Shown: piece after piece, positions 1 to 64,000 of the stretch
Numbering within the stretch: the stretch's first letter is position 1
Layout: each line of letters starts with the position of its first letter
From: Bacteroidia bacterium
Lineage (GTDB): Bacteria > Bacteroidota > Ignavibacteria > SZUA-365
Length of the DNA: 64,000 nt
NCBI GenBank assembly: GCA_027493955.1
Contig: JAOSJT010000001.1
Span: forward strand, 4,326,552 to 4,390,551
Reading direction: 5' to 3'
The notes under the pieces: model-generated
Told to the model about the DNA's origin: nothing
Seen by the model: only the letters and a program-made list of their open reading frames with translations
Databases searched by the model: none
Position numbers and translations under genes: made by a program

Positions 1-1962
1 TGGCACAGCGCCGAGCGTCCCTGCCCGCACTTCGTGGAGTGCGTCAATACCGGACAGCGCTGCGATTGCACGGATAACAGCAACCGCGCCCTTGCGCAGT
101 ACAAGGATCAACTCCTCATGGTCGAGCACGACGTGCCCGTGATCCTGGTCGGTATGGGGACCTGCGGACTGGCGAACGGCGCGCGCAGGATTCTCGAGGG
201 AATCAAGGCGGAGCTGTTCGAGCGTGGCGTCAGCGCTTCGGTGGTCCCGGTGGGCTGCGTCGGTTACTGTGCCCGCGAAGTGATCGTGGACGTGAAATTG
301 CCGGGTCGTCCCCGGATAAGCTACTGCGAAGTGAAGGAAAGGGATATCCTCCCGATCGTGGAACGCACCATCCTGGGTGGGGAAATTCTCGAGGAAAAGC
401 TGCTCGGTATGTACGCGCATCCGGACGAAGGGTCCTGGGCCTCTCTACCGCTGCTGAATGAGATTCCCTTCTTCGCGAAGCAGATGAAAATCAATCTCGA
501 GAATTGCGGCGTCATCGATCCGGAGAGCATTGATCAGTATCTCGCCACGGGAGGATATACCGCGCTCTCGAAGGTGGTAAACGGCTCCGGTCCGCAGGAA
601 GTAATTGACGACATTCTGAAAGCCGGTTTGCGCGGACGCGGCGGCGGCGGTTTCCCGACAGGCCGTAAATGGCAGCTTGCCCGCGACGCGAAAGGCGACA
701 AGAAGTACCTCATCTGCAACGCCGATGAAGGAGATCCCGGCGCGTTCATGGATCGCGCGCTGCTCGAAGGCGATCCGCATCGCGTGGTGGAAGGGATGAT
801 CATCGCCGCATACGCCATCGGCGCAAGCTACGGATACATTTACTGCCGGGCCGAATACCCGCTTGCCATCGAGCGCATCGAAAAGACGCTCGCGGCTGCC
901 CGCGAGTACGGTCTGCTGGGCAACAACATTCTGGGCAGTGGCTTCAACTTCGACATGCGCATCAAGAAAGGCGCCGGCGCCTTTGTGTGCGGCGAAGAAA
1001 CAGCGCTGATCCATTCCATCGAAGGCCGCCGCGGCATGCCCCGCCCCCGACCGCCCTATCCGGCTGTGTCGGGTCTCTTCGGCAAACCCACGGTCATCAA
1101 CAACGTCGAGACCTTCGCCAATGTCACGACAGTGTTCAAGAACGGTGCGGACTGGTATGCCGGGATCGGTACAGATACATCCAAGGGCACAAAAATTTTC
1201 GCTCTCTCCGGCAAGGTTGCCAATGTCGGTCTCGTCGAAGTGCCCATGGGCATTTCCCTCCGCGAAATCATTTTCGATATCGGCGGCGGCGTTCCCGATG
1301 GCAAAGCGTTCAAGGCTGTGCAAATCGGCGGTCCCTCGGGCGGCGCCCTCCCCACAGCGGTGATAGACACACCGGTGGATTACGAGCACCTCAAAAAAGT
1401 CGGCGCCATGATGGGATCCGGCGGGCTGGTCGTCATGGACGAAACCACCTGCATGGTGGATCTGGCGAAATACTTCATGACCTTCATTCAGAGCGAGTCC
1501 TGCGGCAAGTGCATTCCCTGTCGTGAAGGGACCAAACGACTGCTCGAGATCCTCGAACGTCTGACGATTGCTCATCGCAACGAAAAAACGCAGGAAGAGT
1601 CGCTGCTGCGCTTCCAGGGCATGGTCTATCTCGATCGTCTGGCCTCAGTGATCAAGGATACTTCGCTGTGCGGTCTCGGACAGACGGCGGCGAATCCCGT
1701 GCTGAGCACTTTGCACTACTTCCGCGAGGAGTACGAGGCGCATCTCTACGATCGCAGCTGCCCCGCCGGCGCCTGCCGCGAACTGCTGACCTATCATATC
1801 GACACCGACAAGTGCAACGGCTGCGGCCTGTGCGCAAAAAAATGTCCCGAGAATGCGATTCTCGGTGAAAAGAAAAAAGCGCATTACATCATCGAGGATA
1901 AATGCATCCGCTGTGATCAATGCCGCGTCAACTGCAATTTCGACGCGATATTCGCGAACTAG
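1..1962 (+). CDS. hydB: NADH-dependent [FeFe]-hydrogenase, HydB/NuoF-like flavoprotein subunit (5' end outside window)
   Basis: Diaphorase subunit of a multimeric cytoplasmic [FeFe]-hydrogenase (HydABC/Hnd type) that passes electrons between NAD(H), ferredoxin and the H-cluster subunit. The frame is open to the left edge and already Cys-rich there (CPHFVEC, CDC), so the GTG at 34 is probably internal and the gene starts upstream. Seen in order: a thioredoxin-like [2Fe-2S] domain (GTCG, VGCVGYC), the FMN/NADH-binding NuoF core (GLRGRGGGGFPTGRKW, NADEGDPGAFMDRA, GAFVCGEETALI), an SLBB region, the [4Fe-4S] motif ESCGKCIPCREG with a later SLCGLG cysteine, and a C-terminal two-cluster ferredoxin (CNGCGLCAKKCPENAI, CIRCDQCRVNC). 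This fusion of thioredoxin-like, NuoF and 2x[4Fe-4S] is typical of HydB rather than of complex I NuoF. hydA follows after 18 nt; a hydC/NuoE-like gene would be expected just upstream. Confidence 0.93.
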   Translation, partial: WHSAERPCPHFVECVNTGQRCDCTDNSNRALAQYKDQLLMVEHDVPVILVGMGTCGLANGARRILEGIKAELFERGVSASVVPVGCVGYCAREVIVDVKLPGRPRISYCEVKERDILPIVERTILGGEILEEKLLGMYAHPDEGSWASLPLLNEIPFFAKQMKINLENCGVIDPESIDQYLATGGYTALSKVVNGSGPQEVIDDILKAGLRGRGGGGFPTGRKWQLARDAKGDKKYLICNADEGDPGAFMDRALLEGDPHRVVEGMIIAAYAIGASYGYIYCRAEYPLAIERIEKTLAAAREYGLLGNNILGSGFNFDMRIKKGAGAFVCGEETALIHSIEGRRGMPRPRPPYPAVSGLFGKPTVINNVETFANVTTVFKNGADWYAGIGTDTSKGTKIFALSGKVANVGLVEVPMGISLREIIFDIGGGVPDGKAFKAVQIGGPSGGALPTAVIDTPVDYEHLKKVGAMMGSGGLVVMDETTCMVDLAKYFMTFIQSESCGKCIPCREGTKRLLEILERLTIAHRNEKTQEESLLRFQGMVYLDRLASVIKDTSLCGLGQTAANPVLSTLHYFREEYEAHLYDRSCPAGACRELLTYHIDTDKCNGCGLCAKKCPENAILGEKKKAHYIIEDKCIRCDQCRVNCNFDAIFAN

Positions 1963-1980
1963 AGCCGAGAGAGGAACGAC

Positions 1981-3693
1981 ATGAACATCACGATAAACGG
2001 ACACAATTGCTGGGCCAAACCCGGCGAAACCATCCTCGACGTGTCGCGTCGCGAGGGCATCAACATCCCGACGCTGTGTCACCTCCGCGAGTATTCGCCC
2101 ACCGGTTCCTGCCGCATCTGCACCGTCGAAGTCGAGGGCAGCGGAGCGCTGGTTCCCGCCTGCGCCTTTCCGGTGAGCGAGAACATGGAGGTACGGACGA
2201 ACTCGCCGCGCGTACGCCGCGCCCGCAAGACGCTCATCGAACTGCTCGTGGCCAACCATCCGCAGGACTGCCTGTTCTGCGTCCGCAGCGGCAATTGCGA
2301 GTTGCAGAGTCTGACGCAGGAATACGGCGTGCGCACCATACGCTACAGCGGCGAACGCCGCCGCGCGCGCATCGACATCGCCAGCCCGGCCATCGAACGC
2401 GATCCGGAGAAGTGCATTCTCTGCGGGCGCTGCGTGCGCATCTGCCATGAGACGCAGCAGGTCGGAGCCATAGACTTCGTGCACCGCGGTTTTAAAAGCT
2501 CCGTCGCTCCCGCGCTCGAGCGCAGTCTGAACACTGTGCCCTGCGTGGATTGCGGGCAGTGCGTGGTCAACTGTCCCGTGGGTGCCCTGACGGAGAAAAG
2601 CCATCAGAAAATCGTCTGGGAAGCCATCAACAATCCCGACATGTACGTTGTGGTGCAAGTGGCGCCGGCCATACGCGTCGCCCTGGGCGAAGAATTCGGC
2701 ACGGAGCCGGGCACGGTGGTGACGGGAAAAACCGTCGCGGCCCTGAGACGGCTCGGCTTCAAACGCGTCTTTGATACGAATTTCAGTGCGGACCTTACGA
2801 TCATAGAAGAAGCGACGGAACTGCTGTCGCGCCTGAACAACGGCGGGTCGACTCCGATGCTGACCTCCTGCAGCCCCGGCTGGGTGAAGTTCATCGAACA
2901 TTACTATCCCGATTTGCTCGGCAACCTCTCTACCTGCAAATCGCCGCATGAGATGCAGGGTGCTCTGTTGAAAACCTACTATGCTCAAAAAATCGGAGTC
3001 GACCCGTCGCGTATGTTCGTGGTGTCGGTCATGCCCTGCACCGCGAAAAAATACGAGGCACAGCGTCCCGAACTCGGCAACGAGTATCCCGATGTGGACG
3101 CCGTCATCACCACACGCGAACTGGCCCGCATGATACGCGTGGCCGGTATCGATTTTCACAAGCTGCCCAACGAGGGCTTCGACGATCCGCTCGGCGAGTC
3201 CACGGGCGCGGGCGCCATTTTCGGCGCGGCGGGCGGCGTCATGGAAGCGGCCCTACGGACAGCGCATTATTATATCACCGGCAACGACATGAAGTCGCTG
3301 ACCTTCGCACCCGTGCGCGGACTGGATGGTGTGAAACAGGCCGATGTGACCATCGGCGACGTATCCATAAAAGTGGCGGCGGTGAGCGGTTTGCACAACA
3401 TCAAGCCGATTCTCGACGACATACGCGCGGGCAAATCGCCCTTCCATTTCATCGAAGTGATGGCCTGCCCGGGCGGTTGCGTCAACGGCGGCGGACAGCC
3501 GCAACCCGCGACGCCGGAGAAGCTGCTCAAGCGCACCGAAAGCATTTATCAGATCGATCGCGAATCCCCGCGGCGCAACAGTCACCGCAACGAGTCCGTG
3601 CAGAAGCTGTACGCCGAGTTTCTCGGCGAACCCAACGGCCACCTGGCCCATGAACTGCTGCACACGCATTACGTGGAGCGCGACGATTTCTAG
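1981..3693 (+). CDS. hydA: [FeFe]-hydrogenase catalytic subunit HydA
   Basis: Catalytic H2-evolving/uptake subunit, 570 aa. The N-terminus has a plant-type [2Fe-2S] domain (CHLREYSPTGSCRIC) and a NuoG-like His-Cys3 cluster segment (HPQDCLFCVRSGNC). Two [4Fe-4S] motifs follow (CILCGRCVRIC, CVDCGQCVVNCP). The three H-cluster signatures are intact: TSCSPGW near residue 297, MPCTAKK near 351 and MACPGGCVNGGGQP near 494. The C-terminus carries the small-subunit-like tail. The ATG follows the purine-rich GAGAGGAACG. It is co-transcribed with hydB (18-nt gap). The family pairing with a HydB flavoprotein points to an NADH/ferredoxin-coupled bifurcating or confurcating enzyme in a fermenting or facultative anaerobe; the direction of electron flow is not decidable from sequence. 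No HydE/F/G maturase is in the window. Confidence 0.95.
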   Translation: MNITINGHNCWAKPGETILDVSRREGINIPTLCHLREYSPTGSCRICTVEVEGSGALVPACAFPVSENMEVRTNSPRVRRARKTLIELLVANHPQDCLFCVRSGNCELQSLTQEYGVRTIRYSGERRRARIDIASPAIERDPEKCILCGRCVRICHETQQVGAIDFVHRGFKSSVAPALERSLNTVPCVDCGQCVVNCPVGALTEKSHQKIVWEAINNPDMYVVVQVAPAIRVALGEEFGTEPGTVVTGKTVAALRRLGFKRVFDTNFSADLTIIEEATELLSRLNNGGSTPMLTSCSPGWVKFIEHYYPDLLGNLSTCKSPHEMQGALLKTYYAQKIGVDPSRMFVVSVMPCTAKKYEAQRPELGNEYPDVDAVITTRELARMIRVAGIDFHKLPNEGFDDPLGESTGAGAIFGAAGGVMEAALRTAHYYITGNDMKSLTFAPVRGLDGVKQADVTIGDVSIKVAAVSGLHNIKPILDDIRAGKSPFHFIEVMACPGGCVNGGGQPQPATPEKLLKRTESIYQIDRESPRRNSHRNESVQKLYAEFLGEPNGHLAHELLHTHYVERDDF

Positions 3694-3700
3694 CAAAGAA

Positions 3701-3777
3701 TTGACATCCTCCTCTCTCCAAGGCAACCCCGTGGGAAGCAACGCCCCCGGGGGGGCTGATCCGGAAGGGGGAGGATG
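3701..3777 (+). other. Structured intergenic element, possible IS200/IS605-like end or processed RNA
   Basis: The 139-nt gap after hydA holds an outer stem of CATCCTCC (3705-3712) with GGAGGATG (3770-3777), extended by G-U pairs, enclosing a second hairpin GCCCCC/GGGGGC (3743-3756). The left side begins AGAATTGACATCCTCC, which resembles the conserved end of many IS200/IS605 elements; no tnpA or tnpB is nearby. It could equally act as a transcription attenuator between hydA and the response regulator. There is no T-run after the outer stem, so it is not a classical terminator. Confidence 0.4.
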
Positions 3778-3832
3778 GAACGGCAAAACCCCGACACACG
3801 ATTTTGAAACTGAAGGAATACAGGTAGTCATC

Positions 3833-4231
3833 ATGCAGAAAATCATGCTCGTCGACGACGACGTGGACATCATCGAAACCTACAAACCCGTACTCGAGGC
3901 GGCCGGTTACGAAGTGCGCTACGCGCATGACAGTCAGGCGGGCTTCCGATTGTTCAAGGACTTCCATCCCGACGCCGCGGTGATCGATCTCGCGATGGAG
4001 CATTTCGACGCCGGTTTCGCGCTGTGCAAGCGCATCAAGGACACTCCCGAAGGCGAGCACATGCCCGTCATCATCATGACATCCGCCGGACACGACACCG
4101 GTATTCGTCTCTCCACGCAGAGCGAAGAAGAAAAGCAGTGGATCAAAGCGGACCATTATCTCGACAAACCCGTACCGCCGCAGGATCTCGTGCAATTCCT
4201 GCACGACAGAGTTCTGAAAGCGGTCGGATAG
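3833..4231 (+). CDS. Single-domain response regulator (CheY-like receiver)
   Basis: A 132-aa stand-alone REC domain. Seen: acidic pocket LVDDDVD near the N-terminus, phospho-acceptor Asp in VIDLAM, the conserved Thr in IIMTSAG and Lys in LDKPV. There is no output domain, so it should act by protein contact, for example in a phosphorelay or on motility or another kinase. The frame is open further upstream into hydA, but the ATG at 3833 is chosen because the receiver fold starts there (MQKIMLVDDD) and GAAGGAA lies upstream. It sits 139 nt after hydA across a structured gap; a link with hydrogenase control is possible but unproven. The next gene is convergent, separated by a 48-bp palindrome. 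Confidence 0.85.
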   Translation: MQKIMLVDDDVDIIETYKPVLEAAGYEVRYAHDSQAGFRLFKDFHPDAAVIDLAMEHFDAGFALCKRIKDTPEGEHMPVIIMTSAGHDTGIRLSTQSEEEKQWIKADHYLDKPVPPQDLVQFLHDRVLKAVG

Positions 4232-4255
4232 CGCAGCAATTTCCTTTTCGGATTG

Positions 4256-4303
4256 CCCCCCTCATGTAGAGACGTTGCATGCAACGTCTCTACATGAGGG
4301 GGG
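4256..4303. repeat. 48-bp perfect palindrome between convergent genes
   Basis: Two 24-nt arms meet at a GCATGC core (TTGCATGCAA at 4275-4284) and end in a six-C/six-G run. It lies exactly between the stop codons of two convergent genes, so it could fold in either transcript as a terminator hairpin, though no T-run follows. The inner part GTAGAGACGTTGCAT and its mirror look like a dispersed palindromic element I associate with other bacterial genomes (recollection, not checked). Confidence 0.8.
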
Positions 4304-4337
4304 TGGGCTTGAATGCCCTAAAGAGTCCGGCGCCAGG

Positions 4338-5279
4338 CTATTTCCCGCCCTTCTCCGCAGCGCTCTCCCTGCACGCATACTCGCGCAGGTAGCGTCCCAG
4401 ACGGGTGTTCTCGATACCGGGGATGGCGAGGGCGCGTTCGCAGATGTCAGGAGGCGATTTGACCATAAGACCGATGGTCATATCCCAGACGTACACCGAT
4501 TGAACTTCATCCGGCCAGGCTGCGAAATGTCGCAGCAGGCGCTCGATATATTCGACGCGATTTTCATACAACCTGCCCTGCTTCATTGCAATCTCTCTAC
4601 CAACACTACTGAGGATGTGCGAGTAATAATATCCAATGACGCCGTTTCTATACGGTGTCTCATTCTGGCCGTTCATCAAATCTTGGAATTCCGCTGGTAA
4701 TTCATATTCTTCGCTACGGGATCTTCTCCGCTCACGAACGAGTTGTTCGGCAGCACGAAGTTTATTTCCAGTTGTGCCGCCTTCTGGAAGTGCATTCACA
4801 TGTATCAATGCGCGAAGCGGCAGTTCATACTCTGCGCCGGAGTCCGTCGTGATGATCATGTCGAAACGGAGATACCAGTCACCGGGTGGTATCAGGCCAC
4901 TGTTACCGGTGTCGGCGTCGTAGAGCAGCAGATCTACTCTGCGCGTGATGTAATACACGCTATTAGAACCGATGCGCATTGGACCTTGCCCCGTTTCGAG
5001 AAGGGTGAAAATATCTCCGCTCTCTTTGTTCATGACACTGAGAAAACGGTCGCTTCCTCTGACCGGGACGAAGCGCAGGTTCATTTTCTCCTCAGTCGGA
5101 TTTTCGATGCGCAGCACTACCAGCGCCCTGTCATCCTGAATATAGTTGTATTTATCAGCTTCTATGGTACAATGTAGGGGCTGCGCTGTGAGCGGCTGTG
5201 CCACGAAGGTCTGCAGGAAGCTCAATGCTATCGTGGTCAGCAGGAAGTGAATGCACTGCAGGTGTTCAGCGGTTTTCAT
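4338..5279 (-). CDS. Secreted protein of unknown function
   Basis: A 313-aa protein with an N-terminal signal peptide (hydrophobic FLLTTIALSFLQTF, then a likely cut after AQP/TAQ). The first half after the signal (EADKYNYIQDDRALVVLRIENP) looks like a beta-sandwich that would pack against the cell surface or a partner; the second half is helical and charged. I do not recognise the family. The ATG at 5279 is preferred over the longer frame because GGAG lies about 8 nt upstream on this strand and the signal peptide begins there. It stands alone: convergent with the response regulator and divergent from the PAS kinase. Confidence 0.7.
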   Translation of the reverse strand: MKTAEHLQCIHFLLTTIALSFLQTFVAQPLTAQPLHCTIEADKYNYIQDDRALVVLRIENPTEEKMNLRFVPVRGSDRFLSVMNKESGDIFTLLETGQGPMRIGSNSVYYITRRVDLLLYDADTGNSGLIPPGDWYLRFDMIITTDSGAEYELPLRALIHVNALPEGGTTGNKLRAAEQLVRERRRSRSEEYELPAEFQDLMNGQNETPYRNGVIGYYYSHILSSVGREIAMKQGRLYENRVEYIERLLRHFAAWPDEVQSVYVWDMTIGLMVKSPPDICERALAIPGIENTRLGRYLREYACRESAAEKGGK

Positions 5280-5739
5280 TGTTGAATCTCCTATTGGCGA
5301 TGGCTGCAGTCTCTTCGTGGTGCAATGCTCACAGTGAAACACCCACGGGGTCACTTCCTGGGCGGAGAAAAAAGTTCAAGGAAATTTTCGTCACGCTGTA
5401 AAGTATCCTTTTTGGTCAATCGGACAAAGTCCCCCGCATCTTCATTTGGAAACAGCCGCCACCCTCCGGCGGGAATTGCTCAGCCCTGTCGCGACGAGAG
5501 TCGCCAGGCATGCATCCCGCGTTTGTGAGCACTTCCACTGAACGCATTTGTCCATCACAGGATTATCGAGTATGTTTCATTGCTGAATGGGCGACGGACG
5601 TAGTCACGACCGCCGTCGCCGCGCGTAAAATGTGCGCACCCTCCGCACCTCCCGCCGACTGGCGACCACCGTACCTTTCGCTGTTCTACCCGGATGCGCA
5701 AGCGCCCGTGCCATCCATTAGCGCCGGAGAGCGTTATTC
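5280..5739. other. 460-nt divergent intergenic region
   Basis: It lies between the divergent starts of the secreted protein (minus) and the PAS kinase (plus) and must hold both promoters. I see no clear -35/-10 pair, no strong hairpin and no convincing small gene. Short frames here lack ribosome binding sites and have no codon bias. Confidence 0.6.
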
Positions 5740-8703
5740 ATGCCCCTGCTCATTCTTTACGTATCGCCCGGACCCCAGCGTGAGCAACTGCTGCGCGCCA
5801 TCAGCGGTGCCGCCGTGCCGGTATCCGTTGTCGAAGGGAGCGCGTTTTCTCCCGAGGGCATGAACGATACCGGAGAAGCGCGCTTCGCTGTCGTGCCATG
5901 GCGGGTGGATTCGGGTTGGGAGCTTTCCGATGACACCTTGCGGGCCCTGCGCGATGCGGTGGTGCCTCTGATCGCGCTGGTGGAAGATCAGGACGAGGAA
6001 GAGGCCTGCCTGCACCTGGGGCACAGCGTGCACGACATCGTGAGCGCTTCGCGGCCGGCGCGGCTGCTGCGCCACCTCACCTCGGATAGCTTTCGCACCG
6101 CATCCGCTGCCTCTGTGGAGCCCGGCACCATCGTGGAGCCACAGGATGGCGTGTCGGCGTCGCGCGTCGAGGCGGTCGCGTTGTTCGCGGAGGACAGGAC
6201 CTTGTTGCGGTGGAATGCCACCGCGGAGTTGCTTTTCCAACCCGGCGTCACTATCGGCGTCGGGGAAGAGGTCGCCCCTCGCCGTTTCTCTGACGTGACG
6301 GATCTGCTCGAAAGCTCGCTCATCGTCGGCGCGGAGAAGACCGGTTACTGGAGCGGAACACTGACGCTGTGCCGCACTGACGGAACCCTCGTCTCCCTGC
6401 GCGCGCAACTGCACACCTTGCGCTCGGATGTCGCCGGCGCCAGGCAGTATCTGCTGCTCTGTCAGCCGCTCCCCGCTTCCTCGGGCACCGAGGAACGCGA
6501 AGTGCAGCCCGCGTCAATGATCGGACAGCTCAAGGGGCTCACCTATCAACGCCGTGTCGCAGATCCGGACTCTCTTCTTCTGTTTGGCGCCGTGCGTGAG
6601 CTCACGGGGTATGATGCGAAGGAATTTATCGGAAGGACGGTCCGCTGGCCGGATCTGTTGCATCCCGAGGACAGACCGCGCATGCTGCAAATCCTCGAGG
6701 AGCTGATAAGCGGCGCGCGTTCTTCCTTTGATGAAACCTACAGAATCTTCGACCGTGACGGCAGGGAGCGCCGCATCAAGGACGTCGCAGGACGCTGGGT
6801 GGACGCGAACGACGAAAAGGAGGTAGTGATTTCCGGACTCATTCTCGAGATCCATCACGAGAGGGATTTCACGGACCGGATGTTGTTGTCGGAAATGCTG
6901 TACCGCAATCTCTGGGAAATGGAAGCCGACGCGCTCTTCCTCATCGAACGGGATACGGGGCGGATCCTCGAGGTGAACGGTACCGCCTGTGTGATGTACG
7001 GCTTCGACCGCGCGGAATTGCTCAGCCGCCGCAACGTGGACCTCTCCGCCGAACCGGAACGGACGCACGCGGCCACGCACAGCGAGGTGACGGAGATCCC
7101 TGTCCGCTGGCATCGGAAAAAGGACGGGACGGTATTTCCGGTGGAGATACACGCGACGCATTTTGTCTGGAACGGCCGCAGTGTGCATCTTGCCGCCATT
7201 CGCGACATCTCCGAGCGACTGAGGCACGAAACACTGCTGCGCGACGCCGAAACCCGTTACCGCGCCTTCTTCGAGCAGGCACCCGACGGCATTGTCGTGC
7301 TCGATCCCATCTCCCTGCTGCCGCGAGAATTCAACACCGTGGCCAGTGCGCAGTTGGGATATGAAGCGGAAGAATTTGCGCGACGCAGTCTTCGGGAAAT
7401 TTTCGTCCAGAACGACCAACCGCTCGACAGCATTCTCGCGACCGTCCGCAGTGCGGGGAGAATGGATTTTTCGGCGATGCTGCGCAGGCGGGACGGCGGC
7501 TTCGCGGACATGGACGTGACGCTGGTATCGGTCGATCTCGCGGAGAGAACGGTCTTCTACGGCATTCTGCGCGACGTCAGCACACGCCGTATTGTCGAGG
7601 CCAACCTGCGCACGTTGTCGCGCGCGGTGGAGCAAAGCCCCGCGATGATTGTCATCACCAATGCCGAGGGTGGCATCGAATACGTCAATCCGCGCTTCAC
7701 CGCCGTGACCGGATATACCGCCGGGGAGGTGATCGGTCAGACACCAAGACTTCTGAAATCGGGGGAAACGTCCGACGACGTCTATACAGAACTCTGGAGA
7801 ACGCTGGCCCGCGGCGACGAATGGCGTGGCGAACTGCACAATCGCAGAAAAAACGGCGAACTGTACTGGGCGCTCGTTTCCATCTCGCCGGTGCGGGATG
7901 CCAACGGCCAAACACTGCATTACGTTGCGGTGCAGGAAGACATCACCGCCACAAAGCTCATACAGCAGGACCTCATCGAGGCGAGGGACCGCGCGGAGCG
8001 ATCGGACCGCCTCAAGGACGCCTTCATCGCCAACATGTCGCATGAGATCCGCACGCCCCTGAACATCATCCTCGGCTTTACCGGTGTGCTCAAGGCGCTG
8101 CTCGAGAGCACCACCGACGAGGAAATCGAACTGTGTCTGGACAGTATCGAACGCGGCGGCGCGCGTCTGCTGCGCACGGTCGAAGAGATTTTGAATATTT
8201 CGAGCATTCAGGCCGGTACCTTTCCGCATGCGCCATTACCTCTGCCTGTGGATCATCACGTACAGCAGACCGTCAAGGACTTCTCCGCGCAGGCAGCGGA
8301 GCGGCGGCTCGCACTGGATTTCCGTCCCGGCGGAGGGAGCAGCTACATTGTCGCGGACCCCTATGTTTTCGTGCAGGCACTGTCCAATCTGCTGGACAAC
8401 GCACTGAAATTCACGAAGGAGGGCGGTGTGGTGGTCAGCACCACGGCGGCGCCGGAGCGAGTCGTCGTCGAAGTGGAGGACACCGGTATCGGCATTGCTG
8501 CTGAGTATTTACCCTACCTGTTCGACAGCTTCACGCAGGAGCACTCCGGAAACTCCCGCCCCTTCGAAGGCCTCGGTCTCGGTATGGCGCTCACCCGGCG
8601 GTATGTGGAGATGTGCAACGGCGAGATCAGCGTGTACAGTGAAAAAGGAAAAGGGACCAAGTTTACTCTTAGCTTCCCCGCTTCGCGGCTCGATCCGTCG
8701 TAA
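5740..8703 (+). CDS. Soluble multi-PAS sensor histidine kinase
   Basis: A 987-aa cytoplasmic sensor kinase with no membrane segment. Residues 1-120 look like a receiver-type fold but lack the phospho-Asp set, so this is probably a pseudo-receiver. About five PAS/PAC units follow (roughly 140-235, 260-380, 385-500, 505-620, 625-745), the last with the usual AVEQSPAMIVITNAEG opening. Then come the HisKA H-box NMSHEIRTPLN (His about 768), the N-box LLDNALKFT, G1 VEDTGIGIA, F LFDSFTQ and G2 GLGLGMAL. There is no C-terminal receiver, so it should phosphorylate a separate regulator; the orphan receiver at 3833 is a candidate, by proximity only. The ATG follows GGAGA at a suitable distance. PAS domains suggest redox, light or ligand input but no cofactor can be assigned. 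Confidence 0.93.
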   Translation: MPLLILYVSPGPQREQLLRAISGAAVPVSVVEGSAFSPEGMNDTGEARFAVVPWRVDSGWELSDDTLRALRDAVVPLIALVEDQDEEEACLHLGHSVHDIVSASRPARLLRHLTSDSFRTASAASVEPGTIVEPQDGVSASRVEAVALFAEDRTLLRWNATAELLFQPGVTIGVGEEVAPRRFSDVTDLLESSLIVGAEKTGYWSGTLTLCRTDGTLVSLRAQLHTLRSDVAGARQYLLLCQPLPASSGTEEREVQPASMIGQLKGLTYQRRVADPDSLLLFGAVRELTGYDAKEFIGRTVRWPDLLHPEDRPRMLQILEELISGARSSFDETYRIFDRDGRERRIKDVAGRWVDANDEKEVVISGLILEIHHERDFTDRMLLSEMLYRNLWEMEADALFLIERDTGRILEVNGTACVMYGFDRAELLSRRNVDLSAEPERTHAATHSEVTEIPVRWHRKKDGTVFPVEIHATHFVWNGRSVHLAAIRDISERLRHETLLRDAETRYRAFFEQAPDGIVVLDPISLLPREFNTVASAQLGYEAEEFARRSLREIFVQNDQPLDSILATVRSAGRMDFSAMLRRRDGGFADMDVTLVSVDLAERTVFYGILRDVSTRRIVEANLRTLSRAVEQSPAMIVITNAEGGIEYVNPRFTAVTGYTAGEVIGQTPRLLKSGETSDDVYTELWRTLARGDEWRGELHNRRKNGELYWALVSISPVRDANGQTLHYVAVQEDITATKLIQQDLIEARDRAERSDRLKDAFIANMSHEIRTPLNIILGFTGVLKALLESTTDEEIELCLDSIERGGARLLRTVEEILNISSIQAGTFPHAPLPLPVDHHVQQTVKDFSAQAAERRLALDFRPGGGSSYIVADPYVFVQALSNLLDNALKFTKEGGVVVSTTAAPERVVVEVEDTGIGIAAEYLPYLFDSFTQEHSGNSRPFEGLGLGMALTRRYVEMCNGEISVYSEKGKGTKFTLSFPASRLDPS

Positions 8704-8716
8704 TTCCGGGAGTTCA

Positions 8717-8912
8717 TTGAACGCAGAACACGGAACGCAGAACACGCAGAAAAGACAGAATACGCAGAAAGAGAAAAGACGCAGAAAAGACAGAACACGG
8801 AACGCAGAACACGCAGAAAAGACAGAACACGGAACGCAGAACACGCAGAAAAGACAGAACACGCAGAAAGGACAGAACACGCAGAAGGAGAGAAGACGCA
8901 GAAAGGTATCTT
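8717..8912. repeat. Purine-rich degenerate tandem repeat
   Basis: About 195 nt on the plus strand are nearly all A, G and C, built from shuffled blocks ACGCAGAAAAGACAG and ACACGGAACGCAGA. The longest regular unit is about 30 nt and recurs roughly three times (near 8790, 8820, 8850). It follows the kinase stop codon directly. The frames through it are compositional artefacts. Confidence 0.8.
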
Positions 8913-8981
8913 CAAGTCGCGTTTGTAGTACCTCGTGCCTCGTAAATCGTAGTCGTAAGTCGTAATTCGTAAGTCGTAAAT

Positions 8982-9012
8982 CAACAACGGCCCCCGATGG
9001 AGGCCGTTGTTG
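8982..9012 (-). terminator. Hairpin downstream of the FKBP lipoprotein gene
   Basis: An 11-bp perfect stem, CAACAACGGCC (8982-8992) with GGCCGTTGTTG (9002-9012), and a 9-nt loop, 21 nt beyond the FKBP stop on the minus strand. It is followed on that strand only by ATTTACGACTT, so a strong U-tract is missing. Confidence 0.55.
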
Positions 9013-9033
9013 TGAGAGTCGGATGAAGTTCGA

Positions 9034-9726
9034 TCAGCTTTCGATGCCGAGCAGTTCGATTTCGAAGATGAGGGTGGCATTGGGACCGATGTCCTCGCCG
9101 GCACCGCGCTCGCCGTAGCCGAGTTCGGAGGGGATGAACACCTGCCACTTGGAACCAACAGGCATCATCTGCAGGACTTCCGTCCAGCCGGCGATGACGC
9201 CGGTGACGGGGAATACCGCCGGCTCACCGCGATCGATGGAACTGTCGAATTGCTTGCCGTCAATCAGCGTGCCTTTGTAGTGACACTTCACGCGGTCGCT
9301 GCTGGTGGGCTTGGGGCCGTCGCCCATTTTGATGACCTTGTACTGCAGTCCGGACGCGGTGGTCTGCACGCCTTCTTTGGTCTTGTTTTCCGCGAGGAAT
9401 TTCTTGCCGGCATCGAGATTCTTGGAACCGTCGGCCTTACGCTTTTCTTCCTGCTTCGCCATCAGTTCGGTCTGATAGGCCATCATGATCTGCTGGGCCT
9501 GCTCCTCGTTCAGAAGGGCTTTCTTCTCGGTCAATACGTCGTTGATTGCCGCGGCGAGAATGTTGGCGTCCACTTCCACGCTCTGCATTTTAAAATTCTG
9601 CCCGATATTGAACCCGATGGCGTAGCTGACGCTGTCCTGGTGGGTCTTCAGTTCCTTGACCACCTGCGCATTATTTTCGCAGGAGACCAGGAGCAGGGCC
9701 ATGGTGAGGGTTGCAAGAAATCGCAT
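9034..9726 (-). CDS. FKBP-type peptidyl-prolyl cis-trans isomerase lipoprotein
   Basis: Periplasmic or outer-membrane folding catalyst of the FkpA/Mip type, 230 aa. It begins MRFLATLTMALLLVSC, a lipoprotein signal with lipobox LVSC. A helical dimerisation arm follows (YAIGFNIGQNFK through the QTELMAKQEEKRK helix), then the FKBP fold (ASGLQYKVI, VKCHYKGTLIDGKQFDSS, VIAGWTEVLQMMPVGSKW, ELGYGERGAG, TLIFEIELL). Those segments carry the usual active-site Tyr, Phe, Asp, Val-Ile and Trp. The start at 9726 is preferred to a start 18 codons upstream because GGAGA precedes it and the signal peptide begins there. It is probably monocistronic, with a hairpin downstream. Confidence 0.93.
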   Translation of the reverse strand: MRFLATLTMALLLVSCENNAQVVKELKTHQDSVSYAIGFNIGQNFKMQSVEVDANILAAAINDVLTEKKALLNEEQAQQIMMAYQTELMAKQEEKRKADGSKNLDAGKKFLAENKTKEGVQTTASGLQYKVIKMGDGPKPTSSDRVKCHYKGTLIDGKQFDSSIDRGEPAVFPVTGVIAGWTEVLQMMPVGSKWQVFIPSELGYGERGAGEDIGPNATLIFEIELLGIES

Positions 9727-9840
9727 GAGATGTACTCTCCTTGGTGATGTGATATGCATATGAGAAACAGCTACAAACACATAAGTTAGAGAAAGATTCG
9801 CTCATAACGCAAGGGCGTTGATTCTACCCCGAATTTCTCA

Positions 9841-10746
9841 ATGAACAGCGGCTACACATACACGGATATCGTTCCCCCCGCATTCGCCGGCGACACCGTA
9901 CTCGATTATTATGCGAAGCGCTACCGGCACTCGTCGCGGGAGGAATGGCTCGAACGCATCCGCGAAGGACGTGTGCTGCTCGATGCCCGGGTCGCGCAGG
10001 CGGACCAGCGCCTGGCGGCGGGCGATCGTCTGCAGTACACCCGCAAGGCCTGGGATGAACCCGCCGCACCTGCGGAGCTTACCGTCATCGCCTCGGGCGA
10101 AGGGTGGATGGTGTTCCACAAACCCGAGGGACTGCCCGTGCTCCCGGGGGCGGGTTTTCTCGAACATACGCTGCTGCACACCGCGCGCGCCGCTTTCGGG
10201 GACAACCTGGCTCCCGTGCATCGGCTGGGACGCGGCACAACAGGTGCTATACTGTTTTCGACCGACAGCAGCGCCGCCGCGACGCTTGCCCGGGCAATGC
10301 GCGAGCGGCGTATTCGGAAAACCTATCTCGCACTCGCGTCGGGCCTACCCTCCGACGACGCGTTTACCGTAGACGTTCCCATTGGTCCCGTACCGCATGC
10401 ATTGCTCGGTACCGTGTACGCGGCCAATCCTCAGGGGAAACCCTCGGTCAGTCACTGTCGCATTATCAGGAGGGATGCGGCGGCGGGATGCAGTCTGATT
10501 GAAGTCCGAATTCCGACGGGTCGGCCGCATCAGATTCGCATTCACCTCGCTGCGGCAGGCTTTCCGCTGGCGGGGGATCCCCTGTACACCATCGGCGGTC
10601 TCCCGCAGCTTCCGGACGATGTTCGGCGGCAAGCGGTGCCCGGTGACTGCGGCTACCTGCTGCATTCCTGGAAAATCCGTTTTCCGGAGCCGTCTTCGGA
10701 AAGCGAAACGGAAATTATCGCCGAGCCGCCACCCGCATTGCGGTGA
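9841..10746 (+). CDS. RluA-family RNA pseudouridine synthase-like protein with altered catalytic motif
   Basis: A 301-aa protein of the RluA/RluC/RluD fold. Residues about 30-75 form an S4-like RNA-binding part (EEWLERIREGRVLLDARVAQ) and the synthase domain runs from about 80 to the end (MVFHKPEGLPVLPG, APVHRLGRGTTG, RKTYLALASG, GRPHQIRIHLAAAGFPLAGD). The hallmark HRLDxxTSG reads HRLGRGTTG near residue 127: the position of the catalytic Asp is Gly. I recall some RluA subgroups with HRLGRxTSG, so this may be a subgroup trait rather than damage. Activity is therefore uncertain while RNA binding is likely. It stands alone, divergent from the FKBP gene. Confidence 0.82.
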   Translation: MNSGYTYTDIVPPAFAGDTVLDYYAKRYRHSSREEWLERIREGRVLLDARVAQADQRLAAGDRLQYTRKAWDEPAAPAELTVIASGEGWMVFHKPEGLPVLPGAGFLEHTLLHTARAAFGDNLAPVHRLGRGTTGAILFSTDSSAAATLARAMRERRIRKTYLALASGLPSDDAFTVDVPIGPVPHALLGTVYAANPQGKPSVSHCRIIRRDAAAGCSLIEVRIPTGRPHQIRIHLAAAGFPLAGDPLYTIGGLPQLPDDVRRQAVPGDCGYLLHSWKIRFPEPSSESETEIIAEPPPALR

Positions 10747-10970
10747 ACCTGTCTGTCCGTCCGGCGGCTCGTTGGAAAATGAGCAAAGAGGGCGAGAATA
10801 GCCTTGATTCGGGAGAATGCATGTCGTAACATATTACTTTGTGCCAGACGCGCGACGGACAGGCGGGATGGAGTCTGTGCTGACGAGTATCGAACACGTG
10901 GATAACACGATCTGAATACCCGCGCTGTATGTTGCCCTGGTCCTGTCACCTACATCCAGAGAAGACTATT

Positions 10971-12230
10971 ATGCACTCCGAGCTCTCACCCGTTACCATG
11001 TACCGCCTCCCGTGGAATCTGACAGACAACGCCATTTCCTGGCTCGAACCGACCAGCGCCTGCAATCTGTATTGCGACGGCTGCTACAGGGAAAACCGCA
11101 AGGACTCCCACAAATCACTGCACGCCATCGGCCATGAACTCGATGTTTTCGAGAAGTACCGGAAATGCGACGGAGTTTCCATCGCCGGTGGCGAACCGCT
11201 CGCACATCCCGATATCGTCGAAATCGTCCGCATGGTCAAACGGAAAGGGTGGAAGGCCATCATCAATTCCAATGGAGGACTGCTGACGCCGGAGTTGCTG
11301 CGCGAGCTCAAGCGCGCGGGCGCCGACGGTTTTACTTTTCATGTGGACAGCGGGCAGGTGCGTCCGCAGTACAAGGGCTGCAACGAAATAGAACTGAATG
11401 AGCTTCGCAACAAGCTCGCCGACATGCTGCACGACGTCGGCGGTATGACGTGTTCCTTCAATGCGACAGTGTACCCCGAGACCCTGCACTACGTCCCGGC
11501 ATTGCTGCAGTGGGCGCAGGAAAAAATAGACCGTGTGCATGTGATGGTGTTCATCAATTACCGCATGGCGGTCATGGGCAAGGATGTCGATTTCTATATC
11601 GGCGACCAGCAGGTGCGCTTCGACGATATGATGTACTCGAAAAAGGACGACCACCGCCGCACGGACATCTCCTCGCCGGAGGTGGTCGATGTGATCAGAA
11701 CACAGTATCCGGATTTCACACCCTGCGCGTATCTGAATGGCAGCGAGAGCCCTGACTCCTACAAATGGCTGATGACGGGACGCATGGGCAACAGCCGTCA
11801 GATTTTCGGTTACGTCGGTCCCAAGTTCATGGAAATCGTCCAGACCGGCAATCATCTGTTCACCGGCAAGTATCTCGCCTACGGCAGCCCCGCCATGCAG
11901 CGCAGGGGACGACTGTACTCGTTGCTGGCACCCTTCGATGCAGGCATCCGCGGCGTGATGAAGTCCTGGCTCGGATCGTTGTTCCGGCAGCCCGCGGCGT
12001 TTTTCAAACGGATCCATTTCCAGTCTGTCATGATCATTCAGCCGGCGGATATTCTCGCCAACGGCGCTGTCAACATGTGCGATGGTTGTCCCGACATCAC
12101 GGTGTGGAACGATCAGCTGGTGTGGAGCTGCCGCATGGAGGAGCAGCTTCGCTGGGGACAAAACGTCCGTATGGTGCCGAAGAGAAAGGCGGAAAAGGTT
12201 GAGGCGGAGGAGTCCTCTGTTCATGGCTGA
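10971..12230 (+). CDS. Radical SAM protein
   Basis: A 419-aa protein with the [4Fe-4S]-SAM motif CNLYCDGC (C31, C35, C38) following WLEPTSAC, then the SAM-binding SIAGGEPLAHPDI and a TIM-barrel-type core. A second Cys cluster near the C-terminus (MCDGCPDITVWNDQLVWSC) suggests auxiliary Fe-S or a SPASM-like tail, but it is short. The ATG at 10971 is chosen over a frame 14 codons longer because GAGAAG precedes it. The substrate is not recognisable. It is followed after 128 nt by a methyltransferase, which may or may not share the pathway. Confidence 0.85.
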   Translation: MHSELSPVTMYRLPWNLTDNAISWLEPTSACNLYCDGCYRENRKDSHKSLHAIGHELDVFEKYRKCDGVSIAGGEPLAHPDIVEIVRMVKRKGWKAIINSNGGLLTPELLRELKRAGADGFTFHVDSGQVRPQYKGCNEIELNELRNKLADMLHDVGGMTCSFNATVYPETLHYVPALLQWAQEKIDRVHVMVFINYRMAVMGKDVDFYIGDQQVRFDDMMYSKKDDHRRTDISSPEVVDVIRTQYPDFTPCAYLNGSESPDSYKWLMTGRMGNSRQIFGYVGPKFMEIVQTGNHLFTGKYLAYGSPAMQRRGRLYSLLAPFDAGIRGVMKSWLGSLFRQPAAFFKRIHFQSVMIIQPADILANGAVNMCDGCPDITVWNDQLVWSCRMEEQLRWGQNVRMVPKRKAEKVEAEESSVHG

Positions 12231-12358
12231 ATCGCTGGGCGGTAGCGCGCAGCGGCTCTGACGCAGCATCTGCGACGCGCAGGGTATGTGACGGGGGATG
12301 GATTTGTCTTGCCGCCTCCCCTGCTCTACATTGCCGATACCACCGCAGCGGAGCAGAC

Positions 12359-13111
12359 ATGCAGGACGAGGCAACGACGGCGTACTACCACATCGCCTAC
12401 AGCGATCATGACATCATGAATCCCATATCGGACGAGCGCTTCATGCTGCTGGCCCGACAATGCGGCCTGTCGGAGAGTTCGCGTGTCATCGATATCGGAG
12501 GGGGAAACGGTCACGCGGCGTTATTGCTCTGCCGCGAATGGGGGTGCCGTGTCGAGCATATCGACGTGTCGCCGCAGTGGACCGCCGAAGCGCGTCGCCG
12601 CTTCAGCGACGCCGGACTGGAGGCGCTCGTACAGTTGCGTTGCGCCGATGCGTCTGACATCGTGCTGGACGACCGCGATGTGGACCTCGTCATTTGTCTC
12701 GGAACGACGCCCATCTACGGTGATTTCCGTGCCGCTCTCGGCGTTCTGCACCGGGCGTTGCGGCCCGGGGGACATCTCATCATCGGAGAGCCGACACAAG
12801 ACCGCTCCGTCCCCTTGCGCTACAAAGAATATCTCGCGCGCATGCAGTGGCATATCTGTTCCTCGCGCGATATTCTCGGTGCAGTCGCAGCGCATGATTG
12901 CGAGATGCTCTGGTTGTTGCGCAGTACGAAGGATGAATGGGACCGTTATATGAGCATGCAGTGGCACGCCATTACGCGGCACGCCGCCGAACATCCGCAC
13001 GATGCGGAGGCACAGGAATTTCTCGAATGGATGCGTGACGAACAGGATGTATATCTCCGCTATCAGCGGCACTGGATTGACTGGAATGTCATGCTCCTCC
13101 GAACATGGTGA
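12359..13111 (+). CDS. Class I SAM-dependent methyltransferase
   Basis: A 250-aa Rossmann-fold methyltransferase. Motif I VIDIGGGNGHAALL near residue 43, the acidic ribose contact HIDVS, then CADASDI, and motif IV-V DLVICLGTTPIYG with HRALRPGGHLIIGEP. The C-terminal 80 residues are Trp-, His- and Asp-rich and probably bind substrate; they include two predicted helices. The type with LRPGGHLIIGEP is common in small-molecule C- or N-methyltransferases, but no substrate can be named. It lies between the radical SAM gene and a large repeat array. Confidence 0.85.
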   Translation: MQDEATTAYYHIAYSDHDIMNPISDERFMLLARQCGLSESSRVIDIGGGNGHAALLLCREWGCRVEHIDVSPQWTAEARRRFSDAGLEALVQLRCADASDIVLDDRDVDLVICLGTTPIYGDFRAALGVLHRALRPGGHLIIGEPTQDRSVPLRYKEYLARMQWHICSSRDILGAVAAHDCEMLWLLRSTKDEWDRYMSMQWHAITRHAAEHPHDAEAQEFLEWMRDEQDVYLRYQRHWIDWNVMLLRTW

Positions 13112-13159
13112 AGGATCGTGAATTGGTACGCGGCGGAGGGAATCGCTGTCACTCATTAC

Positions 13160-13790
13160 CTTCACCCTATACTCTTCACCCTTTACCTCCCCAAGTGTCG
13201 CCCTTCCCCCCGGGCTGACGCCCGGGGTTAGAGGAAGTGTCGCCCTTCCCCCCGGGCTGACGCCCGGGGTTAGAGGAAGTGTCGCCCTTCGGGCTGATGG
13301 CGGATGTGCTGTGCGCGTGGCCCCCCGGGCTGACGCCCGGGGTTAGAGGAAGTGTCGCCTTTCGGGCTCTTCACCCTTCACCCTTTACCCTTCACCCTTT
13401 ACCTCCCCCAGGTGTCGCCCTTCCCCCGGGCTGACGCCCGGGGTTAGAGGAAGTGTCGCCCTTCGGGCTTGTCATCAGGTGGTGTGTTCGTGCGTGCCGC
13501 CCACACTGACGTGTGGGGTTTGAGGAAGTGTCGCCCTTCGGGCTCTTCACCCTTTACCCTTCACCCTTCACCCTTCACCTCCCCAAGTGTCGCCCTTCCC
13601 CCCAGGCTGACGCCCGGGGTTAGAGGAAGTGTCGCCCTTCGGGCTCTTCACTCTTCACCCTTCACCCTTTACCCTTTACCCTTCACCCTTCACCCTTCAC
13701 CCTTCACCCTTCACCCTTTACCCTTCACCCTTTACCCTTCACCCTTCACCCTTTACCCTTCACCCTTTACCCTTCACCCTTTACCTCCTC
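13160..13790. repeat. Hairpin repeat array I plus heptamer tract
   Basis: This 760-nt gap between the methyltransferase and the EamA gene is filled by about nine copies of GGAAGTGTCGCCCTTC followed by GGGCT. They alternate with a larger hairpin CCCGGGC-TGAC-GCCCGGG and, in one unit, with CCACAC-TGAC-GTGTGG, whose two arms changed together. From 13654 to 13784 it becomes a near-pure tract of the heptamers TTCACCC and TTTACCC. The same units occur in reverse orientation at 57102-57890. Frames through it encode repetitive peptides such as SPFTLYP and are not genes. Confidence 0.9.
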
Positions 13791-13871
13791 AGGTGCCGTC
13801 AGTCTCAGTCAGTGCTGCGCTGCGTTCCATCGTACATCGTACGTCGTACATCGGAAGTGCTATATTGCGCT

Positions 13872-14723
13872 ATGAGCAGAGCATTCGGCATCGAGCTGAC
13901 CGACGGGATGAAGCACATGGTAGTCTCGGCTGTGTCGTTCAGTCTGATGGGGTTGTTTGTGCGAATGCTTCGGGAACTGCCGTCCATAGAAATCGTCATG
14001 TTCCGGGCCGGTATCAGTCTGGTGATTTCGGCGGGATTGCTGATACACGCACGGAAGTCGCTCATCGGCAAGCATCGGGGATTGCTGTTTCTGCGTGGAC
14101 TGTTCGGCTTCATCGCCCTGAGCGCCTATTTTTATTCGATACACGAGCTACCGCTCGCGGAAGCCGTACCCGTGCAATACACGAGCCCTTTGTTCACCGC
14201 GATGCTGGCGCCGCTGATACTCAAGGAAAAAAACAAAGGCAACGAATGGCTGGCCATGCTCACGGCGTTTGCGGGCGTCCTGATCATCGCACGTCCCGGG
14301 TCATTCTCCTCCGCGGTTCCGGTGCTGATCGGGTTGAGCGGGGCGTTCTGCAGCGGCGTTGCGTATAACATCGTTCGAAAGCTTGGCATGAAGGGTGAAG
14401 ATCCGCTTACCATCGTCATGTATTTTCCCCTGGTCGCGCTGTTGTTGGGGACCCCATTCGCCATTGACCACTGGCGCATGCCCGTCGGCTGGGAGTGGGG
14501 TGCGTTGCTGATGGTCGGTATCACCACGCAGACGGGTCAGGTAGCGCTTACCAAAGGACTGCGGCTGGAGCGGGCGGCACGTGCGAGCATCGTGAATTAT
14601 CTGGTTATCTTTCTCTCGACGATCTATTCGCTCGTGCTTGGAGAAGAGCTTGGTCTGGCGTCATTCGTCGGTATGGCGCTCATCCTTCTCGGTATCACCT
14701 TGGTCGGACGGCAACGGTCATGA
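13872..14723 (+). CDS. EamA/DMT-family inner-membrane transporter
   Basis: A 283-aa permease of the drug/metabolite superfamily, with about ten hydrophobic segments in two EamA halves (AVSFSLMGLFVRML to AMLTAFAGVLIIARP; AVPVLIGLSGAFCSG to MALILLGITLVG). The conserved ends of EamA repeat 1 (EAVPVQYTSPLFTAML, then TAFAGVLIIARPG) are visible. It probably exports a small metabolite; the substrate is unknown. The frame is open into the repeat array, but the ATG at 13872 matches the family start; its ribosome binding site is weak (GGAAG about 15 nt away). The stop overlaps the next gene's ATG in an ATGA. Confidence 0.88.
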   Translation: MSRAFGIELTDGMKHMVVSAVSFSLMGLFVRMLRELPSIEIVMFRAGISLVISAGLLIHARKSLIGKHRGLLFLRGLFGFIALSAYFYSIHELPLAEAVPVQYTSPLFTAMLAPLILKEKNKGNEWLAMLTAFAGVLIIARPGSFSSAVPVLIGLSGAFCSGVAYNIVRKLGMKGEDPLTIVMYFPLVALLLGTPFAIDHWRMPVGWEWGALLMVGITTQTGQVALTKGLRLERAARASIVNYLVIFLSTIYSLVLGEELGLASFVGMALILLGITLVGRQRS

Positions 14724-15586
14724 AACACTCTGTTGTACTCATCGGAATGATATGCGCTATCCTGCTCCCCAGGCAGTTTGCACAAGCACAGCTGCCGCAA
14801 CGGCTCGGTGCGTGGGAATTGCGGGAAAACGAAGCGGCGAGCGGCAAATATCCGCCGCGTATGGACGCGGTGCGCTTCGACGCCTTTGGCGCCAAACGCG
14901 TATGGGGCGTATATCGGCGTGCACGGGAGGAGATGACGGTTCTGCTCGCCGAATGTGAAACGCGGGAGCGTGCCTTCGGCCTGTTTGGGGCTGCGGCGCA
15001 GGGGATGCGGCATGGCATCGTCGGGGACGCGTTTTCAATGGAACGTGCAGCCCAGCATATTCATTACGGTCCGTTTTACCTGTACATCAGCGCGTCGGGA
15101 CGTGGAGCCCGTGTAGCGGAGGATCTGATCCTCGGACTGAAACGCGCGTTGTTCAATCGCGCGGACTGCTACGCGAGCGATATCCCGCTGCCCATTGACG
15201 ACCGCGTTCTCGGCAGCGAATTGTATATTCCGCCGGACGGGCGTGCCTGGGGAGAACTGCTTCTCCCCGGCCTCGAACCTGTGATGCCGTTGATTCGGGG
15301 ACGCGCCGCATGGATTGCACGCTACGACATACGCGACGCAAAGGCGCAACGTCTCTTGGTGTCGCTGCCCATGCGCTCTGTGGAAGCCCTCAAAGCCCTC
15401 GAGGCGGGTATCATCGAACGGTACGCGACAGAAGGGACTGCGGATGAGGATTGCCGGCTTGCGTCCTTTCTTTGGAGGACGTACATCATTCATATTCTGC
15501 CCGGTAAGGGGCGGCTCTTTATCGCAGTTGTTCCGGCTCGCGACAGCGAAGGCTGCGCCTGGGCCGGCAGGGCGGATGACGAATAA
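14720..15586 (+). CDS. Secreted protein of unknown function
   Basis: A 288-aa protein with a signal peptide (VVLIGMICAILL, likely cleavage after FAQAQ). The mature part is mixed alpha/beta with motifs GAKRVWGVYRR and GRGARVAEDLILGL. I do not recognise a named family with certainty. The ATG overlaps the EamA stop by 4 nt, so the two are translationally coupled, and the product is probably periplasmic. The longer frame upstream lies inside the transporter gene and is not used. Confidence 0.75.
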   Translation: MKHSVVLIGMICAILLPRQFAQAQLPQRLGAWELRENEAASGKYPPRMDAVRFDAFGAKRVWGVYRRAREEMTVLLAECETRERAFGLFGAAAQGMRHGIVGDAFSMERAAQHIHYGPFYLYISASGRGARVAEDLILGLKRALFNRADCYASDIPLPIDDRVLGSELYIPPDGRAWGELLLPGLEPVMPLIRGRAAWIARYDIRDAKAQRLLVSLPMRSVEALKALEAGIIERYATEGTADEDCRLASFLWRTYIIHILPGKGRLFIAVVPARDSEGCAWAGRADDE

Positions 15587-15883
15587 ACTGCCCTTCTCGG
15601 CATGGAGCAGTGTGCCGCGGGGAACCGGGCCATAGCGCGATTCTGACGCGGGTATCGGGTTACTTCTCCCGCAACAATGCTCCGCAGTTTTCGACAACGG
15701 GGTTTTGAATTCATCCGGGTGATGCACAATTTTTATGGTGCCAATGTTCGCCGTCTCTGTACCACTCTGTCTGATATTCGATCCGAAGGGCTGGCGGGGA
15801 CGCGATTACGCGGCGACGTGGTACCGAGCGTCTATGTGCGGTTTGTAACAGAACATCGAACACCAGCATCGCAGAGAATGACC

Positions 15884-16447
15884 ATGCCCCTGACACCGTG
15901 GAAAAAAGTGAAAGAAGAAATCCTCCATGCCAATCCCTGGTGGACGTACAAACGTGACCAGGTGCTTCGCCATGATGACAGCCATGGAGAGTATCATTAT
16001 GTCGAGACACCGGGTTCTGTGATGGTAATCCCGCGCACAGCGGAAGGTGAGTTCCTTCTCGTGCGGCAGTATCGCCACCTGAATCAGCGCGAGAGCATCG
16101 AATTTCCGGCTGGCGGAGTCAAAGCGGGGCAGAGCTGGGATGCCGCCGCAAGGGCGGAACTGCGTGAAGAAGCAGGCACCACCGCGACGACACTCACGCT
16201 GATCGGCAGTTTCAACCCATTCAACGGAGTGACGAATGAAATCTGTCGGGTCTATGCAGCCAGCGGTTTGGCGGCGGTTGCAGCACAACCCGATCCATCG
16301 GAGCAATTCGAAGTCCTTGTGCTGACCGAGACCGACATTCATGCGCTGATCGCCGCCGGGGAGCTCTGGGACGGCATGTCGCTTGCCGCCTGGTCGCTGT
16401 ACCGGAACACGCAGTTCGGCGCACAATTTGTTCGTGGAGACGAATGA
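15884..16447 (+). CDS. Nudix hydrolase, ADP-ribose pyrophosphatase-like
   Basis: A 187-aa cytosolic hydrolase of the NudF/ADPRase type. The Nudix box is GGVKAGQSWDAAARAELREE followed by AG. The metal-binding ELREE core is kept, while the canonical first Glu is Gln and the Arg of RE is Ala. The preceding FLLVRQYRHLNQRESIEFPA matches ADPRases, which cleave ADP-ribose or nucleoside-diphosphate sugars. Two ATGs lie at 15878 and 15884; the second has AGAG at 7-nt spacing. Its stop overlaps the namZ start by 4 nt. The 300 nt upstream hold no gene I can support. Confidence 0.85.
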   Translation: MPLTPWKKVKEEILHANPWWTYKRDQVLRHDDSHGEYHYVETPGSVMVIPRTAEGEFLLVRQYRHLNQRESIEFPAGGVKAGQSWDAAARAELREEAGTTATTLTLIGSFNPFNGVTNEICRVYAASGLAAVAAQPDPSEQFEVLVLTETDIHALIAAGELWDGMSLAAWSLYRNTQFGAQFVRGDE

Positions 16448-17724
16448 CGACACGACGACGACCGACCCATGGATGTCCTCTTCGCACGGTACTCACGGTC
16501 GCAGTGCTGCTGCCGATTTTCGCCGGGAGCGCGGCAGCGCAACAGGCACCATCACGTGGTGGTGACCCTGCGGTTGTCTGTGGCGCGGATGTTCTTATCC
16601 GGGACTCGCTGCATCTGTGCCGCGGAAAACGCGTCGGCGTCATCACCAATCACACGGGAGTGCTGGGAGACGGCACGCTGTTGATCGACCGCTTGCGGCG
16701 GGAAGAGGGAGTGACGCTTGCGGCAATATTCAGTCCGGAGCACGGCCCGAACGGTTCCGCACCCGATGGCGCGTTTATTGCGGACGGAAAGGACGGCGAT
16801 GTGAAGGTGTATTCACTGTACGGTACAGTACGCAAGCCGACGGCAGGTATGCTGGAGGGACTCGATGTCCTGCTGTATGATCTGCAGGACGCCGGGTCAC
16901 GATACTATACCTACATCTCAACCCTCGCGTTGTGCCTGGAAGCGGCCGCCGGGGCCGGCATACCTCTCGTGGTGCTGGACAGACCCAATCCGCTCGGAGG
17001 AGAAATGATCGAGGGACCGCTCCGCCGTGAAGGTATGCAGTCATTCGTCGGGATGCTGCCCGTTCCCGTCAGGCACGGGATGACGGCAGGTGAGTTGGCG
17101 TCCATGATGATCGCGGAGGGGTGGATTCGTGCTTCCGGGGTGAAGCTGCACGTCATTCCCATGCGCGGTTGGAGTCGGTCCATGTATTACGAAGAAACGG
17201 GTCTGCGCTGGCTGCCACCGTCACCGAATCTCCGGACGGTTGAGGCGGCGCTCGCATACGCCGGCACCTGTCTGCTGGAGGGCAGCGCAATCAGCGAGGG
17301 GCGTGGAACGGATGCGCCCTTCCTGCAGTTTGGCGCGCCGTTTATCGATGGAGAAGAGGTCGCGGAGGCCTTGACCGTCCTGGGACTTCCCGGGGTGCGC
17401 TTCCATGCTGTGACCTTTACTCCTAAGGCAGACCACGGAAGCGCGCGACCAAAATTCGCGGGTGTGCCATGCTTCGGGATACGGCTGCATGTAACCGATC
17501 GGAAACTGTTCCGTCCTTTTGAAACCGGAAGAAAAATTCTGTCCGTGTTGCACCATCTCTATGGTGAAAGAATGGTGTTCACGTCGTATCTTGACAGTCT
17601 TGCTGGTGTGGCGGATTTTGCGGACCGCTGTGTGCGAATCCCTCCCGTATCGAATGAATGCGACTGGACCGAAGAGATTCGAGACTTCTTCCACCGCCGT
17701 ACCGGCTATCTGCTCTACCACTGA
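16444..17724 (+). CDS. namZ: NamZ-type exo-beta-N-acetylmuramidase (DUF1343)
   Basis: A 426-aa exported peptidoglycan-recycling enzyme that removes terminal MurNAc from muropeptides (family knowledge: B. subtilis NamZ/YbbC). An N-terminal signal peptide (VLTVAVLLPIFAGSAAAQ) is followed by the family motifs GVITNHTG, IFSPEHGPNG, LLYDLQDAGSRYYTYI, VVLDRPNPLGG and SPNLRTVEAALAYAGTCLLEG. The C-terminal segment (FRPFETGRKILSVLHHLYGE) is also typical. Its ATG overlaps the stop of the Nudix gene. The next lipoprotein follows after 18 nt, suggesting an envelope-linked operon from 13872 to 19612. Confidence 0.93.
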   Translation: MTTRRRPTHGCPLRTVLTVAVLLPIFAGSAAAQQAPSRGGDPAVVCGADVLIRDSLHLCRGKRVGVITNHTGVLGDGTLLIDRLRREEGVTLAAIFSPEHGPNGSAPDGAFIADGKDGDVKVYSLYGTVRKPTAGMLEGLDVLLYDLQDAGSRYYTYISTLALCLEAAAGAGIPLVVLDRPNPLGGEMIEGPLRREGMQSFVGMLPVPVRHGMTAGELASMMIAEGWIRASGVKLHVIPMRGWSRSMYYEETGLRWLPPSPNLRTVEAALAYAGTCLLEGSAISEGRGTDAPFLQFGAPFIDGEEVAEALTVLGLPGVRFHAVTFTPKADHGSARPKFAGVPCFGIRLHVTDRKLFRPFETGRKILSVLHHLYGERMVFTSYLDSLAGVADFADRCVRIPPVSNECDWTEEIRDFFHRRTGYLLYH

Positions 17725-17742
17725 ATTTCCATTGGTACCCCC

Positions 17743-18822
17743 ATGCGACGATCACTGCATCTTTTATTGTTCAGTATGCTGTTGCTTGCCTGTTCTTCCT
17801 GTCGTCACCATGCGGAAGACGCCCCCGGCAATACGGATAGTACCGTCGTACAGTCCGAGGTTCTTCCGCAGGATGAACAGGGGACGGCGGTGCGTCTCGA
17901 CGATCCGCTGGTGCTTACGTACCGGTTTACGAAAGGCGAGAGCTTCGCTTATCAGATCCGGAAGAAGGAAAGTCTGTCCATGTTCCGGGATTCGCTGCTC
18001 GATGAGAAGAATGATGTAACGATCACCCGCTGGTACACCTTCAAAGTGCTGGAATCGCATTCGCAGGGAGGGGGACGTTTGCTCGCCGAATGCGTCCGCG
18101 TTCTCTATGACGGCCAGTACAGCGGGCCGTCGGGCAAACGGGAAATGAAATACGATTCGCGCGAGAACAACGCGCCAAACACGGAGCGATTGCTGTCCGA
18201 ATTCAACGCCCCTGTAGGTCATCCCTTCGAGGTTGTGGTTGCACCCGATGGCCGCATCGCAGCCGTGGAGAAACTGGATGCGGTGATACGGAACTATATG
18301 AAAGAGGACTACGCCACCACCAAATCCGATCAGATCAAGGCGATCACGCAGGATTACGCCCAAACGGGGATAAAAAGCGTGCTGCAGCTCGTGTTTCAGA
18401 AATTGCATGACAAGCCGGTCGCGCAGGATTCCTCATGGGTCATCATCAATGCGCGGAAGCTCGGCTACCTGAGTTTGCGTGACGACGCGGTGTACACTTT
18501 TCATGGCATCACGGGCGCCGAACTTGGAAAACTTGCGCATATCGGCGTGCGACTCACCTCCACGTACACCGGGAATCCTTCCTTCGACACGGGACAGGGC
18601 TGGGCAACAATGAAGGATTTCGACATCGCCGGTGTTGGACGAACGTCCTTCAATCTGGACAAAGGTCGTGTCCATCGCCGCAGCATCTCGAATTCGGTCT
18701 TCGTCAATATGTTCGTGGAACCACCGGAGGAACTGAAGCGCCTTGCTCCGGACCAGGCACGTAACCATTGGTGGTCGCAAAAGGCCGTAACCGAAGACAA
18801 CATCGAGCCCTACCAGCCCTGA
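17743..18822 (+). CDS. Lipoprotein of unknown function
   Basis: A 359-aa protein with a lipoprotein signal (LLLFSMLLLACSSC; lipobox near LLAC). The mature part contains a Y-x-F-x-x-G-E-x-x-x-Y strand (LTYRFTKGESFAYQI) and a repeated beta pattern that resembles families described only as DUF6263-like; this assignment is weak. The acidic and polar linker after the Cys (EDAPGNTDSTVVQSE) is typical of surface lipoproteins. It lies 18 nt after namZ and 20 nt before the HisA-like gene. Confidence 0.75.
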   Translation: MRRSLHLLLFSMLLLACSSCRHHAEDAPGNTDSTVVQSEVLPQDEQGTAVRLDDPLVLTYRFTKGESFAYQIRKKESLSMFRDSLLDEKNDVTITRWYTFKVLESHSQGGGRLLAECVRVLYDGQYSGPSGKREMKYDSRENNAPNTERLLSEFNAPVGHPFEVVVAPDGRIAAVEKLDAVIRNYMKEDYATTKSDQIKAITQDYAQTGIKSVLQLVFQKLHDKPVAQDSSWVIINARKLGYLSLRDDAVYTFHGITGAELGKLAHIGVRLTSTYTGNPSFDTGQGWATMKDFDIAGVGRTSFNLDKGRVHRRSISNSVFVNMFVEPPEELKRLAPDQARNHWWSQKAVTEDNIEPYQP

Positions 18823-18841
18823 CGAAGCGGAGTACCACGGA

Positions 18842-19612
18842 ATGAAACGCATCGCGGACAGGACGCTCATCATCCCTACGATCCGGCTTCGGGATGGCCG
18901 CTGCTGCCAGGTGCCTGTCGGTGAACCGGGAACCGAGGCCGCCTATCCGTCGGATCCCGCGGAACAGGCGGTTCTGTGGCGCCACGAGAACATGAAGATG
19001 CTGCATGTCATCGCCGAAGAATCCGCGGAGTGTACTCTGGAACAGCAGGTGCCGTTGCTGCAGCGCATCATCAACGCAGTCGAAATCTCGATTCAGGTCG
19101 AAGCACAATTTATGAGCGATATGGACTTTGTGCTCCTTTTTGAGCAGACCGGCGCCTATCGCGCTGTTCTGGACGAGAACCTGTCCGCGAATTTGGACCG
19201 GGTAGCGCATTTGATCGGCCGCTTCGGTCCGCGGAAAATCGTACCGTCGCTTCGCATCCGGCACGAGGCGACGACGGCGGACAGGGGGCCGCAGGAGGAT
19301 GAAAGCGCCCTGCTACGGCAGGCCGAACAGCTCGCCGCCTGCGGTGTCGAACGTATCGTCATGGACGCGCGTCAAATTTCTTCTGGTCCCCCCATTCACA
19401 GTTTGCTTTCCCTCGTCGAACGAGCTAACTTGTCGGTTACGCTGAACGGTTCCGTTCGCGGTTTCCAGGATCTGAAGCTACTGTATCCACTTCGAGACAA
19501 GCGAATCGATTCCATTATTATGGAAAATGCGCTATATTCAAATGCTTTTCCGTGTCAGAAGATCTGGAGGCAGGCGGAACAGCAATTGGTCGTCCGGAAC
19601 GAACCACTCTAG
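18842..19612 (+). CDS. HisA-like TIM-barrel pseudoenzyme
   Basis: A 256-aa protein that aligns by eye along its whole length with HisA (ProFAR isomerase): LIIPTIRLRDG with IIPAIDLxDG, YPSDPAEQAVLWRHENMKML and the HV of LHVVD, the DLKLL segment near SSGGI, and SIIMENALYSNAF with VIVGKALYEG. The residues that matter are gone: the first catalytic Asp is Arg (TIRL), the VQVGGGIR phosphate loop is IQVEAQFM, the second Asp region reads VPSLRIR, and TDIxRDGTLxGxN reads MDARQISSGPP. It cannot be a working histidine-pathway isomerase. There is no his operon around it; it closes a run of envelope genes. The role is unknown. Confidence 0.72.
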   Translation: MKRIADRTLIIPTIRLRDGRCCQVPVGEPGTEAAYPSDPAEQAVLWRHENMKMLHVIAEESAECTLEQQVPLLQRIINAVEISIQVEAQFMSDMDFVLLFEQTGAYRAVLDENLSANLDRVAHLIGRFGPRKIVPSLRIRHEATTADRGPQEDESALLRQAEQLAACGVERIVMDARQISSGPPIHSLLSLVERANLSVTLNGSVRGFQDLKLLYPLRDKRIDSIIMENALYSNAFPCQKIWRQAEQQLVVRNEPL

Positions 19613-19671
19613 GCAGGTCACGGATGAAGCTCACAGCTATCATGGAAATTTGTCGCATACGACGGAATGCA

Positions 19672-19720
19672 TTGACATTCAAGCGATTTTTCGTATATTT
19701 CGCTGTGAAATATTTTCACA
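19672..19720 (+). promoter_or_regulatory. Sigma70-like promoter with inverted-repeat operator
   Basis: TTGACA (19672-19677), a 16-nt spacer and TATATT (19694-19699), then TGTGAAA-TAT-TTTCACA (19704-19720), placed at the expected transcription start. It lies about 150 nt ahead of the barrel gene and drives the surface operon. A related GTGAA-TATAT-TTCAC overlaps the -10 of the promoter at 31775. Such an operator position suggests repression. Confidence 0.7.
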
Positions 19721-19868
19721 ATAACTCCAATGTTTTCAACGACTTCCGGGCCCTTACCATCGCCGACGCCTCCTCCTCCGGGACAAAATCCCGCATGAAC
19801 CCGGATCCGACAGAAAAAATATCGACAAACTGGTTTCTTTACTTTGGTCATTGTTATCAGGTGTGCTT

Positions 19869-20657
19869 ATGAGATTAACCGTCCTGCGATCTTGTGTTTT
19901 GATCGCAAGCCTGCTGCTCGTGTCATCAATCGGGTTGGCACAGACCGTCTACAGCCCTGACGTCTCGCGCGTTTTCGTCAGTGGTTTCATGGGGTTGAAC
20001 CACAATACAAACATGGGTGATTTCAAGACGGACTGCGACTGTCTTTTCGAGGGCAGCTTCGGTCTCGGGAATGTCGGGGCCATTATCGGTGCCGACATCA
20101 CATACGCCTGGTCGCCGTCATGGGCCGTTATGGCCAAGGTGTATTACGACAACAAGCACACGCGCGAGTCCTATGAGCGCGAGATCTCTACCCCCATTGC
20201 CACCGGCCAGCAGGTCATCGTCAACGGTGTGAATTACGAGGAAATTGGAGATGTCAGTCTCTCGTATTTCACGGTCGGACTGTTCGGTCGCTGGCAGCCG
20301 CGCCTCGCGCGCTGGTATGTGTTCGCCGGGCCCACTGTCGGACTTGCGGTGGCGTCGCAGGTGCAACACAATCAGGAAATCGTCGATCCGGATCTCTCGT
20401 ATCGTGAATTGCTGGATACCAAGCGCCAGGTGTCCACTGGAGATTTCGACGGCACGCTTCGTCTCGAGGCGAGTGTCGGTTTCGGGTATGATTATATAAT
20501 TCGCCCGCGCTGGTACGTCAACCCTGAAATCAGGGTCGGCTACCCGTTGACAAAAATCACCGACACGATCAATGACCGCAACAAGAGTATTCCTATCGAT
20601 GACTGGAAAGTCATGTCGGTACAACTCTCTATCGGTCTGAAGTACGAAGCATTCTAA
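19869..20657 (+). CDS. Outer-membrane beta-barrel protein
   Basis: A 262-aa protein with signal peptide MRLTVLRSCVLIASLLLV and cleavage near GLAQ. The mature chain alternates aromatic-ended beta strands (VGAIIGADITYAWSP, WAVMAKVYYDN, YFTVGLFGRWQPRLARWYVF, YIIRPRWYVNPEIRVGYPL) and ends in a typical outer-membrane strand (VQLSIGLKYEAF, terminal Phe). It is OmpW/porin-like in size, or could be a PorP/SprF-like partner of the next gene; the family cannot be fixed. The ATG at 19869 follows AGGTG. It is the first gene of the surface operon, 34 nt before the PD40-OmpA gene. Confidence 0.8.
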   Translation: MRLTVLRSCVLIASLLLVSSIGLAQTVYSPDVSRVFVSGFMGLNHNTNMGDFKTDCDCLFEGSFGLGNVGAIIGADITYAWSPSWAVMAKVYYDNKHTRESYEREISTPIATGQQVIVNGVNYEEIGDVSLSYFTVGLFGRWQPRLARWYVFAGPTVGLAVASQVQHNQEIVDPDLSYRELLDTKRQVSTGDFDGTLRLEASVGFGYDYIIRPRWYVNPEIRVGYPLTKITDTINDRNKSIPIDDWKVMSVQLSIGLKYEAF

Positions 20658-20691
20658 TTCACGAACGTTCCACCTACCGGATACTGATTCC

Positions 20692-22308
20692 ATGCAACGA
20701 TTTGCTACTCTAACTCTTGTCGGTTTCGTCGTGTGCATCGCTTTGCTCGCCGGCTGCGCGGGAAGCGATCCGGCGGATATCGCCCTCGTCACGGGAGGCG
20801 TCGTCGAAAATCTCGGTGAGAACGTCAACTCCGCGTGGGACGATTACGCCCCGGCGGTCACCGCGAACGGGACACTGTTCTTCACCTCACGTCGGCCCAA
20901 TCCCCGCCGTCAGGACTTCATGGATGACGTCTACCGCGTCAACCATATCGAGAGAAACTGGGAAAAACCGGTCTATCTCTCCGAAGTGATCAATACGCCC
21001 GAATCACAGGGTGCGATCTCCATTTCACCCGACGGCCGTACGCTGTACCTCGCTCTCTGCCGCCAGCCCGACGGCTTCGGAAAATGTGACATTTACATTG
21101 CCGAGTGGAACGAGCGCGGCACCGAATGGTCAAAAGCCAGAAATCTCGACAATCCCGAAGGGAAGGACCTTACGCTTACCACCATCGTCGATAATTTCGA
21201 CAAGATCAATACCACGTACTGGGAATCGCAGCCGTCCATCTCCCCGGATGGCCGTACGTTGTACTTCGCGTCCGACAGGCCCGGCGGTTACGGCGGGACC
21301 GATCTCTGGATGTCGCAGAAGCAACTCGACGGAAGCTGGGGACGTCCGGTGAATCTTGGTCCGGATGTGAACACCAAAGGCGAGGAGCGCACACCTTCCA
21401 TCGCGTTTGACGGTCGCACGCTGTATTACGCATCCGATGGCTATCCCGATGGCGAGAATTCAAAAGCGGCAGGTGGTATGGATCTCTATGTCACGCGCGC
21501 GCAGGGGAGCCGTTGGTCGCGTCCCATGAATCTTGGCTATCCGATCAACTCCAAGAATGATGACGTCTTCATTTCGTCTACCCTTTCCGGCGATACGCTC
21601 TACTTCGCATCCAACCGTCCGGGTGGATACGGCGGCTTCGATCTGTATCTCCTGCTCGATCCGCCATTCCCGCCGGATGCCGTCGTCAATATCGTCGGCG
21701 TTGTCACCGACATTGAAACCAGCCGTCCGCTCGCATCCACCCCGATCACTATCGAGGATTATGGAACCGGCGAGATTGTGAACAGATTCCAGAGCCTCGA
21801 AAGCGGGCAGTTCCAGTTCATCGTTCCCGCCGGACGCGAGTATCGCATCAGCGCGGAACAGAAGGGCTATCTGTTCAAATCCGATGTCTTCGAAGTGCCA
21901 GAACTTACCGTGTATCGTCGCCTCGAGAAGAACATTGCTCTCGAACCGATACCGCCCATCGTCACGGTGCCGCCGAAAACAAACCTCACCGTGCTGTTCG
22001 ATTTCGATAAAGCCACATTACGTCCGGAATCCAAGCCGGAACTCGAACGTGCGATCCGCTTTATTCTCCAGAATCCCGGAAGACGCTTCGAAATCTCGGC
22101 GCACACGGATGCTCTCGGTACGGAAGAATACAACCTCGACCTCAGCGAACGCCGCGCGGCCGCCGTACGGAAATACCTCATCGGCAGCGGTGTACCCGAG
22201 GATATCATCGTTTCCAAGGGGTACGGCGAAGCGCAGCCGATCGATGATAACGAAACACCGCAGGGTCGCCAGCGCAACAGGCGTGTGGAACTCTCTGTCA
22301 TCGAGTAA
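20692..22308 (+). CDS. PD40 propeller-OmpA lipoprotein (PorE-like)
   Basis: A 538-aa lipoprotein (signal ends LLAGC). Residues about 45-325 hold PD40/WD40-like propeller blades (SISPDGRTLYLA, SISPDGRTLYFASDRPGGYGG, SIAFDGRTLYYASDG, TLYFASNRPGGYGGFDLYLL). A carboxypeptidase-regulatory-like beta domain is at about 335-405 (IVGVVTDIETSRPLASTPI). The OmpA C-terminal peptidoglycan-binding domain runs from about 420 to 538 (LTVLFDFDKATLRPESKPEL, HTDALGTEEYNLDLSERRA, YGEAQPIDDN, RQRNRRVEL). The order propeller, regulatory domain, OmpA matches PorE of the type IX system except that the TPR part is missing. Placed directly ahead of large sorting-domain proteins, it probably anchors or assists their secretion at the outer membrane. 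Confidence 0.88.
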   Translation: MQRFATLTLVGFVVCIALLAGCAGSDPADIALVTGGVVENLGENVNSAWDDYAPAVTANGTLFFTSRRPNPRRQDFMDDVYRVNHIERNWEKPVYLSEVINTPESQGAISISPDGRTLYLALCRQPDGFGKCDIYIAEWNERGTEWSKARNLDNPEGKDLTLTTIVDNFDKINTTYWESQPSISPDGRTLYFASDRPGGYGGTDLWMSQKQLDGSWGRPVNLGPDVNTKGEERTPSIAFDGRTLYYASDGYPDGENSKAAGGMDLYVTRAQGSRWSRPMNLGYPINSKNDDVFISSTLSGDTLYFASNRPGGYGGFDLYLLLDPPFPPDAVVNIVGVVTDIETSRPLASTPITIEDYGTGEIVNRFQSLESGQFQFIVPAGREYRISAEQKGYLFKSDVFEVPELTVYRRLEKNIALEPIPPIVTVPPKTNLTVLFDFDKATLRPESKPELERAIRFILQNPGRRFEISAHTDALGTEEYNLDLSERRAAAVRKYLIGSGVPEDIIVSKGYGEAQPIDDNETPQGRQRNRRVELSVIE

Positions 22309-22359
22309 TCTCGATTAGCCCGACAACAGTTTGATTCAGGTAGATACGGAGATAGAACT

Positions 22360-25300
22360 ATGAACCGTGCGTACTCATCCATTTTTGCCAGAGTCACCAT
22401 GCGGGTGCTCTTCGCGGCTGCGGCACTGCTCCTTTTCCTGCAGTCCGCCGAGGCGCAACCGCAGCTCACGTTCAAGCGCGTGACGGTGAACTGGCCGACG
22501 GTCGAGCTGTATTTTTCGGTCGGTTGCGACGGCAATCCGGCCTACAACATGACGAAACAGGATTTCCGTATCTACGAGAACGGCGTGGAAGTCAAGGACT
22601 TCACGCTGTGGTGTCCGGATCCGACGATACGCTGCGCGATTTCGGTTGCGCTGGTCTTCGACGCCTCCGGTTCCATGAGTGGTTCCGGAACAGCGGGCGC
22701 CAAACAGGCGGGCCACGCGTTCGTGGATCTTATGGACGGGGTGATTGACGAGGCGTCAGTGGTCTGGTTCACGTCGGTGGTGACGGTGTATCAACAGATG
22801 ACGACGAACAAGCCGATGCTGCATTCGGCGGTGGACGCGTTGCCGGCCAGCGGCGCGACGGCGGTGTGGGACGGTATCTACGCTGGTCTGATCGAGCTGA
22901 TCAACAACGGCGTCAACCAGTGCCGCGCGGTGATCGCGATGACGGACGGCGGCGACAATTCCTCGTCGCGCCAACCCGCGGAGATCATCGCGCTGGCGAA
23001 CCGTCACCGCATCCGCATATTCACCATCGGTCTGGGCTCGTCCATCAACAGCGTGGAGCTTGAGCTGATCGCGCAGCTGACGGGCGGCAAGTACTTCCAG
23101 ACGCCGAACGCGGGTCAGCTTGCGGCGATCTACACGGAGATTTCGACGATCATGTTCCAGGGCTTCCAGGAGTGCATCATCACGTACGAGCGGGAATGCG
23201 CGGACGGAAGCCTTCGGACGGTGGAGCTGCAGCTGCGGAACTTCTGCGGCGGAACGGACTCGAAGACGAAGACGTACCGCGCTCCGCTGGATTCGTCGAC
23301 GTTCAAGACGCTGTATATGGAGCTCGGCAAGGGCGAGGGCAAGGGCGGCACGGACATCAAGGTTCCGCTGATGCTGATCACGCCGATCGACGAAGATATG
23401 TTCTATCCATTCCAGTTCACGCTGGAGTTCGATCCCTCGTGCGTGCAGTTCAAGAGCGTGACGACGCCCCCGGGCTCGTTGATCGAAGGTCTTCCGATAT
23501 CGGTGACGCCGGTACCGACGGGCGCGCTGATACAGGTGACGGACCGGAAGCTGGTCAACGGGAGCGGTCTGCTGATGGAGTTTACGTTCAAGGCGTCGGA
23601 TCCCGCCGATACGACGTGCTGCGAGATACGGGGCGTGAACCCGAAATTCGAACAGGGGTGTTTCATCCCGATCATCAACCCCGGCGAGATCTGCGTGTAT
23701 CCGCGCAAGCCGGTGGTGAGCTGCGACATAGACGGCCCGAAGGAACTGGTGTGGATGCGTCCGATCAAGGACTACATGCCGAACCCGTTCTCGGTCAACG
23801 CTCGTTTCTACAACACGGGCGACAAGGAGGCGTTCAATACGCGCTTCAAGATCACGTACAACAGCGCGGACGTTCAGCTGATCACGCCGTTGACGGACGT
23901 TCAGGTGGGTTCGCCGAAGGACATCCCGTCGAACGGTTTCGCGGAGGTGACCTGGCAGCTTGCGGCCAAGCGTCGTTCGAACGAAGTGGAGACGGAGATC
24001 TGCATCACGGCGCTGTTCGACAATCATGAAGAAGTGGTCTGCTGCCTGAAGGTGAAGATTCCGCCGACGGAGCCGATACTCGAGTGCGCTCTGGACGCTC
24101 CTCCGATCGTAGCGGACAATATCAACCTGCGCTACGTGCCGATGCCGTTCCCGGTGACGGTGACGGTAACGAACGTGGGCGGCATGCGTACGGATTCGGT
24201 GTGGGCGACGATCAAGCTTCCGAAGGATCTCGAGCTTGCGGCGCCGGACATCCCGGACCGTCACACGAAGCGCGTGGTTCCGTCGCTGCTGTTCCCGAAT
24301 CAGAGCGGCAGCGCGACGTGGATGGTCAAACATCCGAACACGGACGTCGAGAAGAGCTACATCGTGGAGGTGTGGGTGAAGACGGCGAACGCGGATTCGT
24401 CGAAGTGCGAGATCACGATCGTGATCCCGCCGTTGGATTCGCCGATACTTTCGCCGCGGTGCTACGTTCCGAGCGAACTGGTATTCGACGAAAACCTCGA
24501 CACGTACGTCCCGAACCCGTTCACGGTGCGTCTGACCTGCGTGAACAACGGCAACACGGAGGCGTTTGACGTCGAGGGCACGATCATTCTTCCTCCGGAC
24601 CTGGTGCTCGATCCACCGACGCAGCCGGTGACGAAGATGTTCACGCCGTCGAACATGCTCAAGTATGTTCCGCCGGCACCCGCGCCGGAACTGACGTGGA
24701 CGGTGCGCTGGACGAAGCGGTACCGGTACAACGTGACGCCGCAGATCCGCTGGACGGTGACGGGCAAGAACTTCATGGGGGCGTACGTCTGGACTCGACG
24801 GAAGTGCGCTGCGCGATCCCGATCCCCGGTCTGATGCCGCTGTTCGGCTGCACGATCGAGATGCCGGATTCGCTTGCGCTCAACGCGTCGGAGACGGACG
24901 TCGAGCCGAACCCGTTCACGGTGCGGTACACGATCACGAACAAGAGCAAGCAGATCGGCCGTATCACGCGTCTGTTCATCAGCTTCCCGCCGGACGGTCT
25001 GTCGCTGGATCCGAGTTCGCCGAACCCGATGAACCAGACGATGAGTCTGGATCTGGACAAGGACGAGTTCCGGACGTTCGAGTGGATCATCAAGGTGCAG
25101 AACCGCATCACGCGTCGTCTGCCTCTGATCACGGTGATCGCCTTGGATGACGAAGGCAACGAGATCCGCTGCGAGCAGTATTTGCCGATCGCGAACCTGA
25201 AGACGGCGCTGATGTGCGACGTGCGGACGAGCGAGCCGGAGCTTCGGTACATTCCGGTGCTGACCGAGTACGAACCGAACCGTTTCGTGATCAGCGCGAC

Positions 25301-28252
25301 GCTGACGAACACGGGCGGGGCGAACCTCAACGACATCGTGGCGGAACTGGAGTGGACGGATCCGAGCGGCCAGGATCTGGTGGAGTTCGATCCGGATTAC
25401 GCGGACAACACGAACCCGAAGACGTGGGGCGTGCTGTTCCCGAGCCTGGGTCAGACGTTCACGTGGGGCTTCCGCCTGAAGAACAAGAACACGACGGACG
25501 TACCGCAGGTGCTGACGTTCAACATCAAGTACGGTTCGCGCGAGACGCCGTTCATCGCCGGAGGCTGCGAGGTTCCTGTGACGATCGAACCGGTTGTGGC
25601 TCCGAAGCTGATCTGCAGCCTGGGCGGTCCGGACACGGTGCGCTTCGTGGTGGACCGTTACGAGCCGACGCCGTTCGACATCGATGTGCATATCGAGAAC
25701 ATCGGCACGGGCGACGCGCGCGATGTGAAGGCGTACCTGCTGCAGGATACGCGGTTTACGATCGTCTCACCGACGATGCGTGCTCTCGGGACGCTTGCGG
25801 CGTTTTCGAGCACGGATCTGACGGGCGCGAACGGCTTCACGGTTCGTGTCAATCCGCGCGATGTTGACGGGTACGACACGGTGCGCGTGACGGTGGTTGC
25901 CGAGGGCGCGATGACCGAGTGCCTGCTTCCGATCTATGTCGAGCGCGAACTTCGTCCGCGCTTCGAGCTGGTGTGCACGTCGAGCGCGGTGTTGCGCTTC
26001 GACGATGTGCTCAACGATTACACGCCGAATCCATTCCCCGTGGAGACGCGGGTAAAGAACGTGGGCGACACGCGGGCGAAAGACTGCAAGTTGATCTTCG
26101 TCGGTCCTCCGCGCTTTATGCCGTATGACCAGGTGACGACGATCAGCCTGGGCGACATGGAAGTCAATGAAGAGCGCACGATCACGTGGCAGATGGTGCC
26201 GTGGCGTCGCGACGTGGGCGGCACGGAGACGCTGCTGTTCCAGGTGCACGGATCGGGTGGTCTGGGCAACCGGATCGTGGTCGAGCCGTGCGGTGTGGAC
26301 ATCTATGTACCGCCGGCACGCGCGGCGACGTATGCGTGCGACGTGACGGCGCAGTCGATATCGTTCGATCCGACGACGGGCGGGTATGTCCCCGATCCGT
26401 TCGAGGTGACGTCGACGGTGACGAACACGGGTCTTGCGGACGGTCTTGGCCTGTTCGCGGAGCTGACGGTGGAGAGCGGCCTGTATCTGACCTCGCCGGC
26501 GCGCGTGGACCTTTCCGGGACGCTGAGCCCGAGCGCGACGAGCGCTCCGGTGCGCTGGACGGTACGTCCGATCGCGCGTGCGACGGACGGGAACCTGAAG
26601 GCGACGGTGCGGTACACGGACCGCTTCGGGAACACGGCGTTGTGCGAGACGATGGTCTTCGTTCCCGCGGCACCGGAGCCGGGTCTTCTTCTGGGCTGCA
26701 CGTCGGATCTGGTGAAGCTGGAAGTGGATAAGCTTCGCGGCGAGTACGTGCAATCGACGTTCAATATCCGCGACGGTGGGCAACAACAGCGGCCGTTCGG
26801 TATTCGACGTGGAAGTGACGGCGATCTCGATGGACGCGGATCTGAAGATCTCGCCGTTGTCGCCGAATCCAGTGATCGTTGCTCCGCGTCTGGACCACAA
26901 CGCACCGACGGTGTCGGTGTCGTGGTCGGTGAACGTGGTTCCGCGCTCGAAGAGCGGTCCGATCCAGTGTTGTTCCGGTCACGGGCAAGGACGAGCAGGG
27001 CCGCTCGGTACCGACGCGCGAGTGTTCGGTGTGGATCGACGTTCCCGCGGTGGGCAGCCCCGATCTTCAGTGCGATATCATGACGTCGGTGACGACGCCG
27101 GATCCGAACGATGATCGGATGATCTCGTACAGCGAGTCTCTCGGCGACTATGAAGGCGAGAAGTCGGCGTTCGGCGACTACACGGTGTTCACGGTGAGCG
27201 CGACGATCCAGAATCGTGGCGAGGCGCAGGCGAACCGCGTCCGGGCGACGCTTCTGCTTCCGGAGTACATGGCCCTGGAGGCCGAAGAGAGCGCTCTGAA
27301 GAGCGTGACGCCGAACGACATCGGTCCCGGGAACGGGATAGCGACGGTGAGCTGGAAGGTTCGTCCGCTCGCGGTGGGCGAGGACAAGCCTTTGACGTTC
27401 GAGATCGTGACGACGTCGGAGAATCATCCGCCGGAGAAGTGCACGCATGACGTGACGCTTCAGGCGGCGCAGCGTCTTGTGACGCTCTCGCTTCCGGACG
27501 ACATGGTGGGCAGCTACGGCGAGAAGGTGACGGTACCGGTTCTGGTGGGTGAGACGCTGGGCCGCGATATCTTCGCCTACAAGCTGACGATCCGTTACAA
27601 TCCCTCTCAGATCCGCTTCCTGGACGCGACGAACGCGAACAGCCTGACGGCTCGCGGTTGGAACGGCCCGCAGGCGCGTGTTCTTGTCGAGCAGGGTGCG
27701 CCGGAAGGCAACCTTGTGCGTATCGAGGACCGTACGACGGGTCAGCCGTTGTCGACGAGCCGCACGGGGGCGCTGGTGTTCCTGCGCTTCGAGGTGGTGC
27801 ACAATCCGGAGCAGATCGATCTGGTGGCGCAGTCGCCACTGGAGTTCGTCTCGAACACGCTGACGGACGACAACCGCGATTTGTGGTCGTCGATGAACAG
27901 CGTCAAGGACGAAGAGCAGGGCGATGTGAAGCTGGTGCTGATCAACGGCGCGGTGACGGTGAGCGGCGACTGCGTGCTGCCGCTGACGACGGCGACGCGT
28001 CTGGAGCAGAACCGTCCGAATCCGTTCAACCCGACGACGGTGATCACGTACCGTCTGGGCGAGACGGGCGAATACACTCTGACGCTGTTCGACGCGCTGG
28101 GCCGGAAGGTGCGCGTGCTGGAGACGGGCGTGAAGGCCGCCGGGACGTACACGTACGTACTCGACGCCACGGGCCTGACCAGCGGCGTGTACCTCTACCG
28201 CCTCGACACACCGACCTACAGCGACACCAAGCGCATGATTCTCTCGCGCTAA
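22360..28252 (+). CDS. Giant vWA multi-module surface protein, copy A (frameshifted as sequenced)
   Basis: With the indels corrected it encodes 1964 aa. Order: signal peptide (ending QSAEAQ); vWA domain with MIDAS DASGSMSGS and MTDGGDNSS; a cohesin-like domain (GTDIKVPLMLITPI onward); ten Cys-led modules of about 100 aa, most carrying Y-x-P-x-P-F and N-x-G; a second cohesin-like domain (VTLSLPDDMV onward); and a type IX-like sorting tail (NRPNPFNPTTVITY, SGVYLYRLDTP). Breaks relative to copy B: two extra G near 24777-24781, loss of AC near 26769, loss of G in a CCAGG near 26968 and of T in a CCTGG near 26976. As read it falls into frames 22360-24834, to 27083, and from 27029. An exported adhesin or matrix protein is the best guess. 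GGAG precedes the ATG; the PD40-OmpA gene ends 51 nt upstream. Confidence 0.85.
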
Positions 28253-28289
28253 GACGCGCGGGGATTTCAACCGACCGTAGAATCAGAGC

Positions 28290-28313
28290 GGGAGGCGGCT
28301 GACACCGCCTCCC
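28290..28313 (+). terminator. Hairpin after copy A
   Basis: A 9-bp stem GGGAGGCGG-CTGACA-CCGCCTCCC, 38 nt past the stop. No T-run follows, so it may attenuate or protect the message between copy A and the 907-aa gene rather than end transcription. Confidence 0.4.
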
Positions 28314-28366
28314 CTCGCTACCGAAACCCCGACGGAAGTTGTACATTTTCTCAGGAAGCCGATACC

Positions 28367-31090
28367 ATGATGAAGAGAACAATCCTGCACACAGTCCTGC
28401 TCCTCGCAGTCCTGTTTCCGCCGCTGATGTTTGCTCAAGGGCAGGGTGGGGACGACGCCGTTATGGGGTTACCCGTCATTTCTGTCCGACTCGAGAGCTC
28501 GGCGACGCAGCTATTCTATGTGGACTACGATTATGTCCCGAATCGCATCACGGTGACCGCATGGGTGAAAAACATCAGTGCAGATACCGCGATCGCACGA
28601 AACGTCAACGCGCGCATCATCGCGGACACACGTTTTAATGTGCCTGTGGGAGAGCCGGTTGAAAAACACGTCGCGGATTTCCTGAATCCCGGAGATTCTG
28701 CCTCCGTTACCTACGAGTTGGTCGTGGCCAGCGAACGAAGCGATGATGGAACGGATGATGTCCGTGTGCTCGTTTTCACCGACAATGCCTATGCCAAGGA
28801 TGCGACCATCCCCATCTGGGTTCAACGTGAAATGTTCCCCATACTGCAGAACACCATCGGATCTCTCCCGAGCCTGGTGTTCGACGACAACACCAACGAC
28901 TTCATCCCGAATCCGTTCTGTGTCGATGTCGTGGTGCGAAATACCGGTGAAGGTGTCGCGGATTCCGTGTATATACAGTTCGTCGGTGTGCGGTATGTGA
29001 CCGTGTTCGAGCAAGACTCTTCGATCAAATACCTCGGCGCCATGCGGCCGAATGAAGAGCGGACAGTGCGTTTCTGCTTCCGTCCGGCATGGCGGACCTT
29101 CGACACCACCGTAACCCTGAAATTCCAGACACACGGCATCGGTGGCTACAAGCGGAAGAAATACATCCAAGCCGACAGCGTTTCCATGTTCCTCCCCGCT
29201 GCGAAGCAGGCCGCGTATCAGGTTGTCTGTAACATCGTCCCGAGTTTCATAGAGTTCAAGGACCATCGCTACAATCCGGATCCCTTCGACTATACTGTGC
29301 AAATCACGAACGTCGGCACGGCGGTAGGCAAAGGTGTGAAAGCAAAACTGCAGTTTACGGGTTTCACACTCAATAGCGGAGAGAGCGAGGAAAAGGATCT
29401 CGGCGACATCGGCTTGGGACAGACGGTGAACGTGAGCTGGAAACTGAAGCCCACGAGACTGTTTGAACGGGATACCTTGTTCATCTGTGTCCGCGTCTAT
29501 GACATTTTCAACAACAACGCGGTCTGTTGCGACAGTGTTATCGTAGACTCAATACGCACCGCGCGCTTCGACGTCGCATGCACTGGTCCCGATACAATCA
29601 GGGCTGATAATCAGGCGGGCGTGTATCTCAACAATCCCTTCGACGTGGAATTCACAGTCTGCAATATCGGCAGCGATTACGCGGATTCGCTGAAAGCCAC
29701 GATATTCATCCAAAGTCCGAATGTCACTCCGATACCCGGCTTCCCGAATGTCATCGAAAAGGCTATTGTGTCCGGTACAGACTCGCTCGGAGTTGATAGC
29801 TGCTACACATTCCGGTGGACATTGGAAGCATTGCCTATGGCTGTGACAACCCCGGTGCGCATCAAGTTCACTGCGCAGGCACTCAATGCCGAGCCGCGGG
29901 AGTGCGAGATCGTCGTGATCGTCCAGAGACTTGATGCTCCAAATCTGGATATTACTTGTGGAACCATACCTGAGGATACTGTTAACTTCGATCCAAGCAG
30001 TGGGGGATATTTCCCACCCTACATCATTTACTGGGCTGTCGTGAAAAACATTGGTGGAGGGATCGCAAAGAACGTTTCAGTAACACTAGCCCCTCCACCT
30101 AGGACACAGTTGGCAGACGGTGAGACTTGGACCAAACTTGCAAACCCCAAGGATCTCGGACCGAATGACTCCGCAAGAATTGAGTGGATCACCGTTCCGG
30201 TGAGACGCACGGATTTCGGAAGCAATATAACTTATCGGGCAGAAGTCACATCAGAGAACGTCGTTGAGCGTCCGGTGTGCAGCGCGGATGTCTTTGTGCC
30301 TGCTCTGCCGAAAACGGCCGCTTTCTCCATACCTTCCAACAACGTAGGCTACACCAATCAGCTCATCATGGTGCCGATTTTCATCGATGATCCGACGGAC
30401 AAGGACATCAAGAAAATCGAAATCAAGCTGCACTACAACATTGACGACAACCGTAACAGACGGCCGCTCGATGTGGTCGAGTTCCTCGAAATCGTGCAGT
30501 TCAATTCGCTGACGGAGGGATGGAACATCCTGAATCAGGGACGGAACGCTTCGAACGACGTGCTGCAATTCACGATACAGAGCACTTCCCAGCTCGCATA
30601 CCCTGACAATGTGGCGCCGGAGTTCATTCCACCCCTCATCTGGCTGAAATTCCGCGCGGCCTTTGGCAGCAGTCCCGACGATCTCGACATCGAGCGCACT
30701 CCGGTCCTCTGGCCCGATCCTCTTGTCATTCAGTCGGAAGTGGTGATCAACGACGGTTCCATTTTCCCGCTCGTGACGCCGGGTGAGGTTTGGGTGAGCG
30801 GCGACTGTCTCCGTCCTCTCACAGCTTCGCCGGATTACATCATATTCAACCGGCCGAATCCTTTCAATCCGAGCACCACGTTCGAATACCATATCCCGGT
30901 GGACGAGCATGTGAAAATCGTTGTTTTTGATGCACTCGGACGCGAAGTTCGTACCCTCGTGAATGATTACAGAACCGCGGGTTACCACTCCCTGGTCTTC
31001 AATGCCGATGGACTACCCAGCGGCATCTATTTCTACCGACTTGAAACGCCATCATTCTCCACAATGAAGAAAATGGTGATTTCCAAGTAA
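28367..31090 (+). CDS. Modular secreted surface protein with sorting domain (no vWA)
   Basis: A 907-aa relative of its neighbours. A signal peptide (TVLLLAVLFPPLMFAQ) is followed directly by five modules with the same Y-x-P-x-P-F/N-x-G pattern (YDYVPNRI, NDFIPNPF, RYNPDPF, GVYLNNPF, GGYFPP), each with paired cysteines. A cohesin-like domain (TAAFSIPSNNVGYTNQLIMV onward) and the NRPNPFNPSTTFEY sorting tail follow. Codon use is mixed, unlike the monotone copies A and B, so it has not been homogenised with them. AGGAAG precedes the ATG. It closes the operon that starts at 19869 and is followed by a clear terminator. Expected location: cell surface or extracellular. Confidence 0.85.
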   Translation: MMKRTILHTVLLLAVLFPPLMFAQGQGGDDAVMGLPVISVRLESSATQLFYVDYDYVPNRITVTAWVKNISADTAIARNVNARIIADTRFNVPVGEPVEKHVADFLNPGDSASVTYELVVASERSDDGTDDVRVLVFTDNAYAKDATIPIWVQREMFPILQNTIGSLPSLVFDDNTNDFIPNPFCVDVVVRNTGEGVADSVYIQFVGVRYVTVFEQDSSIKYLGAMRPNEERTVRFCFRPAWRTFDTTVTLKFQTHGIGGYKRKKYIQADSVSMFLPAAKQAAYQVVCNIVPSFIEFKDHRYNPDPFDYTVQITNVGTAVGKGVKAKLQFTGFTLNSGESEEKDLGDIGLGQTVNVSWKLKPTRLFERDTLFICVRVYDIFNNNAVCCDSVIVDSIRTARFDVACTGPDTIRADNQAGVYLNNPFDVEFTVCNIGSDYADSLKATIFIQSPNVTPIPGFPNVIEKAIVSGTDSLGVDSCYTFRWTLEALPMAVTTPVRIKFTAQALNAEPRECEIVVIVQRLDAPNLDITCGTIPEDTVNFDPSSGGYFPPYIIYWAVVKNIGGGIAKNVSVTLAPPPRTQLADGETWTKLANPKDLGPNDSARIEWITVPVRRTDFGSNITYRAEVTSENVVERPVCSADVFVPALPKTAAFSIPSNNVGYTNQLIMVPIFIDDPTDKDIKKIEIKLHYNIDDNRNRRPLDVVEFLEIVQFNSLTEGWNILNQGRNASNDVLQFTIQSTSQLAYPDNVAPEFIPPLIWLKFRAAFGSSPDDLDIERTPVLWPDPLVIQSEVVINDGSIFPLVTPGEVWVSGDCLRPLTASPDYIIFNRPNPFNPSTTFEYHIPVDEHVKIVVFDALGREVRTLVNDYRTAGYHSLVFNADGLPSGIYFYRLETPSFSTMKKMVISK

Positions 31091-31113
31091 TCACATCCCG
31101 AGACAGTGATTTG

Positions 31114-31146
31114 AGTCCGGTCAGCAATGGCCGGACTTTTTTTTTT
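31114..31146 (+). terminator. Rho-independent terminator of the surface operon
   Basis: Stem AGTCCGG (31114-31120) with CCGGACT (31131-31137), a 10-nt loop, then ten T, 24 nt after the stop of the 907-aa gene. Confidence 0.88.
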
Positions 31147-31658
31147 CGTGGTCAGGGAAAAGCCCGCCCAAAACCCATCTCCCCGGCAATCGATCAGGGA
31201 AGCCGTGGAGCAGAGGAGTATGGAGAAATTCCGTGCTGGTAAGAGGGAATGATGTACTTGCCTGACGCAGATCACATGCCTCCGTGTGTTCATCTGCCCC
31301 CGTTTTCGTGCGTAAAGCCGATGAGCGGTCTCCCAGGCAGACCGACAGGATAGTTGCGATTCAGGGCGAAAGTCCACATGTTCGCTGCCTCGATTCGAAC
31401 CATGGTGTACAGGCTCCTTCTTGTCACATCGGGTGATGTGGCCGGGAGGCCACCGTTCAAGGGCTGCGCCGACATGTCATTTTTGCTCGTCATGGCGGTG
31501 CTTGCTTGGAGACGACTCCGGAGGTACGAATGTCCCACCGGATGAAACATCTCGAATTGCATCGTGAGAGCCCCTTTTTCATGATACCGGGAGAAAATGG
31601 AAGCAGCGCGGAGAGAGCGTTGCGGGTTGAAAAAAAAACTCAAAAACACGCGATTGCC

Positions 31659-31699
31659 CCTGTAACTTTTAGTCACTTCATGTGTTATTCAAGTTACAG
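31659..31699 (+). promoter_or_regulatory. Conserved upstream element with 9-bp inverted repeat
   Basis: CTGTAACTT (31660-31668) pairs with AAGTTACAG (31691-31699). The left half, CCTGTAACTTTTA then TTCATG and TTATT, recurs ahead of the shortened paralogue at 37859-37893. The whole 31147-31888 gap has no supported gene; this element and the promoter at 31775 are the only signals I see in it. Confidence 0.55.
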
Positions 31700-31774
31700 T
31701 GCCGAAGAATTTCGCATGTTCGGCCTTGGCATCCCGGACACCCGACGTGGTCATACCACCCAGCCCATAAATAA

Positions 31775-31807
31775 TTGACCTGCGTTTTCGGTGTGAATAT
31801 ATTTCAC
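31775..31807 (+). promoter_or_regulatory. Sigma70-like promoter of copy B with operator-like inverted repeat
   Basis: TTGACC (31775-31780), a 17-nt spacer and TATATT (31798-31803). GTGAA-TATAT-TTCAC (31793-31807) overlaps the -10, similar to the inverted repeat at 19704. The leader to the ATG is about 80 nt and ends in CAGGAGCC. Confidence 0.65.
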
Positions 31808-31888
31808 TTTAAATTGTTTCTTATGTATCTTTCGCCTAGATGAAACATTGATACAACTTTTTACTACAGACATACACAGGAGCCAAAC

Positions 31889-34800
31889 ATGAAAGTTGCG
31901 AACGAAGTCCGCACACTGTCGCGTATCGCGCTATGGGCGATGCTCGCGCTGTTTGCGTTCGGATCGGTTGCCGAGGCGCAACCGCAGCTGACGTTCAAAC
32001 GCGTGACGGTGAACTGGCCGACGGTCGAGCTGTATTTCTCGGTCGGCTGCGACGGTAATCCGGCCTACAACATGACGAAGCAGGATTTCCGTATTTACGA
32101 GAACGGCGTGGAAGTCAAGGACTTCACGCTGTGGTGTCCGGATCCGACGATACGCTGCGCGATTTCGGTTGCGCTGGTCTTCGACGCGTCCGGTTCCATG
32201 ATTGGCTCCGGAACAGCGGGCGCCAAACAGGCGGGCCACGCGTTCGTGGATCTCATGGACGGCGTCATTGACGAGGCGACTATTGTCTGGTTCACGTCGG
32301 TGGTGACGGTGTATCAACAGATGACGACGAACAAGCCGATGTTGCATTCGGCGGTGGACGCGTTGCCGGCCAGCGGCGCGACGGCGGTGTGGGACGGTAT
32401 CTACGCGGGTCTGATCGAGCTGATCAACAACGGCGTCAACCAGTGCCGCGCGGTGATCGCGATGACGGACGGCGGCGACAATTCCTCGTCGCGTCAACCC
32501 GCGGAGATCATCGCGCTGGCGAACCGCCACCGCATCCGCATATTCACTATCGGTCTGGGCTCGGCGATCAACAGCGTGGAGCTTGAGCTGATCGCGCAGC
32601 TGACGGGCGGCAAGTACTTCCAGACGCCGAACGCGGGTCAGCTCGCGGCGATCTACACGGAGATTTCGACGATCATGTTCCAGGGCTTCCAGGAGTGCAT
32701 CATCACGTACGAGCGGGAATGCGCGGACGGAAGCCTTCGGACGGTGGAGCTGCAGCTGCGGAACTTCTGCGGCGGAACGGACTCGAAGACGAAGACGTAC
32801 CGCGCTCCGCTGGATTCGTCGACGTTCAAGTCGCTTTACATGGAGCTGGGCCGGGGCGAGGGCAAGGGCGGCACGGACATCAAGGTTCCGCTGATGCTGA
32901 TCACGCCGATCGACGAAGAGATGTTCTATCCGTTCCAGTTCACGCTGGAGTTCGATCCCTCGTGCGTGCAGTTCAAGAGCGTGACGACGCCCCCGGGCTC
33001 GTTGATCGAAGGTCTTCCGATATCGGTGACGCCGGTACCGACGGGCGCGCTGATACAGGTGACAGACCGGAAGCTGGTCAACGGAAGCGGTCTGCTGATG
33101 GAGTTTACGTTCAAGGCGTCGGATCCCGCCGATACGACGTGCTGCGAGATACGGGGCGTGAACCCGAAATTCGAACAGGGGTGTTTCATCCCGATCATCA
33201 ACCCCGGCGAGATCTGCGTGTATCCGCGCAAGCCGGTGGTGAGCTGCGACATAGACGGCCCGAAGGAACTGGTGTGGATGCGTCCGATCAAGGACTACAT
33301 GCCGAACCCGTTCTCGGTCAACGCTCGTTTCTACAACACGGGCGACAAGGAGGCGTTCAATACGCGCTTCAAGATCACGTACAACAGCGCGGACGTTCAG
33401 CTGATCACGCCGTTGACGGACGTTCAGGTGGGTTCGCCGAAGGACATCCCGTCGAACGGTTTCGCGGAGGTGACCTGGCAGCTTGCGGCCAAGCGTCGTT
33501 CGAACGAAGTGGAGACGGAGATCTGCATCACGGCGCTGTTCGACAATCATGAAGAAGTGGTCTGCTGCCTGAAGGTGAAGATTCCGCCGACGGAGCCGAT
33601 ACTCGAGTGCGCTCTGGACGCTCCTCCGATCGTAGCGGACAATATCAACCTGCGCTACGTGCCGATGCCGTTCCCGGTGACGGTGACGGTAACGAACGTG
33701 GGCGGCATGCGTACGGATTCGGTGTGGGCGACGATCAAGCTTCCGAAGGATCTCGAGCTTGCGGCGCCGGACATCCCGGACCGTCACACGAAGCGCGTGG
33801 TTCCGTCGCTGCTGTTCCCGAATCAGAGCGGCAGCGCGACGTGGATGGTCAAACATCCGAACACGGACGTCGAGAAGAGCTACATCGTGGAGGTGTGGGT
33901 GAAGACGGCGAACGCGGATTCGTCGAAGTGCGAGATCACGATCGTGATCCCGCCGTTGGATTCGCCGATACTTTCGCCGCGGTGCTACGTTCCGAGCGAA
34001 CTGGTATTCGACGAAAACCTCGACACGTACGTCCCGAACCCGTTCACGGTGCGTCTGACCTGCGTGAACAACGGCAACACGGAGGCGTTCGACGTCGAGG
34101 GCACGATCATTCTTCCTCCGGACCTGGTGCTCGATCCACCGACGCAGCCGGTGACGAAGATGTTCACGCCGTCGAACATGCTCAAGTATGTTCCGCCGGC
34201 ACCCGCGCCGGAACTGACGTGGACGGTGCGCTGGACGAAGCGGTACCGGTACAACGTGACGCCGCAGATCCGCTGGACGGTGACGGGCAAGAACTTCATG
34301 GGCGTACGTCTGGACTCGACGGAAGTGCGCTGCGCGATCCCGATCCCCGGTCTGATGCCGCTGTTCGGCTGCACGATCGAGATGCCGGATTCGCTTGCGC
34401 TCAACGCGTCGGAGACGGACGTCGAGCCGAACCCGTTCACGGTGCGGTACACGATCACGAACAAGAGCAAGCAGATCGGCCGTATCACGCGTCTGTTCAT
34501 CAGCTTCCCGCCGGACGGTCTGTCGCTGGATCCGAGTTCGCCGAACCCGATGAACCAGACGATGAGTCTGGATCTGGACAAGGACGAGTTCCGGACGTTC
34601 GAGTGGATCATCAAGGTGCAGAACCGCATCACGCGTCGTCTGCCTCTGATCACGGTGATCGCCTTGGATGACGAAGGCAACGAGATCCGCTGCGAGCAGT
34701 ATTTGCCGATCGCGAACCTGAAGACGGCGCTGATGTGCGACGTGCGGACGAGCGAGCCGGAGCTTCGGTACATTCCGGTGCTGACCGAGTACGAACCGAA

Positions 34801-37776
34801 CCGTTTCGTGATCAGCGCGACGCTGACGAACACGGGCGGGGCGAACCTCAACGACATCGTGGCGGAACTGGAGTGGACGGATCCGAGCGGCCGAGGATCT
34901 GGTGGAGTTCGATCCGGATTACGCGGACAACACGAACCCGAAGACGTGGGGCGTGCTGTTCCCGAGCCTGGGTCAGACGTTCACGTGGGGCTTCCGCCTG
35001 AAGAACAAGAACACGACGGACGTACCGCAGGTGCTGACGTTCAACATCAAGTACGGTTCGCGCGAGACGCCGTTCATCGCCGGAGGCTGCGAGGTTCCTG
35101 TGACGATCGAACCGGTTGTGGCTCCGAAGCTGATCTGCAGCTGGGCGGTCCGGACACGGTGCGCTTCGTGGTGGACCGTTACGAGCCGACGCCGTTCGAC
35201 ATCGATGTGCATATCGAGAACATCGGCACGGGCGACGCGCGCGATGTGAAGGCGTACCTGCTGCAGGATACGCGGTTTACGATCGTCTCACCGACGATGC
35301 GTGCTCTCGGGACGCTTGCGGCGTTTTCGAGCACGGATCTGACGGGCGCGAACGGCTTCACGGTTCGTGTCAATCCGCGCGATGTTGACGGGTACGACAC
35401 GGTGCGCGTGACGGTGGTTGCCGAGGGCGCGATGACCGAGTGCCTGCTTCCGATCTATGTCGAGCGCGAACTTCGTCCGCGCTTCGAGCTGGTGTGCACG
35501 TCGAGCGCGGTGTTGCGCTTCGACGATGTGCTCAACGATTACACGCCGAATCCATTCCCCGTGGAGACGCGGGTAAAGAACGTGGGCGACACGCGGGCGA
35601 AAGACTGCAAGTTGATCTTCGTCGGTCCTCCGCGCTTTATGCCGTATGACCAGGTGACGACGATCAGCCTGGGCGACATGGAAGTCAATGAAGAGCGCAC
35701 GATCACGTGGCAGATGGTGCCGTGGCGTCGCGACGTGGGCGGCACGGAGACGCTGCTGTTCCAGGTGCACGGATCGGGTGTCTGGGCAACCGGATCGTGG
35801 TCGAGCCGTGCGGTGTGGACATCTATGTACCGCCGGCACGCGCGGCGACGTATGCGTGCGACGTGACGGCGCAGTCGATATCGTTCGATCCGACGACGGG
35901 CGGGTATGTCCCCGATCCGTTCGAGGTGACGTCGACGGTGACGAACACGGGTCTTGCGGACGGTCTTGGCCTGTTCGCGGAGCTGACGGTGGAGAGCGGC
36001 CTGTATCTGACCTCGCCGGCGCGCGTGGACCTTTCCGGGACGCTGAGCCCGAGCGCGACGAGCGCTCCGGTGCGCTGGACGGTACGTCCGATCGCGCGTG
36101 CGACGGACGGGAACCTGAAGGCGACGGTGCGGTACACGGACCGCTTCGGGAACACGGCGTTGTGCGAGACGATGGTCTTCGTTCCCGCGGCACCGGAGCC
36201 GGGTCTTCTTCTGGGCTGCACGTCGGATCTGGTGAAGCTGGAAGTGGATAAGCTTCGCGGCGAGTACGTGCAATCGACGTTCAATATCCACGCGACGGTG
36301 GGCAACAACAGCGGCCGTTCGGTATTCGACGTGGAAGTGACGGCGATCTCGATGGACGCGGATCTGAAGATCTCGCCGTTGTCGCCGAATCCAGTGATCG
36401 TTGCTCCGCGTCTGGACCACAACGCACCGACGGTGTCGGTGTCGTGGTCGGTGAACGTGGTTCCGCGCTCGAAGAGCGGTCCGATCCAGGTGTTGTTCCT
36501 GGTCACGGGCAAGGACGAGCAGGGCCGCTCGGTACCGACGCGCGAGTGTTCGGTGTGGATCGACGTTCCCGCGGTGGGCAGCCCCGATCTTCAGTGCGAT
36601 ATCATGACGTCGGTGACGACGCCGGATCCGAACGATGATCGGATGATCTCGTACAGCGAGTCTCTCGGCGACTATGAAGGCGAGAAGTCGGCGTTCGGCG
36701 ACTACACGGTGTTCACGGTGAGCGCGACGATCCAGAATCGTGGCGAGGCGCAGGCGAACCGCGTCCGGGCGACGCTTCTGCTTCCGGAGTACATGGCCCT
36801 GGAGGCCGAAGAGAGCGCTCTGAAGAGCGTGACGCCGAACGACATCGGTCCCGGGAACGGGATAGCGACGGTGAGCTGGAAGGTTCGTCCGCTCGCGGTG
36901 GGCGAGGACAAGCCTTTGACGTTCGAGATCGTGACGACGTCGGAGAATCATCCGCCGGAGAAGTGCACGCATGACGTGACGCTTCAGGCGGCGCAGCGTC
37001 TTGTGACGCTCTCGCTTCCGGACGACATGGTGGGCAGCTACGGCGAGAAGGTGACGGTACCGGTTCTGGTGGGTGAGACGCTGGGCCGCGATATCTTCGC
37101 CTACAAGCTGACGATCCGTTACAATCCCTCTCAGATCCGCTTCCTGGACGCGACGAACGCGAACAGCCTGACGGCTCGCGGTTGGAACGGCCCGCAGGCG
37201 CGTGTTCTTGTCGAGCAGGGTGCGCCGGAAGGCAACCTTGTGCGTATCGAGGACCGTACGACGGGTCAGCCGTTGTCGACGAGCCGCACGGGGGCGCTGG
37301 TGTTCCTGCGCTTCGAGGTGGTGCACAATCCGGAGCAGATCGATCTGGTGGCGCAGTCGCCACTGGAGTTCGTCTCGAACACGCTGACGGACGACAACCG
37401 CGATTTGTGGTCGTCGATGAACAGCGTCAAGGACGAAGAGCAGGGCGATGTGAAGCTGGTGCTGATCAACGGCGCGGTGACGGTGAGCGGCGACTGCGTG
37501 CTGCCGCTGACGACGGCGACGCGTCTGGAGCAGAACCGTCCGAATCCGTTCAACCCGACGACGGTGATCACGTACCGTCTGGGCGAGACGGGCGAATACA
37601 CTCTGACGCTGTTCGACGCGCTGGGCCGGAAGGTGCGCGTGCTGGAGACGGGCGTGAAGGCCGCCGGGACGTACACGTACGTACTCGACGCCACGGGCCT
37701 GACCAGCGGCGTGTACCTCTACCGCCTCGACACACCGACCTACAGCGACACCAAGCGCATGATTCTCTCGCGCTAA
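31889..37776 (+). CDS. Giant vWA multi-module surface protein, copy B (frameshifted as sequenced)
   Basis: With indels corrected, 1962 aa and colinear with copy A from AQPQLTF to the end. The signal peptide differs (ALWAMLALFAFGSVAEAQ) and is 2 aa shorter. Same plan: vWA with MIDAS DASGSMIGS, cohesin-like, ten Cys-led modules, second cohesin-like domain, sorting tail. Breaks relative to A: an extra G at 34893 in a CCAGG, a missing C near 35141 in a CCTGG (about 83 residues between them read out of frame), and a missing G near 35780. As read the frames are 31889-35866 and 35707-37776. Almost all Thr codons are ACG. It has its own promoter and terminator. Sequence identity with copy A stops about nine nt after the stop codon. 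Confidence 0.85.
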
Positions 37777-37804
37777 GACGCGAAAACTGTTCAACCCATA
37801 GCAA

Positions 37805-37838
37805 GCCCGGGCCCGCGTACGCGGGTCCGGGCGTTTTT
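37805..37838 (+). terminator. Rho-independent terminator of copy B
   Basis: A 12-bp stem (left arm 37805-37816 GCCCGGGCCCGC, loop GTAC, right arm 37821-37832) with one G-U pair, followed by five T, 28 nt after the stop. Confidence 0.9.
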
Positions 37839-37858
37839 ACTTCCGGGAAAGAAGATAA

Positions 37859-37893
37859 TCCTGTAACTTTTACCAGGTTCATGGTTTATTGTA
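37859..37893 (+). promoter_or_regulatory. Second copy of the conserved upstream element
   Basis: CCTGTAACTTTTA, then TTCATG and TTATT, matches 31659-31685 but lacks the AAGTTACAG right arm. It lies 76 nt before the shortened vWA paralogue. No clear -35/-10 is visible nearby. Confidence 0.5.
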
Positions 37894-37968
37894 TGAGAGC
37901 CCTTCCCCACGTTACGCGTACCTGGAAGCCAATGACGGTAGTCTGAGCACGCAAAAAAGGAGATATCA

Positions 37969-39957
37969 ATGCAAGGCAGAAATGGAAGCATCAGAATGTC
38001 GCGATTCGTGTTGCGGGCTTTGCTCGGATCGATTATGATCTGTTCGACAGCGTATGCGCAGCCAACGCTGAATTTCAAACGCGTGATAGTGAACTGGCCG
38101 ACGATCGAGCTGTACTTCTCGGTCGCCTGCGACGGAAGTCCGGCGTACACCATGACGCAGCAGCATTTCCGCGTTTACGAGGAGGGCTCTGAGATACAGG
38201 ACTTTACGCTCTGGTGCCCCGATCCGACGGATCGTTGTGCCGTGTCCGTGGCGATGGTCATGGATGCATCCGCTTCGATGAGTGCAACGTGGAGGCCGAG
38301 CGTAAAGACCGCAGGTCATGCGTTTGTAGACCTGCTGGATGGTGTCGTTGATGAGGCTGCCATCGTGTTTTTCAATCAAACAGTGGAAGTCCGGCAGCAA
38401 ATGACGACGAACAAACCGATGCTGCACTCGGCGGTAGACGCATTGTACGCCTCCGGCATCGCTGCTTCAATGGATGGCATACATGCGGGAGTGCTTGAGG
38501 TGATAAACAGGGGAGTGAATCCCTGCCGTGCCGTTATCGCGCTGACTGATGGTTATGAACGGATTTCGACGCATACCGCGGCGGAGATAATCGATCTGGC
38601 GAATCGTCATCGCATCAAGGTGTTCGCCATCGGTTATGGTAACGATATCAACAGACAGCTACTCCAGACGATAGCGCTGCAAACGGGTGGCAGGTACTAC
38701 GAGACACCGACCGTCGGACAGCTTGCGGCGATCTACCTTGAAATCTCGACGATACTGTTTCAGCAGTTTCAGGAATGTCTTATCACGTATCAGGGGCAGT
38801 GCGCCGACAGCAGCAGTAGGACAGTGGAGTTGTCGTTACTGAATTTCTGCGGAGGAGACGATGCCGCGAGTAAAGGTTATACAGCGCCCTTGCTCTCGCC
38901 CAGACTCTTCCCGCGCGATTACGTGCCCAACGAACTGGTGTTCGTTGACAGCGCCAACACCTATGTACCAAATCCGTTTTCCGTGCGACTGACCTGCACG
39001 AACCAGAGTGTGGAGGTCGCGACCGATGTGGAGGGGAGCATTATTCTTCCTGATGGTCTGGAGCTTGATCCGCCGGGACAACCGGTGAGAAAGCTGTTCA
39101 CCCCGTCAACAATGAAACAATACACTTCACCCGACCCGATCCCGGAATTGCTCTGGACGGTGCGGTGGACGAGGCGAAACCGGTACGACGTGAATCCGCA
39201 GATCAGGTTCACGGTAACGGGGAAGGACTGTCGCAGTGTGCAGATTGATTCAACCGAGGTCAGGTCTACCATCCCTATAAAGGGGGTGTATCCGAGCTTC
39301 GTCTGCGATGCCTTCGACTTGCCGGATTCCCTTGCGCTCAATGCCGCCGGGACCGATGTGGAGCCGAATCCGTTTACCGTGAGATTCACGATAAAGAACA
39401 AGGGGAATAACGTCGGCCGCATCACACGTCTGTTTATCAGTTTTCCGAGCACAGATGGTTTGTCCCTGGATCCGAGCTCGCCGAACCCGATGAACCAGAC
39501 GATGAATCTTGAGCTGGACAGGGACGAATCGCGGACGTTCGAATGGATGGTCAAGGTGGAGAAGCGTATCACGCGCCGTGTGCCGATGATAACAGTGGTC
39601 GCTCTCGATGACGAGGGGAATGAAATACGCTGCGAGGACCTGCTCCCGATTGCCGGCGTGGGGACGGTCGGCAGCGGAAGCGTCCCCTTGCCCACCGCGA
39701 CGCGTCTGGAACAAAATCGCCCCAATCCCTTCAATCCGACGACGACGATTGAGTATCACCTCGGCGAAGCGGGCGAGTACTCGCTGACGCTGTATGACGC
39801 GTTGGGTCGCATGCTGCGCGTGCTCGACTCCGGATACAAGCCGGCCGGGACGCATAGCTACGTTCTCGATGCGTCGGATCTGCCCAGCGGTGTGTATCTC
39901 TACAAGCTGGAGACGGCTGGGTTCAGCGAGACGAAACGCATGATATTTGCACGCTAG
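37969..39957 (+). CDS. Shortened vWA surface protein with sorting domain
   Basis: 662 aa, intact. Signal peptide (ending STAYAQ), vWA with MIDAS DASASMS and ALTDGYE, then only two Cys/Y-x-P-x-P-F modules (NTYVPNPF, TDVEPNPF) and the NRPNPFNPTTTIEYH sorting tail. These two modules correspond to modules 3 and 4 of the long copies; both cohesin-like domains and modules 1-2 and 5-10 are missing. It is clearly diverged in sequence, so it arose earlier than the A/B homogenisation. GGAG precedes the ATG at good spacing. It is probably exported through the same route and may offer a short version of the same surface function. Confidence 0.88.
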   Translation: MQGRNGSIRMSRFVLRALLGSIMICSTAYAQPTLNFKRVIVNWPTIELYFSVACDGSPAYTMTQQHFRVYEEGSEIQDFTLWCPDPTDRCAVSVAMVMDASASMSATWRPSVKTAGHAFVDLLDGVVDEAAIVFFNQTVEVRQQMTTNKPMLHSAVDALYASGIAASMDGIHAGVLEVINRGVNPCRAVIALTDGYERISTHTAAEIIDLANRHRIKVFAIGYGNDINRQLLQTIALQTGGRYYETPTVGQLAAIYLEISTILFQQFQECLITYQGQCADSSSRTVELSLLNFCGGDDAASKGYTAPLLSPRLFPRDYVPNELVFVDSANTYVPNPFSVRLTCTNQSVEVATDVEGSIILPDGLELDPPGQPVRKLFTPSTMKQYTSPDPIPELLWTVRWTRRNRYDVNPQIRFTVTGKDCRSVQIDSTEVRSTIPIKGVYPSFVCDAFDLPDSLALNAAGTDVEPNPFTVRFTIKNKGNNVGRITRLFISFPSTDGLSLDPSSPNPMNQTMNLELDRDESRTFEWMVKVEKRITRRVPMITVVALDDEGNEIRCEDLLPIAGVGTVGSGSVPLPTATRLEQNRPNPFNPTTTIEYHLGEAGEYSLTLYDALGRMLRVLDSGYKPAGTHSYVLDASDLPSGVYLYKLETAGFSETKRMIFAR

Positions 39958-40017
39958 AATCCGGGAGTCACAACCGGTATCGTTGCAGGGGTCTGCGATC
40001 CAGGCCTGCTATTCTGT

Positions 40018-40505
40018 GGGATGGATACTCGGAGGCGCAGCGGGATCGGAATTACGGTCTTGCACATCCTCTGTCCCGAAGAACATTTTCTGATTTCACC
40101 ACTGCAGCACCTATGACACGGGAAGGAATCACCATTTCCTCCTTGCTGCTGAAGGCTCATTGAATCGCGAAACGAGAACCGTACCCTCTCGTCACTCTGC
40201 GTCTCTGCTTCTCTGCGACCTTGCGTTCCATTCTTCTGAAATCAGCAGGGAATGTAACGCAAAGACGCCAAGGTGCAAAGTCGCTAAAATGGATACTCTC
40301 ACGAGCCCTGTCGTTTCGTGATGTAGGCGGGTCCGCCATGATATCGCCATTGCAACACCCAAATCACAACCGGAATCCTCGTAAGTCATTGAAAACAATG
40401 ACTCACATTTGCATTCCCATAAAGCGTGGCCAAGTCGGGTCTGGGGGATGGATACTCGGAGGCGCAGCGGGATCGGAATTACGGTCTTACACATCCTTTG
40501 TTCCG
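40018..40505. repeat. Pair of 61-bp direct repeats in a 647-nt gap
   Basis: GGGATGGATACTCGGAGGCG and the 40 following bases occur at 40018-40078 and again at about 40445-40505 with three differences. Between them lie low-complexity stretches (CTCTGCGTCTCTGCTTCTC; AACGCAAAGACGCCAAGG) that resemble the blocks at 8717. No gene is supported from 39958 to 40604. Confidence 0.7.
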
Positions 40506-40541
40506 TAGGACATATCATGTGCCTCTGTACTGAGGGGGAAC

Positions 40542-40569
40542 AAAAAACCCCGCGTCATCGCGGGGTTTT
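40542..40569 (-). terminator. Terminator of the DUF3467/TPR operon
   Basis: CCCCGCG (40548-40554), loop TCAT, CGCGGGG (40559-40565), with A and T runs on either side. On the minus strand it ends in six T, 35 nt past the DUF3467 stop. Confidence 0.85.
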
Positions 40570-40604
40570 GATTCGTTCGAATGATTCTCTTGTGAGTAGT
40601 GGCA

Positions 40605-40931
40605 TCAATGCATGACGCCGGTCGGAGGGGTGCCGGTAAACATCTGACCCTGGTCCGCCGCGATGTTGATTTCTCCGAATTTGCGTTCGAATTTGTCGAT
40701 GTTGTCGCGCAGGGCGTTGAGAAGCAACTTCGCATGCACCGGTGTCATGACCACCCTGGCATGGACTTTCGCTTTCGGAATGCCGGGAAGGATGCGGGTG
40801 AAGTCAATCACGAATTCCGCGTTGGAGTGCGTGATGATTGCAAGATTCGAGTAGATGCCTTCGGCTTCCGCTGCGCCGAGCTCGATGTTGACTTGCTGGC
40901 TCTGCATGTCCGGATTGTTGTGATCGCTCAT
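40605..40931 (-). CDS. DUF3467 domain protein
   Basis: A 108-aa small cytoplasmic protein. It matches the DUF3467 pattern (VNIELGAAEAEGIYSNLAII, HSNAEFVIDFTRILPG, KAKVHARVVMTPVHAKLLLN, ALRDNIDKFERKFGEI). The family is widespread in Bacteroidota and Chlorobi and has no assigned biochemical role. GGAG precedes the ATG. It starts 11 nt after the TPR gene, so the two are co-transcribed, and a strong terminator follows. Confidence 0.88.
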   Translation of the reverse strand: MSDHNNPDMQSQQVNIELGAAEAEGIYSNLAIITHSNAEFVIDFTRILPGIPKAKVHARVVMTPVHAKLLLNALRDNIDKFERKFGEINIAADQGQMFTGTPPTGVMH

Positions 40932-40942
40932 GGTGGGCTCCG

Positions 40943-42118
40943 TTATTCCTTGCGCAGTGCGTCGGCCTTCTCATAGGCTTCGGCAGCTTCTTTGGTCATC
41001 CCAACGGATGCGTAAACGCGCCCTGCGAGATCCCAGTTTCCCGCGACCTCTGGTTGCAGTGTGAGAAGCTGCTGGAGATAGGGCACACCCTTGCGGATAA
41101 TTTCCTTGTATTCGTCAGATGCTGTCTCAACGTCCGTGGACTGATTTGCATCACGAACGCTTATACCCCAGCGAAGGTAGGCAACCACCATATTGTACAG
41201 AGCGCTGGAGTTCTTTGCGTCAAGCTGAATTGCACGCCCCAGAAACTTCGTCGCGTCTTCATACTGACTGACTTGCAGCATGGCGGTTCCGGCGGCATAC
41301 TGTGCGCTTCCGTCAGACGCATTCTTTTCCGCATAGTCTTTGAACTTCGTCACGGCTTCCGTCACACGGTCTGCGGCGATATACGCGTTGAGGAGCTCGT
41401 TATTCAGCTCGCTGCTCTCTGGGAATTTGACGACGGCGTCATTGAGCAGGGTGATGACTTCGTTATACTTGGCTTTCGCGCCTTCGGCGTTGCCGGCATT
41501 TTTCAGCTCGTTGCCTTTGAGGGTATGAAGCTGTGCAAGGGCGCTGTACGCGTCGGCATTCGGATTGCGCTTGATCTGCTCGTTGAGGGGTGCCAGGGCG
41601 TCATCGGCTTTTCCCGCGCCCATGAGAGCGAACGCGTGGTAAATGTAGGCGTTGTGCCGTGCGGAGCTGTCCGGTTCGAGCAGGGTCGCCGCTTTGAAGG
41701 CGTCAGCCGCTTCGAGATACAGCTTTTCGTCCTTCCGTATCTGTGCGCGCTTGAGAGAGTTTGCGCCGTGGTTGAAGGCCTGGCCCCAGAAGTAGTAGGA
41801 ATTCTGGTCAATGTCAGTGGTTTTACCGAACTGACGCGCCTTTTGCCAGGATTGCTGGAGGGCCATGTATTGCTTTTTCTCGCCCTGAATGATGCCCAGC
41901 CAGTACCAGCCTTCGGCACTGTTCGGTTTCTCCGTCACTTCTTTCTGGAATGCCGCAAGGGCCTGATCGAGCTTTTCTTCGCTTTTATTCGATTGATACT
42001 GCTGATAGTACAGCTTGCCGCTGGTGACATTCGGTGATGAACACTGGAAACCCATGGTGGTGAATGCGATTACGATGATCGCAAACAATACGACCATGGG
42101 GGAATAACGGTGCTTCAT
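40943..42118 (-). CDS. TPR-repeat envelope protein
   Basis: A 391-aa protein with an N-terminal hydrophobic signal (MVVLFAIIVIAFTTMGFQC; the Cys could be an atypical lipobox) and several TPR units (AEGWYWLGIIQGEKKQY, AYIYHAFALMGAGKADDAL, AQYAAGTAMLQVSQYEDAT, WDLAGRVYASVGMTKEAAEA). TPR arrays mediate protein contacts, here probably at the inner face of the outer membrane. The frame stays open into the upstream tandem repeat, but the ATG at 42118 has GAGGA at good spacing and begins the signal peptide. DUF3467 follows in the same operon. Confidence 0.82.
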   Translation of the reverse strand: MKHRYSPMVVLFAIIVIAFTTMGFQCSSPNVTSGKLYYQQYQSNKSEEKLDQALAAFQKEVTEKPNSAEGWYWLGIIQGEKKQYMALQQSWQKARQFGKTTDIDQNSYYFWGQAFNHGANSLKRAQIRKDEKLYLEAADAFKAATLLEPDSSARHNAYIYHAFALMGAGKADDALAPLNEQIKRNPNADAYSALAQLHTLKGNELKNAGNAEGAKAKYNEVITLLNDAVVKFPESSELNNELLNAYIAADRVTEAVTKFKDYAEKNASDGSAQYAAGTAMLQVSQYEDATKFLGRAIQLDAKNSSALYNMVVAYLRWGISVRDANQSTDVETASDEYKEIIRKGVPYLQQLLTLQPEVAGNWDLAGRVYASVGMTKEAAEAYEKADALRKE

Positions 42119-42246
42119 GGTATCCTCATGTGGTAGATCTTTGGAAGAGCTGTTCCTCCGGACATTCTCAAAGTTACCGATTCGCTCCGGTAAAGGCAAG
42201 GGAATTACCATTGCAGGCGCCTGAAACCCATTGCATGACAGATACT

Positions 42247-42740
42247 CCGCCTCAATCCGTGACATCCGCGTACCCCATCCGCAGATTGGGCGATACATGA
42301 ATCGCCCAATTCTGGAAGCAGCGGCGGCGCCCGGCGTTTTCTTCGATAAAAGCGCCGCGAAAATCCGCCTCAATCCGTGACATCCGCGTACCCCATCCGC
42401 AGATTGGGCGATACATGAATCGCCCATTTTGGAAGCAGCGGCTGCGCCCGGCGTTTCCTTCGAGTAAAGCGCCGCGAAAATCCGCCTCAATCCGTGACAT
42501 CCGCGTACCCCATCTGCAGATTGGGCGATACATGAATCGCCCAATTCTGGAAACAGCGGCTGCGCCCGGCGTTTCCTTCGAGTAAAGCGCCGCGAAAATC
42601 CGCCTCAATCCGTGACATCCGCGTACCCCATCCGCAGATTGGGCGATACATGAATCGCCCTATTCTGGAAGCAGCGGCGGCGCCCGGCGTTTCCTTCGAG
42701 TAAAGCGCCGCGAAAATCCGCTTTAATCCGTCTGATCCCC
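42247..42740. repeat. 118-bp tandem repeat, four units plus a partial one
   Basis: Units start at 42247, 42365, 42482 and 42600 and fade at 42718. Each contains two hairpins: ATTGGGCGAT-ACATGA-ATCGCCCAAT, a 10-bp stem, and GCGGCGC ... GCGCCGC around a T/A-rich loop. Units differ at a few bases only. The array fills the gap between the divergent TPR and rel genes. The open frames through it arise because the unit length is close to a multiple of three; there is no start or codon bias. Confidence 0.9.
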
Positions 42741-42867
42741 GCTCCAATCCTGCAAACTTGCATCGAATATTCGGTCCAAGTGTACGGTACGTGCGCGCGC
42801 TGCGTGTACGGGATTTCTACCCTTGTTTTCTGCACTCCATCGTCTATATTACAGGATTAGGTGCGCA

Positions 42868-45150
42868 ATGAAAATCTCCGATGATGGGAAGCGACGCAGC
42901 ATCCTGGGGATCCTTCAAAAGACCCGGGCCGGGACCTCGCCCGCTTCGCAACAACAAAAACTCGATGCCCTCCTCACCATCTGCCGGAGCAACCTTGCTT
43001 CCGTAGACGAGGAGTTGATCGCGCGCGCTTTCCACTTCATGCATCAGGCGCATAAGGACCACCGCCGGAAATCCGGAGAGCCCTACGCGACCCACCCCTA
43101 CGCGGTGGCCATGATTGTCGCTCAGGAAATCCCCCTCGACGATGTCTCCGTCGCCGCAGCGCTGCTGCATGATGTCCTCGAGGATTGCGAGGAGTACAGC
43201 TATACCGACCTGCTCCACGAGTTCGGCCAAACCATAGCGGATATCGTCGAAGGGGTCACGAAAATCTCCTCAATTCTTGTCAGCATGGAAATCAGCAAGG
43301 CGGAAAACTACCGCAAATTGATGGTATCCATGGTCAACGATATTCGCGTTATTCTCGTCAAATTCGCGGACCGCCTGCACAACATGCGCACACTCGAGTT
43401 CGTCAGCGAGAGCAAACAGGAACGCATCGCGCGTGAAACGCTCGAGGTGTATGCGCCGCTCGCACATCGTTTCGGACTCGGACGAATCAAATGGGAACTC
43501 GAAGACCTCGGTCTGAAACACCTGCATCCCGAGGAGTATCGGCGGCTGAAACATCAGATCGCGGAAAAACGTCGCGACAGAGAAGACTACATCGACCGCT
43601 TCAGCAAACCACTCAAGGCGGAACTGCAGAAAGCGCATCTCAACTTCGAAATCAGTGGTCGGCCGAAGCACATGTACAGCATCTATAAGAAGATGGTCGA
43701 TCGGAATAAAACCTTCGACGAGATCTACGACCTCTTCGCCGTTCGCATCATCCTCGATACCGAAGAGGATAAGGATTGCTACATGGCATACGCCATCGTC
43801 TGCGAAGTGTATATGCCCATCCCGGAACGGTATAAGAATTACATCGCCCTCCCGAAGCAGAACGGGTACAAGTCCATTCACACCACTGTCCTCGGTCCCG
43901 ACGGGAAAATGGTGGAAGTGCAGATCCGTACACGCGCCATGCACGAAATTGCGGAGAAAGGAATCGCGGCGCACTGGGCCTATAAGGAGAGCACGCAAAG
44001 CAAGGGCAGCCCGTTCGAGAATTGGGTGCGTTGGGTGCGGGAAGTCCTCGAAAGTCCGCAATCTGCGGCAGGAGATGAGGAAGACGCACGACAGCTGCTG
44101 GACAATTTCAAACGCAACCTGTATTTGGATGAAATTGTCGTCTTTACCCCGAAAGGTGATCTCATCGTGCTTCCCAACGGCTCCACACCGGTGGATTTCG
44201 CTTTCGAAATCCATTCCGAAGTTGGGCTGCATACCATCGGCGCGAAAGTCAACGGACGTATCGTCCCGCTCAGCCGAAAACTGCACAGCGGCGATCAGGT
44301 GGAAGTCATAACCTCCCGCTCGCAGTGTATCAGCGCGGATTGGGAGCAGAGCGTGGTGACGCATAAAGCGAAGGTGGCCATCCGCCGTTTTGTCAACGAA
44401 CAGACAAAACAAGTGCTGCAAAAAGGCAGGGAGAAATGGGAACGCAAGGCGAAAAAGCTCAAGCTACCGCTCGATGAAACACCGCTGCTCAAAGCGGCGC
44501 GCATTCTGAAATATCCCGGTCTTTCGCGCATGCTCGTGGCGCTGGCGAAGGATGAAATCACCGTTGACGAAATAGCCGAGGCCTGCCTCGCGGCGGAAGA
44601 AAAAGAACCCGAAACTATCCTGCCCGTGCGCGACCAGCAGCAAGTGTTCGATGAGTTTGCCGATGCGGCACGCAGCGAACAAGGCGTGATGATACAGGGC
44701 GAAATCTCCAATATCGAATTCGATTTCGCTCGCTGTTGCAGTCCGTTGCCGGGCGACGACATCATCGGTTTCGTCACCCTCGGGCATGGCATCAAAATCC
44801 ATCGCCGCTCGTGCAAGAACATTCAGCGCCTCATGCACGCCGATGACGCGTCTCCCATGCGCGAGCGCCTGATCGATATCAGTTGGCCCGAGAACGCGGA
44901 TCTGCATTATCTCGGCGGCATCAAAGTCACGGGCGAGGATCGTCCGGGTATTCTGAACGAGATCGCGCTTGCGGTCACCAGCTATCAGAACACCAATATC
45001 CGCAGCGTCAACATTGAGACGGACAAATCGTTCTTCTACGGATCCATCCTCGTCACCGTGCGTAGTCTCGACCATCTCGAGCGTCTGATCGAACGGCTCA
45101 AACGAGTAAAGGGCATCGCTTCAGCGGAACGCTACGTGGAAATGTCCTGA
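42868..45150 (+). CDS. rel: Bifunctional (p)ppGpp synthetase/hydrolase (RelA/SpoT)
   Basis: 760 aa, full length. HD hydrolase domain (KDHRRKSGEPYATHPYAVA, LLHDVLEDCEEY), synthetase domain (GYKSIHTTVLGPDGKMVEVQ, IAAHWAYKE), TGS (VVFTPKGDLIVLPNGSTPVD), zinc-finger-like region (FARCCSPLPGDDIIGFVTLG) and C-terminal ACT (VTGEDRPGILNEIALAV). Both active sites look intact, so it should make and degrade the stringent-response alarmone. The ATG at 42868 follows AGGTG; the frame's extra 15 codons upstream are not needed. ruvX follows after 67 nt. Confidence 0.96.
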   Translation: MKISDDGKRRSILGILQKTRAGTSPASQQQKLDALLTICRSNLASVDEELIARAFHFMHQAHKDHRRKSGEPYATHPYAVAMIVAQEIPLDDVSVAAALLHDVLEDCEEYSYTDLLHEFGQTIADIVEGVTKISSILVSMEISKAENYRKLMVSMVNDIRVILVKFADRLHNMRTLEFVSESKQERIARETLEVYAPLAHRFGLGRIKWELEDLGLKHLHPEEYRRLKHQIAEKRRDREDYIDRFSKPLKAELQKAHLNFEISGRPKHMYSIYKKMVDRNKTFDEIYDLFAVRIILDTEEDKDCYMAYAIVCEVYMPIPERYKNYIALPKQNGYKSIHTTVLGPDGKMVEVQIRTRAMHEIAEKGIAAHWAYKESTQSKGSPFENWVRWVREVLESPQSAAGDEEDARQLLDNFKRNLYLDEIVVFTPKGDLIVLPNGSTPVDFAFEIHSEVGLHTIGAKVNGRIVPLSRKLHSGDQVEVITSRSQCISADWEQSVVTHKAKVAIRRFVNEQTKQVLQKGREKWERKAKKLKLPLDETPLLKAARILKYPGLSRMLVALAKDEITVDEIAEACLAAEEKEPETILPVRDQQQVFDEFADAARSEQGVMIQGEISNIEFDFARCCSPLPGDDIIGFVTLGHGIKIHRRSCKNIQRLMHADDASPMRERLIDISWPENADLHYLGGIKVTGEDRPGILNEIALAVTSYQNTNIRSVNIETDKSFFYGSILVTVRSLDHLERLIERLKRVKGIASAERYVEMS

Positions 45151-45217
45151 AACACATCCCTGTCACGCAGTGCGCCCCGTATACGGTGCGCATGCACAGC
45201 ATCACGGTGCAAGCGCT

Positions 45218-45631
45218 ATGAACGGACGAACTCTCGCAATTGATTTCGGTGAGCGGCGCATCGGGCTGGCGCTGTCCGATGAAATGGGCATTATCGCCTC
45301 GGGAATCGGCACAATCCCGAACGATGACCAGACGCTTCCCGCTCTCGCCGCCATGGCGAAGGAACGCGGCGTGCAGCGCATCATCGTCGGACTTCCGCTC
45401 ACGCTCTCCGGTGAACGCGGCTCCTCCGTCACAATGGTCGAAACGTTTGTCGCAGCCCTGCGTTCACTGCTGCCACTGCCGGTGACACTGGTGGACGAGC
45501 GCTTCACCTCCTCGCTCGCCGAGCAGGCCATACGCGACATGGGTGTAGGCCGGAAAAAGCGCCGCGAGAAAGGGAAGGTGGATGAAATCGCCGCGGTGAT
45601 CCTGCTCCAGGGTTATCTGGACAGCCAGTGA
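45218..45631 (+). CDS. ruvX: YqgF/RuvX-family putative Holliday junction resolvase / pre-16S rRNA nuclease
   Basis: A 137-aa RNase H-fold protein. It begins TLAIDFGERRIGLALSDE (catalytic Asp in AIDFG), then IIVGLPLTLSGERG, the second acidic position in LVDERFTSSLAEQ and DEIAAVILLQGYL at the end. The family (E. coli YqgF) is linked to pre-16S rRNA 5'-end processing. The ATG at 45218 fits the family start; the frame continues 16 codons upstream without a better site. Confidence 0.93.
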   Translation: MNGRTLAIDFGERRIGLALSDEMGIIASGIGTIPNDDQTLPALAAMAKERGVQRIIVGLPLTLSGERGSSVTMVETFVAALRSLLPLPVTLVDERFTSSLAEQAIRDMGVGRKKRREKGKVDEIAAVILLQGYLDSQ

Positions 45632-45650
45632 GAGACGATACAAACGAAAC

Positions 45651-45671
45651 GAGCCGCCAGAAAGGCGGCTC
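45651..45671. terminator. Hairpin between convergent ruvX and PD40 genes
   Basis: GAGCCGCC-AGAAA-GGCGGCTC, an 8-bp perfect stem placed about 20 nt from each stop codon. T-runs are absent, so strength is uncertain. Confidence 0.55.
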
Positions 45672-45694
45672 GCTGCAATACGCATGTGATGGCA

Positions 45695-46771
45695 TCAGTC
45701 CATCCAGTCGGCAATGAAGACGTTCGTATCTCCCGCCTTTTTGTTGTTTCTGTTCGAACAGAAAATCAGCTTTTTCCCGTCGCGTGTGAACATCGGGAAA
45801 CCATCGAATTCACCGAAATAGGTGACGCGCTTCAAACCGGTACCATCGACATTGATGATGTACAGATCGAAATTCCGTGGATTCCCGGCATCCATATTGG
45901 AGCTGAAAATGATGCGTTTCCCGTCGGGATGCATGAACGGTCCGAAGTTGGCTTTGCCGTTGTTGGTCACTTGCGTTATCCCGCTGCCGTCGGCGTTCAT
46001 TATATAAATCTCCAGATTTCCCGGGCGCACCAGATGCTCGGACACAAGCTCCTGATACGAGGCAAGCTCCTCCTTTGTCTTCGGTCGGCTGGCCCGGAAC
46101 ACGATTTTCTCTCCGTCAGGTGAGAAAAAGGGGCCGCCGTCGTAGCCCTTGGCATTGGTGAGGCGGCGGACGTCGCTGCCGTCGATATTCATGGTGTAGA
46201 TTTCGGGATCGCCGTCTTTCGTCGAAGTAAAGACGATTTTATCGCCCTTCGGCGACACCGTCGCTTCGGCGTCGTACCCCTCGGAGGCGAAGAGTTTCCT
46301 GAGTCCGGTACCATCCTTACGTACGACATAGATGTCGAACTCGGGGTAGAGCTTCCACACATACCCTTTGCTTCTGTCCGGATCGGAGAGACAGCCGGGA
46401 TCGTGTGCTTCCGTCGAGGAGAAAAGGATGTGCTCACCATCGGCCAGCCAGTAGGAGCATGTGGTTCGTCCCTTGCCGGAGCTGAGCATTTTCACGCCGC
46501 TGCCGTCTATTCCCATGGTGAAAATCTGATCGCAGCCCATATCGCCCGTACGGGCCTGGAAGGTCAGCATTTTCTCATCGAAGGAAAGGTACGCCTCGGC
46601 GTTCTCTCCGTCGAACGTCAGCTGTCGGATGTTGGCAATGAGTTCCTCGCCATCGAGTCGGAGCGAGTCCGCAGCCGACGCGCTGCTATCCTGGTGCTTG
46701 TCGGAATCCTGTTTGGCGCATCCGACGAACATGGCCACGGCAAGCGCGGCCAGACAAATGTATCTGCACAC
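45695..46771 (-). CDS. PD40/TolB-like propeller lipoprotein
   Basis: 358 aa, GTG start with AGGA upstream. Lipoprotein signal ending VGC (MFVGCAK). The body is a beta-propeller of PD40 blades: DEKMLTFQAR, DGEHILFSSTEA, SPKGDKIVFTSTKDGDPEIY, SPDGEKIVFRASRP, HPDGKRIIFSSNMDAGN, RDGKKLIFCSNRN. It probably works at the periplasmic side of the outer membrane as a binding platform. It is the last gene of a minus-strand operon (sigma factor, small protein, universal stress protein, this gene). Confidence 0.87.
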   Translation of the reverse strand: MCRYICLAALAVAMFVGCAKQDSDKHQDSSASAADSLRLDGEELIANIRQLTFDGENAEAYLSFDEKMLTFQARTGDMGCDQIFTMGIDGSGVKMLSSGKGRTTCSYWLADGEHILFSSTEAHDPGCLSDPDRSKGYVWKLYPEFDIYVVRKDGTGLRKLFASEGYDAEATVSPKGDKIVFTSTKDGDPEIYTMNIDGSDVRRLTNAKGYDGGPFFSPDGEKIVFRASRPKTKEELASYQELVSEHLVRPGNLEIYIMNADGSGITQVTNNGKANFGPFMHPDGKRIIFSSNMDAGNPRNFDLYIINVDGTGLKRVTYFGEFDGFPMFTRDGKKLIFCSNRNNKKAGDTNVFIADWMD

Positions 46772-46811
46772 GATAATTGTTCCTTGTGATGGTACTGTGG
46801 GACAGGAGCGT

Positions 46812-47264
46812 TCAGTCCGCGGCTCCGGCGCGGCAGGTGATCACCGGTATCGCGGCGGAACGAACGATTCTCTGCGCGATCGATCCGATGAATAAATGTT
46901 CGAGTCCGCTTCGGGCGTTGGTCGCAATCACGATGGCATCGGCCTGAATTCCGGCGGCGCAATCGAGAATTTCCTCGGCAACGTCGCCTTTCCGGAGTTC
47001 GTGCGTTACCGGTACGGTCACCGGCACGGACTGCAGCAGTTCATCGAACTTCGCCTCAAGTTCCCGACGAATGCCGGCCTCCACAACGTCCTCCGTCAGC
47101 TCGAACGTGCGCATGGACAAAACGGAAAAAACATCCTGATACACATGCAGGAGATGCAGTGAGGCGTTGTACCGCTTTGCCAGATTGGCGGCGAGATGCA
47201 GGGACGTCCCTGCGGCGAGGGAAAAGTCGATAGGGACAAGGATGGTGCGAAGAGTGTCGAACAC
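46812..47264 (-). CDS. Universal stress protein (UspA family)
   Basis: A 150-aa single Usp domain: TILVPIDFSLAAGTSLHLAA at the start, HLLHVYQ, ADAIVIATNARSGLEHLFIG and SIAQRIVRSAAIPVI at the end. The end carries the ATP-binding G-rich loop region. Cytoplasmic stress protein. It starts 4 nt after the stop of the small protein and lies 40 nt before the PD40 gene, inside the sigma-factor operon, which suggests stress-linked control. Confidence 0.9.
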   Translation of the reverse strand: MFDTLRTILVPIDFSLAAGTSLHLAANLAKRYNASLHLLHVYQDVFSVLSMRTFELTEDVVEAGIRRELEAKFDELLQSVPVTVPVTHELRKGDVAEEILDCAAGIQADAIVIATNARSGLEHLFIGSIAQRIVRSAAIPVITCRAGAAD

Positions 47265-47268
47265 GATA

Positions 47269-47550
47269 TCAGAGCGTTGCTTGACGCGATTTATATACGT
47301 GATAGAGAATGCTGCGAATGGATTCCGACGTCGTTTCCGGACAGCGGATGCTTCGGGAGTGCTTGAGCAAACAGAGCTTGGTCGCGATGTTCAGATGGTA
47401 TTCGCCAAGAAGCTCCGGTTTCTCATGCACAACATGCTGGAGAATATTGATGTCTTCGTCGGACAGGCCGGCAGCGTTACTGTCCGCCAGCGCGCTGATG
47501 TATTCCTGCAGTTCTGCGGGTGACATGTCGTTGTATCGGTGACTGTTCAT
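47269..47550 (-). CDS. Small protein downstream of ECF sigma factor
   Basis: A 93-aa hydrophilic protein (MNSHRYNDMSPAELQEYISA; many helices, no membrane segment, no zinc motif). The position, 16 nt after an ECF sigma gene, suggests a regulator of that sigma factor, but it lacks the HxxxCxxC of zinc anti-sigma proteins. The ATG at 47550 is chosen because AGGA is upstream and the longer frame overlaps the sigma gene. Not recognised as a named family. Confidence 0.65.
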   Translation of the reverse strand: MNSHRYNDMSPAELQEYISALADSNAAGLSDEDINILQHVVHEKPELLGEYHLNIATKLCLLKHSRSIRCPETTSESIRSILYHVYKSRQATL

Positions 47551-47566
47551 GGTTATCGATTCCTGA

Positions 47567-48292
47567 TCATATGTTGACGTAATCGTCACTCTCATCCCCG
47601 TCGGGAGCATCGCTGTCGTGCTCTTCCTCCGGGGCTGCTTTCACGCGGGGTTTGCGTGTGCGATCGCGGTCTTCGTAACCGCGTTCCTGTGCGTAGGTCA
47701 GAAGCTTGCCGCGAAGCATTTTCCTTCCCCTGTGCAGACGGGAACGCACCGTGCCTATGGGACATTCGACGAAATCGGCGATTTCTTCGTACGTGAATCC
47801 TTCGATATCGCAAAGGATCACTACCGTCCGGAATTCCTCTGGCAGCGATTCGAGCGCACTCGTCACGTCGTCGTCCAGGATGTTCGAGAAAATCTTTTCC
47901 TCGAGATCGTTTGGATCGGTCGACTCCGCGCGAATAGAGTGATAGAATTCCTCGACATCATGATAATCCACCTTGTCCGGCTCCTTGGAGGAGCGACGGT
48001 ACATGTTGATGAAGGAATTCTTCATGATTCGGAACAGCCAGGCTTTGCAGTTCGTTCCCTGCTCGAATTTATCAAAGAAGCGGTATGCTTTCAGGTACGT
48101 CTCCTGCAGGAGATCGTCCGCCTCGTCGGGATCACTGGTCATGCGGAGCGCAAAATTGTACAGTGCGTCCATGTGCGGCAGCGCTTCCCGTTCAAAATCC
48201 AGGTGGCGCTTACGCAAACTTTCGGGGGTTTCGGTCAGTGACGTCTCATCGGTTGAGATATCATCCTGTACATCGGGATCGAGGACAGACAT
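47567..48292 (-). CDS. ECF-type RNA polymerase sigma factor
   Basis: 241 aa. Sigma region 2 (DEADDLLQETYLKAYRFFDK, WLFRIMKNSFINMYRR) and region 4 (LPEEFRTVVILCDIEGFTYE, then IPIGTVRSRLHRGRKMLR with Cys in place of the first Ile). There is an acidic N-terminal extension of about 35 residues and a charged C-terminal tail (EEEHDSDAPDGDESDD), longer than usual. It heads an operon with a small protein, a universal stress protein and a PD40 lipoprotein, so an envelope or general stress regulon is likely. Divergent from the zinc-ribbon gene. Confidence 0.92.
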   Translation of the reverse strand: MSVLDPDVQDDISTDETSLTETPESLRKRHLDFEREALPHMDALYNFALRMTSDPDEADDLLQETYLKAYRFFDKFEQGTNCKAWLFRIMKNSFINMYRRSSKEPDKVDYHDVEEFYHSIRAESTDPNDLEEKIFSNILDDDVTSALESLPEEFRTVVILCDIEGFTYEEIADFVECPIGTVRSRLHRGRKMLRGKLLTYAQERGYEDRDRTRKPRVKAAPEEEHDSDAPDGDESDDYVNI

Positions 48293-48441
48293 GGGTTCAG
48301 CCTGGTTCTATGAACAATCAATGAAATATACACCGGAGCCACGTTGGACACAACGGGAATATCGTTGCTTCGGGCTGCCGCGCTGTGCGAAAAAAAGCGG
48401 GAACACGGGATTTTGATGATGATTTGTACATCTTTTTTCGA

Positions 48442-48469
48442 TTGAAGTTTCGGAAGTTTTCACTATATT
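48442..48469 (+). promoter_or_regulatory. Sigma70-like promoter close to the zinc-ribbon gene start
   Basis: TTGAAG (48442-48447), 16-nt spacer, TATATT (48464-48469). The expected transcription start lies about six nt before the ATG at 48482, so this gene may be leaderless or nearly so; no ribosome binding site is visible. Confidence 0.55.
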
Positions 48470-48481
48470 CCGAATTGAGAT

Positions 48482-49261
48482 ATGAATAATCTGCTTTCTT
48501 CGGCGGAAAATTTCAACACCAAAGCATATCCCCTGCCCCTCATGTCCGCGCATCCGTTTCTCCGATCCTCCGTCGTTCCGGCAATCTGCCCGAAGTGCAA
48601 GGCACCAGCCCTGCACCGTAGTCACGCGATGTCATCAGCGGATCAATTCAGAAAGAATTTTACATCAAAAAAGCGCTTCCGCTGCCATGTGTGCAGTTGG
48701 GAGGGCTGGCTGGATGAAACCCGTCTCACCTATCCGAGTGTTTCTCTGGTGGGCAGCGTGCCCACAATGAACGGCGAAGAGGTGGATATTCCGTCCATAC
48801 TGTTACAGGATGAGCGGAATCGTCCGGACGCCGATTTCCCGCTGCAGGTACCCGGGGCGCGAAGCAGGAATACCCAATCCCGGGAAACGGCGCCACAACC
48901 CCCTTCACGGGACCAGGGTGTATCAGACCAGCCGGGCGATGAAGAGGGGACACCCGAAAGAAAAAATGGCGCGGGACGCGCGTCCAACGGCCATACGGCC
49001 ATGGGAAGCGACTCCAGTACGGTACTTCCCAGGGCGGAACTCCCTGATGCCGAAGCCAGGCCGTATTCGACCACCGTCACGCCTGGTTTCCACCACCGGT
49101 CGCGACACAAGGCCTTTGGCTGTCCCAATTGCAACGAATTCAATCTCTATAGATCCCGGTCCAGAAATCTGGGCGAATTTCTTCGGAAAAAATTTACCAA
49201 TAAGCGGCCATATCGCTGTCATACCTGCGGCTGGCGCGGCTGGGTAATAAAAGGACTGTAA
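48482..49261 (+). CDS. Protein with two duplicated zinc-ribbon-like domains
   Basis: 259 aa. The N-terminal (about 35-75) and C-terminal (about 215-258) domains are copies of each other: CPKC...HRSHAMSSADQFRKNF...RCHVCSWEGW and CPNC...YRSRSRNLGEFLRKKF...RCHTCGWRGW. Each has C-x-x-C, a basic helix and C-x-x-C-x-W-x-G-W. A polar, low-complexity linker of about 130 residues joins them (Pro, Ser, Arg, Glu-rich). A nucleic-acid or protein-binding role fits, but no family is recognised. It is divergent from the ECF sigma gene and 31 nt before rrf2. Confidence 0.75.
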   Translation: MNNLLSSAENFNTKAYPLPLMSAHPFLRSSVVPAICPKCKAPALHRSHAMSSADQFRKNFTSKKRFRCHVCSWEGWLDETRLTYPSVSLVGSVPTMNGEEVDIPSILLQDERNRPDADFPLQVPGARSRNTQSRETAPQPPSRDQGVSDQPGDEEGTPERKNGAGRASNGHTAMGSDSSTVLPRAELPDAEARPYSTTVTPGFHHRSRHKAFGCPNCNEFNLYRSRSRNLGEFLRKKFTNKRPYRCHTCGWRGWVIKGL

Positions 49262-49292
49262 CTACCTCGACCACTTTTTAAAAGGAATCCCC

Positions 49293-49757
49293 ATGCAAGT
49301 CTCCAAATCCGCCGGTTACGCCGTGCATGGCCTCGGCTACCTCATCACCCGCGGCACGAAAGAACCGGTGCAAATCTCCGAAATCGCGGAAGATCAGGAC
49401 GTATCCAAAACCTATCTCGCGAAAATCTTCCAGCAGCTCTCCACTGCCCGCATCGTGGTCGGCCATCGTGGTGTCACCGGCGGCTATATGCTCGCACGCG
49501 ACGCCAAGGATATCACCCTCGTGGATATCATCGAGGCGGTGGACGGTCCCATCATCCGCAAGCATTGCTGCCTCGGCATGTTCAGCTGTCCGATCAAGAC
49601 CAAGTGCGTGGTGCTGGATGCCTTCAGCCAGGCGACGGAAATCTACGTCGACTATTTGAAGAATATCTCGCTTGCCGACATCGTCGCAAAAATGAAAAAA
49701 ATGGACGCCCCGTTCATGGCGTATCCGGCAGGTTCCAAGCCCAAGCGCAGCCGCTGA
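49293..49757 (+). CDS. Rrf2-family transcriptional regulator, likely Fe-S dependent
   Basis: 154 aa. Winged helix with the Rrf2 pattern (VQISEIAEDQDVSKTYLAKI, LSTARIVVGHRGVTGGYMLA, ITLVDIIEAVDGP). Cluster ligands are present: HCCLGMFSCPIKTKC, three spaced Cys of the IscR/NsrR/RsrR type. It should sense Fe-S status, NO or redox. GGAA precedes the ATG. It is a single gene with a likely terminator before tgt. Confidence 0.92.
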   Translation: MQVSKSAGYAVHGLGYLITRGTKEPVQISEIAEDQDVSKTYLAKIFQQLSTARIVVGHRGVTGGYMLARDAKDITLVDIIEAVDGPIIRKHCCLGMFSCPIKTKCVVLDAFSQATEIYVDYLKNISLADIVAKMKKMDAPFMAYPAGSKPKRSR

Positions 49758-49780
49758 CACGTCCGCTTCATCCATTGGCT

Positions 49781-49817
49781 GACTCCGTGTGATCCATGGG
49801 GTCGGGGATTTTTTTTG
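49781..49817 (+). terminator. Probable terminator between rrf2 and tgt
   Basis: GACTCC (49781-49786) can pair with GGGGTC (49798-49803) using one G-U pair, followed by a run of eight T at 49809-49817. The tgt ATG lies only six nt later. Confidence 0.45.
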
Positions 49818-49822
49818 TTTCC

Positions 49823-50971
<1,149 letters not shown>

Positions 50972-50987
50972 CGACAGGAGTAATCCG

Positions 50988-51311
50988 GTGATTGAAACGA
51001 TTCTCGCAATGGCCCCGCAGGATGGCGCCGGCGGCGGCCAGAGCATGGTCAGCACGCTGGTCTTTTTCGCACTGATTTTTGTGGTTTTCTATTTCATGAT
51101 TCTGCGTCCCCAGCAGAAGCGCGCCAAAGAGCGGCAGAAAATGCTCGACAGCATCAAAAAAGGAGACAAGGTTGTCACCTCCGGCGGTATGCACGGCAAG
51201 GTGGTGAACGTGGACGATGCGACAGTGCTGCTCGATGTGGGCGACAATATCAAGCTGAAATTCGATCGCAGCGCGATCAATGTCATAACACGCGAGGGCA
51301 GCGCCGAATAA
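50988..51311 (+). CDS. yajC: Sec translocon accessory subunit YajC
   Basis: 107 aa with a GTG start preceded by GGAG. One membrane segment (TLVFFALIFVVFYFMIL) with the conserved RPQQKRAKERQKML and KKGDKVVTSGGMHGKVV cytosolic domain. Inner-membrane partner of SecDF. A tgt-yajC neighbourhood is common in bacteria. ribBA follows after 15 nt. Confidence 0.95.
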   Translation: MIETILAMAPQDGAGGGQSMVSTLVFFALIFVVFYFMILRPQQKRAKERQKMLDSIKKGDKVVTSGGMHGKVVNVDDATVLLDVGDNIKLKFDRSAINVITREGSAE

Positions 51312-51326
51312 TCCGGGCTGAACGTC

Positions 51327-52541
51327 ATGGCCTATCAATTTAACACCATCGAAGAAGCGATTGACGCGATTCGGGCCGGTGAAGTGCTGATCGTCGTAGA
51401 CGACGAGGACCGCGAAAACGAAGGCGATTTCGTTTGTGCCGCCGAACTGGTGACGCCTGAGATCGTCAATTTCATGGTCAGTCACGGACGCGGTATGGTA
51501 TGCGTCCCCCTCACCGAAGAGCGCATGGAAGAATTGCAGCTCGGGATGATGGTGGACGGCAACACCGCTTTGCACGGCACGAATTTTACCGTGACAGTGG
51601 ACTATGTGCACGGCACCACGACGGGCATATCCGCGTCGGACCGTGCCGCCACCATACGCGCTCTTGCCGATCCCTCCACCAAACCCACGGATCTCGCGCG
51701 GCCCGGACACATTTTTCCGCTCAAAGCAGTTTCCGGCGGCGTGCTCCGTCGCGCCGGCCATACCGAAGCGCTGGTGGATCTTACGCGCTTTGCGGGCCTC
51801 CAGCCTGTGGGCGTCCTCTGCGAAATTCTCAAGGAAGACGGCACCATGGCCCGCACCACCGAGCTGATGGAGATCGCCAGGAAGTTTTCCCTGAAAATCA
51901 TCGCCGTCAACCAGCTCATCGCCTACCGGGTACAGAAAGAGCAGCTCGTCAAGCGGGAGATCATCACGCGTCTTCCCACGCGGTACGGCGATTTCAATCT
52001 GCACCTGTACACGAATCTCCTCGACAACAAGGAGCATCTCGCGCTGGTACGCGGAAGCATCGACGACGGCGAGCCGGTACTTGTGCGCGTGCATTCCGAG
52101 TGCCTGACGGGCGACACCTTCGGGTCGCTGCGCTGCGATTGCAAGGATCAGCTCAATGCCGCCATGATGATGATCGAGCGGGAAAATCGCGGTGTGTTGC
52201 TGTACATGCGGCAGGAGGGACGCGGCATCGGTCTCGCGAACAAATTGCGCGCTTACAATCTGCAGGATGCCGGTTTCGACACCGTGCAGGCGAATATCGA
52301 ACTCGGTTTCCGTGACGACTTGCGCGACTACGGCATCGGCGCGCAGATACTCGTGGATCTCGGCGTGCGGAAAATGCGCCTGCTCACCAACAATCCGCGC
52401 AAAATCGTCGGACTCAAGAGTTATGGGCTCGAAGTTGTGGAGCGCATCGCCATCGAAAGCATGCCGAACGAGGTGAACGAGCACTATCTCCGGACCAAGC
52501 GCGACAAGATGGGGCACTTCATTTTGCACCAGCAGAGCTGA
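51327..52541 (+). CDS. ribBA: Bifunctional DHBP synthase / GTP cyclohydrolase II
   Basis: 404 aa covering the first steps of both arms of riboflavin synthesis. The RibB half ([51 protein letters not shown]) is followed by the RibA half with the zinc site ([17 protein letters not shown]), [12 protein letters not shown] and [11 protein letters not shown]. Both halves look intact. No FMN riboswitch is visible; the gene is 15 nt after yajC and ends before a promoter-hairpin unit for greA. Confidence 0.96.
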
Positions 52542-52548
52542 CACGGGC

Positions 52549-52577
52549 TTGACTTTGTAACGCCTGTTGCGTACATT
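52549..52577 (+). promoter_or_regulatory. Sigma70-like promoter of greA
   Basis: TTGACT (52549-52554), 17-nt spacer, TACATT (52572-52577), starting 8 nt after the ribBA stop. Transcription would start near 52584, just ahead of a strong hairpin. Confidence 0.65.
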
Positions 52578-52585
52578 TGTATTGT

Positions 52586-52636
52586 CATAGCCAGAATTCC
52601 TGTGCGGAATGCTGGCTATGTTTTTTATTATTTTTT
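52586..52636 (+). terminator. Terminator-like hairpin in the greA leader
   Basis: CATAGCCAG (52586-52594) pairs with CTGGCTATG (52612-52620), plus ATTCC with GGAAT inside, then TTTTTTATTATTTTTT. It can end ribBA read-through and would also end most transcripts from the greA promoter after about 40-50 nt. Confidence 0.85.
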
Positions 52637-52666
52637 CGTCCCGAACCATTAGTAGCGGAGTCTTCC

Positions 52667-53146
52667 GTGGAAACAACAGGCACAGTATACCTCACAAAAG
52701 AGCGCATGCTGCAACTCGAGCAGGAATTGCATCAAATGAAATCGAAAGGCCGCGCGGAGATCGCCGACAAGATCGCCGAGGCCCGTTCGCATGGTGATCT
52801 CAGCGAAAACGCCGAGTACGATGCCGCCAAGGAGGAGCAAGGTCTGTTCGAACTCCGCATCAGCAAAATGGAGGCGATGCTTGCCCGCGCGCGCGTGATA
52901 GACAAAAACGACCTGCCGACGGACGCCGCGTACATTCTCTCGGATGTGACGCTTGAGGATCTCAAGCGCGGCGGTACGGTGACGTATAAGCTGGTCTCGC
53001 AGGAAGAGGCCGACTTCGAACAGAACAAGATTTCGGTCAGTTCGCCCATCGGCAAGGCACTGCTGCGAAAGAAAATCGGAGAGGAAGTGGTGGTGAAAGT
53101 CCCCGCCGGCGAGTTGCACTACCGCATTATCGACATCTCCCGCTGA
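52667..53146 (+). CDS. greA: Transcription elongation factor GreA
   Basis: 159 aa, GTG start with GGAG upstream. The N-terminal coiled coil with the acidic tip (EARSHGDLSENAEYDAAKEE) and the C-terminal FKBP-like domain (SVSSPIGKALLRKKIGEEVV) are full length. It rescues backtracked RNA polymerase by stimulating transcript cleavage. A promoter and a terminator-like hairpin lie in its 120-nt leader, and a separate terminator follows. Confidence 0.95.
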   Translation: METTGTVYLTKERMLQLEQELHQMKSKGRAEIADKIAEARSHGDLSENAEYDAAKEEQGLFELRISKMEAMLARARVIDKNDLPTDAAYILSDVTLEDLKRGGTVTYKLVSQEEADFEQNKISVSSPIGKALLRKKIGEEVVVKVPAGELHYRIIDISR

Positions 53147-53181
53147 CAAGCGAACACGCAATACAGCGCTGATTTCTGAAG

Positions 53182-53213
53182 CGGACAGGTATACGGCCTG
53201 TCCGTTTTTTTTT
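53182..53213 (+). terminator. Terminator of greA
   Basis: CGGACAGG-TATACGG-CCTGTCCG followed by nine T, 36 nt after the stop. The remaining 270 nt to the groES promoter show no gene or structure I can support. Confidence 0.92.
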
Positions 53214-53484
53214 AGGGCAGCGTTCGTGCCGGGCTTTCCCGTCGCGGACCCGCTTTGTGAATTGATTCCCCGCCACGATCTGTATGCTGATTTCGGTTTC
53301 GATGTAGTGGTGGTCTCCGATGCCCGAGCCCCCGCTCTCCGCACTATGCAATGTATCTCCATCAGCTAAATTTCCCTGATTCCACAAATTCACGATGGAC
53401 ACCTTTCTTGCTGAGACTGTACCGCTGCGCTTCGCGGCTCGATCATTCTAAGCGATTGTAAACAAAGAACTTACAATGCGGGTG

Positions 53485-53538
53485 TTGACTTTTGTGTGGG
53501 GACTTCGTATGTTAGCACTCTATCGTAATGAGTGCTAA
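53485..53538 (+). promoter_or_regulatory. groESL promoter with CIRCE operator
   Basis: TTGACT (53485-53490), 17-nt spacer, TATGTT (53508-53513), overlapped by a perfect CIRCE element: TTAGCACTC (53512-53520), 9 nt, GAGTGCTAA (53530-53538). CIRCE is bound by the HrcA repressor and released on heat shock. hrcA is not in the window. Confidence 0.95.
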
Positions 53539-53580
53539 CAGCCACATATTCAACATCTAAAAAGTTATGGAGGAAATACC

Positions 53581-53874
53581 ATGGCGATGAATCTCAAACC
53601 CCTGGCAGACCGCGTCATCGTCCGTCCCCTCGAGGCGGAAGAAAAGACCGCGGGCGGGCTCTTTATCCCCGACACGGCCAAGGAAAAGCCCATGCAGGGC
53701 GAAGTGATGGCGGTAGGTCCGGGCCGCGTCGGCGACGACGGCAAGAACATCACCCCTGAAGTGAAAGTCGGCGACAAGGTGCTGTACGGCAAATACTCCG
53801 GCACCGAAGTCAACGTCGGCGGCGAAGACTACCTCATCATGCGCGAAAACGACATTTTCGCGATTATCGGCTGA
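53581..53874 (+). CDS. groS: Co-chaperonin GroES
   Basis: 97 aa, complete. [20 protein letters not shown] at the start, the mobile loop around [15 protein letters not shown] and [17 protein letters not shown]. It caps GroEL in protein folding. GGAGG lies ahead of the ATG; groEL follows after 45 nt. HrcA/CIRCE control is visible upstream. Confidence 0.97.
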
Positions 53875-53895
53875 GTAAACGATTTTTCAACATAG

Positions 53896-55554
<1,659 letters not shown>

Positions 55555-55576
55555 TCCATTGCCCGTGTGCAATTAC

Positions 55577-55603
55577 AAAGGGCGGCCCAACGGGTCGCCC
55601 TTT
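55577..55603 (+). terminator. Terminator of groESL
   Basis: AAAGGGCG (55577-55584) with CGCCCTTT (55596-55603) and extra inner G-C pairs, 22 nt after the stop; the T-tract is short. Confidence 0.75.
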
Positions 55604-55837
55604 CAATTTGACGATGTGAGGTTAAACGGATAATAGGGTAAAGATGGAGTGTACCGCAAAAAATGGACAGTGAGTTCCCCCCGGATTGAAATGACAGTGT
55701 GCTTGTAGTGGTCGCGTTCGCAGTCGCGCAGAGGAACCGCGGGGTGGCGCCGGGGCGGCCCTGAGCTCTCTTGGGGGCTCCAGTCGCCCCGACTGCCAGC
55801 GCGGTTCGCTGCGCGCCTTGCTCTCGCTCATATCGTT

Positions 55838-56719
55838 TCATGCCGCCTGCTCCATGTCATTGCCGAGACGTTTCTTCGACCAATACAGATTCTCGTGTTC
55901 CTGCGGCGTATGATAGCCCAGCGTGCTGTGCAGACGCTGATTATTGTATTCAAGTTCAATGTACTCGAAGAGGTATCGCCGGGCATCCGTCACCGACGCG
56001 AAGAGAAGTCCTTCCGGCATTTCCTTCTTCAACGTGGCAAAAAATGACTCGGCGACGGCGTTATCCCAGCAATCACCCTTCCTGCTCATGCTCTGAATGC
56101 TGCCGTAAGGGCGCAGGGCACTGCGGAATCCCTCGCAGCAGTATTGCACACCGCGATCAGAATGCACGATAAGCCCCGCACGTATGCTTCGCGTCCAAGC
56201 CGCGCGTTTGAACGCGGTCACAACCATTGTATGGCGCAACGATGTGCTGACCTCCCAGCCGACGATCTTCCGGGAAAACAGGTCGATAAACACGCACAAG
56301 TACAACCATCCGGAGGTGCTGCGCAAATACGTGATATCACTCACCCACACCGTATCAGGTGCATCGACCGAAAACTGGCGTTCGAGCATATTTGGCGAGA
56401 CAGTATACGAATGCTTCGAATCTGTCGTGGTAATGAAACGGCGACGATGCTTGACCTTCAATCCCTGCCGACGCATGCTGGCCGCCACGCGGCTCCGCCC
56501 GCACGCGAAACCGCGCTTGCGTAATGCTTTGACGAGACGACGTACGCCGTAGCTGGATTTCCTGCGCAGGAATTCCTCCCGGACCGCCATATCGAAGGCT
56601 GCGGTGCGCTCGGCGCGTGCATGCTCGCCACGACGACGCCATGCATAATAGCCTGAGCACGATACGTTGAGCACGCTGGCCATCCTTTCGATGCTAAACT
56701 CGTTCCGATATGCGTTCAT
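55838..56719 (-). CDS. IS3 transposase OrfB (DDE integrase core)
   Basis: 293 aa. HTH_21-like N-terminus (RNEFSIERMASVLNVSCSGY) and rve integrase core with catalytic residues D (VWVSDITYL), D (IVHSDRGVQY) and E (DNAVAESFFATLKKE), then the usual LEYNNQRLHSTLGYHTPQE end. Its frame is +1 relative to orfA, while the family normally needs -1. The -1 reading after the slippery site meets a TGA just before this ATG; one more T at 56720-56722 would join them. Either it is translated from its own ATG or the element carries a one-base deletion. Confidence 0.92.
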   Translation of the reverse strand: MNAYRNEFSIERMASVLNVSCSGYYAWRRRGEHARAERTAAFDMAVREEFLRRKSSYGVRRLVKALRKRGFACGRSRVAASMRRQGLKVKHRRRFITTTDSKHSYTVSPNMLERQFSVDAPDTVWVSDITYLRSTSGWLYLCVFIDLFSRKIVGWEVSTSLRHTMVVTAFKRAAWTRSIRAGLIVHSDRGVQYCCEGFRSALRPYGSIQSMSRKGDCWDNAVAESFFATLKKEMPEGLLFASVTDARRYLFEYIELEYNNQRLHSTLGYHTPQEHENLYWSKKRLGNDMEQAA

Positions 56720-57029
56720 AAACCGGAACCGGGCTTCGTGGGTAGCGAGAAGATGGCCACTGCTTTTTTAATATTTCGCGCTCCTGACGGAGAATCTCGT
56801 TCTCTCGACGAAGACGATGCAGTTCAGAATCACTGGCGGGAAGATTTCCGTTGCCGGGAAAGGCCTCTGACTTCTGTGTCAGAAGCTGACGGCGCCAGGT
56901 GCGTATCGCACCATCATAGAGGTCGAACTCCTCCTCAAGCGCGGAGTCGGGTCGATCGGTGCTGTCAGCCAACTCGATCACGGATCGTTTGAATGCAGCA
57001 TCATATTTCTTGTGGGTTCGTTTTACCAT
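56694..57029 (-). CDS. IS3 transposase OrfA (HTH and leucine zipper)
   Basis: 111 aa. KRTHKKYDAAFKRSVIELAD helix-turn-helix region, then the coiled coil SELHRLRRENEILRQEREIL. A canonical A-AAA-AAG slippery site lies at codons LKK (minus strand, 56769 to 56763), the place where IS3 elements make OrfAB by -1 frameshifting. The start is set at 57029 (MVKRTHK). The frame remains open upstream only through the terminal repeat and array. Confidence 0.88.
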   Translation of the reverse strand: MVKRTHKKYDAAFKRSVIELADSTDRPDSALEEEFDLYDGAIRTWRRQLLTQKSEAFPGNGNLPASDSELHRLRRENEILRQEREILKKQWPSSRYPRSPVPVYERISERV

Positions 57030-57101
57030 GACAGAGTCTCCGGTGATTTTTGAAAAGGTAACCGGGGGGAACTCTCTGTGCAATTTCTTCGGGACACTCC
57101 A

Positions 57102-57890
57102 AGAGTACAGAGTGAAGAGCCCGAAGGGCGACACTTGGGGAGGTAAAGGGTGAAGAGGAAAGGGTGAAGGGTAAAGGGTAAAGGGTGAAGGGTGAAGGGT
57201 GAAGGGTGAAGAGTGAAGAGCCCGAAGGGCGTCACTTCCTCTAACCCCGGGCGTCAGCCCGGGGGGCCACGCGCACAGCATATCCGCCATCAGCCCGAAG
57301 GGCGACACTTCCTCTAACCCCGGGCGTCAGCCCGGGGGGCCACGCGCACAGCACATCCGCCATCAGCCCGAAGGGCGACACTTGGGGAGGTAAAGGGTGA
57401 AGAGTAAAGAGTGAAGAGCCCGAAGGGCGACACTTGGGGAGGTAAAGGGTGAAGAGTAAAGAGTGAAGAGCCCGAAGGGCGAGACTTCCCCTAACCCCAC
57501 ACGTCAGTGTGGGTGGCACGCATACACACACCACATGATGACAAGCCCGAAGGGCGTCACTTCCTCTAACCCCGGGCGTCAGCCCGAGGGGCCACGCGCA
57601 CAGCACATCCGCCATCAGCCCGAAGGGCGACACTTCCTCTAACCCCGGGCGTCAGCCCGAGGGGCCACGCGCACAGCACATCCGCCATCAGCCCGAAGGG
57701 CGACACTTCCTCTAACCCCGGGCGTCAGCCCGGGGGCCACGCGCACAGCACATCCGCCATCAGCCCGAAGGGCGACACTTCCTCTAACCCCGGGCGTCAG
57801 CCCGGGCCACGCGCACAGCACATCCGCCATCAGCCCGAAGGGCGACACTTCCTCTGACCCTCAGGGGCCCCCGAAGGCCGACACTTCCTC
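57102..57890. repeat. Hairpin repeat array II (reverse orientation of array I)
   Basis: About twelve copies of AGCCCGAAGGGCGACACTTC, many in a 73-nt unit with CCCGGGC-GTCA-GCCCGGG and a constant GCGCACAGCACATCCGCCAT. One unit near 57495 has CCCACAC-GTCA-GTGTGGG instead. A GGGTGAA/GGGTAAA heptamer tract lies at 57143-57218. The 968 nt from the IS to the next gene hold only this array, then 180 nt with a TCTCAA/TTGAGA hairpin (near 57912) and no gene. Confidence 0.9.
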
Positions 57891-58069
57891 TAACACTCAA
57901 CGGATGGATTCTCAATTTGCTTTTGAGAATACGTGATTTCCGCGTCTCGCACAGCGTAAACGCGGAAGAAAAAATCGTAAATCGTCACTCGTACCGCCTT
58001 CGCTTTCAGGTACCGATGGTTGTGCCATGAACCTGTGATGCTTCGGCGGGCAGGCAATCGTACGTCCGT

Positions 58070-58996
58070 TTACCACGATCCGCTCGAGCCGCCGCCGCCG
58101 AAGGAGCCGCCGCCGCCGGAGAAACTGCTGCCGCCGCCGGAGGACCAACCGCTGCTGCTTCCGCTCGAAGACCAACCGCCGGAAGACCAGGTGACGCGAC
58201 CCGAGGTTTTCATTTTTTCGGCCATGCGTTTGCCCCAGTCGGTTTTGGGGAGCAGTATCCGAAGGATGGGGAGTCCGACAAGGTAGACGACCAGCAGCAG
58301 GAAGCCCAGTGGAGAGCCCGTATCCTGCTGAATGAGGAACGCCGGCGCGGCATAGAAGGGCACGAGGAAGGCGTACAGGAACCAACCCGCGCAGCCCGGA
58401 GAGAAAATGCCGATTACAGTGAACAGTCCCACGATGCTGAACCAGAACAGCAGAAAGAACAGCAGCGGAAACTCATCGTCGCTCGACGCCTCCAGTGTAT
58501 CGAGAGAGAGTGTGCCGTCGGCGGCCTGGATCAGCGCGACGAGGCCGTCGCGTATCCCCGCTTCAAAATCGCCCTGCTTGAAGCGCGGCGTGATGATTCC
58601 GTTGATGATGCCCGAAGAGACGGCGTCGGTGACCGAGGCCTCGAGGCCGTAGCCCACCTCGATGCGCAGCTTGCGGTCGTCCTTTGCGATAAGCAGCAGG
58701 ATACCGTTGTCCACCCCCTTTTGACCGAGCTTCCAGGTCTCGGCGACGCGGAGGGAATAGTCTTCGAGCGATTCGTCCCCAAGCGAGGTAATGGTAAGGA
58801 GCACGATCTGGTTTTTCGTGGAGTCCTCATACGCGGTGAGCATGCGCTCGAGCTCGAGCACCGTTTCCTGGCTGAGCATGTGCGCCGTGTCATTGATATG
58901 ACCGGAAAGGTAGGGAACCTCGAGGGCCAGCGCCGTGGCGCCGCCAAGGATAAGGAGAGCGATCGCGAGGATACGCAGACGTCTGTCGAGCTTCAT
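58070..58996 (-). CDS. TPM-domain membrane protein with Gly/Ser-rich tail (YgcG-like)
   Basis: 308 aa. Signal anchor (ILAIALLILGGATALAL), a TPM domain at about 30-170 (YLSGHINDTAHMLSQETVLE, GILLLIAKDDRKLRIEVGYG, IITPRFKQGDF), two to three membrane segments (about 190-265) and a tail of SSGGWSSSGSS/GGGGSFGGGG type ending GSSGSW. This layout is the YgcG family, whose TPM domain faces the periplasm. Function is not established; TPM domains have been tied to photosystem repair and phosphatase activity elsewhere. The ATG at 58996 follows AGGTAGGGG. It is 7 nt after the second TPM gene. Confidence 0.88.
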   Translation of the reverse strand: MKLDRRLRILAIALLILGGATALALEVPYLSGHINDTAHMLSQETVLELERMLTAYEDSTKNQIVLLTITSLGDESLEDYSLRVAETWKLGQKGVDNGILLLIAKDDRKLRIEVGYGLEASVTDAVSSGIINGIITPRFKQGDFEAGIRDGLVALIQAADGTLSLDTLEASSDDEFPLLFFLLFWFSIVGLFTVIGIFSPGCAGWFLYAFLVPFYAAPAFLIQQDTGSPLGFLLLVVYLVGLPILRILLPKTDWGKRMAEKMKTSGRVTWSSGGWSSSGSSSGWSSGGGSSFSGGGGSFGGGGSSGSW

Positions 58997-59003
58997 GACG
59001 CCC

Positions 59004-59663
59004 CTACCTTCCGCCGAAGCGCACAGTGTTGTCGAGTTCGTTGGTGTCGTCGCGGCGGATTTCCACACCGTGCCGTTCGAGTAATTCTCCGCAGCGTCCG
59101 ATGGCGTTCAGAAGGCCTTCGGCGGGACGTCCGCCTTTCATCGCTTCGATGATAATACGGACTACTTCATCCCATTCCTCCTGCCGCACCTTGCTGTTGA
59201 TGCCGGAATCTCCGAGTACGCGAACGCGGCGCTCGAACAGGGAAATGAAAAGCAGAATACCGGTCCGTTCGCGGGTGGTGAACACCTCCTCATCGAGAAA
59301 GGCCATAGCGGCGTGCTCATCCACACGCTGCTGCAGCACGCCGCCGGGAATGAAGAGCCGCTTGAAATCCGGTATGAACGCCGCCAGCGCGGCGCCGAGC
59401 ACGAACGCTCCCACAGCGATGACGGTCATTTCAGGAATGCCCACCGGCAGCCACCAGCTGGTACCGATGGCAATGAGACTGAAGGCAAACAAGGAGACGA
59501 AGGCGAACAGCAGTCCCGCCCGCAATGTCGCCTCGGGATAGCTGTCGCTGCGACCCGCGACAAACGGGACGATTTCCCCCGAGGTGCGTTGCTCTGCGGC
59601 TTTCACCGCCGTGGCGATGCGCTCCTTGTCCTGCGACGAAAACAGATTCTCCGGCTTCTTCAT
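59004..59663 (-). CDS. TPM-domain membrane protein
   Basis: 219 aa. N-terminal half-TPM segment (IATAVKAAEQRTSGEIVPFV), two membrane helices (LLFAFVSLFAFSLIAIG and MTVIAVGAFVLGAALAAF), then a TPM C-terminal region (TRERTGILLFISLFERRVRV, IIEAMKGGRPAEGLLNAIGR). It is the usual partner of a YgcG-like gene, and often a lemA gene sits with them; none is seen here. The ATG at 59663 follows GGAAG closely. First gene of a two-gene operon. Confidence 0.85.
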   Translation of the reverse strand: MKKPENLFSSQDKERIATAVKAAEQRTSGEIVPFVAGRSDSYPEATLRAGLLFAFVSLFAFSLIAIGTSWWLPVGIPEMTVIAVGAFVLGAALAAFIPDFKRLFIPGGVLQQRVDEHAAMAFLDEEVFTTRERTGILLFISLFERRVRVLGDSGINSKVRQEEWDEVVRIIIEAMKGGRPAEGLLNAIGRCGELLERHGVEIRRDDTNELDNTVRFGGR

Positions 59664-59969
59664 GATCTTCCATCGTTGTGATAAACATGGAAAAATACCC
59701 TCTGCCGGCTCACGTAGCAAGAACTTTGCGATTAACGACGTACGACTTGCGATTTATATGAAACAGCTAGGATCATCTTATGATCGAGATCCTTGGCCTC
59801 AATGGACCGACTCCCGATTGTACATGACGATATTCGGCTATTGCTGTTCGCACAGCGGAAGCGCGAAAGCAAAATCGTAAATCGTAAATCATTTTGCCTT
59901 GTTTTTCACGGTTGAGACTGTGATTTTATTGTTTTTCCTGTATTAACCAGAACAGAGCGAGGGCCTTCC
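59664..59969. other. 306-nt divergent intergenic region with short TCGTA-type repeats
   Basis: Holds phrases such as CGACGTACGACTTGCG (about 59738) and ATCGTAAATCGTAAATC (about 59874), similar to tracts at 8943, 13836 and 57968. Near 59908 TCACGGT-TGAG-ACTGTGA forms an inverted repeat about 45 nt before the vWA-derived gene. No gene is seen. Confidence 0.6.
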
Positions 59970-62903
59970 ATGAATATGTTGTATCGGATTCCATTTATCC
60001 TGATTCTCCTGATTGCGACCGGCGGCGGTGCGTCGGCACAGTGGACACAAAGCATTCTCGATGTCAAGACCGATCGCTTTCCGCTGATAGATGTACACGT
60101 GGCTTTACGGCAGAACCAGGCGCTGGTCAGAACGGTGGACAGCTCGCAGTTCCGTCTCTGGGAAGATGGTCACGAGCAGGCACCGCTGACATTGTTTTTC
60201 GAGGATGCGCAGAAAAGCTTTTCCCTCGGGATAGTGATTCCCGTTACATCCACCATGACCGCCGGCGACATCGCGACCGCAAAAGGCATAGGGCTGCGTA
60301 TCGTGGATCGAATGAACGGCCTCACGGACGAGGCCTGCGTGTACGATGGAAACGTTCTGCCGCGGCAGGATCTGACGCATATCAAACCCTTTCTTATCGG
60401 TGCGCTTGACGGACTGCAGCCCGGAGGATCGGGCGTCTCCATCTGGGATGGCACCTATGCGGCAATCAATGAAGTCGCTCAAGGCTCCAATCCCGACCGC
60501 GCGATCATTCTCATCTCCAACGGACGCGGCGGCAGTGGCACACGCTCCGTTGTCGACGTGATCAATTTCGCGAAGAGTGCGCAGATGAAGGTGTACTGCT
60601 ACGGCGTCAATGCGGTGAACTCCGATCAGGAAATGAAGGATCTTGCCGCGCAAACCGGCGGCACATTTTACATCAACGCGGACTTGCTGGTGCAGGAAAT
60701 CATTGACCTGCTTTCAGGTCGGCCTCAGTATGGCATTCTTTCCTACACCAGCAACAACACGTGTCGCGACGGCGTGGCACGCGATCTGAACGTGCGTTTC
60801 CGGCAGGGGAATGACAGTGTCACGACTGCGCAGCAGTTTCAGCTCTCGGCGGATCCCGCGACGGGTGTGAGCGTGAATCTCGGTGTGGATACCGCGAGCA
60901 TTACCTCCGGAGCATCGCGGAATGTCGCTGTCAAGCTGACACCCGCCGTGCAGAATCAACGCCTCTACCCCGGTGTCATCACTCTGAATTTCGATACGAA
61001 TCTCCTGACCCTGAATCAGGCGATCACCGCCGGAACGATGAGCGCCGGAATGAATGCGAGCGTAACGCCGACCGCGACAGGCGCAACGGTCACGCTGGCC
61101 AACACTGCCACGCTCAATGGCAGCGGTAATCTCCTGCTGCTGAATTTCACGGCGGGAGAGGTCACCGCAAACACCGATACCAGAGTGACCATCGCCTCGG
61201 TACAGTTCGACCGTGGCTGCATCACCACGCAGAATGGCGAGGGACGCATCACGGTGCGACCGAAGAACGCGGCTCTGGCGATTTCTTCCTCTCCTGTCGT
61301 GTTCAATTGGGACAGCGGGAGCGGTCGTTATAATCCCGATCCCGCAGTGGTTTCAGTAGAAGTGAGTAATGTGGGTGATCTGCCCGTCACGGCACTCAGC
61401 GCGCGCCTGGGCAATTCTCCGGACGTCCGCATCGCCTATGGCGGCGTGCAGGATGTCGTCGTGATACCTGACAGCCTCGGTCCGGGACAGAAGGGCACCG
61501 CGGTGTTCTACGTGCAGGCCCTGCCCGTCGCCTCCGAGCGGACGGCGCAGGTGAGTATCGAAATTACCGGCAACCCGGTCACGCGCACCGGGACGTTGTT
61601 CTTCAATATCAAAGCAGCCGACGCGACTGTCCGCACGCTTGCCCGTGTGGATGAAATTCTGGTGCAAGCCGGCAATTACACGCCCGATCCGGCGACGTTT
61701 ACCGCCGCTGTTCGCGCCATCGGCACGCAGACCAGCCCGGGCGGCACGGTGAAGCTGGATCTCCCCGGCGGCGTCACGGTGAGCAGCAGCGAAACACAGA
61801 GCTTCGCGGCCATGCAGCCCAACGACAGCACTGTGCTGGTATGGCAGTTGCAATATCCTAAAGACGGCAGCGCCGCTTCGTACATCATCGGTGTGATCAC
61901 GGAGCCGACCGGTAAGGCGGCGGATACTTCCTATGTCACGATGTACGTACCCGAGCTCATGAGCGAGCAATGGACGTCGAACTGTGACATCGCACCCAAA
62001 CGATTGCTCTGGTCGGCCAGCGCGGGTGCGTACAATCCCGCGGAAGCGGAATTCTCGGTAACGGTAGAGAATACCGGCAGCGTCGAGATTCCCACCATCA
62101 CGGCCGGGATTCAGCTCCCTGCCGGTATCGTCCTCGCTCCCGGTGAGAACGCGCAGAAAAACTTCAGCGGGATCGGAACGGGACAACAGCAGACGCTGAC
62201 CTGGAAGCTTCGCCCCGTAACGCGTTGCGCCGATGCGGATGTGGACATACAGGTGTCACTGCTCGGTGCAAGCGGCACGCCGCGCACCTGCGTTACCTCA
62301 CTGTTCGTGCAGTCGGCGAACAGCGGCGCACCCACGGTGGCGGGTCGCACACCGGCGCAGCTCGACACGCTGGATCGTGGTTCCGCGGCAACATTCACTG
62401 TGGATGCGACAGATCCCGACGGACTGCAATTGCTGTACGAATGGGGTGTGAACGGCGTCTTCGAACCTTCGCGGCCGGACAATTCGTACTCGAAGGAATT
62501 CTCCATCAACGGTCAGTTCGAGGTCGTGTGCCGCATTCTGGATCCTTGTGCGGTACGCGGAGAGGGCGACACGACTATCGTGACATGGAATTTCACTGTT
62601 CGCAGTTCTCTCAGTACAACGCCGCTGCCGACGGCAGGCGACTTTGCCATTCTGGCGAATTATCCCAATCCCTTCAATCCTGGCACGACGGTGGAGTTCA
62701 AGTTGCCCATGGGTCGCCAGCGTATGCGTCTGGACGTCGTGGATGCCACAGGACGCGTTGTCCGTACCCTGCTTGACGAAGTGCGGGAGGGCGGCGTCCA
62801 CAACGTGTATTTCGATGCGGCGGGATTGCCGAGCGGCGTGTACACGCTGCGTCTGCACTCGGGCAGCAGTGTCCGATCGCATCAGGTGACGCTCATCAAG
62901 TAG
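59970..62903 (+). CDS. vWA-derived surface protein with degenerate MIDAS and sorting domain
   Basis: 977 aa, intact. Signal peptide (ILILLIATGGGASAQ), a vWA-like domain in which the MIDAS Asp is lost (VIPVTSTMTAG where relatives have DASGSMSGS), a cohesin-like domain (VSVNLGVDTASI onward, ending in a Cys as in copy A), three modules of the same plan (RYNPDPA, NYTPDPA, AYNPAEA), a PKD/Ig-like domain (STFTVDATDPDG-type, here ATFTVDATDPDG), and the YPNPFNPGTTVEF sorting tail. It is the fifth member of the family in the window, 20 kb from the others. GAGGG precedes the ATG. Metal-dependent adhesion is unlikely; a structural surface role fits. Confidence 0.88.
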   Translation: MNMLYRIPFILILLIATGGGASAQWTQSILDVKTDRFPLIDVHVALRQNQALVRTVDSSQFRLWEDGHEQAPLTLFFEDAQKSFSLGIVIPVTSTMTAGDIATAKGIGLRIVDRMNGLTDEACVYDGNVLPRQDLTHIKPFLIGALDGLQPGGSGVSIWDGTYAAINEVAQGSNPDRAIILISNGRGGSGTRSVVDVINFAKSAQMKVYCYGVNAVNSDQEMKDLAAQTGGTFYINADLLVQEIIDLLSGRPQYGILSYTSNNTCRDGVARDLNVRFRQGNDSVTTAQQFQLSADPATGVSVNLGVDTASITSGASRNVAVKLTPAVQNQRLYPGVITLNFDTNLLTLNQAITAGTMSAGMNASVTPTATGATVTLANTATLNGSGNLLLLNFTAGEVTANTDTRVTIASVQFDRGCITTQNGEGRITVRPKNAALAISSSPVVFNWDSGSGRYNPDPAVVSVEVSNVGDLPVTALSARLGNSPDVRIAYGGVQDVVVIPDSLGPGQKGTAVFYVQALPVASERTAQVSIEITGNPVTRTGTLFFNIKAADATVRTLARVDEILVQAGNYTPDPATFTAAVRAIGTQTSPGGTVKLDLPGGVTVSSSETQSFAAMQPNDSTVLVWQLQYPKDGSAASYIIGVITEPTGKAADTSYVTMYVPELMSEQWTSNCDIAPKRLLWSASAGAYNPAEAEFSVTVENTGSVEIPTITAGIQLPAGIVLAPGENAQKNFSGIGTGQQQTLTWKLRPVTRCADADVDIQVSLLGASGTPRTCVTSLFVQSANSGAPTVAGRTPAQLDTLDRGSAATFTVDATDPDGLQLLYEWGVNGVFEPSRPDNSYSKEFSINGQFEVVCRILDPCAVRGEGDTTIVTWNFTVRSSLSTTPLPTAGDFAILANYPNPFNPGTTVEFKLPMGRQRMRLDVVDATGRVVRTLLDEVREGGVHNVYFDAAGLPSGVYTLRLHSGSSVRSHQVTLIK

Positions 62904-62927
62904 CGTATCCGATAGTAATGAAACCGA

Positions 62928-62997
62928 TGAGGGGAAGGCCGGAAGTCTGTGCAGTGCCGTTGGCACCACAGTTCCCGACCTTCCCCTCACCATTTTG
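62928..62997 (+). terminator. Long inverted repeat after the vWA-derived gene
   Basis: TGAGGGGAAGGCCGG (62928-62942) can pair with the segment CCGACCTTCCCCTCA ending at 62989, enclosing GTGCC-GTT-GGCAC; ATTTTG follows. It ends 13 nt before the aminopeptidase ATG. Confidence 0.65.
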
Positions 62998-63001
62998 TCG
63001 C

Positions 63002-64000
63002 ATGACCATGCTCCGTTCTTTGCCGACCGTTCTCCTGCTTCCGCTGCTGGTGCTGCTGTTTCCCTGCGGCACGCAGGCGCAGGATTTTGGCAGGCGCGAG
63101 CGCTGGACGGACGTCCTGCATTACGACATTCGCATCGTCCCTGACCATGCCGCGGCATCCGTTCAGGGTGACGTGCGCATCATCGCGGTCAGTCTGCGCG
63201 ACACGCTTCACTCTGTCCGGCTCGATGCGGTGAGGATGCGTATAGACAGCGTATTCATGAACGGTTTCGTGACGGACTTCCGGTATGACTCTCTGTCGCT
63301 CGACGTTCGCTTCCACAGACCCGTCGGCTATGGAGACAGCATTGCGCTCCGCATCGTCTATGCCTGCACGCCGTACAAGGGAATGTACTTCATCCGGCCC
63401 GACGCCAGTTTCCCGAATGATCCCTGGCAGATATGGACGCAGGGACAGGGCGAGGACAACAGGCACTGGCTGCCATGCTACGATTTCCCGAACGACAAGG
63501 CGACGAGTGAGCTGCGCGCGACTGTGGACAGCGGACGGATCACGCTCAGCAATGGCCGGCTGCTGTCCCGAACGCCGCATCCCGACGGTCGAGTGACCTG
63601 GCACTGGCTGCAGGACAAGCCGCACAGCAGTTATCTCATCATGTTTGCGGCAGGGAAGTACCATGTGTATACCGACAGTGCGCGGGGCATTCCCGTGCAG
63701 TCGTATCACTACCAGTCCGACCGGCAGGAAGACGTGGCGCGCACCTACGCTTCATCAGCGGACATGCTGGAGTTCTTTTCCGATTTCATCGGGGTGCCCT
63801 ATCCCTGGGACAAATACGCACAGATACCCGTCGCCCACTATCTCTATGGAGGAATGGAAAACACATCCGCCACCGTGCTGGCGGACACCCGGGCCGTGGT
63901 GGATGCGCGTGCCGCGGTGGACTATGATCCCGAACCATTGATTGCGCATGAGTTGGCGCATCAGTGGTGGGGCGATCTCGTGACGTACATCGATTGGAAC
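63002..64000 (+). CDS. M1-family metallo-aminopeptidase, exported (3' end outside window)
   Basis: 333 codons are visible and the frame stays open to the right edge. Signal peptide (TVLLLPLLVLLFPCGTQAQ), the M1 N-terminal beta domain (HYDIRIVPDHAAASVQGDV, FRYDSLSLDVRFH), DNRHWLPCYDFPNDKATSEL, the exopeptidase motif GGMENTSA and the zinc motif HELAHQWWGD near the edge. The downstream Glu ligand and the helical domain are cut off. It removes N-terminal residues from peptides in the periplasm or outside. There is no strong ribosome binding site at 63002; the ATG two codons later is an alternative. Confidence 0.93.
   Translation, partial: MTMLRSLPTVLLLPLLVLLFPCGTQAQDFGRRERWTDVLHYDIRIVPDHAAASVQGDVRIIAVSLRDTLHSVRLDAVRMRIDSVFMNGFVTDFRYDSLSLDVRFHRPVGYGDSIALRIVYACTPYKGMYFIRPDASFPNDPWQIWTQGQGEDNRHWLPCYDFPNDKATSELRATVDSGRITLSNGRLLSRTPHPDGRVTWHWLQDKPHSSYLIMFAAGKYHVYTDSARGIPVQSYHYQSDRQEDVARTYASSADMLEFFSDFIGVPYPWDKYAQIPVAHYLYGGMENTSATVLADTRAVVDARAAVDYDPEPLIAHELAHQWWGDLVTYIDWN

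What the first reader, a model, noticed from the sequence alone, without database searches (positions are those of the whole stretch)
18842..19612. HisA relative without any catalytic or phosphate-binding residue
The whole barrel aligns with HisA, but both catalytic Asp positions, the GGG phosphate loop and the TDIxRDGT loop are replaced. It sits in an envelope gene run after namZ, not in a his operon. An intact frame with a rewritten active site implies a kept non-enzymatic or new function.
Basis: partly seen in the sequence, partly recalled or inferred. Interest (0 to 1): 0.55.

Follow-up and report, generated by a model that had tools for sequence, protein, structure and literature searches.

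The report
Dead HisA kept without its pathway
This gene descends from a histidine-making enzyme, but the bacterium has lost the rest of that pathway and the enzyme's working parts, yet the protein's shape and its opposite face are carefully preserved, so it has probably become a non-enzymatic partner protein.

Summary
ORF 18842-19612 is a full-length HisA-type barrel (PF00977 E 2.5e-19; AlphaFold2 pLDDT 88; best solved match subHisA, Z 24.3). All active-site aspartates are gone, and the GGG loop reads EAQ. It is the only HisA/HisF-type barrel in a complete 5.24-Mb genome without HisD, HisG or TrpF.

It is not an isolated oddity. A Chlorobi-type HisA persists in 54 of 61 examined genomes (own plus 60 relatives), whereas HisD and HisG occur in 15. 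In the 103-row tree set, members beside his genes keep both catalytic aspartates (15 of 15); 0 of 67 stand-alone members do, inactivated by different, clade-fixed changes. In one clade the his operon vanished around hisA: HisB-HisH-HisA-HisF-HisI-PfkB-RfbD-SerS became HisA-PfkB-RfbD-SerS.

The gene is under purifying selection in degenerate relatives (omega 0.10-0.18 in four pairs). In the window's family, conservation moved from the catalytic face to the opposite face and helices 1 and 8 (p 7e-10); 11 residues of that set are invariant in 51 of 51 members.

Most likely: a HisA-derived pseudoenzyme acting through its opposite face. Partner unknown.

The parts
18842..19612 (+). HisA-derived pseudoenzyme, 256 aa, predicted (beta-alpha)8 barrel
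18884..18886 (+). R15, at the place of the catalytic Asp of strand 1 (D8 of T. maritima HisA, numbering recalled)
   Evidence: alignment
18980..19006 (+). End of helix 1 into strand 2: R47, E49, N50, K52, H55, part of the conserved second face
   Evidence: R47, E49, N50 in 51 of 51 class members
19100..19108 (+). E87-A88-Q89 in place of the GGG phosphate loop
19253..19255 (+). R138, at the place of the strand-5 Asp
19361..19387 (+). MDARQISSG in place of TDIxRDGT; the second catalytic Asp is absent
19508..19513 (+). D223-S224 at the start of strand 8, invariant; with R107 and R171 they lie on the side opposite the active site
   Evidence: 51 of 51; strand positions from the model
19541..19579 (+). 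Helix 8 motif NAFPCQKIWRQAE (N234 to E246)
   Evidence: F236, C238, W242, E246 in 51 of 51, R243 in 50 of 51
16444..17724 (+). NamZ exo-N-acetylmuramidase, conserved upstream neighbour in the order
17743..18822 (+). DUF6263 lipoprotein, immediately upstream (19-bp gap), conserved neighbour in the order
19851..20657 (+). Outer-membrane beta-barrel protein, conserved downstream neighbour in the order

Best explanation
It is a catalytically dead descendant of the bacterium's own HisA. Shown: the lineage lacks the histidine pathway but keeps a hisA descendant; the active site was destroyed; the fold, the side of the barrel opposite the active site and helices 1 and 8 stayed under purifying selection. 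Inferred: the protein now works as a non-enzymatic partner or scaffold that binds another protein through that opposite face, a job that Chlorobi-type HisA already had beside catalysis, which is why the gene outlived its pathway. The partner is not identified.
For: (1) No HisD, HisG, HisF, TrpF or TrpC in the own complete genome. (2) A family member is in 54 of 61 genomes (57 hits, minus G018, G028 and G054, whose hits are canonical HisA), including 41 of the 46 genomes without HisD; HisD and HisG are in the same 15 of 61. (3) Nine of the 15 HisD+ genomes carry the family member besides a canonical HisA-HisF pair. (4) Both catalytic Asp (strand 1 and RDG) are kept in 15 of 15 class members beside his genes, 13 of 13 HisA of other classes and 8 of 8 canonical HisA, but in 0 of 67 stand-alone members. 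In the set fetched by similarity alone: 4 of 4 hisF-adjacent against 0 of 47 others. (5) Gene order shows his genes gone on both sides of hisA in one clade. (6) Omega 0.152, 0.096, 0.115 and 0.175 in four pairs of degenerate relatives. (7) In the own family, loops of the catalytic face are more variable, and the opposite face with helices 1 and 8 less variable, than in working HisA (p 7e-10 and 1.4e-11). The window protein is 24-32% identical to nine relatives on the catalytic face and 61-69% on the other. (8) P39, R47, E49, N50, R107, R171, D223, S224, F236, C238, W242 and E246 are in 51 of 51; most of these are absent from eight canonical HisA (P39 and mostly R107 are shared).
Against: No partner, phenotype or complex is known. 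Part of the conserved set may only hold the fold together: E49 and R243 change together (82 rows E-R; 11 Q and 1 M rows without R; 1 E-A), which suggests a helix 1 to helix 8 contact inside the molecule. The own family also keeps a rewritten beta-7 loop (NGSVR), so its catalytic face is not wholly free. In the groups that lost only the RDG Asp the shift between faces is weak or absent. Neighbours differ between orders, so gene context names no partner. Selection on the window's own gene could not be measured directly, as no near relative is held.
Confidence: 0.6

Rival explanations
1. The active site was rebuilt for a new ligand or reaction: a new enzyme or ligand binder on the HisA barrel.
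For: In the own family H15 (R15 in the window protein), the beta-7 motif N202-G203-S204-V205-R206 and D228-E229 (E228, N229 here) are conserved and differ from HisA; loops 7 and 8 are conserved (0.38 and 0.42 of the mean entropy) while loops 2-6 are variable.
Against: The window protein itself changes 7 of 16 catalytic-face positions that are fixed in its nine relatives (9 of 40 on the other face; the difference alone is not significant, p 0.19). Replacements at the catalytic positions differ from one stand-alone lineage to the next.
Confidence: 0.2
2. A ligand sensor: the ancestor bound a phosphoribosyl compound and passed the signal on through the opposite face; some lineages keep binding, the window lineage has lost it and is permanently in one state.
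For: Fourteen of 14 members of the cNMP-binding/Usp context keep the strand-1 Asp and strand-5 Asp, 13 of 14 the Thr, and the listed GGG loops are mostly intact, but all 14 carry Asn for the catalytic RDG Asp. Laboratory HisA with D7N/D176A still crystallises with ProFAR (PDB title 5a5w).
Against: HisG, which starts the route to the substrate, is in only 15 of 61 genomes; no ligand known.
Confidence: 0.15
3. A relic: slow decay of a useless gene, with conservation reflecting only folding constraints.
For: Catalytic-face loops 2-6 are variable in the own family.
Against: Present in 54 of 61 genomes across a class, omega 0.10-0.18 in four pairs, kept while the rest of the his operon was removed on both sides.
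Confidence: 0.04
4. Still an isomerase for histidine or tryptophan (a subTrpF).
For: PriA was kept this way in Actinomyces (PMC5404923, passages).
Against: All active-site Asp lost; no TrpC or TrpF in the own genome or order.
Confidence: 0.01

Closest known systems
HisA (ProFAR isomerase, TIGR00007), in particular the Chlorobi-Rhodothermota type with an extended C-terminus (PMC8305728, passages)
   Same: Same barrel, same helix 1 and helix 8 signatures (R47, N50, R171, D223, S224, F236, C238, W242 in 13 of 13 rows of other classes).
   Different: No catalytic Asp, no GGG loop, no his genes in the genome; below the equivalog cut-off.
PriA retained after his/trp loss in Actinomycetaceae: SubHisA2 and SubTrpF (PMC5404923, passages)
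   Same: A phosphoribosyl isomerase kept after its pathway was lost.
   Different: Those are described as enzymes with measured activity that evolved under relaxed selection; here catalytic residues are lost and another face is under stronger selection.
AdeK, PriA-derived protein of nucleoside antibiotic clusters (PMC13055916, passages)
   Same: HisA fold recruited outside histidine synthesis.
   Different: AdeK keeps HisA activity and lies in a biosynthetic cluster.
HisF (imidazole glycerol phosphate synthase)
   Same: Same superfamily and fold (Z about 22.7); HisF is recalled to bind HisH through the barrel side opposite its active site.
   Different: 12-15% identity; no hisH next to the window gene.

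Membership tests
His_biosynth superfamily (PF00977) | Full-length profile match over the curated cut-off | tested here: met
   70.1 bits against 23.6, profile 2-227 of 228
His_biosynth superfamily (PF00977) | HisA-type (beta-alpha)8 barrel | tested here: met
   Model pLDDT 88.1; 4axk_B Z 24.3, 219 aligned, 2.5 A
HisA, ProFAR isomerase | Score over the TIGR00007 equivalog cut-off | tested here: not met
   74.9 bits against 228.95
HisA, ProFAR isomerase | Catalytic Asp of strand 1 and of the RDG motif | tested here: not met
   R15; no Asp at the RDG position
HisA, ProFAR isomerase | Phosphate-binding glycine loops | tested here: not met
   GGG is EAQ, beta-8 Gly is E228; only G203 remains
HisA, ProFAR isomerase | Remaining histidine pathway in the genome | tested here: not met
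   No HisD, HisG, HisF
PriA / SubHisA2 / SubTrpF | HisA or TrpF activity | not testable with these tools
   Catalytic Asp lost and TrpC/TrpF absent speak against it
Pseudoenzyme | Enzyme fold without catalytic residues, kept by selection | tested here: met
   selection measured on relatives, not on the window gene itself
Pseudoenzyme | Shown non-catalytic function | not testable with these tools
   Needs an experiment

The most novel reading that the evidence does not exclude
HisA of the Chlorobi-Ignavibacteria-Rhodothermota lineage has an ancient second, histidine-independent job carried by the barrel side opposite the active site and by helices 1 and 8. When the pathway was lost this job alone kept the gene, and catalysis was switched off again and again by different substitutions, leaving a class-wide family of pseudoenzymes in what may be several hundred species.
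Probability: 0.45. Interest if true: 0.8.

Novelty: new variant of a known kind. Interest (0 to 1): 0.66.

Why it matters
It is a natural, repeated experiment in which a textbook enzyme loses its reaction but not its reason to exist. In the 103 tree rows the split is exact: 36 of 36 rows of working-type HisA (15 beside his genes, 13 of other classes, 8 canonical) keep both catalytic Asp, and 0 of 67 stand-alone rows do. If the second job is real, HisA of green sulfur bacteria should have it too, and some of these can be manipulated genetically (recalled), so an unknown function of a core metabolic enzyme becomes testable. It also warns annotation pipelines: such genes can be read as 'hisA' and as evidence of a histidine pathway that is absent.

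Tried and rejected
Rejected: a normal HisA elsewhere in the genome. The other two PF00977 hits over the cut-off are a Dus protein and a nitronate monooxygenase. Rejected: a subTrpF, as TrpC is in 17 and TrpF in 19 of 61 genomes, none in the own order. Rejected: the helix 8 motif as a newly gained feature. HisA of other classes of the phylum shares it, and PMC8305728 had noted a longer HisA C-terminus there. Corrected by me on the way: I first took the strand-1 and strand-5 Asp as the catalytic pair, and by that count 18 of 51 members looked intact; with the RDG Asp, which the PriA paper names as catalytic, only the four hisF-adjacent ones do.

Led nowhere: a shared neighbour that would name the partner. 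Contexts differ by group: NamZ-DUF6263-OMP in the own order, PfkB-RfbD in another, cNMP_binding-Usp in 27 of 81 loci. No domain fusion was found by eye among the long reading frames. A region test on the window's own changes was not significant (p 0.19). No coordinates of the model are given out, so exposure of the conserved residues could not be measured; 'opposite face' rests on strand positions. The second structure job was not used. Literature: searches for HisA/PriA gene loss, Ignavibacterium with histidine biosynthesis, HisA moonlighting, Kapabacteria with histidine and pseudoenzyme TIM barrel listed no paper that by title or abstract start describes this family; only passages of four papers were read, the rest were seen as listings.

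Rows dropped: the G set is 52 of 54 family-positive genomes (G014 and G042 were not fetched), 51 after leaving out contig-cut G022. Three of 11 canonical HisA loci gave no hit and were left out. A2 has 62 of 80 loci plus P0001; the tree has 28 of 80 loci and leaves out G038 and G056. A2 and the 80 loci were fetched with the helix 8 motif as bait, so invariance of that motif is quoted from the G set. The tree is a quick one with 29 open forks and long branches (L009, the window protein, among them); the minimum of 4 changes for the catalytic pair is a lower bound without a root. The groups were chosen by me from context and tree.

Full report
WHAT IS THERE. The reading frame at 18842-19612 (+) is intact and codes for 256 residues. 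It starts 19 bases after a DUF6263 lipoprotein gene, which follows namZ; an outer-membrane barrel gene and a PD40-OmpA gene follow on the same strand. The protein matches Pfam His_biosynth over nearly the whole profile (E 2.5e-19), scores 74.9 bits with the HisA model TIGR00007 whose cut-off is 228.95, and its closest solved relatives by sequence are HisA/PriA enzymes (1vzw, E 1.5e-14). A model built from 63 family sequences has mean pLDDT 88.1 and pTM 0.87. Foldseek's best match is a Streptomyces HisA-type enzyme (E 1.4e-14); VIA-align gives subHisA 4axk at Z 24.3, 219 residues, 2.5 A.

THE ACTIVE SITE. In the alignment with relatives, the strand-1 Asp is R15, the strand-5 Asp is R138, GGG is EAQ and TDIxRDGT is MDARQISSG. 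The PriA literature names the strand-1 Asp and the RDG Asp as catalytic (Asp11 and Asp175 in M. tuberculosis; passage in PMC13055916); PDB titles of Salmonella HisA mutants (D7, D176) agree. Both are gone here, as is the strand-5 Asp. G203 of the beta-7 loop is kept.

NO PATHWAY. The genome is one contig of 5.24 Mb, rated 100% complete. The gene is its only full-length His_biosynth match; the next two are a Dus protein and a nitronate monooxygenase. HisD and HisG are absent from it and present in the same 15 of 61 genomes. TrpF is in 19 and TrpC in 17 of 61, none of them the own genome or its order.

A CLASS-WIDE FAMILY. The protein finds a match in 57 of 61 genomes. Three of these (G018, G028, G054) are canonical HisA by score, leaving 54 genomes with a family member, among them 41 of the 46 without HisD. 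Of the 15 with HisD, four have the family member right beside hisF (G021, G031, G040, G053), nine have it in addition to a canonical HisA-HisF pair, and two lack it. A scan of 84,980 species with the pattern NxF[PS]CQx[IL]WR gave 343 stretches, 326 of which encode a relative; the 80 listed come mostly from records labelled Ignavibacteria, Ignavibacteriae, Melioribacter(aceae), Bacteroidetes, Kapaibacterium and Kryptonia, apart from a few with other labels such as one MAG called Ectothiorhodospiraceae. HisA of other classes of the phylum, in genomes that mostly give a second, HisF-type match, belongs to the same lineage. The paper on his genes of this superphylum reports a longer HisA C-terminus in Chlorobi and Rhodothermota, and a shorter, probably transferred HisA in Ignavibacterium album and Melioribacter roseus (PMC8305728, passages). 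The passages I saw do not mention a second HisA there. The Kryptonia paper reports loss of histidine synthesis (PMC4737851, passages); L170, labelled Kryptonium, has the family member.

THE SPLIT. On the 103-row set, both catalytic Asp are kept in 15 of 15 class members with hisB, hisH, hisF or hisI beside them, 13 of 13 HisA of other classes and 8 of 8 canonical HisA, and in 0 of 67 stand-alone members. In the set chosen by similarity alone it is 4 of 4 against 0 of 47 (38 in HisD-negative genomes, 9 beside a canonical HisA). The lesions differ and are fixed by group: D to H at strand 1 in nine of ten core members of the own family (R in the window), D to E at strand 1 in 13 of 13 of the PfkB group, Asn for the RDG Asp in 14 of 14 of the cNMP-binding group, Val in 6 of 6 of another, Glu in 8 of 10 of another. 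The tree needs at least 4 changes for the pair, 6 for the strand-1 Asp and 5 for the RDG Asp; it is a quick tree with many open forks, so these are rough lower bounds.

LAST GENE OF THE OPERON. In eight of nine listed his-operon loci the order is HisB-(HisH)-HisA-HisF-HisI-PfkB-RfbD-(next gene)-SerS (HisH not called in L123; L130 shows no PfkB). In the sister group it is HisA-PfkB followed by RfbD in 14 of the 15 listed loci (L145 shows no RfbD), and in L121, L146 and L178 HisA-PfkB-RfbD-SerS with no his gene. The 13-row stand-alone group is nested inside the his-operon clade (SH-aLRT 96 for the 26-row clade, 100 for the group). So the his genes on both sides went and hisA stayed. This is direct for that group and inferred by analogy for the window's order, where the gene sits in the NamZ-DUF6263-OMP context.

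SELECTION AND THE OTHER FACE. Nei-Gojobori omega is 0.152 (G002/G005), 0.096 (G013/G015), 0.115 (G027/G045) and 0.175 (G024/G051); other pairs of the own family give up to 0.37 at high dS. These ORFs include a few codons before the start, and dS is high in some pairs. In the own family (10 genomes) entropy relative to the protein mean is 1.6 to 1.8 in loops 2-6 of the catalytic side, 0.77 in loop 1, 0.38-0.42 in loops 7-8, 0.41 on the opposite side and 0.38 in helix 8; in his-operon relatives it is 0.30-1.08 in loops 2-6, 0.88 in loop 1, 0.84 and 0.19 in loops 7 and 8, 0.88 on the opposite side and 0.92 in helix 8. The shift between faces has p 7e-10 against his-operon relatives and 1.4e-11 against other classes; groups of related sequences are not independent samples, so the p-values are a guide only. 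The shift is also seen in the PfkB group (p 5.5e-9) and is weaker or absent in the groups that lost only the RDG Asp (cNMP-binding group p 0.067 and 0.0056; f7/f15 p 0.1 and 0.08). The window protein is 61-69% identical to its nine relatives on the opposite side with helices 1 and 8, and 24-32% on the catalytic side. R47, E49, N50, R107, R171, D223, S224, F236, C238, W242 and E246 are in 51 of 51 members. Canonical HisA lacks most of them, so they are not needed for the reaction. E49 goes with R243 (82 of 95 rows E-R) and Q or M with other residues (12 rows), one row E-A, which fits a contact between helices 1 and 8.

HOW IT PROBABLY WORKS. Shown: absence of the pathway, loss of catalytic residues, retention under selection in relatives, and conservation concentrated away from the active site in the own family. 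Inferred: a protein-binding role of the opposite face, already present in the ancestral HisA. Not known: the partner and the process. The envelope neighbours in the own order are a lead, but other orders have other neighbours.

NOVELTY. Enzymes kept after gene loss are known (PriA, PMC5404923, passages), and pseudoenzymes are known in general. I found no description of this family in the searches. I call it a new variant of a known kind: a lineage-wide, repeatedly inactivated HisA with a conserved second face.

Noticed in passing
window 13193-13785 and 57142-57860: Dispersed intergenic repeat family: heptamer arrays (CTTCACC x20 at 13646-13785; the reverse complement GGTGAAG x11 at 57142-57218), each next to copies of a GC-rich unit containing AAGTGTCGCCCTTC or its complement, in opposite orientations.
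   Followed up: no
window 42246-42731: Tandem array of a 118-base unit, 4.1 copies, 95% matches, outside the finding.
   Followed up: no
G058 (unnamed relative): TrpC (IGPS) is present but no TrpF reached E 1e-5; its HisA-like protein keeps the RDG Asp but has Glu at strand 1. A possible substitute TrpF, not tested.
   Followed up: no
L143, L160, L167 and 24 further loci, directly downstream of the HisA-like gene: The HisA-like gene is followed almost without a gap by a cNMP-binding domain gene and then a Usp gene in 27 of 81 loci: a possible signalling operon.
   Followed up: partly
L120: A record titled Ectothiorhodospiraceae bacterium carries the own order's NamZ-DUF6263-HisA context, so its name is probably wrong.
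   Followed up: no

Follow-up and report, generated by a model that had tools for sequence, protein, structure and literature searches.

The comparisons described here point, with a probability of about 0.86, to concerted evolution by recurrent gene conversion between two old positional paralogues, copies A and B, that were already present before the sister genera split. The homogenised state is apparently long-lasting, and the present species has it in common with three or more of its relatives. The window, the whole 64-kb stretch of DNA that was analysed, sits in a single-contig genome of 5.24 Mb (G000). The two copies are direct repeats 9.5 kb apart with the gene mid907 between them, and each codes for a secreted protein of ~1960 residues, arranged in copy A as signal peptide, vWA domain, cohesin-like domain, Ig/CARDB-like modules, second cohesin-like domain and T9SS C-terminal tail. 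The intergenic distances are 51 nt from the OmpA gene to A, 114 nt from A to mid907 and 798 nt from mid907 to B (Table 1).

Table 1. Coordinates of the features at the A/B locus, numbered from the first letter of the window
Feature	Position	Strand	Remarks
PD40/OmpA-family gene	20692..22308	+	Pfam PD40 and OmpA; positional anchor of A
Copy A	22360..28252	+	as deposited, four indel sites leave three frames
Copy A signal peptide	22360-22446	+	read from sequence
A tract homologous to B	22447..28258	+	mature N-terminus to 6 nt beyond stop codon
Older sub-tract of A	22447..23562	+	35 substitutions, dS 0.107, dN 0.0095
Youngest sub-tract of A	24568..28258	+	0 substitutions, 7 indel sites vs B
mid907 (907-aa CARDB-module secreted protein, T9SS tail)	28367..31090	+	Pfam CARDB and Por_Secre_tail
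Terminator-like hairpin and T-run directly 3' of mid907	31113..31138	+	splits OmpA-A-mid907 unit from B
Sigma-70-like promoter match 5' of B, TTGACC-17-TATATT	31775..31803	+	consensus match only
Copy B	31889..37776	+	same mature protein as A; as deposited, three indel sites leave two frames
Copy B signal peptide, unlike that of A	31889-31969	+	read from sequence
B tract homologous to A	31970..37782	+	sequence alignment
Terminator-like hairpin 3' of B	37805..37832	+	consensus
Third, shorter vWA paralogue (662 aa)	37969..39957	+	partial match to A/B at 70-74% nt; not homogenised
TPR-type gene, anchor on B's downstream side, adjoins RelA	40943..42127	-	positional
RelA	42823-45150		beside TPR-type gene

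Alignment of the two copies reveals 36 substitutions (A coordinates are used throughout), of which 35 lie in 22447-23562 and one at 24567, with none in 24568-28258. Under a uniform rate the clustering of 35 of the 36 in the first 1116 nt has P = 2e-24, and the substitution-free stretch of 3.69 kb has P of about 6e-15. The first-pass annotation of this DNA had estimated some 35 substitutions in the first 1.1 kb and a single one after, and had taken the differences to be unevenly spread; the alignment agrees on both points, with exactly 35 and then one in 4.7 kb. The 5' block of 1116 nt has a dS of 0.107 and a dN of 0.0095 (dN/dS 0.09), and from its end to position 24774 dS is 0.0035 and dN is 0. 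As dS so far exceeds dN, the vWA end is older and purified rather than diversified, and diversifying selection on the vWA domain was rejected on the same two values. Nothing could be aligned outside the tract: within 400 nt on either side, the longest word common to A and B measures 8 nt (upstream) or 10 nt (downstream). The limits proposed earlier for the tract thus stand on the 5' side, where signal peptides and upstream regions differ, but on the 3' side identity stops 6 nt, not 9, past the stop codon. The genome contains about twenty further vWA paralogues, the next closest being 66% identical in amino acids, and no other pair of the retrieved paralogue loci approaches the similarity of A and B.

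The locus was then compared with a sister set of eleven genomes of the same family, none of the same genus among those searched, the relatives being labelled Ignavibacteria or Bacteroidetes MAGs in the GTDB contigs. The gene order OmpA-A-mid907-B-...-TPR-RelA, pieced together from contigs, is kept across genera, with the TPR gene and RelA on the downstream side of B. Orthologues of the OmpA gene are full-length, lie directly 5' of A and are 86-90% identical in amino acids in the genera g3 and g4; A follows this gene wherever a contig reaches, the contigs of G009 and G011 stopping inside it. The orthologues of mid907 are 52-57% identical in amino acids in g3/g4 and about 41-43% in g2/g5. In seven of the eleven sister genomes mid907 lies on an island contig of 3349-4665 nt, which carries the tail of A upstream in all seven and a recognisable head of B downstream in six (the G004 contig stops at the start codon region of B). 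This is so even in G006, a genome of 30 contigs and yet with a mid907 contig of only 3.3 kb. mid907 was not found in the MAGs G003, G009 and G010, most likely through loss of a small contig in binning, since contig breaks remain there. Two genomes are arranged differently: in G001, used for comparison, A and mid907 are present with no B adjoining and a second full-length copy (77% identical in nucleotides) lies elsewhere, and in G012, from another family, mid907 directly follows the OmpA gene. Crossing over between the copies, which had been proposed to delete or duplicate mid907, is possible in principle, but the gene has been kept in those seven genomes and in G001.

The short-read assemblies of the sister genomes break at A and B, because the assembler could not tell the interiors of the two copies apart. 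The contigs bearing the A and B heads end flush in the same 144 nt in G002 and the same 141 nt in G005, and the common end measures 115 nt in G007, 55 nt in G006 and 77 nt in G004. The contigs with the A and B tails match in the same way where they begin: their first 144 nt (G002) or 141 nt (G005) are identical and flush, and 84 nt are common in G007. Such shared ends are the repeat nodes of graphs built by short-read assembly. In G005, G006 and G007 the common sequence sets in at the mature N-terminus, whereas it begins near residue 260 in G002 and already upstream of the start codon in G004; it stops 0 nt past the stop codon in G002 and G005 and up to 8 nt past it in G007, compared with 6 nt in the present genome. 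From the two ends we infer that the unassembled interiors of A and B are likewise identical in the sister species. No collapsed interior contig was present in the G002 bin, the ends of the A and B contigs of G008 have nothing in common longer than 14 nt, and some of the breaks could involve a third paralogue with short vWA stretches in common. Homogenisation does not always span the whole gene, as the A and B vWA regions of G002 are 72-78% identical over most of their length.

Concerted evolution was recognised, after PMC6053082, by synteny together with similarity within species. Synteny of both paralogues across species serves in that scheme to rule out independent duplication, and the OmpA-A and mid907-B links are both present in G002, G005, G006, G007 and G008. 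Over the first ~115 nt of mature sequence, A and B of one species are 95-100% identical in G000, G005, G006 (55 nt only) and G007, and the same stretch is 61-92% identical between species, so that similarity within species exceeds that between species in these four genomes, though not at the vWA start of G002 (71.7%). Orthologues of A differ by roughly 10-20% in nucleotides between the genera g1, g3 and g4. The signal peptides behave otherwise, grouping across species by position (A vs B), with the true labelling the best of 330 permutations. PMC6053082 also asks for occurrence in at least five species of an order; taken genome by genome, the signal is strong in G000, G002, G005 and G007, weaker in G006 and G004, where the common end is short or confined to one side, and no more than suggestive in G008 and G011. 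The repeated gene conversion that the first-pass annotation had read from the window is supported far beyond it by the comparison of sister loci that it had suggested, as positional orthologues of both A and B were found and are locally identical within sister species.

The same annotation had offered a second reading, in which recombination at this locus serves phase or antigenic variation, with one expressed locus, one donor cassette and the vWA end as the variable tip. A surface-exposed vWA protein would suit this reading, as would the vWA divergence in G000 and G002, the B-type heads of G008 and G011 and a vWA stretch that is 88% common to unlinked paralogues in G003. Start codon, signal peptide and secretion tail are, however, present in both copies, the changes in the vWA region are mostly synonymous, neither silent cassettes, a cassette array nor switch repeats were seen, and the other paralogues in this genome are at most 66% identical. 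Given this purifying selection, and since the identity of A and B in G005 and G007 sets in at the mature N-terminus, we consider phase or antigenic variation highly improbable. The related suggestion of a vWA end allowed to vary holds only in part: the region is 22% divergent in G002, and in G008 and G011 the head of B is unlike the A heads that are known, but in the present genome the differences are mostly synonymous and in G005 and G007 identity already sets in at the mature N-terminus. The arrangement could be either modular, with two tips on one stalk, or the outcome of incomplete conversion.

A recent segmental duplication in this lineage, followed by recombination with a relative that introduced the 5' divergence, would account for the near 100% identity over 4.7 kb, and the sister genera offer no closer paralogue as a DNA-level outgroup. 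The breakpoints of such a duplication would nevertheless have had to coincide with the mature N-terminus at one end and to lie directly beyond the stop codon at the other, end points that recur in other species, and genes in the B position with B-type signal peptides and mid907 are found in sister genera. Because synteny is conserved and the signal peptides are position-specific, we regard a recent duplication as very unlikely.

Neither A nor B is an open frame as deposited. The seven A/B indel sites lie between 24777 and 26976, all of them inside the substitution-free part, and at each site the other copy keeps the reading frame. Short-read polishing is known to fail in repeats, as the reads go to the error-free copy (PMC8812927), and for that reason just such a complementary pattern of indels is predicted. 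Where single-copy genes of the window have orthologues in the sister loci, the alignments run in one frame, and these genes are unsplit. The frameshifts are thus probably unpolished long-read errors and not biology; real pseudogenisation was rejected on the strength of seven indel sites with 0 substitutions, each intact in the other copy, and of the unsplit single-copy genes. The unrepaired sites, confined to the identical part, do mark this region as unpolished (PMC8812927), which could be taken to mean that the copies truly differ more (or that B is chimeric) and that the consensus was homogenised. Against this stand the 36 real substitutions and the unrelated flanks that separate the copies, the nature of long-read errors, which are mostly indels, and the independent short-read assemblies of other species, whose breaks fall on these same gene boundaries and whose common ends match exactly. 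An artefact of assembly or polishing accordingly has very little probability. Purifying or codon selection without conversion, although in keeping with the low dN, is next to impossible in view of zero synonymous changes over 3.7 kb beside a dS of 0.107 in the adjoining 1.1 kb, and of the 10-20% by which A orthologues differ between g1, g3 and g4.

Recurrent gene conversion between old paralogues would proceed as follows. Presumably by a RecA-type process, conversion would recurrently homogenise the direct repeats A and B, and its tracts would stop where homology stops, at the signal peptide or leader on one side and at the stop codon on the other. The limits at the signal peptide and the 3' flank would arise because the flanks have diverged too far to pair. 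As the blocks differ in age, at least two conversions are visible in this genome: an older one that spanned the mature gene in full, and a recent one that reached over the last 3.7 kb or more.

Pfam finds a vWA domain, cohesin-like and CARDB/DUF11-like modules and a Por_Secre_tail in the A/B product. The vWA domain (PF00092, 9e-10) has a MIDAS motif DxSxS (D-A-S-G-S-M) that is conserved in relatives, and PF18962 was detected in the C-terminal part of copy B (1.4e-6), copy A having the same tail. Both proteins thus show the features of a T9SS substrate, an N-terminal signal peptide (read from sequence) and a C-terminal Por_Secre_tail, and SprA of the T9SS is encoded once in the genome (SprA_N 188 bits over cut-off). 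The N-terminal part of mature B (694 residues) was modelled with AlphaFold2 (mean pLDDT 82.6); a vWA fold of alternating alpha/beta structure comes first and beta domains come after it. Its Foldseek matches include integrin headpieces with an inserted vWA domain, Mfa5, SpaC and cohesin modules, so that vWA, cohesin-like and Ig folds are supported. The product is a T9SS-exported vWA/cohesin/Ig-module surface protein of roughly 1930 residues and, to judge from these domains, probably an adhesin or extracellular scaffold. Very likely two transcription units, each with a signal peptide of its own, yield one and the same mature protein, since A would be expressed with the OmpA gene and mid907 in an operon-like unit, and B stands alone behind the terminator and has a leader, a promoter-like site and a hairpin to itself; the terminator-like hairpin after mid907 is at the same place in G002, G005, G007 and G011. 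Selection for dosage, for use under two conditions or for identical subunits of one structure may keep the two copies. More tentatively, and with the balance against it, selection may maintain one mature protein behind two leaders, with signal peptides and transcription units held distinct for the timing of expression or export and the vWA tip of B exempt in some species.

In architecture, A and B resemble the vWA pilus tip adhesins Mfa5 of Porphyromonas gingivalis and SpaC of L. rhamnosus, which also place a vWA domain on Ig-like modules, but the match is mainly one of vWA/Ig folds (TM-scores about 0.2, 8-11% identity) and no pilus genes were identified here. The rgpA/kgp/hagA genes of P. gingivalis (PMC5266723) encode adhesins that carry a C-terminal signal of T9SS type; they too have long stretches that are identical from gene to gene, and short-read assemblies break in them as well (PMC5266723). 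Those stretches, however, are domain arrays in otherwise different proteins that are shuffled between strains, whereas A and B are whole positional orthologues homogenised from one end to the other. Homogenised genes of this kind are precisely what short-read MAGs lose. The blind spot leaves a trace by which more cases can be found without long reads, namely an island contig that overlaps other contigs at its ends by a single k-mer.

Among prokaryotes, protein genes seldom undergo long-lasting concerted evolution; a survey lists 26 of them, most of which serve translation or energy or encode metabolic enzymes, with flagellin in addition (PMC6053082), and our literature search found no paper on concerted evolution of adhesins in metagenomes. 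The A/B pair would extend the phenomenon to giant surface proteins in uncultured Ignavibacteria-related lineages. Flagellin (fla) of Alteromonadales (PMC6053082) is likewise a case of surface structural paralogues kept alike, but it is a filament subunit in another lineage, whereas A and B are T9SS vWA multi-domain proteins. Although A and B, unlike tufA/tufB, are 5.9-kb surface-protein genes in direct orientation 9.5 kb apart, with signal peptides outside the tract and conversion read from sequence, the EF-Tu genes (PMC5485169, PMC6053082) are the nearest precedent, being likewise two near-identical genes in separate units whose coding sequence is homogenised by gene conversion and whose synteny has long been kept.

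The paralogue lying next downstream of B, the second of the two near-identical surface-protein genes, varies by lineage, as comparison of the window with the sister-genome loci L111 and L090 reveals. In the window this position is held by a 662-aa vWA gene, in place of which genomes of the sister genus g3 carry two different module genes. On these gene-order comparisons, the stretch reaching from B to the TPR gene turns over between lineages.

The A gene, the first of the pair, has in the sister genome G003 a vWA part that matches a paralogue on a different contig over 848 nt, and the match stops at the end of this part. This suggests that unlinked paralogues may exchange the vWA segment.

Coordinates of the features described
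Feature	Position	Detail
662-aa vWA gene	window 37969-39957	downstream of B
vWA match, G003	L056:3182-4027 and L053:6773-7618	87.9% nt identity
Tandem repeat	window 42246-42731	118 bp, four copies, 95% matches; between TPR gene and RelA
GC-rich repeat family	window 13193-13785 and 57142-57860	two sites, inverted orientation
ORF	window 55838-56719 (-)	near second GC-rich site
A signal peptide, G002	L074:1-960	contig C121
OmpA gene and mid907, G012	L108:6832-11316	

In sister genome G002 the A signal peptide is out of frame with the mature start just past the cleavage site, reflecting either a short deletion or a mistake in the assembly. In G012, from a different family of the same order, mid907 (the gene of the 907-aa secreted CARDB-module protein) directly follows the OmpA gene, without A.

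Elsewhere in the window, the GC-rich repeats comprise CCCGGGC cores and 7-bp CTTCACC/GGTGAAG runs, and the tabulated ORF reads like an IS3-type transposase.
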